DNA of 64,000 nucleotides from Limnanthes douglasii subsp. nivea (lineage: Eukaryota > Streptophyta > Magnoliopsida > Brassicales > Limnanthaceae), in the NCBI GenBank assembly GCA_036936605.1, contig JAUPFV010000002.1, positions 272,160,980-272,224,979 of the forward strand, given 5' to 3'. The position numbers and the translations under genes are program-made. Numbering within the stretch: the stretch's first letter is position 1; the number at the start of each line of letters is the position of its first letter. Positions 1 through 64,000 of the stretch are shown piece after piece. The notes under the pieces are model-generated. The model was not told where the DNA came from. It made no database searches and worked only from the letters and a program-made list of their open reading frames with translations.

Positions 1-395
1 TCTCTTCGGCCGGTTGTATTCCAGAGATGGGATCTTACCAAGTGGCCTCGGATAAAACAGTTGTGGAAGCGATTTCCCCATTTCTCAGCAGCCCAAGCAT
101 TTAGCTTGGCACAAGTAGTCTGCCCCTCCTCTAAGTAGTCATTGAACTCCTTCAGCAGCACTACCAAAAAACAAAAGAAGAGAAATTAAACAAACAAACT
201 TATTATAAGAAAAGATAGAAAAATGTAATGAAATATTTACCTGTGCTCTTCCATCTGCTGGTAAGCATGCTTGGATTTTCACCAGCTTTAATCTTCCTCC
301 CATTCTCCCAAGAACCACTGATAAACAAAAATTGAGTCTTCCAGTTCTTCTCCGACTCAAGCAAGTCGTCCATCACTTTGTAATTGTCACCCATA

Positions 396-803
396 GGCTT
401 TGAATAGTAACTCGTCCCTGGACTATTGACTTTGGTGGCAGATAGTCCCTGGAATTTCAAAAGTCCGTTCGTAGTCCCTGGACTATCCAGTTTGGTGACA
501 TATAGTCCCTGGACTTTCAAAAGTCCGTTGGTAGTCCCTGGACTATCCAGTTTGGATAAAGTTAGTCCCATGCGCATGTTTATTAAGGGGACTAACTTTA
601 TCAAAAACAGAAAGTCAAAAGACTAAATTTATTAAAAATGAATAGTTGAAGGACTATCTGTCAAAAAATTGATAGTGAACACATGCAAGGGGATTAACTT
701 TATCCAAACTGGATAGTCGAGGGACTACGAACGGACTTTTGAAAGTCCATGGACTATCTGTCACCAAGTGCGATGGTCTAGGGACGAGTTACTGTTCAAA
801 GTC
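396..803. mobile_element. Mutator-type MITE inside the antisense ORF
   Basis: A 408-bp non-coding insertion with inverted ends of about 31 bp. The left end reads GGCTTTGAATAGTAACTCGT and the right end, reversed, GACTTTGAACAGTAACTCGT. It is flanked by an exact 10-bp duplication, GTCACCCATA (386-395 and 804-813). Element B's antisense ORF is uninterrupted at the matching site. A 9-10-bp duplication with long terminal inverted repeats points to the Mutator superfamily. The interior is built from AGTCCCTGGACT-like inverted words and carries a 60-bp tandem repeat at 415-570. No ORF of its own is supported. Confidence 0.88.
415..570. repeat. 60-bp tandem repeat in the MITE
   Basis: The three 60-base rows at 421-480, 481-540 and 541-560 line up base for base with few mismatches (AGTCCCTGGACTAT... 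AAAAGTCCGTT...). That gives about 2.5 copies near the left end of the MITE. Confidence 0.85.
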
Positions 804-2139
804 GTCACCCATATTGTAATGGTAGAAATGGATGACATGGTTTCTGCAAAGGCTGGCCACAACAGCGAACTGCTCCATCGGAAGTGGGATTCCGGAGAGC
901 CTGGAGGCCATGATGCAGGCCATGAGGATGGACCAAGCGTTGGGGCTCAGTTGGCTTGGGCAGAGCTATATCAGATAGAAATATCTGATGATCTCTGGGT
1001 CCAAGGGAAACCTAAGCCCCCAGTTGAATAGCTCCCTGAAGAAAACTATCTCACTGAACTTGCAATCCATTGACGTCTCCAGATCGACCGATATCCTCAC
1101 TTTAACATTTTCTGGGATCCCCCACTTCGTCCGGATCTGGCCTAGTTCAGCTGTGTGAATAAAATAATAATTGATCTTCTGCATGGCTAGCAGATACTTT
1201 ACACTCACTTTGTGGAAGCAAGGTCATACTTTTCCTACGAGGCACTCCAGCAGGTTCGGGTGTTTTAAACATAGCTTCTCTTTGCCCTTTCTTTTCTTGA
1301 CAATGACAGTCTCACTCGTCTGCCTGGAGACATCGGTCTCAAAAGGGGCTTCTTCAACACTTTCCTCCATTACGTCTTCCATTACCATAGAAGGGTTATC
1401 AGTTGTTTTTGGGAGGGACGTGCTAGTGGTTGGCTCAGTAAGCTGTCCGGATGGCTGAGCATTGCTTTCTTTTTGTGGTTTGGAGTCCGGCTGGGGCTCA
1501 GATCCGGAGGGTTCGTTTCGAAGGCTTGAACTGGTGGCCTCCGGACCAGACAATTTGTCCTTAGGAACCTTGATGGGTTCTTCTGACCCTGTAATTTTAT
1601 CCTTGGCCCCAAACTTAGAGGGCACGAATTTTGGAGATTTAGACTGTGGAGCGACAGCCTGGCCTTTTACTAGACGACCTCTTCGTCGATTTATTAGCTT
1701 TTCTAAGGAGATGTCAGCATCCGATCCCATGGCAATAAATAGGGAGGGTCTTTTGGTACTTGTAACTGCTGGCTCTTGTTCGACAATAGGCTCTGATTCC
1801 TGGACCGATGAGCCTGAGACGATTGGTGAAAGACTAGGTTGGAATAACCTTCTACATTTAGAGCTTCTGGCAGAAGATGAACCCCAATCGGGCTCTGAAC
1901 TTAGTGTTTCAGATTTGTCGATAGGAGAAACTGGGAGGCATGCAGCAACACGCCTTTCTCGTTCGACTCTTTGTGCTTTCTCTAACTCCGACAAATTAAG
2001 CCACCCACCTTTTACAAGTGCGTTTCTTGTTGTAAACATAAACTTACACCAAAAAGGTTTTTGCAAAAGAGAGATAAAAGCTTTGAAGATTAGAAGTGAA
2101 AAGATGATGAAGATGGTAAAACAATGAAAAATGAGTTGA

Positions 2140-2148
2140 TTTATATTA
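2140..2148 (-). promoter_or_regulatory. TATA box of the antisense ORF of element A
   Basis: On the - strand TTTAATATAAATCAAC lies about 100 bases upstream of the conserved ATG at 2039. Element B has CTATAAATT at the matching place (13911-13919), and the text between TATA and ATG also aligns, so the antisense gene seems to have its own promoter. Confidence 0.55.
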
Positions 2149-2479
2149 AAGAGACAAAATATGCCTTGAAACCTAGGAGAATATGAAAAGATAGAGTAAT
2201 GATTAAATACGGCGCTGACATCACCAGCATTAATTGAAGAGGTTACTTTTTGAAGTGAGTGAGAGCGTCGTTCTAGGAGAAAAATAGTTGGTGAGGCAAA
2301 TCAGAAAGGGACACGTGTCCCACGATCTATGGAAAAACTTTTGAGCTTTTAAGGATTTTTCCAGTCCGGATAAATCCGTTGTACAAATCGAAATCAATTC
2401 GGACATTGTTACAAGTGCTCATGAGCGATTTTTTAGGTCTTGCCAAAGGCCTTCGAACATAACCTAAAAAAGGGGCTAC

Positions 2480-2920
2480 TGATGAGTCTGGATTTTCTCA
2501 CCACTCACTATAGAAACCAGACAGGGGAATTCAGACAAAAACCACCCACTGAACCATCCGAACATGACTAAAGTATTAAAAACTAATCACTTTATGACTA
2601 AGCTAATTTCTAGACTGTTTAATAAACTAATGGGTTTTTGAACTCGACCCGATTTTATAAGTATGACCCGAAAGCCCATGTGGCCCATAATTAAGGGTAT
2701 AAATACCCAACCACTTTCATTAATGAGGGTAATGAACATTTAATACAACCAGGCAGCTCAAATCTCTCACTGCAAATCACTTAAACATTAAATACCTTTG
2801 AAACACCACACAACACCTAACCAAATTACCTTCAGACTCAAATAATCCACATCATCTCTAATTACCCATGCATTGCTTCTTGTTTTTCTTCGTAAAGGCC
2901 TTTGGCCTGATTTACCACCA
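2480..2920 (+). repeat. 3' LTR of gypsy element A
   Basis: 441 bp, TGATGAGTCTGG to ACCACCA, directly preceded by the purine tract CTAAAAAAGGGGCTAC. It contains a TATA box (TATAAATACC at 2698-2707) set in AAGGGTATAAATACCCAACC-like text shared with the LTR of element B. Confidence 0.85.
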
Positions 2921-3059
2921 ACTATGAATCCGAGCGAATTCAAAGTGCATTTTCTCTACAGATATGTGCCATCTTCAAATTGCCCAAAACAACCTCGTAC
3001 TATACGATGTTTTTGGTTACATCAAAACCAAATTGAACAACTTTCTTGATTTTTCAATG

Positions 3060-4190
3060 CTCGGTATTTTTAAAATAATGTCAGCCCCCCTCATTGAATG
3101 ATGCAACCTTGGAGGTATGGTCTCATCTTTAGCGTAGCTACCATCAACCATAAATTTAATTTCTCTAGGTTTAAGTACCTGATATCTACATCTAGGAAAG
3201 TGTTGTTGAGGTAGTAGATGAGTTTCTGCACCCCTCTAGTTTTCCTGACCAACTCGCTACTAATAGTGAAATCGGATAAAGATAAATAAAAGTAAAGTGT
3301 CTCTCTAGGAGTTGGTGCTATTAGTATTTCGAGAGAGTTGAAATAATTTTGAGTGCTTTGAACGCTTCATTATACTTCGCGCTCCAAACAAATTTCTTCG
3401 CCTTCTTGAGAACTTCAAAAAACTGATAACTCTTATGTGAAGCCCTAGATACGAACTGAGAAAACGTAGCCAATCTACCTGTTACAGACTGTACATTTTT
3501 ATGTTCCTGGATGGTTCCATGTGAATGAGATCTTGTAACTGATCTTGGTGTGCCTCGATTCTATTTTCTTAGAAAATGTAGCAAAACGCGTACCATTATG
3601 CACTTAAAAAGAAGACTTAAGATGATTTAATTTTAGGTTAAATTTTCCCAAGCTTATAAAAACATCAGTCAACACTTCAAGTTGACAACCCTCGATAGTT
3701 CTTTGCACACACATATACTTAATGTAAGCCTCAATTTGTTACCGAGTTTCTTTTCAAAGATTTGGTTAATCAAGCGTTGATATGTCAATCCCGCAATCCT
3801 TAGACCAAACGACATAATTATGTCCCAGTATAGGCCCTCTTTATTTGGAATGTCCCTTTCTCCTCATCCTTGGGGACATCCGAATATGGTTGTACCTGAA
3901 ATATGCATCCATCAGCGAAATGAATTCATAATTTGATGTTGCATAAACTAATTGATCAATATGTGGGAGAGGGAAAGCGTCTTTGAAACATGTTTGATTA
4001 AGGTCGGTGAAGTCTATACACATTATCCACTATCCGTTTTTCTTTTTCATTAATAGTAGGTTCCCTACCCATAATGGGTATATCGCATTGAGAATGTTTC
4101 TCAAGTGGAGATGTTTGTCCACAACCAGGGCAATGACGTCATAGTTTCGAGGGTAGAATGTTCTACATCTCTAAAGGATTGATATGGCTC
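3060..4190 (-). pseudogene. Gypsy pol remnant (RT to RNase H start)
   Basis: A decayed Ty3/gypsy polymerase fragment read in pieces. At 4190-4030 the frame gives YPLWVGNLLLMKKKNG, the lead-in to RT. At 4023-3841 it gives MCIDFTDLNQTCFKDAFPLP and LMDAYFRYNHI. Near 3810-3700 it gives MSFGLRIAGLTYQRLINQIF, the MPFGLKNAGATYQRL block. Near 3510-3330 it gives VTGRLATFSQFVSRASHKS and FFEVLKKAKKFVW, the start of the RNase H region. Several frameshifts and stops are present and no LTR could be assigned. It is more diverged than elements A-D and probably belongs to another, older insertion. Confidence 0.8.
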
Positions 4191-4194
4191 GTTT

Positions 4195-4703
4195 CATGGG
4201 CTATGATAATTGGACACATGACACCCAAAGATCCCAATTTTGTCTCAATACTGGTCCCCCATAATTCTACCTAATTATATCCGTCTCTCAGCCTAGTCAT
4301 CACCCACCTCACTTTTACCATTTGCCACAATTTTTATACCATTTACCATTTACCATTTCACCTTCATTATTTTATCTTATTTAACTTATTATATAATTGG
4401 GGTGGATCGGGGTTTAAACCATAAAACCATAATCCAAAAACCCAACAATATTATTAAACTACCCGAATTAATCAATTTTAACCAATTCCATCGAACATAC
4501 ATACTCTCTCTGTTTTTTCTACAATCTATCTATATTCTACCTGCTTATAACACAGGTTCATCAATTCTTTTTAATTCTTTTATGGTTACGTGACATGGTT
4601 TTGATTATTACGAGATCCAAATCTTTCTTTGAATGTTTTCCGAAAAAAATTCAGTTCTTTTCTGATCTATTTGTATACAAATAGAGAAAATAAAACCTAC
4701 TTA

Positions 4704-4757
<54 letters not shown>

Positions 4758-5425
4758 TATTATTAATATCATACATAAAAGTCTAGTTTTTCTTTTGGGT
4801 TTACTTGTTTGGTTACTGAGAATATATGGGTGATGAAGGATTTAAAAACAAAATTGAATTGAGTTTCTTTTCTTTCTGCTTCCATTTGGTACCTCGTAAA
4901 ACTCTAATGAAATTCAAAAGAATCAGTTTTCAAGATCCTAAAAACCCATTTATAATGTTCTTTACTAAATATTCCATTCTAGTTTAATAATATTGTTTTG
5001 TTTCATAATTTATAAATTAATAAAACATAGACATGTTTATATATATCATTCCATTCAATTCCATTTCAATTATTGGGGTTAAAAATACAGAGACAGTAAG
5101 TATGTTCGATGGAATTATGGTTAAAACTGACTAATTTAGGATTGAGTTATTGATTTTCGAGTTTGGGTAATTTAATTTTTAATTTATGGTTTGGATAATC
5201 TATTGGATTCATGTAGTTTAATGGTATTTTTGGATTATGATTTTATGGTTTAAACCAGGTTCCATGGGTAAAAAATTTATGATAAATGGTAAAAGTGAGG
5301 TGACTGCTGACTCGGCTCAGAGAGACATATAATTGGGCAGAATTGTAGGGGACTAATTATGAGACAAAATTTGTATATTTGGGATGACACGTGTCCAATT
5401 CTCATAGCTCACCTGTGGGGGGGGG
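4195..5425. mobile_element. Element with ~300-bp inverted arms
   Basis: The left arm (about 4195-4512) and the right arm (about 5094-5425) are inverted copies. Shared words in order are GCTATGANAATTGGACAC, TTTTGTCTCA, CACCTCACTTTTACCATTT, GGTTTAAACCATAAAA and TCCATCGAACATAC. The centre is AT-rich, holds a (TA)n run and shows no coding capacity. Such long arms fit a fold-back or Mutator-like non-autonomous element. A target duplication could not be fixed, so the ends are approximate. Confidence 0.65.
4701..4754. repeat. (TA)n microsatellite
   Basis: About 54 bp of nearly pure TA/AT dinucleotides in the centre of the inverted-arm element. Confidence 0.95.
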
Positions 5426-5589
5426 GGTGATCATGCAAATTTCTGAAACATAGAGGATAAATGAGAGACAAAATTGAAGATGGAAAACTAGTTTAAAAAA
5501 TTACTTTGAAAGTCTCCCTTGATAATTCTTGTGTGCCCAAGTCAAAACATTCTTTAACATTAAAATGTGATTGTCGAAACTTGTATGTC

Positions 5590-5840
5590 AACGGTATATG
5601 TTTATCAAGAAACTTTAGTCCATTTAAATTTTGTCTCACTGCTAGTCTCCCACAAATCTACCCAATTTTACCCTTTCCTATGTCTAGTCAACTGTCCAGT
5701 CAGTTTCCATGTAATTTAACCATTTACCATTTTACCTTATGTTTTATCTTCATTAACTTAGTCTGTATTGGACTCGATCAGATTAAACTATAAACTCAAC
5801 AACCCAACTTAATTATGTCAAAATTCATCACCAATTCAAA
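5590..5840. repeat. Diverged third copy of the inverted arm
   Basis: The order of words ATTTTGTCTCA, CTAGTC, CAATTTTACC, ACCATTTACCATTTTACCTTA and AAACTATAAAC...CCCAAC matches the left arm at 4250-4450, in direct orientation but with many differences. No partner arm was found, so it is a solo remnant. Confidence 0.45.
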
Positions 5841-6008
5841 TACTAATTTGAAATCCTAATTCTATTTTTTTATTCTTCTACCGTCTTTTTTTACTTATCC
5901 TAAATCATCAATTACCTTTTATTTCGAAATCCTTCTTTTCTTCTTTTCTATTTTCTTTTTTGTTTTCATCTCATTCAAAACCTTCGCCTAAAATAAAAAT
6001 GTCTTGTT

Positions 6009-6195
6009 GGAACTTAACTGTGTTTATGTCTTAAATAAAAATACTTTATCACGACCATATTTATTCTAGATGGTTATACTAATGAGGAGGAACTTTGCTG
6101 TGTTTATGTCCTAAATAAAAATACCTTGTCACGGCCATAGTTATGCTCTATGGTTATACTAATAACGAGGAACTTTGATGTGTTTATGTACCAAC
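6009..6195. repeat. ~81-bp tandem repeat
   Basis: Two full units and a partial third, each starting GGAACTT(N)CTGTGTTTATGT and including AAATAAAAATAC, TATCACGACCATA and TGGTTATACTAAT. Units differ by a few substitutions. Confidence 0.85.
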
Positions 6196-6679
6196 CAACA
6201 ATCTTTATCTAGGTGATATATTTCTAATTAGTTCAAAAAATATTATAACGCCCAATATCTCAGTTCGTGAAGGTATTGGTAAAAGCTCTTTCATAAAACA
6301 ATTGCATAGTTTACATATTGTCAAGTAATTTTAAAATGTGTATCTTAGATGAATGTAAATATTATACTTTTGAGAAGTGTATGTTTTAATTAATGAAATA
6401 AACCTTAATTAAACAATTTTTGTGCGGGTTTCAACTGCGGCCATCATTTTATTATTACTCATCTGAAACAATTTTATGAATTCATACACATATTGTCATA
6501 TCGAATGGAATGTCGGTACCTAAGACACTAACTATGCAGGGCATGCAAGCCCTTCACCGGCCAACACTAGGAAAATTCGCTGTGCCATCGGCTTGATTCC
6601 CTCTATCTTTCTACATTGTCCAAACTTAATACATATAGAAGTAAAAATCCAGTGAGTTACACAAAATATGTGCCGAGAA

Positions 6680-6683
<4 letters not shown>

Positions 6684-6731
<48 letters not shown>
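6684..6731. repeat. (TA)n microsatellite
   Basis: About 48 bp of uninterrupted TA dinucleotides. It produces a spurious Ile/Tyr-rich ORF on the - strand. Confidence 0.95.
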
Positions 6732-6733
<2 letters not shown>

Positions 6734-6853
6734 CTTGTGATTATACGCAATGATGATTATCTGTCCTATAATAATAATTTTATTCTCAAAGACACATTCA
6801 TATTTTTTCCTACATATATATGAATTTCTTAAGTCTAATATTATGATTTTAGT

Positions 6854-7202
6854 GGCTAAAAAGCACTGTTAGTCCTCCATATTTACCACTTGTATCAACA
6901 TAGTCCCTTTCGTTCACTTCTGCATAAAACTCATCCCTTTCATTTTAAAAATTTGCACGATTAGTCCTTCCGCATATTCTGGGGGACCAAAATTGATACA
7001 AAACTTGGGATTTGGGGACGAAAAGTGATACAAAACTTAGAATTTAAGTGCCACGTGTTAGTTTTTAAATGGTTTATATGTGCAGGGGGGACTATATTTG
7101 CAAAGTTTTGAAACGAAGAGGATGCGATTTATGCAGAAGTGAACGAAAAAGACTATGTTGATACAAGTGGTAAACATGGAGGACTAACAGTATCTTTTAC
7201 CC
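6854..7202. mobile_element. Mutator-type MITE with ~90-bp terminal inverted repeats
   Basis: A 349-bp non-coding element. The left end GGCTAAAAAGCACTGTTAGT continues through TCCTCCATATTTACCACTTG and GTTCACTTCTGCATAAA. The right end, reversed, reads GGGTAAAAGATACTGTTAGT and follows the same course for about 90 bp. The 10-bp flanks TGATTTTAGT (6844-6853) and TAATTTTAGT (7203-7212) are a target duplication with one mismatch. The duplication length and end words resemble the MITE at 396-803. Confidence 0.85.
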
Positions 7203-7212
7203 TAATTTTAGT

Positions 7213-7752
7213 ATATTAGTTTATTACTATAAAAGATACGACATATAATCAGTTTCTGGGCTACACAATCTACTACATAGTCTACAATTTACCATATATT
7301 TATAAATATGTAACTAAAAGCGAAGTATCAATTTATCTTTTCTAAGAAAGTAAACAATCCTCAAAAGTTACCCAATCTAACAACAAATGTTCAACAAATG
7401 TTATTGAACAGCCAAATCATCTGAAAAATATTTCACGTTTTTAACACACCCAAAACAAGAATAAACAACCAAATCAGGAATGAATGCACAACTTCAATGC
7501 TTCATTTCAAACACGTTCAGAATTTTTTGATGAATAGCTTCGCAAATTTTAGTGTTCATATTCCCGACACACTAATCTCTTTCATTTATGATATTCACGA
7601 TGATAGTCCTCCTCCATTCTCTCATAACGATCATGATATCACGATCATCATATTGATCGCAACGGTCACGATCAATTTGTTTGAATTCTCCATGGTTCTC
7701 CATTTATACTTTTTCATAATCCTGGTCTACATCCGGGTCTAGCTCCTCATAG
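7213..7752. other. No gene recognised
   Basis: AT-rich sequence between a MITE and a copia LTR. An 81-residue open frame at 7497-7742 has no recognisable motif and is hydrophobic by composition, so I do not treat it as a gene. Confidence 0.5.
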
Positions 7753-8052
7753 CGTTGGAACTGAATTAAATTAGATTTAAAATATATTATTTAATTAATT
7801 GATTAATATATTGCTCAAATATTTAGAAAATATATTCTTGATGTAAAAATATTATTCATATTTTTTTAGAGATTTGATTTTTTATTTTAGAGAAAATATT
7901 ATATTAGTCAAATATATTATTCTCTCATTAACATAGAATAATATACTAATATAAATATAGGATATACAATGTATCAAAAACAAAAACATTAGAAAACTTT
8001 AATAAAAATTTCTGATTCTTCTATCTCTCTTCAAATATTTTTATATTCTATA
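7753..8052 (+). repeat. Copia-type LTR fragment
   Basis: 300 bp ending just before a tRNA-Met primer site. It starts CGTTGGAACTGAATTAAATT and ends TATATTCTATA. The LTR pieces at 36426-36526 and 49473-49512 (TGTTGGAACTAAATTAAATT and TATATTCTACA) belong to the same family. No gag-pol follows: the internal part has been lost or replaced. Confidence 0.65.
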
Positions 8053-8054
8053 AT

Positions 8055-8066
8055 TGGTATCAGAGC
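8055..8066 (+). other. Primer binding site, tRNA-iMet type
   Basis: TGGTATCAGAGC two bases after the LTR end is the usual priming site of plant copia elements, complementary to the 3' end of initiator tRNA-Met. Confidence 0.8.
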
Positions 8067-8410
8067 ACCAAGCCCAGACAAAACGTGACGGTAAAAAAAT
8101 CCTCAGATGCTAAACATGAACCAACAAGCCTGACTCAAGGTGAATGAGTTACTACTCTAGAGATCCTAGTTCGGAGTGTTTGTGGCTCATCAAGTAGTGT
8201 GACTTGATTATAGTGTATCAAAACGGAGGTAATTGATTGGGGAGTGACGCTAAGGAACAAGACAGTGTGGTCTAATAGGAGGTGAGCAACTACATCTGTA
8301 GTGCCTCTATGGTTCAGGTATCCCCAAACTGATTCGAGTGGGTGGATATAAGTCAATTGAGAGGAGGCTAAGGTGATACTTTGTTCGAGAGGATGATTTG
8401 TTAGGGTGGT

Positions 8411-8580
8411 GTCCAAAGTCCCACATCCCACATTGGTTAAACATAGGAAGGATCAGTGGTATATAAGTAAGAATTTATCTTAACTTGTATGAGGCCTTTT
8501 GGAAGGGGACCAAAATCAAAATCGTGTTGCCCAACACATAGTATCTTTGATCATCATCTCCTTCGGTTTGATTATAAACC
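8411..8580. repeat. LTR-like fragment with TATA motif
   Basis: AGTCCCACATCCCACATTGG, a TATATAAG motif and TATGAGGCCTTTTGG follow each other, an arrangement common in LTRs or TRIM elements of plants. Ends and partner were not found. Confidence 0.35.
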
Positions 8581-8590
8581 CTCATATCCA

Positions 8591-8890
8591 CTAGTGATTC
8601 GATTCATCAATATTATCACGTGAACCTTCAGATTCTTTCTCTCGAGTGCGATCTCTATCACGTGCTTGGTCTCTATCACGATCGCGGATTTTTTGATTTG
8701 TTTCTCTTTCTTTGTCTTTATCTATACTCGTCCCTATGGTGTTGGTCATCTTGATCACGGTCTCTTGGCTTCTCATTGGAGCGTCTATCATGTGAGCGTG
8801 CAAGTGACTTTTCTCTTTCTTTCTCCCTACATCTCTCACGATATTTTTCTCTGTGCACAAAGATATTTTCTGACATTGTTAAAGCTAGAG
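8591..8890 (-). pseudogene. Arg/Asp-rich splicing-factor-like fragment
   Basis: On the - strand one frame gives an 89-residue open frame with RDRDRDQARDRDRTREKE near its C-terminus. A neighbouring frame gives REKSLARSHDRRSNEKPRD. Together they look like a frameshifted piece of an Arg/Asp/Ser-rich RNA-processing protein. No folded domain can be recognised, and low-complexity sequence can arise by chance, so the family is not named. Confidence 0.3.
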
Positions 8891-9534
8891 TTGAGAGTGT
8901 TTTGATATTTACGAATTGAATATTTTTTTAATATAATATTCACTACATTCGTTTTACAAGGATGTTCATAGAGGGAGGTTGAAGGTTGTTACATAGGTAA
9001 TGAGAATCAATCTCCAAACTGTGGATCATATCCACAAGAGCAGATATTCTAACAAATCTTCAATTTTGCCTTCTCTAGAAAGCACGACTTTGTACAAACC
9101 TTCAATTCTAGCTTGTATTATGAATATGTCATGTAAAATTTTGACTAGTCTTGACATGTAATAATTTTTGTCACTACATTATCCTCTCTGATTTCACCAA
9201 TTACGGTCTTACCAAAAGCGTGGCGTCACTCATTAACATTGTCCGCTTGTAACCTACTTCTACTTGAATTGAATGATATGGATTCCTTGAAGGGAGCTAT
9301 ATAAAAATTGTTTATTAGCTTAGTTTTTTTAATCTAAATCCATGTTTGATATGTTTGAGACTAATTAGTACTACAAATAAATCAGTTATAACGTGGATAG
9401 ATTTCGATCATTTCAATCACATTTATTTTATATAAATAAGACGGTGAGTATAAGTATGGAAAAAATAGTATTCGTCTCAAAGAAAATAAATAGCCATTGA
9501 ATAATAATCATTAGTCCTTCTGCAGTGAGGACTT

Positions 9535-9730
9535 AGGTGTTGTTTGGTGCAAGATGTATTTTTTTGGCTTCTAAGCTATAAGTAAACCAAAATTGTTTGG
9601 TTAGTCTCACAACATTTTTTTGCACAATTTTATTCTAATAATTGATCTTCTATTATTTTGCACCAAACAACCTATGTTTGTTAATTTCAAACTAGTTTCT
9701 TAGTTTATAAATTTGACACCAAACAACCCT
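9535..9730. mobile_element. Small inverted-repeat MITE
   Basis: The left end GGTGTTGTTTGGTGCAAG and the right end CACCAAACAACCC form short inverted repeats. A further CACCAAACAACC at 9660-9671 inside suggests a nested or duplicated unit. The GTTGTTTGGTG end word is common in plant hAT-like MITEs; the duplication could not be fixed. Confidence 0.5.
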
Positions 9731-9751
9731 TTAAAAAAGACTGGCACGACG

Positions 9752-9868
9752 AATAGTAGGCCATGATTAGCCCATTTGTTTAAATTTTTAGGAATAGGCC
9801 ATGATTAGTCCATTTGTTTAAATTTTTAGGAGTAGGCCATGATTAGCCCATTTATTTATATTTTTAAA
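9752..9868. repeat. 38-bp tandem repeat, ~3 copies
   Basis: TAGGCCATGATTAGCCCATT starts at 9757, 9795 and 9833, a spacing of 38 bp, with TTTAAATTTTTAGGA filling each unit. Confidence 0.9.
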
Positions 9869-10174
9869 TATATTTTTATATTATATACATAAGATATGTA
9901 ATTTTTATAATTCACTTAATTTAAATTTTCTAAACCAACAAATCACAAAATTGGATAATTTATATTAGACATCTCCCTTATTTTTTAGTAATTGTATTTA
10001 AAAAAACTATGAATGTTATGGCTAACTGCACAACGAAAAAACATGTAAAGACTATTTTCCCTTATCGAGTTGATCCATAACTTCAAACTTCAATGGTAAC
10101 CCAAAAACAAGCTAAGAAATGAACTATCCGTTTAATATTGTTTGCAGGACAGCAGCCGAAATTTGCAGGCCATG

Positions 10175-10534
10175 TTATAGTGGGATAGCGAAACCTTCTT
10201 ATAGACAGCCCCACTGGTTATTACTGAGTGACAGCAACGACTTGAACAATGCAAAAGCAGTGACACTATGCAATGACATTAAAGATAGTGCTCCTCCCAA
10301 CTCTGCCGGAGCCCTGGAGGAACTAAGTCTCCGAAGAGAGAATCGAGAACCAGAGACAGGTATCGAGGAAGCAGAACCGATTCCGTTCAATTTAGCACTT
10401 TGAGAAATGAAATTTGTTGCCGTTAAGGTTGAGGAACGACTAAAAATGACTTTTGCCGAAAAAGATGCGGATTGAAGAGCTCTTCTCGCTCCATTGGCCG
10501 CCCGGTCTAGATCCAGATTGTTTATGTTGATCAA
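10175..10534 (-). pseudogene. NFD6-like gene, probably a pseudogene
   Basis: The translated frame resembles plant NUCLEAR FUSION DEFECTIVE 6-like proteins, short organelle-targeted proteins whose Arabidopsis founder is needed for polar nuclear fusion in the embryo sac. Matching features are a Ser/Arg/Ala-rich presequence (RAANGARRALQSASFSAK), FSLRRLSSSRAPAELGG, the core LSLMSLHSVTAFALFKSLLS and a final WGCL. The usual start Met before AANGARR reads Arg here; an in-frame ATG eight codons upstream (10534) is available. A TAA at 10201-10199 cuts off the last residues (EGFAIPL), which remain readable to a second stop at 10175. MULE1 starts 115 bp upstream. The family call is from memory of the motif, not from a search. 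Confidence 0.55.
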
Positions 10535-10639
10535 AATCCAATATTAGCATCGGGTCACCGGTCTATTTGAATTGTTATGGGCCGAATCAGCAAACCGATT
10601 AATAAGAAAACTTTACTATTTATTTTAACAAAAATACTA

Positions 10640-10648
10640 AATTTTATT
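10640..10648. repeat. Target duplication of MULE1, left
   Basis: AATTTTATT, identical to 31919-31927 at the other end. Nine bases is the usual Mutator length. Confidence 0.9.
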
Positions 10649-10797
10649 GGAAAATTGCATTTAAAGTACCCACTCAACTATTCAATTGTGACTTACTACC
10701 CAAGGTTTGATCAATTCTTACTTAATACCCAACTCAACTACCTTATTGTCACTTACAACCTAATATTATTTTAATACCCTAACTACCCTTAATCCAC

Positions 10798-10806
10798 TAT
10801 ATAAGC
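10798..10806 (+). promoter_or_regulatory. TATA box of the MULE1 transposase gene
   Basis: TATATAAGC lies 150 bp inside the left end. A leader intron may follow (donor TTTTCAG|GTAATT near 11068; acceptor near 12030, just before the ATG at 12038). Confidence 0.45.
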
Positions 10807-11460
10807 ATAATTTTCTGTTTTCTTTCTATTTTTTCTAGCTTTTTTAAGATTTGAATTTGTTAGCCGCTCTAACCACCTAACCCTACGAACCACCACGAAG
10901 ACTGGTTGAAATCACATTTTCCGGTGATCGGAAGGTGCTGAAGGTTTGTTTACTTATGTAGGTTGTGGTGTTAGACCTGTCTAACCACTGTTTTCTAACG
11001 TACATGAGTTGATCGTGGTTTTTTGGAATCTGTTGGCTTACAAGTAATCGTGTTGCTTGCTTTTCAGGTAATTACCTACCGATTTCGAAGTTATTTATTG
11101 GTTTTCTCTGTTGGAATAGGTTCTATTCTACTATTTTTAGACGTCATTGCCTGATTTCGAGCTTTTCTCTGTTTTTTTGTTATAGTGATCTGTTAATGTT
11201 TTGTTAATATTGTTCGTTATATACTTATGTCCTTGTTTCTGATGTTACATACTAATTTTGTAGTGCTTTAGGTTTTTATTTCATGTGTAGATTACGAGTT
11301 TTAGTTGTCCAGGCCTTTTTGCATTAAGATGCGAATTGTTTGATGTATTCGATGAGAAAAATACTAATTGTATGATCAATTTGCATGGTGACATGCGAAT
11401 CACATGAAAGAAGTTCAAAGTTTGCTTAGAAATATGATGCGAATTGTGCGAAGTACATAC

Positions 11461-11880
11461 GTTTCGCATGTTAGGATGCGAACTATGTGAAACTCTAGAG
11501 TACTGTATGTTCAAACAAATACCAGCAATTTTTAGTTAATTTTCTACACAGTTCGCATGTTATGATGCGAACTGTGTAGGATTCCAAAGTATTGCATTTT
11601 CAAACAAATATCAGTACTTTTTTAGTTGCTTTTATGTTTCGCATGTTAGGATGCGAACTATGTGAAACTCTAGAGTACTGTATGTTCAAACAAATACCAG
11701 GACTTTTTAGTTAATTTTCTACACAGTTCGCATGTTATGATGCGAACTGTGTAGGACTCCAAAGTATTGCATTTTCAAACAAATATCAGTACTTTTTTAG
11801 TTGCTTTTACGTTTCGCATGTTATGATGCGAACTATCTAGAACTTTTTAGAGTATTGTATTTCGAAACAAATATCAGGAC
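11461..11880. repeat. 175-bp tandem repeat carrying palindromes
   Basis: Units start at 11461, 11636 and 11811 (partial), exactly 175 bp apart. Each full unit holds two copies of the 20-bp palindrome, GTTTCGCATGTTAGGATGCG-type and CAGTTCGCATGTTATGATGC-type, separated by CAAACAAATACCAG or CAAACAAATATCAG words. It lies in the leader of the transposase gene. Confidence 0.92.
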
Positions 11881-13166
11881 CTTTTTTACAAACAAGTATT
11901 AGGACAGGATGCAAATTGCTTGATGTAGGTATACAAAAATCGCAAGATAGGATGCGAATTATTTGATGCAGTAGTAAATAATTTGCACATAGTTTTTGTG
12001 ACTAATAACTAATAACTTGTTCTGTCCAAGGTAAGAGATGTCTAAATCACGAGTTTGTATTTTGAAATATGGTCACCAAACTGCAATTGTGCCTTTCACG
12101 GAGTTTGAAAGCTTTCAAAGTATCCAAGCTTATGTAGAGAACACATGGGAGGAGCTTACCACAGGTGAGTACCTAATTACCTACTCCTACGGGGATCACA
12201 ATAATTGTTTCTTTAATAACCCGAATGATTTTGTTGGGTTTGTGTTATATCTTGATTTGGAGCGTTTAAAACGGGTTAGTTTTCTCATAGAACAACACGT
12301 CTTCGATAAGGGTTCTGGTGATAAAAGTTCTGTTGATAAGAGCTCTGGTGGTAAGGATTGTGGTGTAAAGCGTAAAGAGCGTAGCTTGATTTTGGGAGAA
12401 CCATCTCACAATCAACTAATTAGCGGGGAGAGTAGTAACGGTTTAGTTAATTCTGATCAGAGAAAAAAACAAGTTGCTACTGCTGGTTGGGTTGATGCTA
12501 TTACAGGAGTGGGTCAACCTTTTGAAGAAGGTGCTGCCGGTCTGAGGTTATCTTTGTGCAAGTTTGCATTAGAGCATGGCTTTTCTTTCAAATACCTGCA
12601 CAACACAGCAAATAAGATCACTGCTTATTGTGAAAATAAGTTCACAAGCGGGTGCAAATGGAGGGTTTATGCATCTATTGACTCAAGCACCGGCTTGATG
12701 ACGATCAAGAAGTATGTCCCGCACCATACTTGCAGTCCTGTTTTATCCCAGAAGCATAAGAATAAGCGGCATAGACATTTGACATTAGATTTGATTGCAG
12801 AGGAAATTCAAGATTCTCTACAGACCTGCCATTTGTTGACAGCCAAAACCATACAATCGACTGTCAAACAAGATTACGGTCTTGACATCTCTTATCGTTT
12901 GTCATGGAATGCTTTAGAGAAGGCTAGGAGGGGAGTTTTCGGAGATAGTTCAAGTTCTTTTAGTTTACTAAGCGGATACTTCAAACGCTTGAAGAGCCGG
13001 GATATTACTTCAGACTGCCAGTTGGAGTTGTCAATTGGAAACCGATTCAAGCGCTGTTTTGTAGCATTCGGTTTGTCCCTTTGGGGTTTTCGTTCATGCC
13101 GTCCAATGATTTTTGTCGATGGAACCCACTTATATGGCAAGTACAAGGGTACCTTGCTCACTGCTG

Positions 13167-13171
13167 TAGCA
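13167..13171. repeat. Target duplication of gypsy B, left
   Basis: TAGCA, matched by TAGCA at 23366-23370. Removing the element and one copy restores the transposase frame up to the intron donor. Confidence 0.95.
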
Positions 13172-13576
13172 TGGTGTGGTTATTTATCGTCTGGGGGTAA
13201 GTTGGTAATTTGTTTAGAGTTTTTGGAGGTTTGTGGGTGTTTAATGTTTAAGTAGAGAGTAGAGGGAGAATTAAGCAGCCTAGTTGTATTTAATTTCCAT
13301 TACCCACATTTAATGCAGGTGGTTGGGTATTTATACCCTTACATTTGGGCTTTATGGGTTTTTGGGTCATGTTTAATGGACCCGGGTCATGTTTAAAGAC
13401 CCATGAGCTCTTAGTAGGGGAGCAAGTAGCTTAGTCAAGAAGTGTTTAGGTTTTTTAGTACTTTTATCATAGTTCGAACAGTTCAATGGGCTGAGTGTTC
13501 GAAGTGTCCTGTCCGGTCCGGTGAGTTTGGTCTGATTTGTCCTTGTCCGGAGAGGAGGCAGAATTCAGACTCATCA
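13172..13576 (-). repeat. LTR of gypsy B (3' LTR in its sense)
   Basis: 405 bp; as read on the + strand it starts TGGTGTGG and ends ACTCATCA. It contains the reversed TATA word GGTATTTATACC at 13327-13338. Confidence 0.95.
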
Positions 13577-13592
13577 GGAGCCCCTTTTTTAG
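13577..13592 (-). other. Polypurine tract of gypsy B
   Basis: On the - strand CTAAAAAAGGGGCTCC directly precedes the LTR. Element A has CTAAAAAAGGGGCTAC and element C has GACTGGGGGGCTAC at the same place. Confidence 0.8.
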
Positions 13593-13910
13593 GTGTTTGT
13601 TCAAATACCTTTGTCAAAAACCTGAAAGACAGTCTGATGTCAGGGGTGGTTTTAATCCGGACAGGTCTGTTTGTCTTATGGTTTTATCCGGACTGATAAA
13701 GCTTCATGAATCCAAACGGTTTTGTGCCAGAGTTCATGTGACAAGTGTTGCTTTCTGGTTGGTTGCTTCAGCCGTCTTTTCACCTTGAATTTCGAACCCA
13801 CCTTCTTCGAAAAACAACCTCTTAATTAAAGGTGGTGACATCATTGTCGTCTTTAATCATTACCAATCTTTTCGAATTCTCCTAGGAATCAAACTCCTTT
13901 TTCAGATTTA

Positions 13911-13919
13911 CTATAAATT
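13911..13919 (+). promoter_or_regulatory. TATA box of the antisense gene of gypsy B
   Basis: CTATAAATT lies about 100 bp before ATG 14015. The stretch from TATA to ATG aligns with element A (CTTCTTAAAGCTTTTT against TAATCTTCAAAGCTTTTA). Confidence 0.5.
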
Positions 13920-14014
13920 AAAACACTTTCTACTGTTTCACCATCACTCTCATATTTACTCTGCAACTTCTTAAAGCTTTTTCTCTCCAAAGAAAAAATT
14001 TACCCATATAGTTT

Positions 14015-16768
14015 ATGTTTACAGTGAGGAACGCTCTGATCAAAGGTGGGTGGCTCAACCTCTCTGAACTAGAAAAGGCGTAAAAGGTTGAAAGGGAAAG
14101 ACGTATTGCAGCAGGATTACCCGTTTCGCCGATCGACAAGCCAGTGACTTCAGCCACAGAATCAGATCAAGGTTCTTCTTCCTCAAAAGGCATCAAGCCG
14201 AAAAAGTTGTTTCAAACTAATCTCTCCCCCATTATTTCTGGTTCTTCGGTTCAGGAATCGAAACCTGTTGTTGAGCCAGGGGTAATTGTTACCAGCTTTA
14301 AAAATCCCTCCCCTTTTTTAACAATGGGGTCAGACACTGAAACCTCCCCTCAAAAGTTAGTTGACCGGAGAAAAGGCCGGCTGGTCAAGGGTCAGGCCTC
14401 TAAGAGCACTCCTTTAAAATCGGGTGCCAAGGACAGCAGCGCTGGGTCAGAAGTGCCCATCAGAGCTCCCAAGGACAGACTGTCTGGTCCGGAGGATAGT
14501 AGCCCAGGTCTTCAAAGAGAAACCTCTGCATCAGAGCCCCAATCGGAGGCTAGAAACCAAGGGAACACTGAAGCCCAGCAGTCCGGAGACCTGGCTGAGC
14601 CAGATCTGAACCCTCCCCTTGCTACTGCTACTGAAAACCCTTCATCTATTATGGAGGAAGTAATGGAGGACTCTGTCGAAGAGGCTCCATTTGAGTCTGA
14701 GCCCTCCGGTCAGACTAGTAGTGCTGTTGTCTCCAAAAAAGACAAAGGCAAAGAGAAGTTGTGCTTGAGGCATCCGGATCTGCCGGAGAGTCTCGAAGCT
14801 ATTCACGGAGCTATTCAATTGGGGGCTCATATTCTCCTTAGACCCAGAAATTGTCATATACATCCATCTGATAAAGCTCTGTCCGAGCCAGCTGAGCCCC
14901 AATGCCTGGTACACCCTCATGGCCAGCATTATGGCTTCAAGGCTCTCCGTGATTCCTCTACCAATGGAAGAATTTGCTGCTGTGGTCAGTCTTTGCAGAA
15001 ATCACCACATCCCCTTCTACCATTTCAACATGGGGGATAACTTCAAAGTTGTGGATGACTTGGTAGAGTCGGAGAGGAATTGGAAGACCCAGTTCCTGTT
15101 TGTAAGTGGCGCTTGGGAGAATGGGAAGAATATCAAGTCTGAGTCAACCCAAGCCTTCTCACAAGAAGAAGGAGGAGCGACCGTAAGTCTTCTACTTTAC
15201 ATTCTTGTCTCTCCTTTTTTTTAAAGTTAGTTTAAACTAATTGGTCTTACTTTTGCCTTAGCAGAACTGCCCAAGGACTTCATTGATCATTTGAAAACCG
15301 GGCAGACCACTTGCACCAAGATCAACGCTTGGGCCGCTGAGAAGTGGGGGAACCGGTTCCATGCTGCCTTCACAGGGGGCAACCTAGCAAGGTCTCACCT
15401 TTGGAACACCACAGGTCGGAGAGACCTAACTTGGGAAGAGCTCACCACCCAGCCTCCTCCGGACGTAGTACTCAAAAGAACGCATGACCCAGATGGGACA
15501 CTCTACTTGCCAGCCCGGGCCAAGGCCCTGAGCAAGATGAAAGGTAAAAAGAAAGGCAAGAAGGCGGTGGGTGGAGCTAACCTTGCTGAGGTGGAGGAGG
15601 ATGCTTCAATACATCCGGAGGGGCCAGTCCCTAGTCAAATTGATGCTGCTCTCTTGGAAGTGGTGGAGCAGGAGACTGAAAGGCAAAAAGTGCACTCCGC
15701 AAACCCTCCTAGGGCTTCCAAAAGAGATCGTAAACGGGGAGGTAAAAGCAAGGACAGGGAGGCTAAGAAGAAAAAGACCTCTAAGGGTGACGAGTTTTCT
15801 CTCCGGACTTCGGAGCCTCCTCTCCAAGTTGACCCCTCTGACCCAACACAAGCAGAAGAGATACCTGGTGACTTCCAAACCGATGAGGTCGAAGGGGGAG
15901 ATCTTAGCATTGACGGTGTGGACATCACTGGTCTTGGTGGGCTTGGTGAGTACTTCATGAATCTCCCAGAGATGATTTTACCGGGCCTTATCTTCCTCCG
16001 AGCACCTCAAACTCAGTCACTTTCAATGGTAAGACCTTTACTGTTTCAAGTGAAAAGGATGTTATAACTCACTCTTTGTTAAGCAATGTTCAACCGGTGC
16101 TTGCGTTGGAGAAGAAAGTTCGAAATCAGGCAGACATTATCAAAGACCTCAAGTCTAGCAAAAAGAGGCTGTCCGACGATCTTCTTACTGCCACTCTAAA
16201 GGAAGAAAACGAGGAGTTGAAGAGAAACCAAGAGGTGAGCACCACAAAAGTCACCACACTAGAGAACACTATCACAGAGCTCCGGGAGAAGCTGTCCGGA
16301 CTGGAGAAAGATCTTGCCACCTCAAAAGGGGAGACCAAGGCCAAGGACCAAATTATCACCAACTTAACTAGTGACAAAATTGCACTTGAGAATGCAGTAT
16401 CCAAAGCTGCCAAGGAGAAAGCTTGTTTGCTAAGGGAGCAGGAGGCCAAAATCCAAGCCAAGATCGATGCTTATGCCAACAACGTGATCGACACTCATGA
16501 GCAAATGTATGCCAAGGTAAAATCAGACATGGTCCTGCTCTTCCATGAGAAGTTCCCGAAGAGGAACCTGGGTGATTTGTGGCTTCACGTAGAGCCTGAA
16601 GATCTCCCATATCACACATTGGCCGAAGGTGACAGGTTTGGCTTCTCTAGTGCCTCCTCATCCGATGACGAAGAACACACTGGGGAGAGCCCAAACGAAG
16701 AGAAAGATGATCCCAAGGGGAAGAAGAAGACATATGAAGCTAAACCATCTTCAAAGGCTCAGCCTTAA
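14015..16768 (+). pseudogene. Antisense extra ORF of gypsy B (two exons, broken)
   Basis: Start ATG 14015 (MFTVRNALIKGGWLNLSELE) is shared with element A. Exon 1 runs to 15182, the intron is 15183-15264 (donor GTAAGT, acceptor TTAGCAG), and exon 2 continues to the stop at 16768. N-terminal third: Ser/Pro-rich. Middle: FNWGLIFSLDPEI then NAWYTLMASIMASRLS, resembling Transposase_28. Exon 2: NAWAAEKWGNRFH, a Lys/Arg-rich basic stretch near 15720-15780 (KKKKTSKGDE) that could be a nuclear signal, and a long coiled coil at about 16080-16500 (LKEENEELKRNQE, TITELREKLSGLEKDLA). Lesions: TAA at 14081-14083 (Gln in A), a deletion of about 180 bp near 14800 that shifts frame, a missing G at the splice junction, and a stop near 16065. 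The role is unknown. Confidence 0.75.
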
Positions 16769-17261
16769 TTTACGAATTACTTTTTTCTTTTCATGTGATC
16801 TAAACTAAAGTCCTTGGAAGGCCAATGCACTCTTTTTTGTTAATGTGTCCGGTATTTGACCGGATAGATCCTTCACTCTGTTTTGACGATTTGAAAGTCC
16901 TTGGAAGGCCAAGGCACTTAAGCTGTTTTAATGAATATCCTTGTTTTGCACAATTCTCACATTTTTTCATAGTCTGTTCCAATTTTGATGGCTAGAGTTT
17001 AAATAGCCCTTAGTTATTTCATAGTGAGAGTGTTTAAATTCTCCGATGACGAATGTTTAAGTGGTCATCACTCTTTTATTTCAATCCGGATGGTGTGACA
17101 AAAGACAAAACTAAAACACTTCAGAAATTTTTTAAGAAGGCATCAAATTTTATTTAAAAAGCCGGACACCTCATTAAAACCTCCCCGTGCCACTTTGGAG
17201 GAAAGAGTATGCCCCCAAATATTTACATGGATGTTTAAACAAGTAAATATTTACACAAATG

Positions 17262-20200
17262 CTACTCCAAGTACATCCGGAGATGTTCGATATTCCAAGG
17301 GTGGGTCAAAATGCTTCCATCCTTGTCCTCTAGCCAATACGTTCCAGGTTTAAGCCTTTCAACAACCCTGTAAGGTCCTTCCCAAGTTGGGGCCAATTTG
17401 CCGAGCAACTTCTCTTTAGCTTGTAAGAAGACTTTCCTCAATACTTTGTCCCCCGGCTGGAAATCTCTTCTTTTAACTCTAGAGGAAAATTTCCTTCTCA
17501 TCAAACCTTGATAGTGCGCAACTCTAAGGTGAGCTTTAACTCATCTCTCTTCTACCAGATCGAGCTCACTTATGATTGCTACTTCGTTTGCGCATTCGGA
17601 GAAGTTGTGAATACGAAATGATGGGAGGGTTGCTTCTATGGGAGCTACTGCATCCATCCCATAGACCAAAGCAAACGGTGAATCCTGTGTTGCAGCCCAA
17701 GTGTTGTCCGGTAGGCCCACAAGACCTCTTGTAAATAACTAGGCCACTTCCCAGCAGCCCCTTCCAAATTCTTCTTTAAACCAGACAGAATTGTTTTGTT
17801 AGCCACTTCAACCTGACCATTTGCTTGTGGGTGGAAAGGTGAGGAGAAACAAGTTGTATACCCCTTGAGGCACAGAAACTCTCCATTTCCCTATTATCGA
17901 ACCGTGGCCCATTGTCTGTTGTTATCTTTTGTGGAACACCAAATCTGCAACAGATGTTGGATAGAATTAATTTTATGGCAGCTTTTGATGTTGTTCCTGC
18001 CAAAGGGGCTGCTTCAATCCACTTTAAAAAGTAATCTATAGCAACAATTATAGTCCTGCGCCCTCCGGATGCCATAGGGAGAGGCCCTACTAAATCCAAC
18101 CCCCATCGAGCAAAAGGTATAGGCTTAGAAATTGACTCTAAAGGAATGGCTGGGACATGAATTTCATTGATGTATCTTTGGCATGGGTCAGACCTTCTTA
18201 CCAGCTACTTAGCATCTTTCATGATATATGGCCAATAGTAGCCGGCCAGTAAAACTCTTCTTGTCAAAGCCCTGAATCCACAATGAGCTGATCCCTCACC
18301 ATCATGTAATTCGGAGAGGACTACCTGAGACTCATCATCCCCCAAACAGCGCAGAAGAGGTTTACTGTAAGACTTTTTATACAGAATGTCTCTCAGTATG
18401 ATAAAACCACGGGCCTTGTGTTTTAGCTTTCTTGCCAGTGACTTATCCAAAGGCACGATGCCTTCGGTGAGGTATTGCAATAGAGGAAATCTCCAATCCT
18501 AAGGTTGTTTCATCTGTACTTCAAAAATTTCTTCTTCTTTACTCATATTAAGTTGAATGGAGGGGCTCTCTAACACATGGATCCATGGATACGACTCCGT
18601 GTATGCTATGGTTGCCAACGAATCTGCCAACTCATTTTTTGTCCGGGGTATATGTTCATAAACAACGCTTTTAAACTTGAGTGCTTCATTTTTAAGAAGA
18701 AGTAAATATTTCACTAGCTGCTCCTTTTTAGCTTCAGATTGACCTTGGGCATGGTGAATAAGAAGCTGAGAGTCACTCAGTAGCTTGACCCTCTTAGCCC
18801 CACAAATATAGGCTAACTTTAAACCAGCTATAGCTGCTTCGTACTCAGACTCATTATTGGAAGCCCTGAAAGCGAAACATGTAGCTTGGTACATTTTGTC
18901 ACCATACGGAGAAGTCAAACACACCCCTGCACCACAGCCCATAGTGCTGGATCCACCATCTGTCCGGATGACCCAGACCTTTTTGTCTTCCATGTTAGTA
19001 GCCTGCTCTGAATCTCTGTCGGAGTGAAATTCAACCAAGAAATCAGCCACAGTTTGGGCCTTGACTGCCGTTCGAGGAGCAAAATCTATGTCGAAATCCC
19101 ACAATTCTACTGACCACTTTGTCATCCTACTTGAAACGTCTGTCTTTTGAAGGACATTCTTCAAGGGAAAAGATGTCCGGACGATGATAGGATGAGCCTG
19201 GAAATAAGGCCTCATTTTTCTTCCAGCTATTACCAGGGCTAATGCTAACTTCTCATGTTTCAGATAACGGCTTTCTGCATCTATCAAACTCTTGCTGATA
19301 TAGTATACTGGATGGGGGTAATTATCCACTTCTCTCACCAACACAGCACTGATGGCACAACTTGAAACTGCCAAATATACGAAGAATGTCTCCCCATCAA
19401 TTGGTTTAAGCAAGGTTTTAGGGGAGGACAGATGTTTCTTGATCTCATCGAAGGCCTTATCACACTGTGAGGTCCAATTAAATCCCTTTGCACCCTTCAA
19501 GGTTTGAAAAAATGGGGCGCACCAGTACGAAGACCTTGAGATGAATCTGTTTAGAGCAGCTAACCTCCCCGTTAGCCGTTGTACTTCTTTAATATTTCAA
19601 GGAGGCTCCATGTGGAATAGAGCATTAAGTTGGTCCGGATCGAGCTGTATCCCATGCTCACTTATAATATAGCCTAGAAACTTCCCGGATTGAACTCCGA
19701 ACACACATTTTTCTGGATTTAACTGTAAATTCACTTTCACTAAGTTGGTAAAAGTTTCTTGGAGGTCAGCCAAGAGCAATTGCTCATCCACAGTCTTTAC
19801 CATCATGTCATCGATGTATACTTCTATATTCCTTCAATATGATCAGCAAAAGCTTTATTTACCGATCTGTGATAAGTAGCCCCAGCATTTTTCAACCCAA
19901 ATGGCATTACCTTGTAGCAATGAAGACCCCTGTCAGTGACAAATGTGGTATGCTCTTGATCCTTCAGATCTACTTGGATTTGATTGTATCCGGAGAAAGC
20001 ATCCATAAAGGATAGTAGCTTGTTCCCAGAGGTGGAGTCTACTAGTTGGTCAATCCGGGGAACTGGGTACAAATCTTTTGGGCAAGCTCTATTGAGATCT
20101 GTGAAGTCAATGCACATGCGCCACTTGCCATTTTTCTTTTTCACCAGGACCGGATTGGCAGTCCACAAAGGATATTGAGACTCCTTGATATGCCCCATCT

Positions 20201-22934
20201 TTGTGAGCCTGTCAACCTCTTGTACAATGACATCAGCCTTTTCCTTGGAAAAAACCCTTCTCTTTTGAACTACTGGTTCTATGTCTTTCCGGACGGATAG
20301 GTGATATGATATCACATCTGCTGGAACCCCAGTAACATCAGCATTGCACCAAGCAAAAACGTGCTGATGGCTCTTCAAAAACTTTAGCATCTCACTTTTC
20401 AAACCTGGTGGCATCTTAGACCCTATCTTGACACTTTTTCCTTCTTCTAAAAAATGTGTCTCTACCTCTTCGACTGGGATTAACACTCCAGGGGTCTCTC
20501 TGGGGTCATCAATTTCACCCTCACCCCCAGAAATCCCCTCAAATTGCTATTGCTCGTTGATGCGAACTGCCCCCAGCGTCCGGGGATCCAGAGCTGTAGC
20601 ATAACATTTCCTTGCAACCTTTTGATTGCTCCGGACAACTCCCACCTGTCCCTGAACAGCATATTTCAAACATTTGTGGACTGTTGAAGCCACTGCATGC
20701 ATCATAGAGAGCCAAGACCTCCCTAAAATAGCATTATAGCAAATGGGACAATCCACCACAATAAAAAGTATCCTGACCATCTTCTTGAAAGGGCCCTTTC
20801 CCAACAAAACTTCTTCTTCGAACTCCCCGATCACATCTGCTGAGCTGCCAGTAAAGCCCACAATTGATCTGTCCGAACTCTGAATTACAGCTGGATTTTT
20901 CATTCTCTTGTATGTGGTTAAGAAAAGGATATTGGCTGAGCTTCCAGTATCTACCAAAATTCGTCTTATGTCATTGCCCCCAATGGATGATCCTATAACA
21001 ACAACATCTTCATGAGGGCCAGCTATATCTCTCAAATCATCTTCATCAAAAACAATGAAGGGAAATGGAATTTGCGACTGATAGGAAGTCATGCCTCCCT
21101 CTAGCTGGGTGGCCAAAGTATGAACGTGCCTCTTCCTCGAAGAAGTAGTAGGAGCTGTCATAGTATCCCCTCCAAAAATTGTAAGGGACTCAAAAAACTT
21201 AATGAGGCCGGAGACTGTCCTAGAACTCTCCTCAATTGCACCCACTCTATTTCGAGTTGGATCAGGATCCAAGTATTCAGATTCCACATCAAACCTCTCG
21301 ATTATAACCATGGCTCCCTCCGGAGCAGCATTACTTGGGCCAACCCGGTGAGTATTGTCAGGCCTGTTACCTCCTCTTCTTTTGACATAAGCCCCCAGCT
21401 TTCCCCTTTCGATCAAGTTCTGAACCTCTTTTTTCAAAGCTATACAATCATCGGTGGTATGGCCAATATCATTGTGATATTGGCAAAAAGAGTTATTGCG
21501 ATGCTCTCTAGGAGACTGCAGTGTGGCTGGTCTTCTATAGTGCACCTCTTCTTTTGTTTTATCATAAATGGTGGCCACACTTTCTTTCAATTCTGCGAAC
21601 CACTCCGGTTGGACCCATGGCCCTCTCTTGTTTCTGGATTGCTGACTCTGAGCAGGAGCAGGTGGCTGAGACTGAGCTTTGGCCCTACCATGCCCCTGTC
21701 CGGTCTCCTTTGCCTTGTTCCCGGACGGATTCTGGTTGGGATTCGGTGCCACCGGGGTAGACCTCACCTGCCTGTGCACCCTGGTTTTCTTCGTTTAATC
21801 AACGTTAATCTGTTTTCCAATCTGATTCAGCAACCCTCCCCAGGTCATGGCCTTCTTTCTGGTCAGTGAATCAGCCAAATTGCCAGGGTTCAAGCCCTGT
21901 CTTAAGGATGCTATTGCCACTTGCTCGAAGCAATCAGCCAACCCATTCTTGGTGCTCACAAAACGACTTATATATTCTTTTAAGGATTCATTTGGTTCTT
22001 GGGCACAATGGATTATTGTGTCTCCATTGCCCTTTAGCTCTTTACTCCCTACAAACTGGCTTCGAAAGGCCACCCAAAAAGTATCGAAATTCTTGATACA
22101 ACCCTGTGGTATGCTGTTATACCATTTTAGAGCACTCCCCGTAAATGATTGGGAGAATGCTCTGCAAAGTAGCTTATCATTGTCGTCAAAGTTCATCATG
22201 AAGTTTTTAAATTGTTCCAAATGGTTGTCCGGATCAGTACTGCCATCGTACTTTTCCATTTTGGTGCTGTCAAACCTCTTAGGGAGGTTTCCGGACAGAA
22301 TTTTGGAAGATAATGGAGATTGCCGCCAATTTCTGCCACGACTGAACACGGTATCCTCATTGGGAGTTGCAAAGATACCTGGTTCATCGTGAAAAGCGAA
22401 AGGATCCATTAGCATCCGGTCCACATGCCTCCGACTATGAGATGACCCTTTACCAATATTCTTCTTCATCTTTCCATGTCTATCTCTTTTTCTTGAATAT
22501 TTTTTAATCTGATTTTGCTTCTTTTTAGTTCGACCCCCATCGCTGCTAGATGATAAGGATTCTTCAACTCCCTCATCGTCGGAAGAGCTATCAGAAGATT
22601 CTGAGCCTGAGTAAGAACTCTCCACTGGCTTAGACCGATGAAACTTTTTGGAACTGGCATGAGTCTTTTTGGTACTTACATGAGTCTTTGAAAGCTCATG
22701 CTCTCTGGGGTTATCGGTGTGATGAGCAACTGACGCTTTTGACTTTTCTTTCATGCCCATCTTAGCCTTTTCTGCCCCCAGAGCTTCTATCTCACCCTTT
22801 AATCTATCACGCTCTTCGATAGTGTACTCATCGTTTTCTCCCACCACTTCGAGCAAAGCTGGTTGTACTTCCGGGGCGTCCGGATACATTCGGACTGATT
22901 TGTTTTGCTGGGTTTGAATGCTTGATTCAGGCAC
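17262..22934 (-). pseudogene. gag-pol of gypsy B
   Basis: Gag (22934-21795): acidic/Ser-rich N-terminus, then the capsid block KYDGSTDPDNHLEQFKNFMM and FTGSALKWYNSIPQG. A TAA at 21797-21795 interrupts where relatives have Glu. Next in frame come PWVQPEWFAELKESV, a Cys/His motif (CQYHNDIGHTTDDC), protease with catalytic DTGSSANILF (about 20960-20930), then a conserved UAG at 20549-20547. RT: PLWTANPVLVKKKNGKWRMC, DLNRACPKD, FSGYNQIQVD and, after a one-base shift near 19830, VYIDDMMVK. RNase H covers 19500-18499 (IRTDGGSSTMGCGAG, NESEYEAAIAGLKLA). Integrase: IIVAIDYFLKWIEAA, ITTDNGPRF, then a frameshift at the HPQANGQVE block near 17835. The C-terminal domain is at 17504-17262 (WEGPYRVVERLKPGTYWLED). 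Five or more lesions. Confidence 0.9.
20544..20549 (-). promoter_or_regulatory. Conserved UAG at the protease/RT junction (B)
   Basis: In-frame CAA-TAG-CAA-TTT between the protease module and the IDDPRETP block that leads into RT. Elements C and D hold UAG at the same point, so it is probably a readthrough site rather than a lesion. Confidence 0.6.
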
Positions 22935-22941
22935 CTTCTTC

Positions 22942-22960
22942 TTCCACTGTGGTTGCCAAT
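22942..22960 (-). other. Primer binding site region of gypsy B
   Basis: On the - strand, two bases after the LTR end, TTGGCAACCACAGTGGAAG. It aligns with TTGGCGCCGTCTGTGGGAA in element C and TTGGCGACCATAGTGGAAG in element D. The primer tRNA is not assigned. Confidence 0.65.
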
Positions 22961-22961
22961 T

Positions 22962-23365
22962 TGGTGTGATTATTTATCGTCTAGGGTAAATTGGTAATTT
23001 GTTTAGAGTTTTTGGAGGTTTGTGGGTGTTTAATGTTTAAGTAGAGAGTAGAGGGAGAATTAAGCAGCCTGGTTGTATTTAATTTTCATTACCCATATTT
23101 AATGTAGGTGGTTGGGTATTTATACCCTTACATTTGGGCTTTATGGGTTTTTGGGTCATGTTTAATGGACCCGGGTCATGTTTAAAGACCCATGAGCTCT
23201 TAGTAGGGGAGTAAGTAGCTTAGTCAAGAAGTGTTTAGGTTTTTTAGTACTTTTGTCATAGTTCGAACAGTTCAATGGGTTGAGTGTTCGAAGTGTCCTG
23301 TCCGGTCCGGTGAGTTTGGTCTGATTTGTCCTTGTCCGGAGAGGAGGCAGAATTCAGACTCATCA
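22962..23365 (-). repeat. LTR of gypsy B (5' LTR in its sense)
   Basis: 404 bp, TGGTGTGA to ACTCATCA on the + strand. The TATA word (reversed TATTTATA at 23117-23124) would drive gag-pol on the - strand. Differences from the partner LTR are all A/G or C/T exchanges plus one missing G. Confidence 0.95.
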
Positions 23366-23386
23366 TAGCAAAGGACGGAAACAACG

Positions 23387-23823
23387 GTTAGTTACATTTA
23401 TCTAGTTAATCTAAATGATGTTTTTGTGTGAAAATGCTGATGCAATTCGCATACGAGGCTGCGAATTAAGCAGTGTTCGAATCTTCACATTTCGAATTTG
23501 AAGATGCGAATTATGCGATAACAGTTCGCATCCTATACATGCAAACCTCTTATTGTTGTGATCTTAACATTTTGCATTTGAGGCTGCGAATTAGGTATTA
23601 TCTGAAACTGTACTTACATTGCAGCTTGAATTAGGTATTATTTGAAGTTGTCACAAATAATTCGCATGACAAGCTGCGAATTCCATGTATTATCAATTAA
23701 AATGTCACACATAATTCGCATGACAAGCTGCGAATTGTTGTACCAGGACATCATGCGAATTGTTTACAATTTTTAAACGTTTGGGGTACTGTTGTAGTGT
23801 TCATTTGATCTGCCTTTTTGAAG
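23387..23823 (+). other. Intron of the MULE1 transposase with palindromes
   Basis: GTTAGT...TTGAAG, 437 bp. Joining at these borders gives NNGLFPV, the expected transposase text. The intron holds about ten TGCGAA/TTCGCA half-sites. MULE2 has the same intron (about 45858-45363) with its own set. Confidence 0.7.
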
Positions 23824-25642
23824 GACTATTCCCTGTTGCTGTTGGTGTAGTTAACATTGAAGATTGTGACAATTGGATGTGTTTTTTGGGGTGTTTGAAC
23901 CCACATTTGCTGGATCGCCAGATCACATTTATTTCAGACCGCCATTCTAGTATCGTTAATGCTGTTTCTGTCTTGTATCCAAACTGCTATCATGCGTACT
24001 GTTATTTCCATCTCATGCAGAATTTGAAAGCCAAACTGGAACATACTAACAGAGACTATAAAAAAAGGATGTTGAATTTCTTTCATCGTCTTGCTTATGC
24101 TCCCATTCGAGAGCTTTTTAAAGATATACTAACGGTTTTTCTATGTGAAGGTGGTGACAGAATGAGTGATATTCTTGCAAATTTACCCCCTGAAAAGTAT
24201 GCGCATGCTTACGTAAAAGGGAAGCGATACGGCTCTATGGCTTCTACTGCAGCTGAATCGTTTAACAATCAGATTAAAAAATATTGCGGCCTACCAATTG
24301 TTGAGTTTATTTATTGGATTAGAGTCTTGCTTATGACTCAAGTTTCACGGCGATACGAAGAAGGTCTCAGCTGGAGTACTAATTTGGTTCCCGAGTACGA
24401 GTAGAAGCTAAAGCAGAATGTTGACATGTGCCGAACTTGGGTAGTACGTAAGTCCTCTACCGCCATGTTCGAAGTCTTTTCGAATCCTGTGGTTGTTGTT
24501 AATCTGTTGGATTTCAAATGTTCTTGCAGATCATGGCAACAAGAGTGTTTTCCATGTCCTCATGCTTTAGCTGCATTACAATACATCGACCAAGATCCAT
24601 TGACTGTAATAGAACCCTTCTTTAAGGTTAAGAATTACAGGGAAAGTTACTCTTTCAGCATACCAGCTCTAACTGATTTCGGCGAAGGGTCCAGCGCTAA
24701 CGATCCTTCTTTTGTTGAAGTTCTGCCTCCGAATGTTAAGAGACGCTCTGGAAGGCCTAAGAAAAAGCGAATCCCATCTAGAGGAGAAAACTCAACCAAG
24801 CAGTTGAGGTGTGGCCGATGTTCGAAATCAGGCCATAACCGGAGGACTTGTGATGTTCTATTTTAAGGACAATCCGCGTTGTGGACAATTTTGGTTGGCC
24901 GATCACATTTATTTGTAGTACTGTTATTGTTCTGTACAACAAACTAAACATTTTTACATTCGTGTGTTTTGTAATGCTATTATTAGAGTTACGAAATGTT
25001 AAGTGATTTGAGTTGTAAGCATTTTGCATCCGGTGTTGCGAATTGTGTACAATATGTTGGTATATTGTTGCAAACATCTATCAGGTTTCCATGCGATTTG
25101 TGTGAAATTTCACCAGGATGCGAATCGTTAGTAAAATCATATCAAACATTTCAAATAAATATTAGGACTCCTGCTTGCGAATTATGACCAGAACATATGA
25201 AAATAATTATTCGCATACGTTTCGCTTGATAAGATGCGAATTATGACCAGAACATATATCAGGACTCCTGACTGCTTGTGTAAATATATATGATGCAAAT
25301 GGAGAACAACCAGAAGTCCTGATATTTGTCACATGATAAGCTGCGAAGTGTGCTTTAATAAAAATACTAGGATATTCAGTGGGTTGCAAATCGCATGTTA
25401 GGCTGCGAATTGCATGAAATTCAGTAAGGTTGGAAACAAGTAATATATCAGGTTAACATGCGAATCATTTGCAAATTGTAATTGGATGCGAATCGCTTAT
25501 ATGATTGAAAGTCTGTAAACAAATTGGAGTACAAAAAAGAGGATTACAATATTTCATGCACTAACAAATGTTTACACATATCACTACAAACTACTGCTGT
25601 TAGTTAGTTGCATTCCAAAAAATTAAAAAACAAAAGCCAACT

Positions 25643-26117
25643 TTAGCAGTTAGTAGAGGATTCTTCACCATTTTTTTGTTCTTTCTCCTCTTTGTGCTGA
25701 TCATCGGCCTTTTTCTCTTCCACTTCCTCTTCATCTTCATTATCTACGTCCATCATGCTTAAATTTTTTATCCTTGATGGACCAGCTTCGTCTGGCCTCT
25801 TCCTTTTGTTGTTTCGAACCGCTGTCGTCTGAGGTTGCACCTTTTTCTGGCTGAGGTGTAGCAGCAAGCATTGGAACCTCTTCGGGCTGAGGTTCAACAG
25901 CAACCAGTGGAACAACTTCCACTGGTTGAGAGTCAGCAGAGTAGTAGTCATCATATATGTCTAATTCAAAGACATATACTGGGCTGGGGGGTGGTACTGC
26001 TGGCATGATCAACTCATCGCTCCAGTTAACGGTTAAGGATGACCATGAGTCACCCAGAGAACCAAGTGAACCAGAGTTTGAGTATGAGGTGGTGGTTGTG
26101 GTGGTGGAAAAAGACAT
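25643..26117 (-). pseudogene. Small acidic ORF of MULE1
   Basis: ATG 26117 opens MSFSTTTTTTSYSNSG, then a Pro/Glu/Val-rich middle (VEVVPLVAVEPQPEEVP). After a probable frameshift near 25830-25860 comes a basic patch (RNNKRKRPDEAGPSR, NLS-like) and a very acidic C-terminus (DNEDEEEVEEKKADD) ending at 25643. No known domain. It lies between transposase and ULP gene with a TATA box about 85 bp upstream, so it may be a third element gene, or the 3' portion of a former ULP-gene region. MULE2 has lost this segment by deletion. The function is unknown. Confidence 0.45.
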
Positions 26118-26200
26118 GACTGTTTGAATTCGAAGATAACAAGAGGTCTTTTTAAAAAGATATAGAGATTGTTGTAAAATTAGCCTCTGGTTACTAGAGG

Positions 26201-26209
26201 TATTTATAG
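26201..26209 (-). promoter_or_regulatory. TATA box of the small acidic ORF
   Basis: CCTATAAATACC on the - strand, with the first ATG about 85 bases downstream, a normal plant spacing. Confidence 0.5.
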
Positions 26210-26763
26210 GTAAATGAGGTAATCATTACATAGCCTCCATGTCCAATCAGCAATTAATGGGTTATGTACTTGATTAGATTGTTTTTTGTGTGCTCAATGG
26301 AGAAAACGTTTACGAAGGCATAAGCCACAGCCTGTTCGTATCCTTGAACTTTATATTTTGAATTTTTTATTCTGCACCAGGCTGCGAACTGTGTTTAATG
26401 TGGTATACCAGGGCTTGCTGCGAACTGTTTGTATAGTGATAAGTACGCATCTATCAGGTTAGGCTGCGAACTATTTACTGATAAGTTAGGCTGCGAATTA
26501 TTTACTTATAAATAAGCATCTATCAGGTCAGGCTGCGAACTGTTTGATGAGTATGCTGTTTTAAGACATACCAGGGATTTGCTGCGAATTATTTGGTTGG
26601 AATTATTCGAATATTAACCAACCCTTATATATCAGGTTATGATGCGAACTATTTGCTAAAGAATATGCACATTTCTGAAAATGTAATTTGTTTATGTATG
26701 CACAACAAACTAAAAATTACAACCGATGTATTTACAAGGAAAAGCATAGTGTTTTAAATCGAA

Positions 26764-29700
26764 TCAGCCATATGCGATGCGTTCTTTGTAATTTAAAAAG
26801 TAATAAAACATTTCTGCTCTGAAAGCAGTGACCATATCTGCATCGTATTCTGTCTGCACAAATCCATGCTGGATAATATCTCTTGCATATTTGCAGACAA
26901 AAATACCACAGTCCAGGGTGCCTTGTTTTTGTTGTGGGATTTTTCTTTCAACTTTCACCTTCCACCATGTCTTTGATTTAGGTAGGAATCCTTTCTCTAA
27001 CAAATATTTGATCTGTTTATAATAATTAGTGTTAGGAATCAACACAAAAAACACCAACATTTGGTGCCATACAATTCGCACCTTAGGCTGCGGATTGTGT
27101 GACAACAAATCCAACATGGGCATGTCACACGATTCCCAGTCTAAGGTGCGAATTGTTTGATATCCAATCCATTTTTTTTATTGAAATGCACCGTTCAAAA
27201 CGATTCGCATCATATGCTGCGAAATTTGTTATGGATAGGCTGCGGAAAGCAATTGATTTACTCACATTTCGCAGCATATCTCGATCACAGTTCGCAGCAT
27301 GCATACTTAAAATGTGTTTAAATTTAAGTGTATAGTTGGGAATATTTATCAGTTGTGTAGGTGTCCTTGTGGTGTAGTCTATGGCTTTCAGCTTAGGCAG
27401 AAGTGGATTGTAGTTTGAAATTGACCTGCCGTCGACGTCAATGACGAACAATGTCCAGTGGTTTATCTGGTCCTTTGTCTCGGTGCATACTGGAACCATG
27501 ATGATATTGGCGTCTTTGGGCCCCTTTCTAAAAGTTGCGTCCACCAAATTTTCTACTTGCCAGCCTGCTTTCATTTGATGCTGCATCCAAGCAAGAGTAT
27601 ATTACAATGAGAACATTTTCTGAAACTTTGAAATTTACGTGAGCTAAACTTACCGCAGTCATGCCCGAAATCAGTACGGTGTCATGATGCTCTCCTTTAG
27701 CTTTAGTGCATGGAACTTTGAAGTCTGCTTCTTCAAGCATCTTTCAAATCCAAGCGTCGATAACCTATGAAAGGAGTTGTACCTTTATATTAAATATACA
27801 AGACATATTTGAAACATTAAAAATAGAATTGGTTGACAATTGGATACCTTTACGTCTAGCTCCAGTTCTAAAGGTAGTGCCATCGCATCACTCGCTTACA
27901 CTCTGATTCCGTATGTAAATTTGGACTCTGGTAACTGCCATACCACTGGATCAGGGGTGTCGCTCTCGTAGGCTTTAACTAACTGTATTTTGTGGTATGC
28001 TGCCACATCGATACGGTCAGGTACTTTTGTTTTCTTTGGCCGGTCGCTTTATTCTACTTTTGGTGGTTCCCGTACTGTTATAATGTACTCTTCCTCTTCC
28101 TCTGCCACTTGAGGCTGTGTTGGTGTCAGTAGAGTAAAACTTGGCTCCTCTATCTCTTTACTGGGCTCGAGCTTAGTAAATAACAAAAATCAAAAGTAGA
28201 AGGGTGTCAGTCAACATAATTGCAACGACCCCAAACAGTTCGCATGTTAACATGCGAACTGTTTGGTTCCAGATGAATAAATTTCAGAGTATCTATCAGG
28301 GTAGGATGCGAACTGTTCGAGGTCCCACTGAACAGTTCGCATGATACCCTGATATTCGTTTGTAATACCCCAAACAGTTTGCTAACACAAATCTCATGTT
28401 ATTATGCGAAATCATTATAAGTAGACCTTACCGCACGGTCAGCGACAACCAATGTCGTTGACTTGTTCGACATAGGATCTGGATCGTGTCGGCAGAGATC
28501 ATTAAAGTCATCCTCCGACATGTTCTCCAAAGATCGTTGTATTATAGAATCGTAATATACATTATCAAGTACATCTTCTAGGCTGCCTGGTTTTGCCACT
28601 TCTTTCGCACGATCTTCTATCTCCTTCGGGTCATTCGGAGGAGACTCGTGTCTTTCTTTCTCTGTCTGTGTCTCCATGATGGTCATCTCTGTGGACATCG
28701 TCAACTGTTCGTTCATGCTTGCAGATTGTACCGGTATGGGTGAATGGTTGGCATCATCGTCCCTCTCTTCTGGCAGTACTCCATCAGCATGGTGTTGATC
28801 AGCATTAGACACGGATACTTGCAATACAGTGGATGCTGCTCTGTCTGGAAATACTGGTGCCTGCTCAGCTATTGGGCTTTCAATCTGGAAAATTGGCTGA
28901 GAGATAGCATTGTGTAGTTGTTGTGCTTCAAGTTCCGCTATCTTCCGTTTCAATTCTTTCAGCTGGAAAAATGATAGCAAACATTTTATAAACATATTAA
29001 GTGCTGATTGTAGCAATTATTTAAGGCTCAAGTCATACTTACTTCTCTGGCCTGTTTTTCTATCTTTCTCTCGTACTTGTTCTTGTCGGCGTATGTCTTC
29101 AAACGCTTTGATTCAGCAACAATTGCAGAAATCTCGGGATTAGGACCTCTGCGTTTGAGTACATAATCACCGATTGTTTCACTCATACTGGTTGTGTCGT
29201 CGTCGTCGGGCTCCTGCCTGGATTTGCCTTTTTGGTGGTTGTGGAATCGTTTGCTTGGGGAGTTTTGGTGGTGGAATCGTTGGCTCGGGTGGTGTTGGTT
29301 GTTCGGGTCTGGGAGACATCACCTTATTCATTCTTTCTGTGATGCTCGTCTCCTTTGTCTTGGTTTTGATGCTGTGCTTTTCGTCCTCTTCATTGGTCTT
29401 TCTTTCGGTGAAGTAGAAACAGTTTCTGCATCTCCACTATTTTCTCGTTCTCTAAAAGCTTCACTTTCAGCCTCAGTAAGACGTAATGGACCTTCGAAAA
29501 CCTACCAACAGAGGCACATGTAAGTAAATAAATTGTTTTGAAAGTATGATGGTGTAAACAAACAAATTGTTTTTTACAAACGGTTCGCATTATATGATGC
29601 GAACTGTGTGGATTCTATCCATGTTAGAGTTGCAAAGAATTCGCATGCTGAGCTGCGAGTTGTGTGTGAGCCATATGCTGCGAACTATGTGTAAACCATA

Positions 29701-30984
29701 TGCTGCGAACTAAGTATTTATGTCAGGCTGCGAAATGATTGATGCATTGTTCTATTATAACACTTGTTAAAACGCATGCTGAGGTGCGAAATGTGTGTAA
29801 ACAATATGATGCGAGCTGTGTGGAAAAAGGAAGCTGCGAAATAAAATTCATATCAGGCTGCGAACTGATTGATGCATGTTTCTAATATAACACTAATCAA
29901 AACGCATGATATGCTGCGAACTGTTTGCACCCCCAGTTCAATACCTATAAGAAGCTTATACCTGGTCATTATCCAGCAAGGGTGTTCTAAGAAGCACCGT
30001 CATGGTTGCTGCTTGGCACTCTAATCCCAACCATTTGAAAACCCTTGGTATCGAGGTTGGCTTCGCTACCTCGAGTCCGACTGTTGTGTGCTCCATGATG
30101 AAGGGCTGCATGGGGACAAGTTTTATCAACATGATGCTCTGTACATAACTAATTTTTATACTGAATAGATCAATCTTACAATTACAAGGGCGACGCAGCC
30201 GACGACTCTATCAGGTTTTTTGATTGCTAAGCAACTCCTCATAGACTATCGAAGCTTGTATAGTATTGATCCAGACCAGTCGTAATTATTTATTCTGCTG
30301 AGGTCTTCAACATAATAAACCGTGCTCCAACCCAGGATATCTCCAGATACGGAGTAGAATAGGGTGGAGCAAAAAACAGTATCAACAACCTCGCAACATC
30401 TTCCAACTCATGCTCCCCTCCTTCATTTATGACCTTCTCTATACCCTCTTGTAAAAGCAACGACAACATGCTATGTTAGAAAAATACAGAATCTAGCTTT
30501 ATAAAGATGAAGTCGATTTTAGACGTACCTTTATAATGGCATTTGTTATTGTTTTAGTATTACTAGCTGCTACTTTCCTGCCAGTTTTACCCATGAAGTA
30601 TTTCTTCATCATCCTTGATTCGTCCTCCTCGTCGGGTGCATATTTGTTGTGAAATGCTCCGGTTTTTGCTAACCGTATTTTCTCGCTGCCATGCCTCAAC
30701 CCGAATATGACCTTCACATCGTTTTCAGTTATCTTTACAAACTTGTTTCCAATCTTAAAGGTGTCTCTATCAACAGAGTATTGCTCGATGACATACTGAA
30801 TGATTGAGTAGAATTTTTTCTTTGGCAGCTCTGCCTCATTACGGATTTCGAAAGCCGTTTTCAAAAGTGTGTAGAAGGGTGTGTTTCTTGCAGCTTCAAT
30901 GTGGGCCCTTGTAATACGCATATCTTTAAGTAGCTTCAGAAGGCTCACCACCCCTGATCTGTAATAGCTAGGTTTTGTTGTCAT
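26764..30984 (-). pseudogene. ULP-like (C48 peptidase) gene of MULE1
   Basis: A multi-exon gene. Exon borders from sequence: leader intron 31522-30990; exon 30984-30529 (MTTKPSYYRSG; VKITENDVKVIFGLRHG, a plant-mobile/DUF1985-like N-domain); exon about 30452-30180; exon 30105-29962; exon about 29511-29042; exon 28967-28437 (coiled coil LKELKRKIAELEAQQ); further exons 28170-27660; then the protease. The protease has NHWTLFVIDVDGRSISNYNP (catalytic His; the usual Asp is Asn) and QKQGTLDCGIFVCKY (Gln and Cys) in 27586-26764. ULPs process or remove SUMO. Lesions: one base missing near 30400 against MULE2, an in-frame stop near 28045, and another near 27757. Introns carry palindromes. Confidence 0.8.
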
Positions 30985-30989
30985 ACTTC

Positions 30990-31522
30990 CTGCACAAACA
31001 CAAATCAGTTGGAGCGTCACAAACTTCGCATCACAAGCTGCGAATTTCATGTATTATCAGTTAACATATCACACAATTCGCATGACAAGCTGTGAATTGC
31101 CTATATATGAATACTGTTTTTACAGACAATTCGCAGCCTGGGCTGCGAATTATTTGTATATAAACGGCATAAAGATTGAATCAAGCTACGAATTGCTTGC
31201 ATAATGGGTGATCAGGATGCGAACTGTTCTACTTTTTATATGCACGTTGCAGGGATCTGAGAATTATTGAACAGACACCAAAATCAACAATCAACTACCT
31301 AATGCACATCTAACATACATAATAGTTCTTAGGAAAGTATTAGCATTACATGCAACTAAACTTCTACCCTGCATTCGACGGTAAACCCAGAAACTGAGCA
31401 ACTAGCGTCAGTAGATACTTCATTCCAGTATAAAAAGCAACGCCTATCGTGAAATAACAGAAAATAGTGGTTCGAATTCGTCAAAAACGCAAAAAAAGTA
31501 CACTTTCCACGATAATGCATAC
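30990..31522 (-). other. Leader intron of the ULP-like gene
   Basis: Donor AAACAG|GTATGC and acceptor TGTGCAG|GAAGT, followed by the ATG six bases on. Contains TTCGCATCACAAGCTGCGAA (31024) and TTCGCAGCCTGGGCTGCGAA. MULE2 has the same intron arrangement ending before ATG 37557. Confidence 0.6.
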
Positions 31523-31795
31523 CTGTTTACTTCTAAACACTGTAAAATTCATCGGTCGGAGACGACTTCATGACAACTTTGTCGAACAGAAGGTGTGGAG
31601 TTGGACTGAGTAAAAGACGGTGACCGGTGCGATTGCGTTGAAGGTGCGAACGGTGATAAGCTGTAGGGGTTTTGGGTTTGAGAGAGAGAGAGTATCACGG
31701 AGTCGAACGGTTTTCTGGTGGTTTCTAAAATTAGACGTTTGGGTTTGTTTAGGGTGATAGGAAGGTGGAAAAAGTGGGTTCGAACTGAAAAATGG

Positions 31796-31806
31796 GTATA
31801 TATAGT
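31796..31806 (-). promoter_or_regulatory. TATA box of the ULP-like gene
   Basis: CTATATATACCC on the - strand, about 115 bp inside the right end of MULE1. MULE2 keeps GATTATATATACCC at the matching place (about 36637-36650). Confidence 0.55.
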
Positions 31807-31918
31807 CGAGAGGTATTTTTGTCCAATTTATTATTCGAGGTATTAAGTAACACTATCCAAAATTTGGGTAATACCGGGTAATAAGATAATTGAGTGGGTA
31901 TTTTCCGGTACTTTTCTC

Positions 31919-31927
31919 AATTTTATT
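31919..31927. repeat. Target duplication of MULE1, right
   Basis: AATTTTATT, identical to the left copy. Confidence 0.9.
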
Positions 31928-32927
31928 TAGGACGGAAAATGTTACTACCATTAATCCGATATTGAATAATTGGACTAATTCAGTAATAATCTAATTCTTT
32001 AAATGGCGGGTTATTAGAATTTCATTCTTTTCGAAATGTAACTAGCCTTAATTTTTCTATTTCACGAAGTATGTATAATACTTAGAGCAGTTGAAAGGTA
32101 CAATTTTTCATTTTCAATAATTTCTTCATTGGTTAATATTAGGTTGTTTTAGGATTTTTTTAGCTTCAATCTTGAGCATTAAAATTGGTCTATCTAGCGA
32201 GGTTTATTGGTCCGAAGAATCAAGAAATAAAAAAGTATTTAAGGAGTGAGTGAGATTTGTTTTGATATTTTATGAAATCGAATCCTTTTATTATGTTTTA
32301 TTATTTATGGTTCCACCAATAGCTCATTCGGTTTTTATAATTCTTTTTTATATTATATATATATATATATATATACGGATTTTCTCATGGAAGGCTTTAG
32401 TTCCTACAAAGCTAGAGATTTCTATAAGAACGGGTCAAATCAAATGTTTATACTTGCTTGAGAGATAGTTAGTAACAGAGTATTCAACCATAATTGATTT
32501 ACTTTTTTTTAGAAAGCAAGTTTAAATTTTTTAAACTTATTTAGTTCATGAAGAAATTTAACTTTGTACTAACGTCCAATAACTTTACTGCTTGCAATAA
32601 TGCGACAAAAATAATGTTAGATATATAAGAGGAAACTTTAAAATATAGACTCGGAATTTATCTATGACTTGGTAAAAAAATTCTTTTTTTACATCTATAG
32701 AAATTGATGTACTGTGAACCAAACGTTTTAGTCTTCAATCGTAAGATATCTTACTTTTAAGCTTTCTAATAGTACGATTGCTCTTAGTTGACCAGACGCT
32801 TGATTTTGGGTGTAGTCGCGTCTTATTTTTCACTTAAGGGTCCATTTAGCTAATCAGTCTCTTTTGCATGATTATGTTCAACATAAATGTGAGCTATATT
32901 CACACTTGAGGTTATAAGTGTTCTATA
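31928..32927. other. No gene recognised; short (TA)n
   Basis: AT-rich spacer with a TA run at about 32349-32373. The 72-residue open frame over the TA run is not credible. Confidence 0.6.
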
Positions 32928-33180
32928 TTAATCAATAAAAGCAACCAATATTTCTATGAGAATAATGGAGTCAGATTCAATGGCTAAATGATAGATTTCC
33001 TTTACTTTGTATATAATACGACCATCTATGAGGGCTCGACATTCAAAAATATTAGAAGATTGATTGTCATATAGTCCACCAAATGCTACTAGAATATCTC
33101 CCTTATAATCTCGTATTAAACTATCGCCACTTGATTCACCATTCAAGTTATAAGAGTCATCAATGTTTAGTTGGAATCTA
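32928..33180 (-). pseudogene. RNase H-like (RVT_3) remnant of a LINE-type element
   Basis: The - strand frame reads FQLNIDDSYNLNGESSGDSL, IRDYKGDILVAFGG, then SNIFECRALIDGR and AIESDSIILIEIL. This follows the plan of the plant RVT_3 RNase H domain (first Asp, glycine-rich strand, IRD..G, E.RAL, ESDS). It is only about 80 residues, with no RT upstream, so it is a fragment. Confidence 0.6.
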
Positions 33181-34187
33181 TTACTGGTATGGATTTCGTA
33201 GGAAACATTGTTTGGTTTCCGGAATATTCTCTAAAGTCTTGTAAATAATTTCTAATTGAAATATTTTTTGGTTTCTCGAAAAAATTTCAATTGGATAAAA
33301 TCAGAGATATGTTTTCGAATAAAGAGAATGAATATTTGTCTCTGATTGTTTTTCAACAAACCCAACATATATGTATTTCGACCAATACATGCGGTTTGAA
33401 AGTTAGGGTAGTTGGGGTAGTTTTCACCACTGGATTTTATGGGTTGGTCCTTTCATCGGTGTGCACTTGCTGCTCTCTACCATTAATTTGTCATCATAAC
33501 TATTCCTTTCAAAACCAAAAATTTGAACTAAAGGAAGACTATCTCTTAGTTTACTTATTTATTTGCATGACATTCCTGTTTTTCTCTTCTTTTTCTTTTA
33601 TATTATTAATCTAATATGTTCGTGTTTAAGTCTGAATATCGAATTTGGGTATAAAAAGGTTATGCTTCCAAAAATGACTTATGTTTTGAAATAAAGGGTT
33701 GTAAGTTATAATACTTCTATTGTTTGTTTCTCTTCTCTTACATATATGATATGTCTAGCTGACTAATTTGTTTGGAATTAAATGTTTTTTCTCATTTTCT
33801 TCTAATACGATGGACTAATGCATAATTCTTTTTTGTTTTCTAATAATTTGCCTGCTCATATTGTTGAAAAGATAGCTTTTCTTAGTGAATATCAAGAAGC
33901 TTAGGACTCTTGTTGGTGCTAAAAAATAGAGATTATTAATGTTGAAGTCTCAACAATATTGTTCGTTTGTATATACGATGATCCGGTGTCGATTAAAAAC
34001 TCTTTAAAGAATGATCCGGACAAGACTCTTCGACCTCAAGTATTGCTGGAAACAATTACACCGGATTAGTAAATAAAAAATTGTTCTAGATCTTGAATAA
34101 AAAACTATACATAGACCACATAGTAAAGTAAATGTAACTTCGTTTAAATACATAAATCAAGGAAAAATAAAACTACAAATATTTTAC
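33181..34187. other. No gene recognised
   Basis: AT-rich sequence. An open frame at 33291-33614 has no recognisable motif and no context supporting expression. Confidence 0.5.
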
Positions 34188-35331
34188 TTAAACTAAGTTT
34201 TGCACATAAATTTCAACGGAACAGATATTCCGAGGACATCCAAATATCTTGATAAGCTCTGTAGTATTGTTGTCAAAATTCCAACGTATCAAACAGTGAT
34301 ACGTTGGACGCATAAAAACCAAAACCTCATCATTGCTTCGAGGAGAAAACAGTGATACGTTGCCACCCTTATACGGAACACTGAGGCTGCTCGTTTTCTT
34401 CACCCATAAAGAGTTCTTATTTAGTTTCCATATCCTAATATGCATGATTTTTCTATCTCATTGCTCGTAGTTTGTAAATCCCAGACTCTCTTTAAACTGA
34501 AAGAGTCTGAAACAGCTGATTTTACAACTACGCCATATAGATGGCCTTGGGACTGCTGGCAGCCGTATACGTTGAAATTTGTCAGTGTTAAATTCGAATG
34601 AAATTACTTCCTCTGACATGACTTCTCGAATGTATAATCTTCCATTAATGCATGAACTTCCATCCATGTCATTATCATATACAGGGCCGATGTCCGATTC
34701 TACCGTTCTCCAAGTTATGTTTTTTCCCCTAGCGTGAGTACATAAACCTGATATTTCCATATATTTATAACAGAACATAAAGCTAAGGCTTTAAAGTTCT
34801 TGGTATATGGATCAAACCCTAATGCATATTCACATGAATGACATGCTTCTATTACTAATGGAAGATTTGGAAGATCTATTAATTTTCTGGTACCGAGATT
34901 GTAAGCACCCAAGTTGTCATCTCCTCTAAGCAAGACAACACCATTCACGCAGTTTGAAACCTTATTATTATCTTTGAAAAATTTGTTGAATTTGGTTAAA
35001 GGAACAACATGTAACTTTTCAGGATTTACCTCGTAAATATGACAAACTACTTTACGAAAAACTATATGATGTTTTTTATCTCACTATAACAGGAGAATAG
35101 AATTCCAGGACGAGTAGAGGAAACAACAAAGTGAGAATCGACAAAACGTTTCGAAGTTATTATGGGTTCAGAAACACTCTTTGACACCGTTTTAAATCGA
35201 AGAAGAGATTTTGAAAGGATCCATTTTAGTACTTCAAATTTGATATTGTTGTGGAGATTCAAACTTTTGTTCATGTCTTCCTCAGATTCTTCTTCCTTCT
35301 GCATTGTTGTTACCTGCTTTACAATCTTCAT
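34188..35331 (-). pseudogene. F-box protein pseudogene with FBA-type C-domain
   Basis: F-box proteins pick substrates for SCF ubiquitin ligases. The N-terminus holds a degenerate F-box (NNIKFEVLKWILSKSLLRFK, then TVSKSVSEPIITSKRFVDSH). The F-box-associated domain follows: LLRGDDNLGAYNLGTRKLID, ALGFDPYTKNFKALAL and WKYQVYVLTLGEK (34948-34715), then TWRTVESDIGP, INGRLYIREVMSEEVISFEF and ESLGFTNYEQ (34778-34458), then MHIRIWKLNKNSLWVKK to 34188. Lesions: a frame change near 35062, another in an A-run near 34725, and a TGA at about 34456 in frame. The full length (about 380 codons) is normal for the family, so this is a whole gene that has decayed in place. Confidence 0.8.
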
Positions 35332-35539
35332 TTAATTAGTGGAAAACATAAGAAAAAGTTACAGAAATATTGACAAAAGAGGCGACTGTTTAGAATATTT
35401 AGGATATTGTAACTAAAGAATCTTAACGTAATTTATAGAATAACGTAGGAAGAAGTTAGAAAATATAGAGTAAAAGGGGCGAATTTTTAGAATATTTCTA
35501 GAAAAACTATCTTATTAAGAGCATATGATATTTTTTTTA

Positions 35540-35795
35540 TGGTTTTGGCTAAATTCAGGCCAAAAAACTGTTAACCAGTCCCCCAAAATGAGGCGTTTTT
35601 TGAAATTTTACTATTTTACCCTTACCCCGGCGGTTGAACCCTTCTCAACCAGCGGGTAAGATCTTTTCACCCATCGGATCAAGCTTCCCCACCGGTTGAG
35701 AGGGTGTCAACCGGCGGAGTAAAAAGGTAATTTTGGTACGCTTTTACATTTTGGGACTGGTTATCGCGAGCGGCCTTAATTTAGCCATAACTATT
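35540..35795. mobile_element. Small inverted-repeat MITE
   Basis: The left end TGGCTAAATTCAGGCC and TTAACCAGTCCCCCAAAATG is mirrored at the right (reversed TGGCTAAATTAAGGCC and ATAACCAGTCCCAAAATG). The interior holds an inner palindrome around CCGGCGGTTGA and TCAACCGGCGG. GC-richer than its surroundings. Exact termini and duplication are uncertain. Confidence 0.6.
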
Positions 35796-36425
35796 TTTTT
35801 ATTTAAAATCTTACATGAAATCTAAAATATCTTATTCAAAATCTTACAACGCTTGATTTCCTAACCATCAAGTTAATTTTTTTACCAAGAAAATATTTGG
35901 TCTTTACCAAAAAAATTGTATTTTTAGAGACGAGAGTTCTTCACAAAACATTAATGACTCATCGTATGTGTCACTCGAGCTGAAAAAATAATTTAATCGG
36001 ATCATCACAATGTGAAGAATCTGTGATGGTTGTCTGTTTTTTGGATTTTCAATTTAGGTATTTCTAAGATTTTCAAATTGCTTCTTTCTAAGTTTTGGTT
36101 ATTTTAAAAGTTTGCTATAGCAGAGCAAGCTGTAAAGTCAAAAACACATTTCAAAAGTTACTTGATACTCGTTATGGCCTAAATAAGGTTAAAGTTTTAT
36201 ATATTTGGGTGCTAAATTTGTAGTACACCATCCATCTTCTTAGTACAAATCTCAATTACTATTTATCTAGTTGCTTGAATTGTAAAAGGTTATGATGATT
36301 AACTTAGTGATAAGTGGTACTAAATAAGCGATCATGCGATTATTTAACCCACGTAAAACTAAATTAGAGATATCCATTTTTATTAATAAGTGATTCTTTT
36401 AATGTATAATTCATCTTCATTCATT

Positions 36426-36526
36426 CTGTTGGAACTAAATTAAATTAAACCGGATATATTAATTAATTAAGTTAATTAAGTTAATTAATATATTAATAAA
36501 AAAAATTAGATAATATGTTCTGTTAT
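36426..36526 (+). repeat. Copia-type LTR, left piece (split by MULE2)
   Basis: TGTTGGAACTAAATTAAATT opens a piece like the LTR at 7753. The rest of the LTR (AAAAATTTC... TATATTCTACA) appears after MULE2 at 49473-49512. MULE2 therefore inserted into an existing LTR, and part of it was lost. Confidence 0.55.
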
Positions 36527-37556
36527 GAGAAAAGTACTAGTAAATATCCGATCAAGTATCTAATTATCCGGTAGTATATAAATTTAGAATAATGTTATTT
36601 AGTACTTCGAGTAAAAATTTGGACAAAATTACCCCCGATTATATATACCCATTTTTCACTTCAAATCAATTTTCCTCCCTTTCCATCACCATAAACAAAC
36701 CCAAACACGTCTAATTTTGAAAACCACCAGAAACCGTTCGACTTTGTGATACTCTGTCTCTCCAACCAGAAATCCCTACAGCTTTTCTGTGAAATCAGTC
36801 GTCGTTCGCACCTTCAACAGAATTGGACCAGTCACCGTCTTTTACTCAGTCCAACGAGTAACGACCTCTTGTTCGACAACTTTCCGTCTAGTCTTCTCCG
36901 GTCGGTGAATATTACAGTGTTTAGAAGTAACGAGGTAAACATTATCATGGAAAGTTTATTTTTATTTTTGTGTTTTTGATGACTTCAAACCACTATTTTC
37001 TGTTATTTCACGATCGACGTTGCGTTTTTATACCGGAATGAAGTATTTAGTGACGATAGTTGGTCAGTTTCTGGGTATGTCGTCGAACGCAGGGTAGAAG
37101 TTTGGTTGCATGTAATGTTAATACTTTCCTGAGAACTGTGATGTATGTTAGATGTGCATTAGCTAGTTGATTGTTGATTTTGGTGTTGTTTCGATATTTC
37201 CCAGATCCCTGCAACGTGCATGTAAAAAATAGATCAGTTCGCAGCCTGTACGTGTGCGCTGTAGTATAGTTCGCATCTTCATCACCTATGATGCAAACAT
37301 TTCGCAGCTTCATATCTGATTATATTTCATACCAATTCACATCTTGATTTAATGTGTATGCCATACATTTCGCAGCTTATATTTACATACAATTTGCAGG
37401 TCAGCCTGCGAACTGCTTGTAAATACTATATTGACAGATAGGCAATTTGCAGCTTGTCATGCGAATCGTGTGACACTCTAACTGATAGATAGGAAGTTCG
37501 CAACTTGTGATGCAAGGTGTGTGACACTCCAACTGATTTGTGTTTGTGCAGGAAGT

Positions 37557-38403
37557 ATGAGAACAAAACCAAGCTATTACAGGTCAGGGTTGGTGAGCCT
37601 TCTGAAGCTTCTTAAAGAGAACCATATTACCCGTGCCCACATTGAAGCTGCAAGAAACACACCCTTCTACACGCTTTTGAAAACGGATTTCGACATCCGT
37701 AATGAGGCAGAGCTGCCAAAGAAGAAATTTTACTCGCTCATTCAGTATCTCGTCGAGAGGTTCTCTATTGATAAAGACGTCTTCCATATTGGCTCAAAGT
37801 TTGTAAAGCTAACTGAAGACGATGTGGCGGTCATATTCGGGATGAAGCATGGCACAGAAAAAATACCGTTAACGAAAACCGGAGCATTTCATAACAAATA
37901 CGAGCCCGACGAGGAGGAAGAATCGAGGATGATGAAGAAATACTTCATGGCTAAAACTGCCAAGAAAGTAGGACCGATAAATACTAAAACAATAACGAAT
38001 GCCATTATAAAGGTATCTGTAAAATCGACTTCATCTGATAAAGCAGGATGCTGTACTTTACTAACATAGCATGTTATCGTGGGTTTTACAGGCATGTATA
38101 AAAAAGCCATAAGCAAAGGGGGGAGCATGAGTTGGAAGACGTTGCAAGACTGTTGATACTGCTTTTGTCCTCAATCCTATTCTACTCCGTATCCGAAGAT
38201 ATCCTGGGTTGGAGCACGCTTTATTTTGTTGAAGACCTCAACAAAATAAACAATTACGATTGGTCCGGATCAATACCGTTCAAGGTTCGACAGTCTATCA
38301 GGAGTTGCTTAGCTATCGGAAAATCCGATAGAGTCGATGGCTGCGTCGCCCTTCTAATTGTAAAATTGATCTATTCAGTATAAAAATTAGTTATGTACAG
38401 AGC
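37557..38403 (+). pseudogene. ULP-like gene remnant of MULE2, N-terminal exons only
   Basis: Exon 37557-38012 (MRTKPSYYRSGLVSLLKLLK, FVKLTEDDVAVIFGMKHG), intron 38013-38091, exon 38092-38359 (ILGWSTLYFVEDLNKINNYD, GCVALLI). Then the donor GTAAAA and, about 40 bases on, the deletion breakpoint. Exon 1 is open and very close to MULE1. In exon 2 the frame giving VEDLNKINNYDWSGS is open here, while MULE1 has lost one base. The protease exons are absent. Confidence 0.75.
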
Positions 38404-39251
38404 GTACCATAATATATTACTTGTTTATCACTATTACTGATTTCCATTCAGTTCGCAGCATACCATGCGATTTGCAACCCACTGAAAGTCCTGCTATTTG
38501 TATGAAACCACGATTCGCAGCTTAGCATGCAATGTGTAAGCAAATATCAGGACTTCTGGTTGTTCTCCATTCGCATCATATCATGCGATATACAAGCAAC
38601 CAGAAGTCCTGATATTTGTTTCGGTCATAATTCGTAGCACATCATGCGATCGGTAGTTAATTGAAAAGTTCATGTATTTGTTTGAAAACTTAATTCGCAG
38701 TATATCATGCGATTTGTGATATTTTGTTTGAAAATGCAATACTTTAGAGTTGAAGACAATTCGCATCACATCATGCGAATCGTAAGCAAATAAGAGTCCT
38801 GATATTTGTTTGAAAAATCATTACGTTTGAGCTCAACACAATTCGCAGCACAAATATTGATAGTTGTTTGATATGATTTTACTAACGATACGCATCCTGG
38901 TGAAATTTCACACAACTCGCATGGAAACCTGATAGATTTTTGCAACATGATATCAAGATATTGTACACAATTCGCAATACTGGATGCGAATTGCATGCAA
39001 CTCAAAACACTTAGCATTCCTTTACTATAATAAAAAAATGTGTAGATGAACAAACAACTGTAAAAAAAATTGTGCTTAAAATGTGCTTAAACTTGAACAT
39101 CACAAGTCTTCCGGTTATGGCCTGATTTCGAACAACGGCCACACCTCAACTACTTGGTTGAGATTTCTCCTTTAGATGGAATTCATTTTTTCTTAGGCCT
39201 TCTGGAGCGTCTCTTAACGTTCGGAGGCAGAATTTCAACAAACGAAGGATC

Positions 39252-39256
39252 GTTAG
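39252..39256. repeat. Target duplication of gypsy C, left
   Basis: GTTAG, repeated at 44483-44487. Confidence 0.92.
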
Positions 39257-39586
39257 TGATGAGGGAGTAATTGGCCGACTTTAATAGAAAATGAGTCAAT
39301 CGTGAATAGAAGAAGATAAATATGCCTATTATTGTATTTATTGTTTATTAGAAGACCATTTGTAAACAAAGTATTTTGTAAAGGACTAAAAATGAAATAA
39401 AACAAAACCACCAAGGAAATAAACGGGTCCACCATTCTTCACTATAAAAGGGAGCCCATTATTCTTGGTAGGGGGGACAATTCATTATTATATTCTCTTT
39501 CTACTTTCTCTTTCTACATTGTGAGCTTTAGTCATATCAGGTCCTAGATCCAATATTCTTCTTTCTTGTCATTTATTCTCTCATCA
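39257..39586 (+). repeat. 5' LTR of gypsy C
   Basis: 330 bp. The TATA box (CACTATAAAAGGGAG) at about 39440-39454 is the likely promoter. Confidence 0.92.
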
Positions 39587-39606
39587 TTGGCGCCGTCTGT
39601 GGGAAC
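39587..39606 (+). other. Primer binding site of gypsy C
   Basis: TTGGCGCCGTCTGTGGGAAC directly after the LTR, a common primer-site sequence of plant gypsy elements. Confidence 0.8.
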
Positions 39607-39661
39607 ACGTGATACCAAAAAGGAATCTTTTTCTTTGAAAATCGCGATATGATCTTAAAGA

Positions 39662-42600
39662 ATGAATGGCGAAGTAGTCGGAGAGAGGGTCGGGAGAGAA
39701 GTAGCCCGAGCCGTTTGACTGTCTGAAGGCGAGGAAGCTCCGGGTCAGGAGTACTACGCACAGGGTCGGGACAAGCGGTCGACCCTTATCATGACCAGGA
39801 GACAGCTACTGGAAGACATCCCAAAGCTAAACGCTAAAAAGGAGCGGGCACTAGATGACAAAAGAGCTCTGGAAGGCAAGTTAAAAGAACCAGTCATTGA
39901 CACCCGCGGCAAAGGCTACCCGACCGTTGATCATCGCATCGATGCCCGACCGATTCGATATTATCAGGAACCTCGCCCGGAGGACAGGCAGGATGGAAGA
40001 GCAGAGCAATACCCGAAGGATAATCGGGGGATCTCTGCTGATTATACTTTGGATGACTAATCGGGAAGAGCGTACCGGCGTAAGGAAAGACTAAAAAAGC
40101 GAACGGAGAAAAGCAATGCCCGACGGAATAGGGCACCCCGTTCTGACTCTCCCAAATTCACGAAGGGTAGCGCCGAGAAAAGAACGCCATTGTCGTTCGA
40201 AAAAGAGGAGATGCGCACAGGCAGCAGAGAGGAGCGGGTAGTTCTACCTTAAGTCTAGTGGCAACCATCAAATAGCCAGAACCAGGGGTACAGCGTCAGC
40301 AGCCAGTTCATCAACCCAGGAGATGGTCTATATGGGATTCATACCGAGGGGCTTGGAGGCGGAGTATTCGGGTTCAGAATGAATTGGAGGGCTTCCCCGT
40401 TGTTCGATGAAATATTATCGGGACATCTCCCGAAGAGGTTTGACATTTCCAAATTGGATAAGTATGACGGTAAGAAGGATCCGGATAATCTATTGGAAGC
40501 TTTCAAGAACTTTATGTTGAGTTTCAATAACGACGATAGGCTATTATGCCGGGCATTTTCAATGACCTTCAGGGATCGGGCATCGAAGTGGTACAACCGA
40601 CTACCACATGGTTGTATTAAAAACTTCGGGATGTTCTGGACGATGTTCCGTCAGCACTTTGTGGGAAGAAAAAGTTTCCGAGCCAATGGAGATACAATTA
40701 TGAACTGTAAGCAGAGGCTAGGAGAGAGCCTCAGGGATTACACCAGGCATTTTATTGATGCTAAGACCGACCTGGATCATTGCGAAGAAAACATGGCACT
40801 AACAGCGTATCGCTTAGGGTTACTCCCAAGACCGATGAAGCAAGCGGTCACTAAAAAGCAAGCTTTTACTTTTTCCGCCCTTCTGGGTCAGGTGGAAAAG
40901 CAGATACTGATAGAAGAAACTGAGGCGTCTGAATCGGCTACACAAATTCAACAGAGCGCGCAAGCGTCGGTCGTTATGAAACAGGGGGCTCAATCTAGCT
41001 ATGGTCAACAAGTCCAGCCAGTCAACACAATACCACCGACCCAATCCGTGCCAATCAAGCCTCTGGCTTCCCCGAGCCAAAAAGCAAAGCAGACGAACCA
41101 AGTGGTCTCGTGATTCATGTCCGATAAGTGGATCCAACCCGCTTACTTCGCTGACTTGACAGAATGCGTGTCTTCAATCTATGAAAAGACTAAGCAAAGC
41201 GGGATGTATCGAAGGCCCTTCCCTATACCAACTCCTCGGGAGCACAGGAACAACCGGTATTTTCGCTACTATGAAGACGTGGGACACGATACTAAGGATT
41301 ACATCGCTCTCAAAGAGGAGATACAGATGCTGATAGAGCACGTAAACCTACTCGAGTACGTGAAAAAGAAAGCGCAGCAGGGCGCAGCTTTGAAAGAAAT
41401 CGTGGCGGTGCCGACGTCCGAGACAACCATGGCGATTTCCGAAGTGACCGGCCCTTTTGAAGTATCCATCGAGTATCTCGATCCGGATGTAAACTGTAAT
41501 CTCATTGGGGTCATCGAAGAGGAGGCTGAGGAAAGCAACGAGAACGTAAGAAACCTTTGTCAATTCTTTGAATCATTGACTATGTTTGGGGGTGACTCTA
41601 TGGTAGGGATCACGCACTCTTCCAGGAAGCGGCATATTGTGAACCTAGCTACTCAGTTGGAAGCTTGGCCATATCTCCATTCAAAAGGCATTCCTTCATC
41701 GATTCTGTATTTCGACGATGACGACATGAGAGATATAGCCGGACCTCATGAAGACGCCATCGTTATTGGGACGGCCATTGCGGGGGAGGAGGTTTGACGC
41801 ATCTTAGTAGACACCGGTAGCTCAGCCGAAAAAATCTTCGCATCAACGTTCGCAAAGTTCAGGGCGCCCCCTGTCATTACACGTTTGGATCGAACTATTG
41901 TAGGGTTTACAGGTTCGACAGCAGACGTGGTTGGTGAATTTGAAGGCATCATTCAGCTGGGCTGCGGACCATTTAAAAAGGAGGTTACTGTTTTGTTCGT
42001 CGTGGTCGACGCGCCATCCTCTCATAATGCGATATTTGGAAGATCGTGGCTGTCACGAATGCACGCGGTGTCGTCCACGGTTCATCAATGTTTGAAATAC
42101 GTGATCGGGAACAACGTGGGGTAGTACGAAGCAGCCAGAAAGCAGCAAGAGAATGTTACCGAGCAGCGTTAGCACCAAAAAGGGATCAAGAGATGGAGGA
42201 AGCGCGGGACTAGCAATTAGTGGGACTTCCCTTGGGGCCGCTGCCCATCGATGATCCCAGAGAAGCTCCCAGGTTTTTTACCACCGATGAAGAATGCGAG
42301 AGATTTATTTTTGTTACGAGAGATTTATTCGCGTGGTGTTCGAAGGACGTGACCGGAGTCCCAGCGAACCATCTAATTCACAAGCTAACTATCAACAAAA
42401 ATGTCAGACCCATTTCACAAAAGCGGCGGGCTTTTTCCCAACAAAAGGCAGAAATCATTCTGAGAGAGGTTGAAAGAATGCTCAACGTCGGGCACATCAA
42501 AGAATCCAGTTACCCACTCTGGACGTCCAATCTTATCCTGGTCAAAAAGAAGAACGGAAGTGGAGGATGTGCGTGGAATTTACAGACCTTAATCAAGCAT

Positions 42601-43700
42601 GCCCAAAGGATCCCTTCCCGATGCCAAGAATCGACCAGTTGGTGGATTCCACGTCGGGAAACAGATTACTCTCTTTTATGGACGCATATTCAGGCTACAA
42701 CCAAATCAAGTTGCACCCAGCAGATCAGGAAAGCACAACATTTATCACGGGCCGAGGCTTGTATTGCTATAAGGTTATGCCGTTCGGATTAAAAAAACGC
42801 TGGAGCAACTTATCAAAGGTTGGTAAACAAGACCTTCGACCGCCAAATAGGGAGGAATATGGAAGTTTATTTCGATGACATGCTAGTGAAGAGTGGCACA
42901 GACGAGGACTATCTCACCGATTTGCTGGAAACCTTTGAAAATCTAAGGGGTATCAATCTCAAGCTCAACCCAGAGAAATGCTCCTTTGGGGTAAGGTCGG
43001 GCAAGTTCATGGGGTTCTTTGTTAGCAAAAAAGGAATGGAGGCAGACCCGACCCAATTGCAAGCTCTTACGGACATGACACCTCCTAAGAATATCAAGGA
43101 GGTCCAGATATTAACCGGGCGTCGCACAACCTTGAATCGATTCATCTCTTGTTCATTTGACAAGTGCGCTCCGTTTTTTCTGATTTTGAGAAACGCCAAA
43201 GATTTGGTTTGGACACCGGCTTGCGACGCGGCCTTTTTGGGGATCAAAACTTATTTGTCGTCCCCGAACCTTCTAACGAAGCCCCTGATAGGGGAGACTT
43301 TTTTTCTTTACACAGCAGTTTCAGATTTTGCAATAAGTGCGGCTCTGATGAGTGAATCGGGAACGGTCCCCAAACCGATATACTTTGTGAGCAAATGCTT
43401 ACTGGATGCGGAGACACGGTATTTGAAGTTGGAGAAAATGGCCCTAGCTTTGGTGACCGGGGTACGAAAAATGCGACCATAATTTAAGGCCCACCCCATT
43501 GTCGTCTGAACCTTGTTTCCGCTCAAGTACGTGCTTCAACGACCCGACATGTCATGAAGAATGTTTAAATGATCGGTCGAGTTATGTGATTTTGATATCA
43601 ACTTCGAGCCATGAACAGCTATTAAAGGCCAGGCCCTGGCCGATTTTATAGTCGAATTTCATTCCGACCGCCCGGACCAGGACGCGCCGCCTACAGAGGA
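39662..43700 (+). pseudogene. gag-pol of gypsy C
   Basis: Start ATG 39662 (MNGEVVGERVGREVARAV). The capsid block is at 40379-40900 (KYDGKKDPDNLLEAFKNFML, RASKWYNRLPHGCIKNF), then DKWIQPAYFADLTECVSSIY and protease DTGSSAEKIF at 41811. The UAG is at 42211, followed by RT with IKESSYPLWTSNLILVKKKN, CVEFTDLNQACPKD, DAYSGYNQIKL, MPFGLK and VYFDDMLVK (catalytic Asp pair intact), then the RNase H lead-in to about 43482 and scattered pieces to 43700. Lesions: TGA at about 39716, 41111 and 41795, all explainable as CGA to TGA, and frameshifts near 42121, 42560 and 42800. Integrase is absent. Confidence 0.88.
42211..42219 (+). promoter_or_regulatory. UAG-CAA-UUA leaky-stop context (C)
   Basis: GAC-TAG-CAA-TTA sits between the protease module and IDDPREAP, in frame with both sides once a one-base deletion near 42121 is allowed for. 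TAG followed by CAATTA is the tobamovirus-type readthrough context. Confidence 0.65.
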
Positions 43701-44135
43701 CGGCCCAAATGAGTGGGAGTCCAAACGACTAAAAGCAGCGAGAAGTCGAAGGGCCTCTTGGAAAACTGTGCAGGAGAGCACGCTTCAAGTAATCAGGTGA
43801 CACGTGGGGCTCCTTATCAGACTAGTGTTATAGGCATACGCCAGCTAGCTCAGTTAGCTACATTAGATGGGCCTCATCTCCCCGAATTTTTTTCCAGCTT
43901 GGTCATTAGTTTGGGCCCATGAGGGATCTGCCAAAGAGGGTCGGAAGCAGACCCATGATAAGTAGTCGCAGCATCGGGACAATTGGCGACCGAACCGGTA
44001 ACAAGAAGCATGGAGGGTCGGACATCATTCAGGAGAAAACACTCAACCGGATCGATCCGGTCGATCGGTACCAAAGTCCAAGGAACAGAGGTGTTTCAAA
44101 CTTATTCTTTGCAAGTCTTCATTCCCGACGCTCTT

Positions 44136-44152
44136 GAAGACTGGGGGGCTAC
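44136..44152 (+). other. Polypurine tract of gypsy C
   Basis: GAAGACTGGGGGGCTAC immediately before the 3' LTR. Confidence 0.8.
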
Positions 44153-44482
44153 TGATGAGGGAGTAATTGGCCGACTTTAATAGAAAATGAGTCAATCGTG
44201 AATAAAAGAAGATAAATATGCCTATTATTGTATTTATTGTTCATTAAAAGACCATTTGTAAACAAAGTATTTTGTAAAGGACTAAAAGTGAAATAAAACA
44301 AGACCACCAAGGAAATAAACGGGTCCACCCTTCCCCACTATAAAAGGGAGCCCATTATTCTTGGTAGGAGGGACAATTCATTATTATATTCTCTTTCTAC
44401 TTTCTCTCTCTACATTTTGATCTTTAGTCACATCAGGTCCTAGATCCAATATTCTTCTTTCTTGTCATTTATTCTCTCATCA
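44153..44482 (+). repeat. 3' LTR of gypsy C
   Basis: 330 bp, same ends as the 5' copy. Most differences are transitions. Confidence 0.92.
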
Positions 44483-46815
44483 GTTAGCGTTGGACCCTTC
44501 CTTGAAATCCGTTATAGCTGGTATGATGAAAGAGTAACTTTCCCTGTAATTCTTAACCGTAAAGAAGGGCTCTATTACGATAAAGGGATCTTGGTCAGTA
44601 TACTGTATTGCGGCTAAAGCATTATGACATGGAAAACACTCTTGTTGCCATGATCCGCAAGAACGTTTGAAATCCAACAGATAAACAATAACCGCATGAT
44701 TTGAAAAGATTTCGAACATGACGGAAGACGACTTACTTACTACCCAAGTTCGGCACATGTCAACATTCTTCTTTAGCTTCTTCTCATAATCGGGGACCAA
44801 ATTAGTACTTCAGCTTAGACCCTCTTCGTATCTTCGTGAAACTTGAGTCATAAGCAAGACTCTAATCCAGTCAATAAACTCAACAATCGGTAGGCCGCAA
44901 TATTGTTTGATCTTATTGTTAAACGATTCTGCTGCAGTAGAAGCCATAGAGCCGTATCGTTTCCCTTTTACGTAAGTCTGCACATACTTTTCCGGGGGTA
45001 AATTAGCAAGAAAATCACTCATTCGGTCACCACCTTCACATAGAAAAACTGTTAGTATATCTTTAAAAAGCTCTCGACTGGGAGCATAAGCAAGACGATG
45101 GAAGAAACTCAACATCATTTTTTTATAGTCTCTGTTAGTATCTTCCAGTTTTCCTTTCAAATTCTGCATGAGATGGAAATAACAGTACGCATGATAGCAG
45201 TTTGGATACAAGACAGAAACAGCATTAACGATACCAGAATGACGGTCTGAAATAAATGTGATTTGGCGATCCAACAAATGTGGTTTCGAACACCCCCAAA
45301 ACCACATCCAATTGTACCAATCTTCAATGCTAACTATACCAAGAGCAACAAGGAATAATCCTTCAAAAAGGCAGCTCAAATGAACAATACAACAATACTC
45401 AAATGTTTAAAAAATACAAACAATTCCCATGCTATCCTGAGACTTGTTCTCAAAATATACGCTGCAAATTGTGTACAATCATAAGTTGCGAATGGTTCAC
45501 ACTTTTATGGTTACATCGACTAATTCACATCCTCTCTTGCGAAATGACATTAAATAAAAAAAAACTTCTTAATTCACAACCTCTAATGCGAATCTTTCTC
45601 AAATATCAGAATTCCATGACAATGGTGTGCAACTATAGGATGCGAAATGTTACACAAAATTTCATCGACTAATTCGCATCCTCTCTTGCGAAATGTCATC
45701 AAATAAAAAACATTGCTTAATTCTCAGCCTCTAGTGCGAATCGTTCTCAAATATCAGGATTCCATGACAATGGTGTGCAACTACAAGATGTGAAATGTTG
45801 CACAAAATTTCAAACAAAACATCATAAACATTTATATTAAAAAGTTAAATGTAACTAACCGTTGTTGCCGTCCTTTGCTACGACAGTAAGCAAGGTACCC
45901 TATACTTTCCATATAAGTGGGTTCCATTGACAAACAACATTGGAAGGCATGAATGAAAACCCTGAAGGGACGAACCGAATATAACAAAACAACGCTTGAA
46001 TCGGTTTCTAGCTAATAACTCCTACTAGCAGTCTGAAGTAATATCGCGGCTCTTCAATCGTTTGAAGTACCCGCTTAATAAACTAAAAGAACTTGAACTA
46101 TCTCTGAAAATCCCCTCCTTGCCTTATCTAAAGCATTCCATGACAAACCGTAAGAGATGTCAAGACCGTAATTTTGTTTGACAGTCGATGGTATGGTTTT
46201 GGCTGTCAACGAATGGCAGGTCCGGAGAGAATCCTGAATCTCCTCTCTAATCAAATCTGATGTCAAATGCCTATGCCGCTTATACTTCTGGGAGAAAACG
46301 AGACTGCAAGTATGGTGCAGAACATACTTCTTGATCTTCATCAAACCGGTGCTGGAATTAATAGATGCATAAAGCCTCCATTTGCATCCGCTTGTGAACT
46401 TATTTTCATAAGGGCAAGGCTATATCTAGACCCCATTTGGCTATAATGAGACCTTAAATCAAACTTTTTATTTTACTTTATGTAAAATGACCATTTTACC
46501 CATCATATAAAACCAAGTTTTCGACCAAAAATCTAAACGATTTTCTTCCTCTTCCCCAAATAATGAATTACATTAAAATCTAACTATTATCTTCCTCTTC
46601 TTTAACAAAATTTCTCTCTACTTTTTAATTATATTTTAATATCGTCTTGTAGAACTTTCCGACTTTTCATTAGCGTAAAAAGAACGAATCACACTAGTCG
46701 AAGAGCCAATTTTTTTTACAGAATTATATTACAATGAAGTAATCTGTGGACCCAGTAATTTGTATAATTTTCTATTAAGAAATAAACTAGTAATTGTGAA
46801 AATATTTCTCATCCT

Positions 46816-46875
46816 GATGGTAATTGCAATCTTGTTCGAAACCCGATGGTAATTGCAATCTTGTTCGAAACCCGA
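46816..46875. repeat. 29-bp direct repeat
   Basis: GATGGTAATTGCAATCTTGT with TCGAAACCC occurs twice in tandem inside the H2B-carrying element. Confidence 0.9.
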
Positions 46876-47076
46876 TCATCTTGATGACAAGATAAGACGC
46901 GAACTGTAATTTTTTTTAAAAAAAAATCAAAGAAATCAATATTTGAAATTAAGATCTTTTAGCGAAATCAGAAACATCAATCAGATAACAAAACCACAAG
47001 AAAGAAAACAAAACATCGATTTTTAAGTTTGAATTAAATTTACATCAAGAAACCCTAAATCCCCAAATTCCATAAC

Positions 47077-47430
47077 CTAAGAACTTGTAAATTTTGTAAC
47101 ATCCTTCGTTCCTTCAGATACAGCATCCTTCCTGTTGTACTTCGCAAGCTTCACAGACTCACCAGCCAATTTCTCGAAGATATGTTGATGAAACTGTTCA
47201 TGATTCTCATAGCTTTGCTGGAAATACCAATATCAGGATGAATCTGCTTCAAGATCTTGAAGATGTAAATCTTGTAGGTCTCGGCTGCTACGGCGGTCAA
47301 GGGAACTAATATTTGACCAGCTTCTTTTGATAACTTCTTTCTGACCTTTGGTTTCTTCTCAGCTACTACGGCGGCCAAGGGATATTTCTCGGCGACCTTC
47401 TTCTCAGTCGCTTCTTTTCTGGTTGGGGTG
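47077..47430 (-). pseudogene. Captured histone H2B copy
   Basis: H2B pairs with H2A in the nucleosome. Plant-type N-tail: [19 protein letters not shown] then [16 protein letters not shown]. Histone fold alpha1/alpha2: [33 protein letters not shown]. After a frameshift at the [12 protein letters not shown] site the reading continues KLAKYN and then jumps to AVSEGTKDVTKFTSS, so about 30 residues (the KPTITSREIQTAVRL part) are missing. The start ATG is lost (ACA CCC CAA-like text). No intron is seen; the copy could come from a gene or an mRNA. It cannot make a working histone. Confidence 0.85.
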
Positions 47431-49472
47431 TTATTGTTGATTTTGATTAGGAAATGAGTTCTCTAGAAAGAGAGATTAATTGAAGAAGATAAATAATTTT
47501 CTGATTTTGATTGGTGAGATGCGAGCTGCAACTTGAATTTGATAAAAAAGAAAAAAAAAGAAAAGGGAAAAGGGAAAAGAGAAAAGAGAAATAGTCGGCT
47601 GAAAAAAGTTAATATATATTAAGGGTATTTTAGTAAAATTTGGGGTCTCATTATAGCTGAAGAAGGTCTCATTATAACGGAGTCTCATTATAACCAAAAC
47701 GGGTCTCGGTTTAGCGTTGCCCTTTTCACAATAAGCAATGATCTTGGTTGATGTGTTGTGCAAGTATTTGAAAGCAAAAACATGCTCTAAAGCAAACTTG
47801 TAAAAAGATAACCTGAGACCTGCAGCACATTCTTCAAAAGCCTAACTCACTCCTGTAATAACATCAGCCCAACCAGCAGTAGCAAGCTTTTTTTTTCTCT
47901 GATCAGAATTAACTAAACCGCTACTACTCTCCCCGCTAACTAGTTGATCAAGAGATGGTTCTCCTAAACTCAAGCTACGCTCTTTACGCTTTACACCATA
48001 ATACTTACCACCAGAACGTTTTTCACCTGAACACTTATCACCAGAACCCTTATCGAAGATGTGTTGTTCTATGAGAAAACTAATCCGTTTTAAACACTCC
48101 AAGTCAAGATATAACACTAGCCCGTTGTCCTTCTGGTTATTAAAGAAACAATTATTGTGATCCCCGCAGGAGTAGGTAATTAGGTAGTCACCTGGGACAA
48201 GCTCCTCCCATGTGTTCTCCACATAAGCTTGGATACTTTGAAAGCTTTGAAACTCCATGAAAGGCACAATTGCGGTTTGGTGATCATGTTTAAAAATACA
48301 AACTCGTGATTTAGACATACCTTACCATGCACCGAACAAGCTATTAGTTATTAATCCCAAAATTAAAGTGCAAGTTATTACTGCATCAAACAACTCGCAT
48401 CCTATCTTGCGATTTGTGTATACCATAAGCTGCGAACGGTGTATAATTTTGGTCTATAATTGACCAATTCGCATCTTGTCCTAAGAGTTGTTTGTAAATC
48501 AACTGGTACACTCACACTAACCAGTAATGTAAACAATTCGCAATTGAACCTGAGATTTTCTCTCAACTATTAATTCCTTAAGATTTGTCTAAAAGATGAT
48601 AAAGTATGATATATCACACAATTCGCAGCATCTCACGCGATTCGTAAAGCAACTAAAAAAGTCATGATATTTCTTTGGAAATTAGATACTTAAAAGTTCC
48701 ACAGGGTTCGCAGCATATCATGCGAATCGTCAAGTAACTAAAAGTGTTGATATTTGTTTGAAAATGAAATACTTTATAGTACAACACAGTTCGCAACCCA
48801 TCCTGAGTTTTATAAGCAACTAGGAGTCCTGATATATGTTTGAACATGCATCACGTTTTGAAATTGTTTCATGTAATTCGCATGTAACCATGCGAATGGG
48901 TAACACAATTAGCATCGTCCTCATTGAATACATCAAACAATTAACATCCTGTGTCGAACGCCTAGACTGCCAAAACTCATAGTCTACACATGTTTCACGT
49001 CCGAAATAAAAATCTAATACACTACAAAATTAGTATATAACATCAGAAACAAGGACATGAGTATATAACGACAAATATTAACAAAACAAGCACAGATCAC
49101 TGGAACAAAAAACAAAAAAACAGAGAAAAGCTCGAAATCAGGCAAAAACAGTAGAATAAAACCTATTCCATCTGAGAAAACGAACAAATAACTTCGAAAT
49201 CGGTAGGTAATTACGATTACCTGAAAGCAGCAACACGATTACTTGTAAAACAACAGATTCCAAAAATCACGATCGTTCATGTACGTAGAAAACAGTGGTT
49301 AGACAGGTTTAACACCACAACCTACATAAATAAACAGACCTTCTAACGCTCCGATCACCGGAACTGTGCTTTCAACCGTGCTTCGTGATGGTTCGTAGGG
49401 GTAGATGGTTAGAGCGGCTAATAAATTCAAATATTGAAAAAGCTATAAAAATAGAAAGAAAACTGAAATAAA

Positions 49473-49512
49473 AATTTCAAGCTATCTCTTCATATATTCT
49501 TTATATTCTACA
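49473..49512 (+). repeat. Copia-type LTR, right piece
   Basis: AAAAATTTC...TATCTCTTCATATATTC...TATATTCTACA matches the 3' end of the LTR at 7753-8052 and completes the piece at 36426. Confidence 0.45.
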
Positions 49513-50160
49513 CATTCTAGGCCTAGAGCATGTGTTGTTGTGGTTTGTTTTACAGACAAGAGAGGCTTATGCAATCATCTCTAAAACCACCCTCTTCTAC
49601 AACTAATCAGTCTTTCTCGTACCCAAGTGAGTGTTTGCCTAACTGTTCATTTTTACTCTCATTTGTGTTTGGTGTGGTTTTCTTGTTACTGGTCTACTTA
49701 TATCTCATAGACACAATGCTCATTTATTTGCTGAGCCTTTCTTCACGACATCGAATTACTAAGAGACTTACTCGCAATTTATCTACTGCTCTAGCTCTAC
49801 TTAAATCTTGTTGTCAGCATACTTGTTTTGAGATGAAAACTACGGACAAAATAACTTTCCAAGATTCCTACGAAAAATCCAATATATAATACTTGAATTT
49901 CAGCTAGCTTGCAGCATCCAGTTTCTCAATGGCTTTTTGTTTGTTGGCAGGGGAAGTACTGATGACAGTAACCTTAAGCCCCATGACTTTTGTGAATTTA
50001 ACAGCAACATGTCCTAGTATCAGAATAGATGTACACCATATATCCTCTTTTAAATCTAAGTCATGTTCCCTTTATTTTTTTATTTTATATGTTTTGTTGT
50101 AAAGTGAATTGTTTTCGAATCCCGTCAAGATTCAACTTCTATACACGCGCACAGAAATAG
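49513..50160. other. No gene recognised
   Basis: A 119-residue open frame (49530-49889) shows no motif. Its middle is hydrophobic (LLSFVFGVVFLLLVYLYLID), but nothing supports expression. Confidence 0.4.
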
Positions 50161-50164
50161 AAGA

Positions 50165-50960
50165 ATCAATACCAATATAATCATCATTCATGCCAATTTT
50201 GTTCATTGATTAAAATAAGTTTATGTTATATTGTTTTTGAAAATTCGCCATGCCACATTTTTTTTTAAAATATAATACACTAAATTATTTTAGTACATTT
50301 GACCTCTAAATTGTGTTTAGAAAATTTGACATGTCAAAATTATTTTTAAAAAATTTAAAATTTTAATTTACTTTTATAAAATCTAACCTCACATGTTGTT
50401 CTTAGAAAACTTTATCTGCAAAGTTGTTTTAAAATATTTGATATACCAAGTTGTTTTTAAAAAATCAACCGTATCATCGATTTTCAATATGGATTGTCTC
50501 CAAAATTGTTTTTGAAAAATTTATCATGTCAAGTTTTAAGAAACTTTGTCATGTTAAGTTGCTTTTAAAGAAAAATACTAGCATGCTTGTTCATCTATTA
50601 AGATATTCTATCATATTATGTTTTTTTAGGTCATGCCACAAGAAAATTTTAGAAATTTTAAACTATCAAGTCGTTCTTAAAGAATTGGACCTCTCTATAT
50701 TTAAAAAAAAAAATATAATCATCATTCATGTTAGTTTTGTTCATTGATTAAAAAAATATATTATATTGTTTTTTAAAACTTTGTCATGCCACAATTTGTT
50801 TTTTAAATTTGGTACACTAAATTGTTTTAGGAAATTTGACCTGCAAGTTTTTTTAAGAAACTTTGACATGCCGATTTGTTTTTAGAAAATTTGATATGTC
50901 TTCTAGTTTTACAATGGATTGCCTCGAACGTTGTTTTTAGAAAATTTAACAGGTCAAGGT
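50165..50960. repeat. Degenerate ~35-40-bp repeats within a duplication
   Basis: The word TTTTTAGAAAATTTGACATG with variants (CATGCCA, CATGTCAA, GTTGTTTTTA) recurs about fifteen times. On a larger scale 50180-50305 and 50717-50840 are copies (ATCATTCATG... TTTTGTTCATTGATTAAAA... TACACTAAATT). No coding capacity. Confidence 0.65.
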
Positions 50961-51279
50961 GTTTTGCATGTTTCCCGGAGTTTATTAGTGGTACACAACC
51001 GTGAGTCATGCAACAGAACTCACAACACAGTAACCCTACACACCACGATGACGATGGATACTCTTCGGTTTTTGAAGTGTGAATAAACAATTAATTATAA
51101 TTAAATTTATTGATTCTAGAACATCTACTCATGAGAGTGATGAGGCATTGGCACATCCGGAAAGCTTAATCTGGCGGGTAATGATTTATACTTCTCTGTT
51201 TTGTCTTTTAGGTTAGCAATCTTGAATTTCATGGAAGAAAAAGGTTGGACAGTTAAAAATAACTTATAGTTTGATACAA

Positions 51280-51282
<3 letters not shown>

Positions 51283-51316
<34 letters not shown>
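51283..51316. repeat. (TA)n microsatellite
   Basis: About 34 bp of TA dinucleotides. Confidence 0.95.
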
Positions 51317-51319
<3 letters not shown>

Positions 51320-51805
51320 AACTAGCTTGTAGGATTTACTCTCTAATGAGTTCTGACATGAGCTTGTGCTACAGGTTCTTAATTTAGCTTGATAGTGGTC
51401 TGGGTGTTTTGTCCCTTTTTCAGATCACGATGTTTGTTTCGTATGAATTAGCATTTAGTCGTGTCTATGTTCATCTTATTGAGAAAGTTGAAAGAAAGTT
51501 GTCTTATGTGCTAATGTACGTGTAAAGTCTCAATCAGCAATAAACTATGCTTACAAAAGAAAAATAGCAATGAGAGACATTCAATAGTTCCCAGTTTTCT
51601 AAATTTTCAAAATAAGCTTTACATTCAAAATAAGCTTTATTATTATAACTCTAAACTTGACTCGGCGGGAACAACTAAATTACACTTCCACTATAAAATT
51701 ACTATTATGTCATACAAAAATGAGCACAAATGCCAGTCCAGAATCATAAATAATTTAACTACGGTAGAAATCGAATCATCAAAGAAGTTGGAGAGTCTTC
51801 TTACT

Positions 51806-52210
51806 CTTTAACTTTTGGCTTCTGATCTCCCATCATGCAAAGCATGTCTTCTCCGATAGTAACTTGAACGGAGCACACAGATTTGGGATCTTGTGAAGGA
51901 CCCTCTTGCCACTCAACCCTTTAAGAAATTAAAGCGAGAAGAGGGTTAAAATTTATTCCAATTAAAGACCTAAATTTGTATGTGATGTTCTAAACCTAAA
52001 CATTAAGGTTAGCATACTTTTTTTATATAAGCTTCGCCCATTGTTTCTTGACACATATCTCATTTAGTTTCCGTTTTTCACACTCAATTTCAATCTTGAA
52101 CTCATCATCTACGTTTTTCAAAAGGCTAATCATTTTCAAATATGTAGGCATGGATTCCTTCAAATTAAGCAAAGCCCCGTTGGCAGCATCGAGGTTTAAG
52201 ACATTTTTTT
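51806..52210 (-). pseudogene. Unidentified exon-like fragment
   Basis: Two stretches on the - strand look coding: 52206-52025 (NVLNLDAANGALLNLKES, then MISLLKNVDDEFKIEIECEK and ICVKKQWAKL) and 51920-51806 (VEWQEGPSQDPKSVCSVQVT, IGEDMLCMMGDQKPKVKE and a stop). A TAA precedes a possible donor (GTATGC) and an acceptor-like TTCTTAAAG precedes the second. I do not recognise the family; it may be a host gene fragment trimmed by the copia insertion at 52468. Confidence 0.35.
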
Positions 52211-52467
52211 AAGGGATGATCTGGTCGACACGAACTCGTCATCCATATACACACTAGCGCACAAAATGGTGGTTACGAATCTAAATTTTTGACTTTTTTC
52301 GCCTGCTTACGACACAATCATATTGCATTGATACCGGCTGAGGTTGTTTCTATAAATCCTCAATTATAATGATGGGTTCCAATAGAACTCTAAATCTATA
52401 TAAAAAACTTATGCCGATTAAAAAGAGCAAAACAAAATTTTGGAGAAACAAAAACTAATATAGTGAT

Positions 52468-52616
52468 TAGGGTTTTGTGTTTATTAGAAAATGTTTCTTT
52501 TTATTTTATTGATGCATTAGAGATGTAATACAAGAATTGACCAATAGTAAGGTTCTCAGTATATAGAGAATTTAGAGGCCTATACAAGGAAACTTAATAC
52601 ACTCAATATTCTAACA
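52468..52616 (-). repeat. Truncated 3' LTR of the copia element
   Basis: 149 bp aligned to 57096-57244. The pol stop codon (TGT-TAG) lies across its first bases, as is usual in copia elements. Confidence 0.85.
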
Positions 52617-55600
52617 CTCCCCCTCAAGTTGTGTAATGGGATCACCAATACTCAACTTGGATAAAACTGATTCGAATGTTCTTGCAACAACCGCTTTTGT
52701 CAGGATGTCTGCCAGTTGGTCTTCAGATCTAACAAACGGAAGTTCGATTGTCCCATCTTCAATCTTTTCTTTTATGAAGTGCTTATCTATTTCAATGTGC
52801 TTTGTTCTATTGTGCTGTACTGGGTTCTCTGAAATCTTAATCGCAGCTTTATTATCGCACATTAACTGAGTTGGACACTGCAGAGGGGATCCGATTTCTT
52901 TCATTATCTTCTTTAACCAAAGTATCTCGGTAATTCCCTTAACGATTCCTCTAAATTCTGATTCAGTACTTGACAGTGATACTACTTTATGTTTCATACT
53001 CCTCCAAGTCACCAAGTTACCTCCAAGAAGAGTAAAGTAGCCAGCAGTTGATCGTTTGTCGTTAGGATTCCCTCCCCAATCAGCATCTGTGAGTACTTCA
53101 ACATCAAGGTGTCCATTTTTCTTAAAAATTACGCCTCTTCCTGGTGTGCCTTTGAGATGTCGAATAATCCTCATTACTACCTCCATATGGTGTTCCTGAG
53201 GATGATGCATGAACTGGCTAACTACTCCCACCGTGTATGCAATGTCGAGTCGAGTGTGAGCCAGGTAAATCAATTTTCCCACCAATCTTTGGTACCTTTC
53301 GTTATTCGCTGGTCTGCCCCCTTCAATTATCTTTAGTTTGTGATTCACAACCATAGGAGTGTCATTTGGTTTGCAATCCACCATGCCAACTTCAGCTAAT
53401 AAATTCAGTTTATATTTCCGTTGGGAGATATAAATCCATCCTCTTGACCTAAGAACCTCGATTCCTAGGAAATACTTCAATCCCCCAAGGTCTTTCATTT
53501 CGAACTCCTTGAAGAGGTTTTTCCTAAGAGAGCTAATTTACTCTTCGTCATTCCCCGTTATAATCATACCGTCGGCATATATTATAAGACAAGTAACTAA
53601 TTCTCCTCTTTTTTTGTAAAACAAGGTATGATCCCCATTACTCTGTTTGTAGCTATACTGCTTCATTGTCATTGTAAATCTCCCAAACCAAGCACGAGGA
53701 GACTGTTTGAGCCCTAGTTTGCATACCTCATTTTCTTGAAAACCATCAGAGAACCCTGGTGGGGGTTCCATATATACCTCTTCTTCCAAGTCTCCATGTA
53801 AGAAAGCATTCTTTACATCAAATTGATAAAGAGACCAATCTTTATTTGTGGTATTGAAAGTAAAACTCTGATAGTGTCAATCTTTGCAACCGGAGAGAAC
53901 GTTTCAGAGTAGTCTATACCATATGTTTGTGTATATCCTTTGGCAACCAATCTTGCCTTGTGTCGCTCAATGGTGCCATCGGATTTATATATTAGATTAA
54001 ACACCCATCTACACCCGACTGCTCTCTTCCCTTATGGTAACACACAATTCTTCCATGTACCATTCCTTTTTAGAGATTCCATTTTGGTATTCATTGCCTC
54101 AGGCCATTCAGTTATCTTCTTAGCTTCTTGAGTTGTTTTAGGGATTTGTTCAGAGAGAATAGTAGCTGAAAACGCCTTTGCAATCTTCGTCATTCATTTC
54201 CTGTCCGTTTTTACCGGATATGTAGAAGCACGAGGAACGTGTTCCGGTGAATACCGGTCAGGAGGAACCCCTCCATTGTTTCTTGGGGGAAGAACCGGAG
54301 TTTGAGTTTCAATAAATGAACTTCCTGAAATGTCATGGTCAATAGCATTTTGTGAATTATGATATTGTAAATTGTTTACCTCTTGATTGACATTTTCTTC
54401 GGTTGATTCGCTGGTGGTATCCATGGCATTTATTTTTTGTTGGACATTATCTTCGGGAGAATCATTGGTGGTAAGAACTGCCTCGTCAGTCTCCTTTATG
54501 TTGGAAGAGGCGTGTTTGGTGGCGCCATCTACCGACTCTGTCGGCACATCCTCAAAGTAACTTTCATATAGCAACCAGTCGAGTGATTCACTTACTTTCT
54601 CCCCCTGAGCACGAGATTGGTGGTCAAAAAAATAACCGGATTCTAAGAAGTCACAGTCCATGGTGACATGGATTCGACAAGTAACCAGATTGTAACACCG
54701 ATATCCCATTTTATGAACACCGTATCCAACGAATACACATTTTTCAGCACAAGGATTAAGTTTGTTTCTACTAGTTTTAGGGATATAAACAAACACCGCA
54801 CAACCAAAGACACGAGGTGGTAAGGTCATAACAGATGGAATTGTAACTTGGGTGGCAAGCATTTGTAATGGAGTTTTATTTCCTAGACATCGGGTTGGTA
54901 GAAGATTTGCAAGATACATAGCTGTAGCAAGAGCTTCTGGCCAAAGAGAATGAGGAACTCTAGATTCAATTATAATAGCACGAGTTTTTTCAAGTAAAGT
55001 ATGATTTGTTTCGTTCTGAAGTACCGTTTTGTTGAGGTGTGCTTGGACAAGTGGTTTGATGGATAAGACCATTTGTTTTGAAAACATTATGCATTGTTTG
55101 GTTGATAAACTCTGTTCCATTATCAGAACGGAGAATTTGTATTTTTTTTTCAAATTGAGTCAAAATCATTTTGTAAAAACAAACAAATATTTCTGGTACT
55201 TCCGATTTATGTTTCATGAAGTATATCCAAGTCATTCTTGAGAAATCATCCACAAATAAAACAAAGTATCTGATTTGATTGTTAGTGGAATTTGGTGATG
55301 GACCCCAAACATCAAAATGGATTAGCGAAAAAGCATAATCAACTCTAGTATTACTTTGATTAAATGAGACCCTACGATTTTTTGCAAGAATACAGGTTTC
55401 ACATTTCACATGAATGAAATTATTAAAAAAAAGACTAGGAAACAAACTCTTAAGATAGCTAAAAGAAAGATGACCAAGTTGTCGGTGCCATAACCAAAGT
55501 TGCCTTTCGGCTGTTCCGTGAGCAAGCATGACATGTCCCTTATGAACTACCTCATCAACATAATAGAGACCTCCTTGTTCAGTACCACGCCCAATGATCT

Positions 55601-56967
55601 CCTTCATACGAATGTCCTGTAAAATGTAAAAAAATAGATACATAAGAACCACACAGTTGAGTTGTTTTGTCACTTGACTAACATATAATAACTTTAAGGA
55701 TAATGAAGGAATGTAGAGGCAGTTTTTAATTTATATTTTTTCTGAAAAAAATAATTGAACCTCCCCCTTTGACTTCACAAATTTCTCCACTAGCAGTCTC
55801 AATATGGGATTTCTTTGGAGATGAAATGTCACCAAAGTCTTTAGGATCATAAGATATGGTGTTCGTAGCCCCGCAATGAAAGATCCAATTCATTGATTTC
55901 TCAAACCCTTTACCTCCAAGTTTTTCATAGGAGTTCGCCGCCATTCCTCCAAAACCAGTACCACTTCCTTGCTAATTTTTAGTCGGATATTCACCGCCAC
56001 TTGTAGACGAAACCCGTTTGACATTAGATCTGAAAATCTGGTTATTTTTCTCCTTATGACCGTCCTCCCACCATTCTGAATAGCCAACCAGCTGGAAACA
56101 TATCTCTTTAGTGTGTTTCTTCATCCCACAATGAGTGCAATACAACTTGGATTTATCTTCTTTCTCTTTGGATTGGAATTTAAACCTCTGTGCAGAATCT
56201 TTAGCAGCCAAACCCATTCCAATTTCAATCGAGTCACTATCAGAAGAACTTGATTATAGTATATTTAGCCTGGCCACTTCCCTTCGTATTGTAGCATATG
56301 ATGTTTTCACGGAAGGAAGAGGATCCTTTTTCAGGATATCTCTCTTGATTGGTTCCAGCTTGTCATTAATCGCCATTAGCAATTGATAGAGTCTTTGTTC
56401 TTGAGTCTTCTTATTGTAGATCTGAATGTCTTCTGGGTCTTTCATAGGGTTCGGATCTCGCCTATCTATAGACATCCATATGTTATGCAGTTTGGTCCAC
56501 AAGTCTTCTAGTGTATCGGACCCTTGCCTTAATGAATTAGCCCTCTTATGAAGGTCAAACACCTGTAACGAATCTCTACCAAAACTGTATGTGGTGGCTA
56601 ACCCATCTCAGAGGGCTTTTGCAGTGGGATATTGCGAGACATTATTTACCAAGTTGGATTCAAGATTCTGGATAATCCATATGAAAACACATTGATCATC
56701 TTGTTCCCACCTTGTATATATTTTTTCAGTTTTGGATAGAGGTGTCGGCTCCCCCGTAATGTAAGAACCTCTCCCCCTTCTCCTAATTGCTTTCTTCATC
56801 AGGTTTGCCCATAGGGCATAGTTGTCACCACCGAGTTTAATCCCTAGGGGTAAATTCTCGAGGTTAGTTGTTTGTTGTTGTGTTCCGAGACCATTTCTCA
56901 GAATGGCAGCAATCTGCATTGTTAATTCATGAGGGATTTGACTGACCACGACTTCATTGCCAACCAT
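52611..56967 (-). pseudogene. Copia gag-pol
   Basis: Gag starts at 56967 (MVGNEVVVSQIPHEL; LGGDNYALWANLMKKAI), runs to 56254, and has a zinc knuckle CTHCGMKKHTKEIC near 56140. Protease (55944-55726) reads HCGATNTISYDPKDF: the catalytic DSGAT Asp is His. Integrase 55673-54990: pre-integrase LWHRQLGHLS, zinc motif CETCILAKN, core HFDVWGPSP, FVLFVDDFSRMTW, RSDNGTEF, then a frameshift at ERN. 55153-54194 continues (LWPEALATAMYLANLLPTRC, FGCAVFVYIPKTSRNKL). RT pieces are 54004-53538, with YADGMIITG where YVDDM is expected, so the second Asp is lost. RNase H 53498-52611: TDADWGGNPNDKRSTAGY, SSTESEFRG, DNKAAIKI. At least five frame breaks. Confidence 0.88.
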
Positions 56968-57005
56968 CTTTGTTGAGGATGTTCAGAATTCCCAGAATCA
57001 CACGT

Positions 57006-57017
57006 GCTCTGTTACCA
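57006..57017 (-). other. Primer binding site of the copia element
   Basis: TGGTAACAGAGC on the - strand, one base from the tRNA-iMet-type TGGTATCAGAGC. Confidence 0.75.
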
Positions 57018-57244
57018 TGTTAACATGCACATTTATACGTAGCATCTCAGTTGTTGTCTTTGTTAAAAACAAAGAGAGTAGCCGCAGGAAGCGGCTAGGG
57101 TTTTGTGTTTATTATAAAATGTTTCCTTTTGTTTTATTGATACATTAGAGATGTAATACAAGAATTGACCAATAGTAAGGCTCTCAATATATAGAGAACT
57201 TAGAGACCTATACAAGGAAACTTAATACACTGAATATTCTAACA
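57018..57244 (-). repeat. 5' LTR of the copia element
   Basis: TGTTAACATGCAC to ATATTCTAACA on the + strand. It carries CTCTATATATTGAGAG (- strand), a candidate TATA box near 57187-57196. Confidence 0.85.
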
Positions 57245-57249
57245 TAGCC

Positions 57250-58309
57250 CCATAGTTTGTGCAAATCGTATCCGACATCAACCTAAACAGCAACAACAAT
57301 ATATTCCACGATATCCGCAAGAATACTGGGAGCTTTTCTTATTTTTTCATTGACAAATAGATGTTCTTATGTAAATATTGCATTACCAAACTCTGAAACT
57401 TGTACACGATTAAAATCATATCCCATCGTTACTTCATTCTGAAATTTAATTAAAAAAAACCTATTTACACAAGGACTAATTATCAAAGAATAATTTTTTC
57501 TAAGTCACAACTAGCATTAACATTTCAGTCAGTAATACACTAAAACATTTTTTTATATATCAATGAATGAGAATTAGAATATGTAAAATAAATTAAATGA
57601 ACCTAACAAGCTAAAAAAGAAAACCCAATTTACAATAGAAAACTAATTCATTTACAGAAAGTAAGAAAATAAAATCAAGATCCAAACTGGGACATAAAAT
57701 GTATACATGTGCATAAGGAGAAAATAGATACATATGTAGGAGGAGTTGCCTATAGGCTCCTTGAAGAAGATCTCATTGTTGTTGTAGAAAGTATTGCAAC
57801 TGATTTATCACTGTTTAATAAGCAAACATGTCTGCTTCTGCCATAGCTATAATAAACCAATAAAATGAATTTGAGGTTAAAATTGATAAATATGTAATTA
57901 ATCTGAACCAAAATAATTAAGTTAAAATGGTAAAAAATGAACAAATAATGTATAGGAAATATTTTATTGTAATATGTAACAAATATGTTTATATTTAGTA
58001 CAATAGCAAGGTGAAATATCTAATGAGACAAGTCGTGGTTTGTTTTATAGAATTTACCACAACTATAAATAGGTGTATTGTTCTTTGAGAACTGGATCGA
58101 CCATTATTTTTTTACTTTGATTCTTAAACTTTTCTTTATCTAAAATATTCCTTACACATTCTCTCTCTAGCGATTCGATGACTCTCTATAAGGAGATTTT
58201 TAATCAATTAATTAATTTTCACTCTTGAGAATATTAAAAGTGATTAGTAGACACCATAGTAGGAGGTACCCTTAGTACCTAGATATCATATCTGAGACTA
58301 GAAAAATCA
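57250..58309. other. No gene recognised; LTR-like TATA near 58063
   Basis: AT-rich spacer. AACTATAAATAGGTG at 58061-58075, followed by a pyrimidine-rich stretch with CTCTCTCTAG, looks like an LTR promoter and may belong to the gag remnant that follows; LTR borders were not found. Confidence 0.35.
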
Positions 58310-59354
58310 TTTAAAATATACATTTGACAGAACACAAGATCTAGATTATCACATCGAACAATTTAAGAATTATATGATGAATTTCGATGGTGATTATAAA
58401 TTGTCACGTAGAGCTTTCTCAGAGATCTTTTAAGGAACTGGTGTAAATTGGTATAATATAATTCTACATGAAACTGTAACCAATTTTGGGATGTTTTATA
58501 CTGCTTTCTGATAGCAATTTATATGAACTAAGGAGCTGCGAGCAAATAGGAACACTATAATTTATTGTAGTCAAATAATATGGGAAAATCTAAAGGATTA
58601 TACCAAGCATTTTTTGTTTACCAAAATTGGTTTGGATGATTTTAATGAACAAGTCGCATGTGTTGTTTATCGACACATATTGCTCTCTTGAGATTTGGAT
58701 AATGAAAAAACAAGGACAAAGACACTTACTTTTGGAGTCTTAATGGCTTAGGGGAAAGAACATATTAAGGTTGATGAATCAAATAAGGTAAGGTTTTCGG
58801 TGGATTCTACACAAAGGCACGTCCAGTAGGAGAGTGTTTTAAATAATCAGGGTTATCAATCACAAGCTTCTCTTCGACCGAGAATTGTGATTAATTTGCC
58901 TCCTTGGTTCCGACCATCTCAACTAACAGCTTCAGTTTATCAACAATCATTATTTCTAATTTATTCATAACAAATTACTCAAGTAATACAAAAGAAGCCT
59001 AAGTCAAACCAATGGATTCGACCGGAGCATTATGTTGAGTTAACAAAGAGCGTTGCAACCATTTTCAAAAGAGCTCAAAATTATGTTCAATTTCGAAAGT
59101 ATCCGCCCATAACAAAGCCGATAGAGAAAATGAGTACTAAATTTTGCAAGTACCACAATGATATTGGGCATGGTACAACTGATTGTATAGCTTTACGCAA
59201 GGAAATTCAAAAATCTAATGAGAATGGAAAGTTTACGACTTTTGTTAAGAAGTAGGTTAGGTCTCAACAAGTTCAGAGTGTAAAATAGCAGGCAAGTCAA
59301 ACGATGAATGTGTTCCCCAAAGAAGAAAATAAGATGGTGATAATTGGTCTTATA
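58310..59354 (+). pseudogene. Gypsy E gag remnant
   Basis: Frames read HIEQFKNYMMNFDGDYKLSR, then NWYNIILHETVTNFGMFY, ELRANRNTIIYC, LKDYTKHFLFTKIGLDD (capsid), and near 58980-59250 NQWIRPEHYVELTKSVATIF, CKYHNDIGHGTTDC and LRKEIQKSNENGKF, all close to gypsy B. It breaks off at MVIIGLI, where B has MVIIERF, because the LTR of element D starts there. Several stops. Confidence 0.8.
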
Positions 59355-59712
59355 TGATAGCGTTGGATAATTTTGGAAGTGCCTTTCGGCCTAATCCGAA
59401 TGGGTAATTCAGGCATCTTTTGCCTTAAACTTTTTACTTATAGTCAATCTAAGTGGACCATGACTCAGCTGTGTGCTAACCCTTTTTTGTTTTAAACTTT
59501 AAGGCCTGACCCGAATCCAAAATCTGACTCGGACAGCCCATAGGTTATAAAACAGGTATAAACCAATCAACCTCATATAATGGGTTAGACTTTTTCTAAG
59601 AACATTAAATACTAGCACACACCTCTTTTATCTTTCTATCGTCTACATAGAAATTTAATGCCCAGTTAATAGACTACCTAAAATACTCTTCGATAAGAAA
59701 TTATCCACACCA
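59355..59712 (+). repeat. 5' LTR of gypsy D
   Basis: 358 bp ending CCACACCA like the LTR of B, with TTATAAAACAGGTATAAACC near 59548-59567 as TATA candidate. The left border is inferred from where gag homology of E stops. Confidence 0.65.
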
Positions 59713-59714
59713 GT

Positions 59715-59733
59715 TTGGCGACCATAGTGGAAG
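59715..59733 (+). other. Primer binding site region of gypsy D
   Basis: TTGGCGACCATAGTGGAAG two bases after the LTR. Confidence 0.65.
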
Positions 59734-59800
59734 GGAAAGGTGCCTGAATTTCAGATTCAAAACCAGTAAATAAAGTAGTTCGGATGTCATTAAAATAGAT

Positions 59801-62800
59801 GGATCCTAATGTACAAGACATTGTACCTCCAGAGGTGGAAGGTGTGAGAGAGAATAATGAGCACACTATTGTATCTCATATTAATCACAATGATGACGAA
59901 AAACAATCCATATAGGATGAACGTGATCAGCTAAGATTGATATTGAAGCTTGAAGAGTTCAAAGAAAAATGAGTAAAAGAGAAGTCTGGTGCATCCGTAC
60001 TCCATTCTATTGACGAGCGTGGCGAGAATGAATAGTCCATAAAGACTCACGTCAGTTCTAAGAAAACACATCGGTATAAACAAGTCGTGAGCACTACATC
60101 AGAATCTTCTAATAGTTCATCCAATGATTCAGACTGTGAATAATCATTGTCGTGTAGGAGTGATGAAGGTCGTCTAAAGAAGAAATTAAGGTTGACCAAG
60201 AAACATTTAAGAAAAAAGGATAGACATGGTAGAATTAAGAAATATCAAGAAAATAAAAAAGGTTTGACTGATCACCATATTAATCGTTTGCTGATAGATC
60301 CGTTCGTCTTTCAATCCGAACCATGTATTTTTGCTACTCCTAATGAAAATACAGTATTTAGTCGTAACCAAAATTAGAGGCAATCACCTTTGTCTTTAAA
60401 ACAAGGTTTGATTCTAGGAAATCTGGCTGACTCAGTAACCCGGAAAATAACAATAACTTTTGGGGGGATATTAAATTAAGCTAGAAAGCAGATTACTGTT
60501 GAAGAACCCAAGAACTCTAGAATGCCTCGTCAGAAAAGATCTACCACTACAATGCCAAGTCCACAAGCTACAACTCAATCCAGTTACAAATCAAAGGAAA
60601 CCAGATAGGGATGACATCGGCCTAAGCAGAATCAGTCCAATCAAAACCAACAAGTTAAAAATAAAAGGGGTCCATGGGTTCAGCCTGAATGGTTTGCTGA
60701 ATTGGGAGAGAATGTAACGATAATTTATGACAAGACTAGAAATAATGTACATTTTAGAAGGCCAGCCCAATTGCAGTCCCATAGAGAGACCCAAAGTACC
60801 ATTTCTGCAAATATAATAATAATATGGGGTATGACAGGTATGATTATATAGCACTAAATCAAGAGGTGCAAAATCTCATTGAAAGAGGAAAACTAATTTT
60901 TTTTTAAAACAAGGATGCAGTAGACCGGTTAATACACAGTCAATGCCAATACTCCTCGAACGACTTCTGCCGTAGTCCCAGTGACATCCAGACAGGAAGA
61001 GACCATGGTTATTGTTGAAAGATTTGACGTGGACTCAATTTGTTCAAGAAAAAGGCATGTCAACAGCTTGACTACTCAATTGGAAGGGAAAATGTCCACA
61101 CATTTGTACCAAACCCCATCTCCTTTCATAGTCTTTGACGAGGACGGCCTAAGAGATATTTTGGGGCCACACAAAGATGTTGTGGTGATAGGGGAATCAA
61201 TTGAGGGTAATGAGATACGTCGGATATTGATTGACGTTGATAGTTCGGAGAATGTTTTATTTCTCAATACTTATAGGCAGATGAAAAATCCCACGGTTAT
61301 CCAACGATCAAACAGAACTATTGCGGGGTTTACTGGAAGTTCAACAAATGTCATTAGTGGGTTTGAAGAGGAAGTATTGTTGGGCAGATGTTATTTGTTG
61401 TGTTTGACTGCCCAACATCTTACAATGCTATCTTTGGAAGATCTCGGCTTTCTAGGATGCATGTTGTGGCCTCTAATTTCCATCAATGTTTAAAATATGT
61501 TGTGGGTGCATAGGTAGGTGTTATCTGAAGTAGTCAGAAAGTGGCTAGAGAATGCTATGTAATAGCTATTGCCTCAAAGTCATTGGAAGTAGTCAAGGCT
61601 AACAAGGAATAGCAGCTACTGGAGCCTCCCACCGATGAGAATGAAATAGATGATCCAAAGAAGGCTCCTACTGTTATGATACCCACAGAAGAAATTTAAA
61701 TCCATTTTCCAAGCAGAAAGCAAAAGTTTTAAGATCGGCACTAAACTGTCATTAAGGTTGAAATAAAAGTTATTATATTTCTTAGCGAACAATATACATG
61801 TGTTTGCATGGTGCAATGATGATATAACTAGGGTACCCGCAGAAGTAATCTGCCACAAATTGTCAGTCCGATCGGATGTTGGACCAGTAGTTCAGAGAAT
61901 GAAGACTTTTTCCAAAGAAAAAACCGATGTAATAATACAAGAAGTGGATTGGTTAACCAAGATGTGCCATATTAAAAAATCTCAATACCCATTATGGACA
62001 TCTAACCCCGTTTTAGTCAAGAAAACGAATGGGAAATATCGCATGTGTATAGATTTCATTGATCTTAACAAGGTATGTCCTAAAGATCCTTTTTCAGTAC
62101 GTTAGATAGATCAGCTGGTAAACTCCACATCGAGGAACAAATTGTTATCCTTCATGGATGCCTTTTCAGGGTACAATCAGATACAGGTAGATCTTAAAGA
62201 TCAAGATCATACTACCTTTATCACTGACACAGGGCTTCATTGCTATAAAGTGATTCTATTTGCGTTGAAAAATGTCGGAGCTACTTATCAGCGATTGGTA
62301 AATAAACCCTTTACTAGCCAAATTGGAAAAAATATGGAAGTATATAGATGATATGATGGTGAAGAGCCTCGAGGAAGAAGAACACATATCCAATATTCAA
62401 GAAATTTTTTCTAACTTGGAAGCCATCAACCTGAAGTTAAACTCGGAGAAATGCATTTTTGGGGTCCGATCTGGCAAGTTCCTAGGATATGTTATAAGTG
62501 AAAAAGAGTACATGCTGAACCAGATCAATTAAATGCTCTGTTAGCTATGGATCCTCCCCAAAGTACTAAAGAAGTTAAGAGACTAACCGGGCGTTGGCTG
62601 CATTAAATAGGTTTATTTCAAGGTCATCAGACAAGTGTACTCAATTTTTTCAAGTTTAAGGAATGTTAAAGACTTTAATTGGTCTCCACAATGTGATCAA
62701 ACCTTTCTTGACATAAAAAAAACATTTATCTTCACCCAAGATGTTGTTCACACCTATCCAAAGGGAGAAACTTTATATGTATTTGGGAGTACCAGAGTAT

Positions 62801-63062
62801 GCCGTGAGTGCTGTTCTAGTAAAGGAAGTGGATAATTACCCTCGTCCGCTATATTACGTAAGCAAGAGTTTGATGGAAGCAGAAAATAGATATTTAAAGT
62901 TAGAAAAGTTAGCCTTGGAATTGGTAATAACAACCAGAAAAAATGAGGTCATACTTTCAAGCACATTCGATAACGGTTCAAACATCTTACCCCTTAAAGA
63001 ATGTTCTACAAAATGCTTACATATCAGGAATAATGACTAAGTGGTCAGTTGAGCTTGGAGAT
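59801..63062 (+). pseudogene. gag-pol of gypsy D
   Basis: Gag starts at 59801 (MDPNVQDIVPPEVEGVRENN). The acidic and basic regions to about 60375 are kept (DRHGRIKKYQENKKG, LLIDPFVFQSEPCIFATPNE), but the capsid core is deleted between RQSPLS and GNLADSVT near 60390-60420. Protease 60981-61400: VFDEDGLRDILGPHKDVVVI, RRILIDVDSSENVLF (Asp kept, TG of DTG changed). The UAG is at 61610. RT: YPLWTSNPVLVKKTNGKYRM, DLNKVCPKDPF, FMDAFSGYNQIQVD, FALKNVGATYQRLV, and a two-base loss just before YIDDMMVKS. RNase H lead-in: DNYPRPLYYVSKSLMEAENR at about 62830. Cut at 63065 by element F. Confidence 0.85.
61610..61618 (+). promoter_or_regulatory. UAG-CAG-CUA leaky-stop context (D)
   Basis: GAA-TAG-CAG-CTA between AIASKSLEVVKANK and IDDPKKAP, the same junction as in B and C, and an exact match to UAG-CAR-YYA. 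Confidence 0.65.
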
Positions 63063-63329
63063 TATTGATAAGTGCATTTCATATCACTTATTACGCTTCC
63101 ATTATTCTTAAAATCGTCATCGGTTCTCAAATATTCGTTGAGTTTTAACGTATTTTCCAGTATTCTTAAAGACGCTTGTGTCGCGGGTAAATTTTGATAA
63201 TATTAATAAATTTGGGGTTGAAATTGAAGAAACTGGAAATTAATGTACTTGAGGGCAATTTTGGAACAGTTGAAAACAAAGAAAAATATATTGATGCTTG
63301 AAAAAAATATATTTATGTTGAAAAAAAAA

Positions 63330-63500
63330 ATTAATGCTACGAAAATATATTATGACGAGTGATTTTCCAAAAAAAATATATATTAATGCTTGAAATATAT
63401 TATGACGAGTGATTTTCCAAAAACAAAATATATATTAATGCTTGAAATATATTATGACGAGTGATTTTCAAAAAAATATATATGAATGCTTGAAAAATAT
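63330..63500. repeat. ~54-bp tandem repeat in the LTR of F
   Basis: TATATTATGACGAGTGATTT followed by CCAAAAA and TATATTAATGCTTGAAA occurs three times with small indels. Confidence 0.85.
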
Positions 63501-63920
63501 ATTAATGTTGAAAAAAAGGAAAATATATTTTCTAAGATATTGTTTAAAATATTAAATTAAGAAAAAAATATTAAAGCAAAGCATAAAAGGAAATTAATGC
63601 TGAATTAAGAAAAAAACATTAGATTAATGCGAATATTTTATTTAGCTATATTGTTTAAAATATTATTTTGTTTAACATAAATATTTTACGATTTGTAATT
63701 TGATTTTTTTTAGAATACAAAATCGCTTTGGATTTTTTTGGTGCAAAACAAGCGAGAAAAGGAAAACAAATATTATTGGTCTATTCTGCTAAACATAGAC
63801 AAAGGAAGGAATTAAATAATTATACTATATAATTATATGAGTGTGGGTCCAGCGGAATCATTTAATTAAAAGCCCTGGAGAAAGAAAGGCAATGGGCTTC
63901 TTAGGTTTTCACGAGAAAAG

Positions 63921-63929
63921 TTATAAATA
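63921..63929 (+). promoter_or_regulatory. TATA box in the LTR of F
   Basis: AGTTATAAATAACAGAGACGG in a GC-richer context near 63919-63939, a likely retrotransposon promoter with transcription starting near 63950. Confidence 0.55.
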
Positions 63930-64000
63930 ACAGAGACGGACAGAAGGGAGAGGAGGCGCTGATTGAGTTTGCGGTAAAATACAAAACAGAGACGGAAAAA

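Follow-up and report, generated by a model that had tools for sequence, protein, structure and literature searches.

A rigidly spaced palindrome in the non-coding DNA of a Ulp1-bearing MULE family of Limnanthes douglasii: a candidate target of an element-linked dimeric protein

Two MULE copies in the window

We identified two copies of one MULE family in the window, the full 64,000-nt stretch of Limnanthes douglasii subsp. nivea that was analysed (Table 1). MULE1, which measures 11,079 bp without its nested gypsy retrotransposon (LTR stretches 13195-13494 and 22984-23283, 97% alike), encodes a transposase that is Mutator-type by Pfam, an acidic ORF and a Ulp1-type (ULP) protein. The ULP and transposase genes lie on opposite strands in MULE1 and in the examined copies that hold both. 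The transposase 3' exon contains one in-frame stop (24402-24404), the ULP gene is broken by in-frame stops, and the acidic ORF is probably frameshifted, judging from its frames. When the two MULE1 ends (10649 and 31918) were compared with each other, a degenerate similarity was found over 71 alignment columns (~70 bp). MULE2, which the original prediction had overlooked, is internally deleted, with no match to MULE1 25449-30135 and most of the ULP gene gone.

Table 1. Features of the MULE1 and MULE2 region, in positions of the window
Feature	Position	Strand	Remarks
TSD, left of MULE1	10640-10648		AATTTTATT
MULE1, whole element including nested gypsy	10649-31918	+	both ends line up with the homologous ends in other copies; 9-bp TSD
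Array A, leader upstream of transposase	11330-11958		15 half-sites, 5 exact palindromes
Transposase 5' exon (DBD_Tnp_Mut)	12035-13171	+	split by gypsy insertion; Pfam 4.5e-8
Nested gypsy retrotransposon	13172-23362	-	approximate borders; outside the system; 2 half-sites
Array B, between transposase exons	23446-23759		10 half-sites, 3 exact palindromes
Transposase 3' exon (MULE, SWIM)	23795-24866	+	approximate start; Pfam 2.8e-9 and 7.4e-7
Array C, intergenic	25023-25492		9 half-sites
Acidic ORF	25663-26117	-	no Pfam match
Array D, between acidic ORF and ULP gene	26383-26648		7 half-sites, including TATCAGG-N6-TGCGAA hybrids
ULP gene	26767-30984	-	Peptidase_C48 1e-9 on spliced protein; exon borders partly approximate
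ULP exons A, B, C	30984-30529, 30445-30293, 30105-29962	-	
ULP exons D, D2, E	29501-29331, 29186-29040, 28962-28432	-	
ULP exons F, G, H, I	28174-27848, 27764-27654, 27580-27311, 27012-26767	-	
Array E, between ULP exons H and I	27075-27296		6 half-sites, 1 exact palindrome
Array F, between ULP exons E and F	28239-28410		5 half-sites, 1 exact palindrome
Array G, between ULP exons C and D	29584-29920		10 half-sites, 1 exact palindrome
Array H, 5' leader of ULP gene	31025-31223		6 half-sites, 2 exact palindromes
TSD, right of MULE1	31919-31927		AATTTTATT
MULE2, inverted second copy	36526-49468	-	67-90% identity to MULE1 by aligned segment
Second gypsy, interrupting MULE2	about 39254-44449		

Half-sites fill the interior of the element and avoid its ends

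The half-site TTCGCA/TGCGAA occurs 70 times in MULE1, in line with the predicted 65-70, 34 times in MULE2 (at 36805-38990 and 45487-48896) and 7 times in the other 45,174 bp of the window. According to our own gene model, in which exon borders are partly approximate, 69 of the MULE1 half-sites fall in 5,859 non-coding bp and one in 5,220 coding bp, so that the exons are almost free of the motif, as had been claimed. The further claim that the palindrome fills all non-coding DNA holds for most segments but not for 6 of 14, the shortest ones (73-187 bp), which have no half-site. Nor does it hold at the ends: the first 681 bp on the left are without an exact half-site, on the right a single half-site is located 268 bp inside the end, followed by the next at 695 bp, and the terminal-repeat-like ends themselves contain no exact half-site.

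This distribution bears on the possibility that the element transposase, through its DBD_Tnp_Mut domain, binds the sites as an extended transposition complex, in the manner of TnpA on the Spm subterminal repeats. The transposase does contain a DNA-binding domain, and passages of PMC10398659 report that TnpA and MURA also reduce methylation of their own elements. However, the sites fill the interior introns and spacers around all three genes. Because the sites avoid the element ends, a transposition complex on them, one of the options originally proposed, is unlikely.

Geometry of the site and its near-confinement to one family

In the window, 18 exact TTCGCA/TGCGAA pairs have their starts 14 bp apart, and every other distance up to 60 bp in either direction is represented at most twice; with up to 3 mismatches, 82 palindrome matches were found, compared to 22.1 +/- 5.2 in shuffled sequence. 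The spacer is thus fixed, although the predicted 13 bp between half-site centres applies to 7-mers, the centres of the hexamers being 14 bp apart. The 20-bp palindrome extends to ~34 bp, with the consensus cAnACArTTCGCAKSnTAnSMTGCGAAYTGTnTG.

Across the 1.78-Gb plant genome, we counted 15,513 exact TTCGCA-N8-TGCGAA sites and 10 of the reversed-pattern control; the 22 spacings from N9 to N30 pooled gave 2,513 (control 332), or ~114 per spacing. Among the first 50 distinct genome places listed for the exact palindrome, 49 lie in copies of one MULE family, and one is outside it. Copies of this family are 11-12 kb long, and their genes comprise those for the transposase and the acidic ORF and, in reverse orientation, one for the Ulp1-type protein; all four full copies are flanked by perfect 9-bp TSDs. 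Half-sites were present at all 30 further loci, which were picked as best matches and cover the surroundings of ULP exon A (500 across 71,070 bp of non-coding DNA and 0 across 32,610 bp of coding DNA). A set of ten copies has 436 half-sites across 56,230 non-coding bp and 10 across 36,563 coding bp, and 71 convergent half-site pairs at 14 bp against 8 at the next distance; among hexamers that are not pure A+T, TTCGCA alone pairs often (71; runner-up hexamer, 3). The palindrome is therefore specific to this MULE family and nearly confined to its non-coding DNA. None of the three outcomes named as refuting the original prediction was observed: relatives of MULE1 carry the motif, their exons are depleted of it and the spacer is rigid.

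The same figures weigh on a reading in which the site is recognised by a DNA-binding protein of the host (an activator, insulator or silencer), to the benefit or the cost of the element. Nothing in the sequence signals that the binder is element-encoded, and MULE2 retains sites despite the loss of most of its ULP gene. Yet a host site would be expected elsewhere too, rather than in one family at 49 of the first 50 places listed, and we regard a host binder as improbable.

A second, CpG-free arm, nTATCAGG, also absent from the original prediction, stands in exact register with the TTCGCA arm; it retains the outer ACA and the CA, with ApT where CpG was. Hybrid sites combining the two arms number 33 alongside 71 homotypic palindromes in the ten copies. 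They are scarce at the 30 loci (3 alongside 87 palindromes), and MULE1 has no hybrids in that part either. TATCAGG never had a homotypic partner (0/101). A possible second spacing register (CAGG at -5, 27/229) is best taken as a spacer variant. Neighbouring palindromes show a weak helical-phasing peak at 10 bp (vector length 0.21, n=113), from eight periods tried on non-independent sites.

Conservation of the half-sites

In orthologous non-coding DNA, half-sites were fully conserved in 762 of 1,100 comparisons, CpG-bearing control hexamers in 841 of 1,953 and other control hexamers in 11,306 of 23,651; sites of either kind were counted only if both aligned flanks reached at least 78% identity. 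By ordered copy pair, under the same flank filter and restricted to pairs with at least 10 of each kind (n=44), conservation of half-sites was higher than that of controls in 34, equal in 2 and lower in 8, the excess reaching one-sided p<0.05, uncorrected, in 11. The signal is weak in the 30 best-match loci (0.941 vs 0.919, p=0.086), and the CpG bases of the half-site are conserved only to flank level (0.87, 0.89). Thus, half-sites diverge more slowly than control hexamers on average, but unevenly.

Alternatively, slippage might have spread the arrays as neutral minisatellites to which no protein binds. Array A is indeed built of tandem units that measure 86-89 bp and 175 bp, among which two share 98% identity, and the weak conservation in the closer set, together with its absence from 10 of 44 copy pairs, would also fit. 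Slippage does not readily account for a single exact spacing shared by eight separate compartments, for 15,513 sites at that spacing against about 114 at each other one, for the absence of half-sites from 32.6 kb of exons at 30 loci, or for the slower average divergence, and it appears very unlikely.

The palindromes might also act as RNA hairpins in introns and leaders, where the extended dyad could make a stem of about 14 bp. Intergenic sites such as those of array C exist too, however, and 225 of 432 TGCGAA have a partner arm with at least 2 mismatches, yet half-sites without an exact partner are fully conserved as often as those with one (0.669 vs 0.644). Where each arm carries one change, 13 pairs are uncompensated and 3 compensated. 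On these two grounds, we rejected the hairpin, which is extremely improbable. The site is more plausibly read as sequence; the mostly uncompensated changes and the avoidance of the ends disfavour hairpins and terminal transposase sites, respectively.

The proteins of the element

All eight copies checked for reading frames contain stops or shifts. Median dN/dS is 0.37 for ULP exon A and 0.38 for the protease domain, which are thus equally constrained, whereas the exons near exon A are little constrained (B-C 0.96, F-G 0.88, D-E 0.72). The catalytic Asp position of the Ulp1-type domain is Asn in 7 of 8 copies. A sequence search of PDB matched the Ulp1 domain to the sentrin proteases SENP5 and SENP1 (best E about 0.001) and gave no match for exon A at E<=5. 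No homologue of the ULP protein was detected at E<=1e-3 among 7,993 scored candidates from a set of 5.8 billion proteins, and the transposase fragment had no match in plasmids.

Pfam gave no DUF1985 match in the exon A domain of five copies, at an E limit of 1 in MULE2 and of 10 in the rest. The genome contains at least three DUF1985 matches among 150 scored of 1,225 candidates, all under the cut-off; these three are other genes, and the palindrome is absent from the 3.2-3.4 kb examined around them. In profile comparison, scores against PMD/DUF1985-like proteins encoded elsewhere in this genome were non-significant (HH-suite Prob, which runs from 0 to 100, was 0.9 and 0.8; E 0.062 and 0.069), and a remote relation of the exon A domain to DUF1985 may exist. 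DUF3867 matches on exon A fall under the Pfam cut-off and were disregarded. The VANC21 motif YAGTATTAY and the VANC6 motif AGTTGTMC were not enriched (4 and 3 occurrences across five copies totalling 53,421 bp, compared to 2 and 1 for the controls).

A candidate anti-silencing target

Since the sites are palindromic, rigidly spaced, family-specific, non-coding and apparently read as sequence, as expected of the targets of a dimeric element-linked binder, we lean towards the view that they are bound by an element-encoded dimeric protein with a VANC-like anti-silencing role. We infer the binding itself, the identity of the binder and its role from the DNA; to that extent, the dimeric element-protein target of the original prediction is partly supported. 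Each site would present two arms to a protein binding as a dimer, most likely encoded by the element, with the N-terminal part of the Ulp1-type protein as the first choice. This protein would coat the leaders, introns and spacers of the family, as VANC proteins do, and remove or block DNA methylation, so that the genes of the family stay expressed. Dozens of half-sites would be retained in the larger non-coding compartments by tandem duplication and constraint.

A more elaborate version, which we consider decidedly unlikely, is that the site is a methylation-gated dimer switch and the binder a DNA-binding domain fused to the Ulp1-type domain. On a methylated element, the CpG-bearing TTCGCA arm would be blocked, whereas hybrids, with their CpG-free arm, would give the dimer a foothold on silenced copies, from which it could then spread. 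Given such a fusion with Asn for the catalytic Asp in 7 of 8 copies, SUMO on silencing factors might be bound or removed exactly at the arrays.

If the element-encoded dimer is real, this high-copy family in another plant genome would indicate that anti-silencing target codes change in kind, a long rigid palindrome for a short motif, and not merely in letters, and a demethylating or activating protein could be directed to the palindrome as a very specific address on the DNA. Were the Ulp1 domain linked to DNA-bound arrays, a role of SUMO would become testable.

Comparison with known systems

As far as we know, it is mainly for Arabidopsis VANDALs that the sequence-specific action of a dedicated transposon protein against silencing has been elucidated. 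VANDAL21/VANC21 and VANDAL6/VANC6 are the closest comparison found: in the passages concerned, these are MULEs with family-specific, exon-poor motif clusters in introns, leaders and intergenic DNA, organised as tandem repeats with unit turnover (PMC5735166, PMC10398659). VANC21 is described as binding clustered motifs, often tandem repeats, in intron, intergenic and terminal non-coding DNA, the motifs being short and in a single orientation (PMC5735166). The VANC motifs given there measure 8-9 bp, whereas the site here is a 20-bp (~34 bp extended) fixed-spacing palindrome with two arm types, Pfam finds no DUF1985, and the VANC21 and VANC6 motifs are unenriched.

In the CACTA element Spm, the TnpA sites are subterminal and cluster near the two ends. 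The likeness lies in short sites, present in many copies, for a protein of the element, here a putative one; the sites described here differ in avoiding the ends and filling the interior. TnpA activation is cited in a passage of PMC10398659.

The architecture is that of KI-MULEs (Kaonashi, KIU; Ulp1-bearing non-TIR MULEs), with a mudrA-type transposase, a reversed Ulp1 gene and three coding genes, according to the passages on them (PMC2528002, PMC13317346), and with the 9-bp TSD usual for plant MULEs. Those passages describe no palindromic target. Possible further differences are the stretch of about 70 bp at the ends here, which resembles a degenerate terminal repeat, and the Asn at the catalytic Asp position in 7 of 8 copies. 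In the part of a review that deals with such elements, KIU-carrying VANDALs are said to recognise specific motifs in the non-coding DNA of related elements and to hypomethylate them, and the function of the Ulp1 domain is called unknown. The Ulp1 systems reported by Sasaki et al. (2022, EMBO J), likened here through that review's description, might possess a similar palindrome. No paper on the palindrome turned up among the literature listings examined, which cover 10 of the 113 papers that contain both hexamers and the word 'transposon'.

The absence of Pfam DUF1985 from the N-terminal domain makes neither common nor independent descent demonstrable. Given the published KI-MULE architecture and the motif-specific anti-silencing reported for Ulp1-carrying VANDALs, common descent with VANDAL anti-silencing is at least as likely as the independent origin originally proposed, a claim that we therefore do not maintain. 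To conclude, the surrounding architecture is of the known KI-MULE type, and the long bipartite palindrome is the new part.

Palindrome distribution in the window

Exact TTCGCA and TGCGAA hexamers (hereafter half-sites) facing each other within 60 bp in the window occur predominantly at one distance, 14 bp from start to start (18 pairs, with at most two at any other distance), which agrees with the fixed spacer of the original prediction. Palindrome matches with up to 3 mismatches number 82, against 22.1 expected. MULE1, the Ulp1-bearing MULE with a nested gypsy element, contains 70 TGCGAA half-sites, where about 65-70 had been noted, compared with 34 in the second copy, MULE2, and 7 in the remaining 45,174 bp of the window (0.15 per kb). 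As predicted, the exons are nearly site-free: with an exon model derived from open frames and splice signals, in which some borders are approximate, non-coding MULE1 DNA holds 69 half-sites in 5,859 bp (11.8 per kb) versus 1 in 5,220 bp of coding DNA (0.19 per kb). The further claim that the palindrome fills all non-coding DNA applies to 8 of the 14 non-coding MULE1 segments and fails for the six shortest (73-187 bp), which are site-free.

All four full copies of the element (MULE1, E1, E3 and E4) are flanked by perfect 9-bp duplications that differ between copies. MULE1 without its nested gypsy measures 11,079 bp, and the other three 11,434, 11,023 and 12,138 bp. MULE1 encodes a Mutator transposase, an acidic ORF for which a Pfam search gave no match, and an opposite-strand protein with a C-terminal Ulp1 (C48) domain (Pfam, 1e-9).

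Mobile elements in the window
Feature	Position	Remarks
MULE1	10649-31918	Ends match those of homologous copies at other genomic loci
MULE2	36526-49468	Inverted relative to MULE1; internal deletion; another gypsy inside
LTR stretches of the gypsy nested in MULE2	39254-39553 and 44150-44449	95% alike
Copia element	52468-57264	LTR-like repeats 52468-52636 and 57096-57264, 90% alike
MITE-like inverted repeat	6854-7202	114-bp arms, 84% complementary

Genome-wide occurrence and family specificity

Across the genome (1.78 Gb, 633 contigs), the exact palindrome TTCGCA-N8-TGCGAA occurs 15,513 times, against 10 for the reversed control pattern. The 22 other spacings, N9-N30, together gave 2,513 matches (control, 332), about 114 per spacing, and some of these are adjacent arms inside arrays or other inverted repeats; short inverted repeats of the TTCGCAATTT type (G000:C1:8441858-8441913 and similar places) explain part of them.

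Of the first 50 distinct palindrome places listed, all on contig C1, 49 lie in this MULE family, in seven clusters, one cluster copy (E6) being assigned from its left element end. The remaining place adjoins an unrelated MULE-like coding stretch, with five half-sites in 2.5 kb that show no nucleotide similarity to family copies. A search with exon A of the ULP gene, the reversed Ulp1-type gene of MULE1, yielded 8,615 loose first-look candidates. Scoring of 150 of them gave identities of 87-100% on five large contigs, with alignments that span the full exon or miss a single residue. Half-sites are present at 30 of 30 loci drawn from the scored candidates, around exon A, with 500 in 71,070 non-coding bp and 0 in 32,610 coding bp; MULE1 itself is one of these loci, which represent its best matches rather than a random sample. 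The corresponding figures for ten copies (the window copies and the seven clusters) are 436 in 56,230 bp versus 10 in 36,563 bp.

Site anatomy

In the 70 MULE1 half-sites, information extends past the hexamers, to about 13 bp (consensus cAnACArTTCGCAKSnTAnSMTGCGAAYTGTnTG). A second arm, TATCAGG, is present 101 times in nine copies. In 32 of these cases TGCGAA lies 13 bp downstream, precisely in the palindrome register, against 14 cases at the next most frequent offset; none of the 101 has a homotypic partner, CCTGATA, at the palindrome geometry. Hybrids number 33 versus 71 exact palindromes in the ten copies, and 3 versus 87 in the 30 loci, which cover the 5' region of the ULP gene. The hybrid arm matches the common arm in the outer ACA, T and CA but has no CpG. 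Phasing of neighbouring palindromes in the ten copies peaks weakly at 10 bp (vector length 0.21; n=113; uncorrected); helical periodicity has reportedly been described for VANC motifs.

The palindromes are read as DNA rather than as hairpins in RNA. Among hexamers not purely A+T, only TTCGCA shows frequent inverted pairing at the palindrome geometry (71; next, 3); double changes in both arms are uncompensated in 13 cases versus compensated in 3; and full conservation is equally frequent for half-sites with and without an exact partner.

Constraint and turnover

The half-sites are likely under constraint, albeit non-uniform, considering an excess of conservation in the ten copies against uneven copy pairs and a small difference in the 30 loci. 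In orthologous non-coding stretches of the ten copies, exact half-sites are fully conserved in 762 of 1,100 comparisons, versus 841 of 1,953 for CpG-bearing control hexamers and 11,306 of 23,651 for the others, these comparisons sharing copies and hence not being independent. Among the 44 ordered copy pairs with at least 10 half-sites and at least 10 controls, half-site conservation is higher in 34, equal in 2 and lower in 8, with one-sided p<0.05 (uncorrected) in 11. Among the 30 more closely related loci, the values are 0.941 versus 0.919 (p=0.086). By position, identity among the ten copies is 0.87-0.96 on half-site bases (lowest on the CpG bases, 0.87 and 0.89), 0.89-0.91 at the central TA, about 0.87 in the flanks, and 0.74-0.78 at spacer positions -8, -6, -3 and -1 and at +6 and +8. 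The number of leader palindromes varies among copies, and in array A, the leader upstream of the transposase, two 175-bp tandem units that are 98% alike mark a recent duplication.

Candidate binder and comparison with known systems

According to PMC5735166, VANC21 occupies the non-coding DNA of the family to which it belongs (introns, intergenic and terminal stretches), where its motifs are often arranged as tandem repeats, and induces methylation loss. On the favoured reading, a dimeric DNA-binding protein would take the Limnanthes element as its target and act as VANC does. The first candidate for such a binder is the ULP protein because Ulp1-carrying VANDALs (KIU) act likewise, as stated in a review citing Sasaki et al. 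2022, and the element has the reversed Ulp1 gene of the KI type. Median dN/dS, diluted throughout by the decay of broken copies, is 0.37 for ULP exon A, 0.38 for protease exons H-I and 0.47 for the transposase N-part, with 0.96, 0.72 and 0.88 for ULP exons B-C, D-E and F-G and 0.66 for the acidic ORF. In the Ulp1 domain, Asn aligns with the catalytic Asp in seven of eight copies (HW ... NYN ... QQK ... DCG), and the Cys motif is also altered in some copies (window 26767-27580 and copies in L005-L016).

As described in PMC2528002, ULP-bearing MULEs are polyphyletic, and KI-MULEs carry a Ulp1 gene reversed to the transposase, an arrangement shared by the Limnanthes MULE. Unlike VANC, the exon A domain of the ULP protein (five copies) contains no DUF1985 by Pfam, which counts against VANC membership. 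Profile alignment to plant-mobile-domain proteins of the same genome, themselves weak DUF1985 matches, was non-significant (E 0.062, Prob 0.9 of 100) and falls on their F-x-x-G ... T-x-x-D-V ... G-L stretch. In the genome search for DUF1985, with the best 150 of 1,225 candidates scored, the only matches at E<=1e-3, all below cut-off, were three plant-mobile-domain-like genes (L048, L049 and L050; the Pfam scan covered L048 and L050), and the palindrome is absent from the 3.2-3.4 kb of DNA searched at each.

Because DUF1985 is absent by Pfam and the profile alignment is non-significant, we file the element as probably a KI-type MULE, not a VANDAL, with arrays that probably work like VANC targets. 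This kind of system is already known; within the literature searched, with Sasaki et al. 2022 outside the comparison, the rigid long palindrome, its two arm types and its scale are, as far as the searches show, new.
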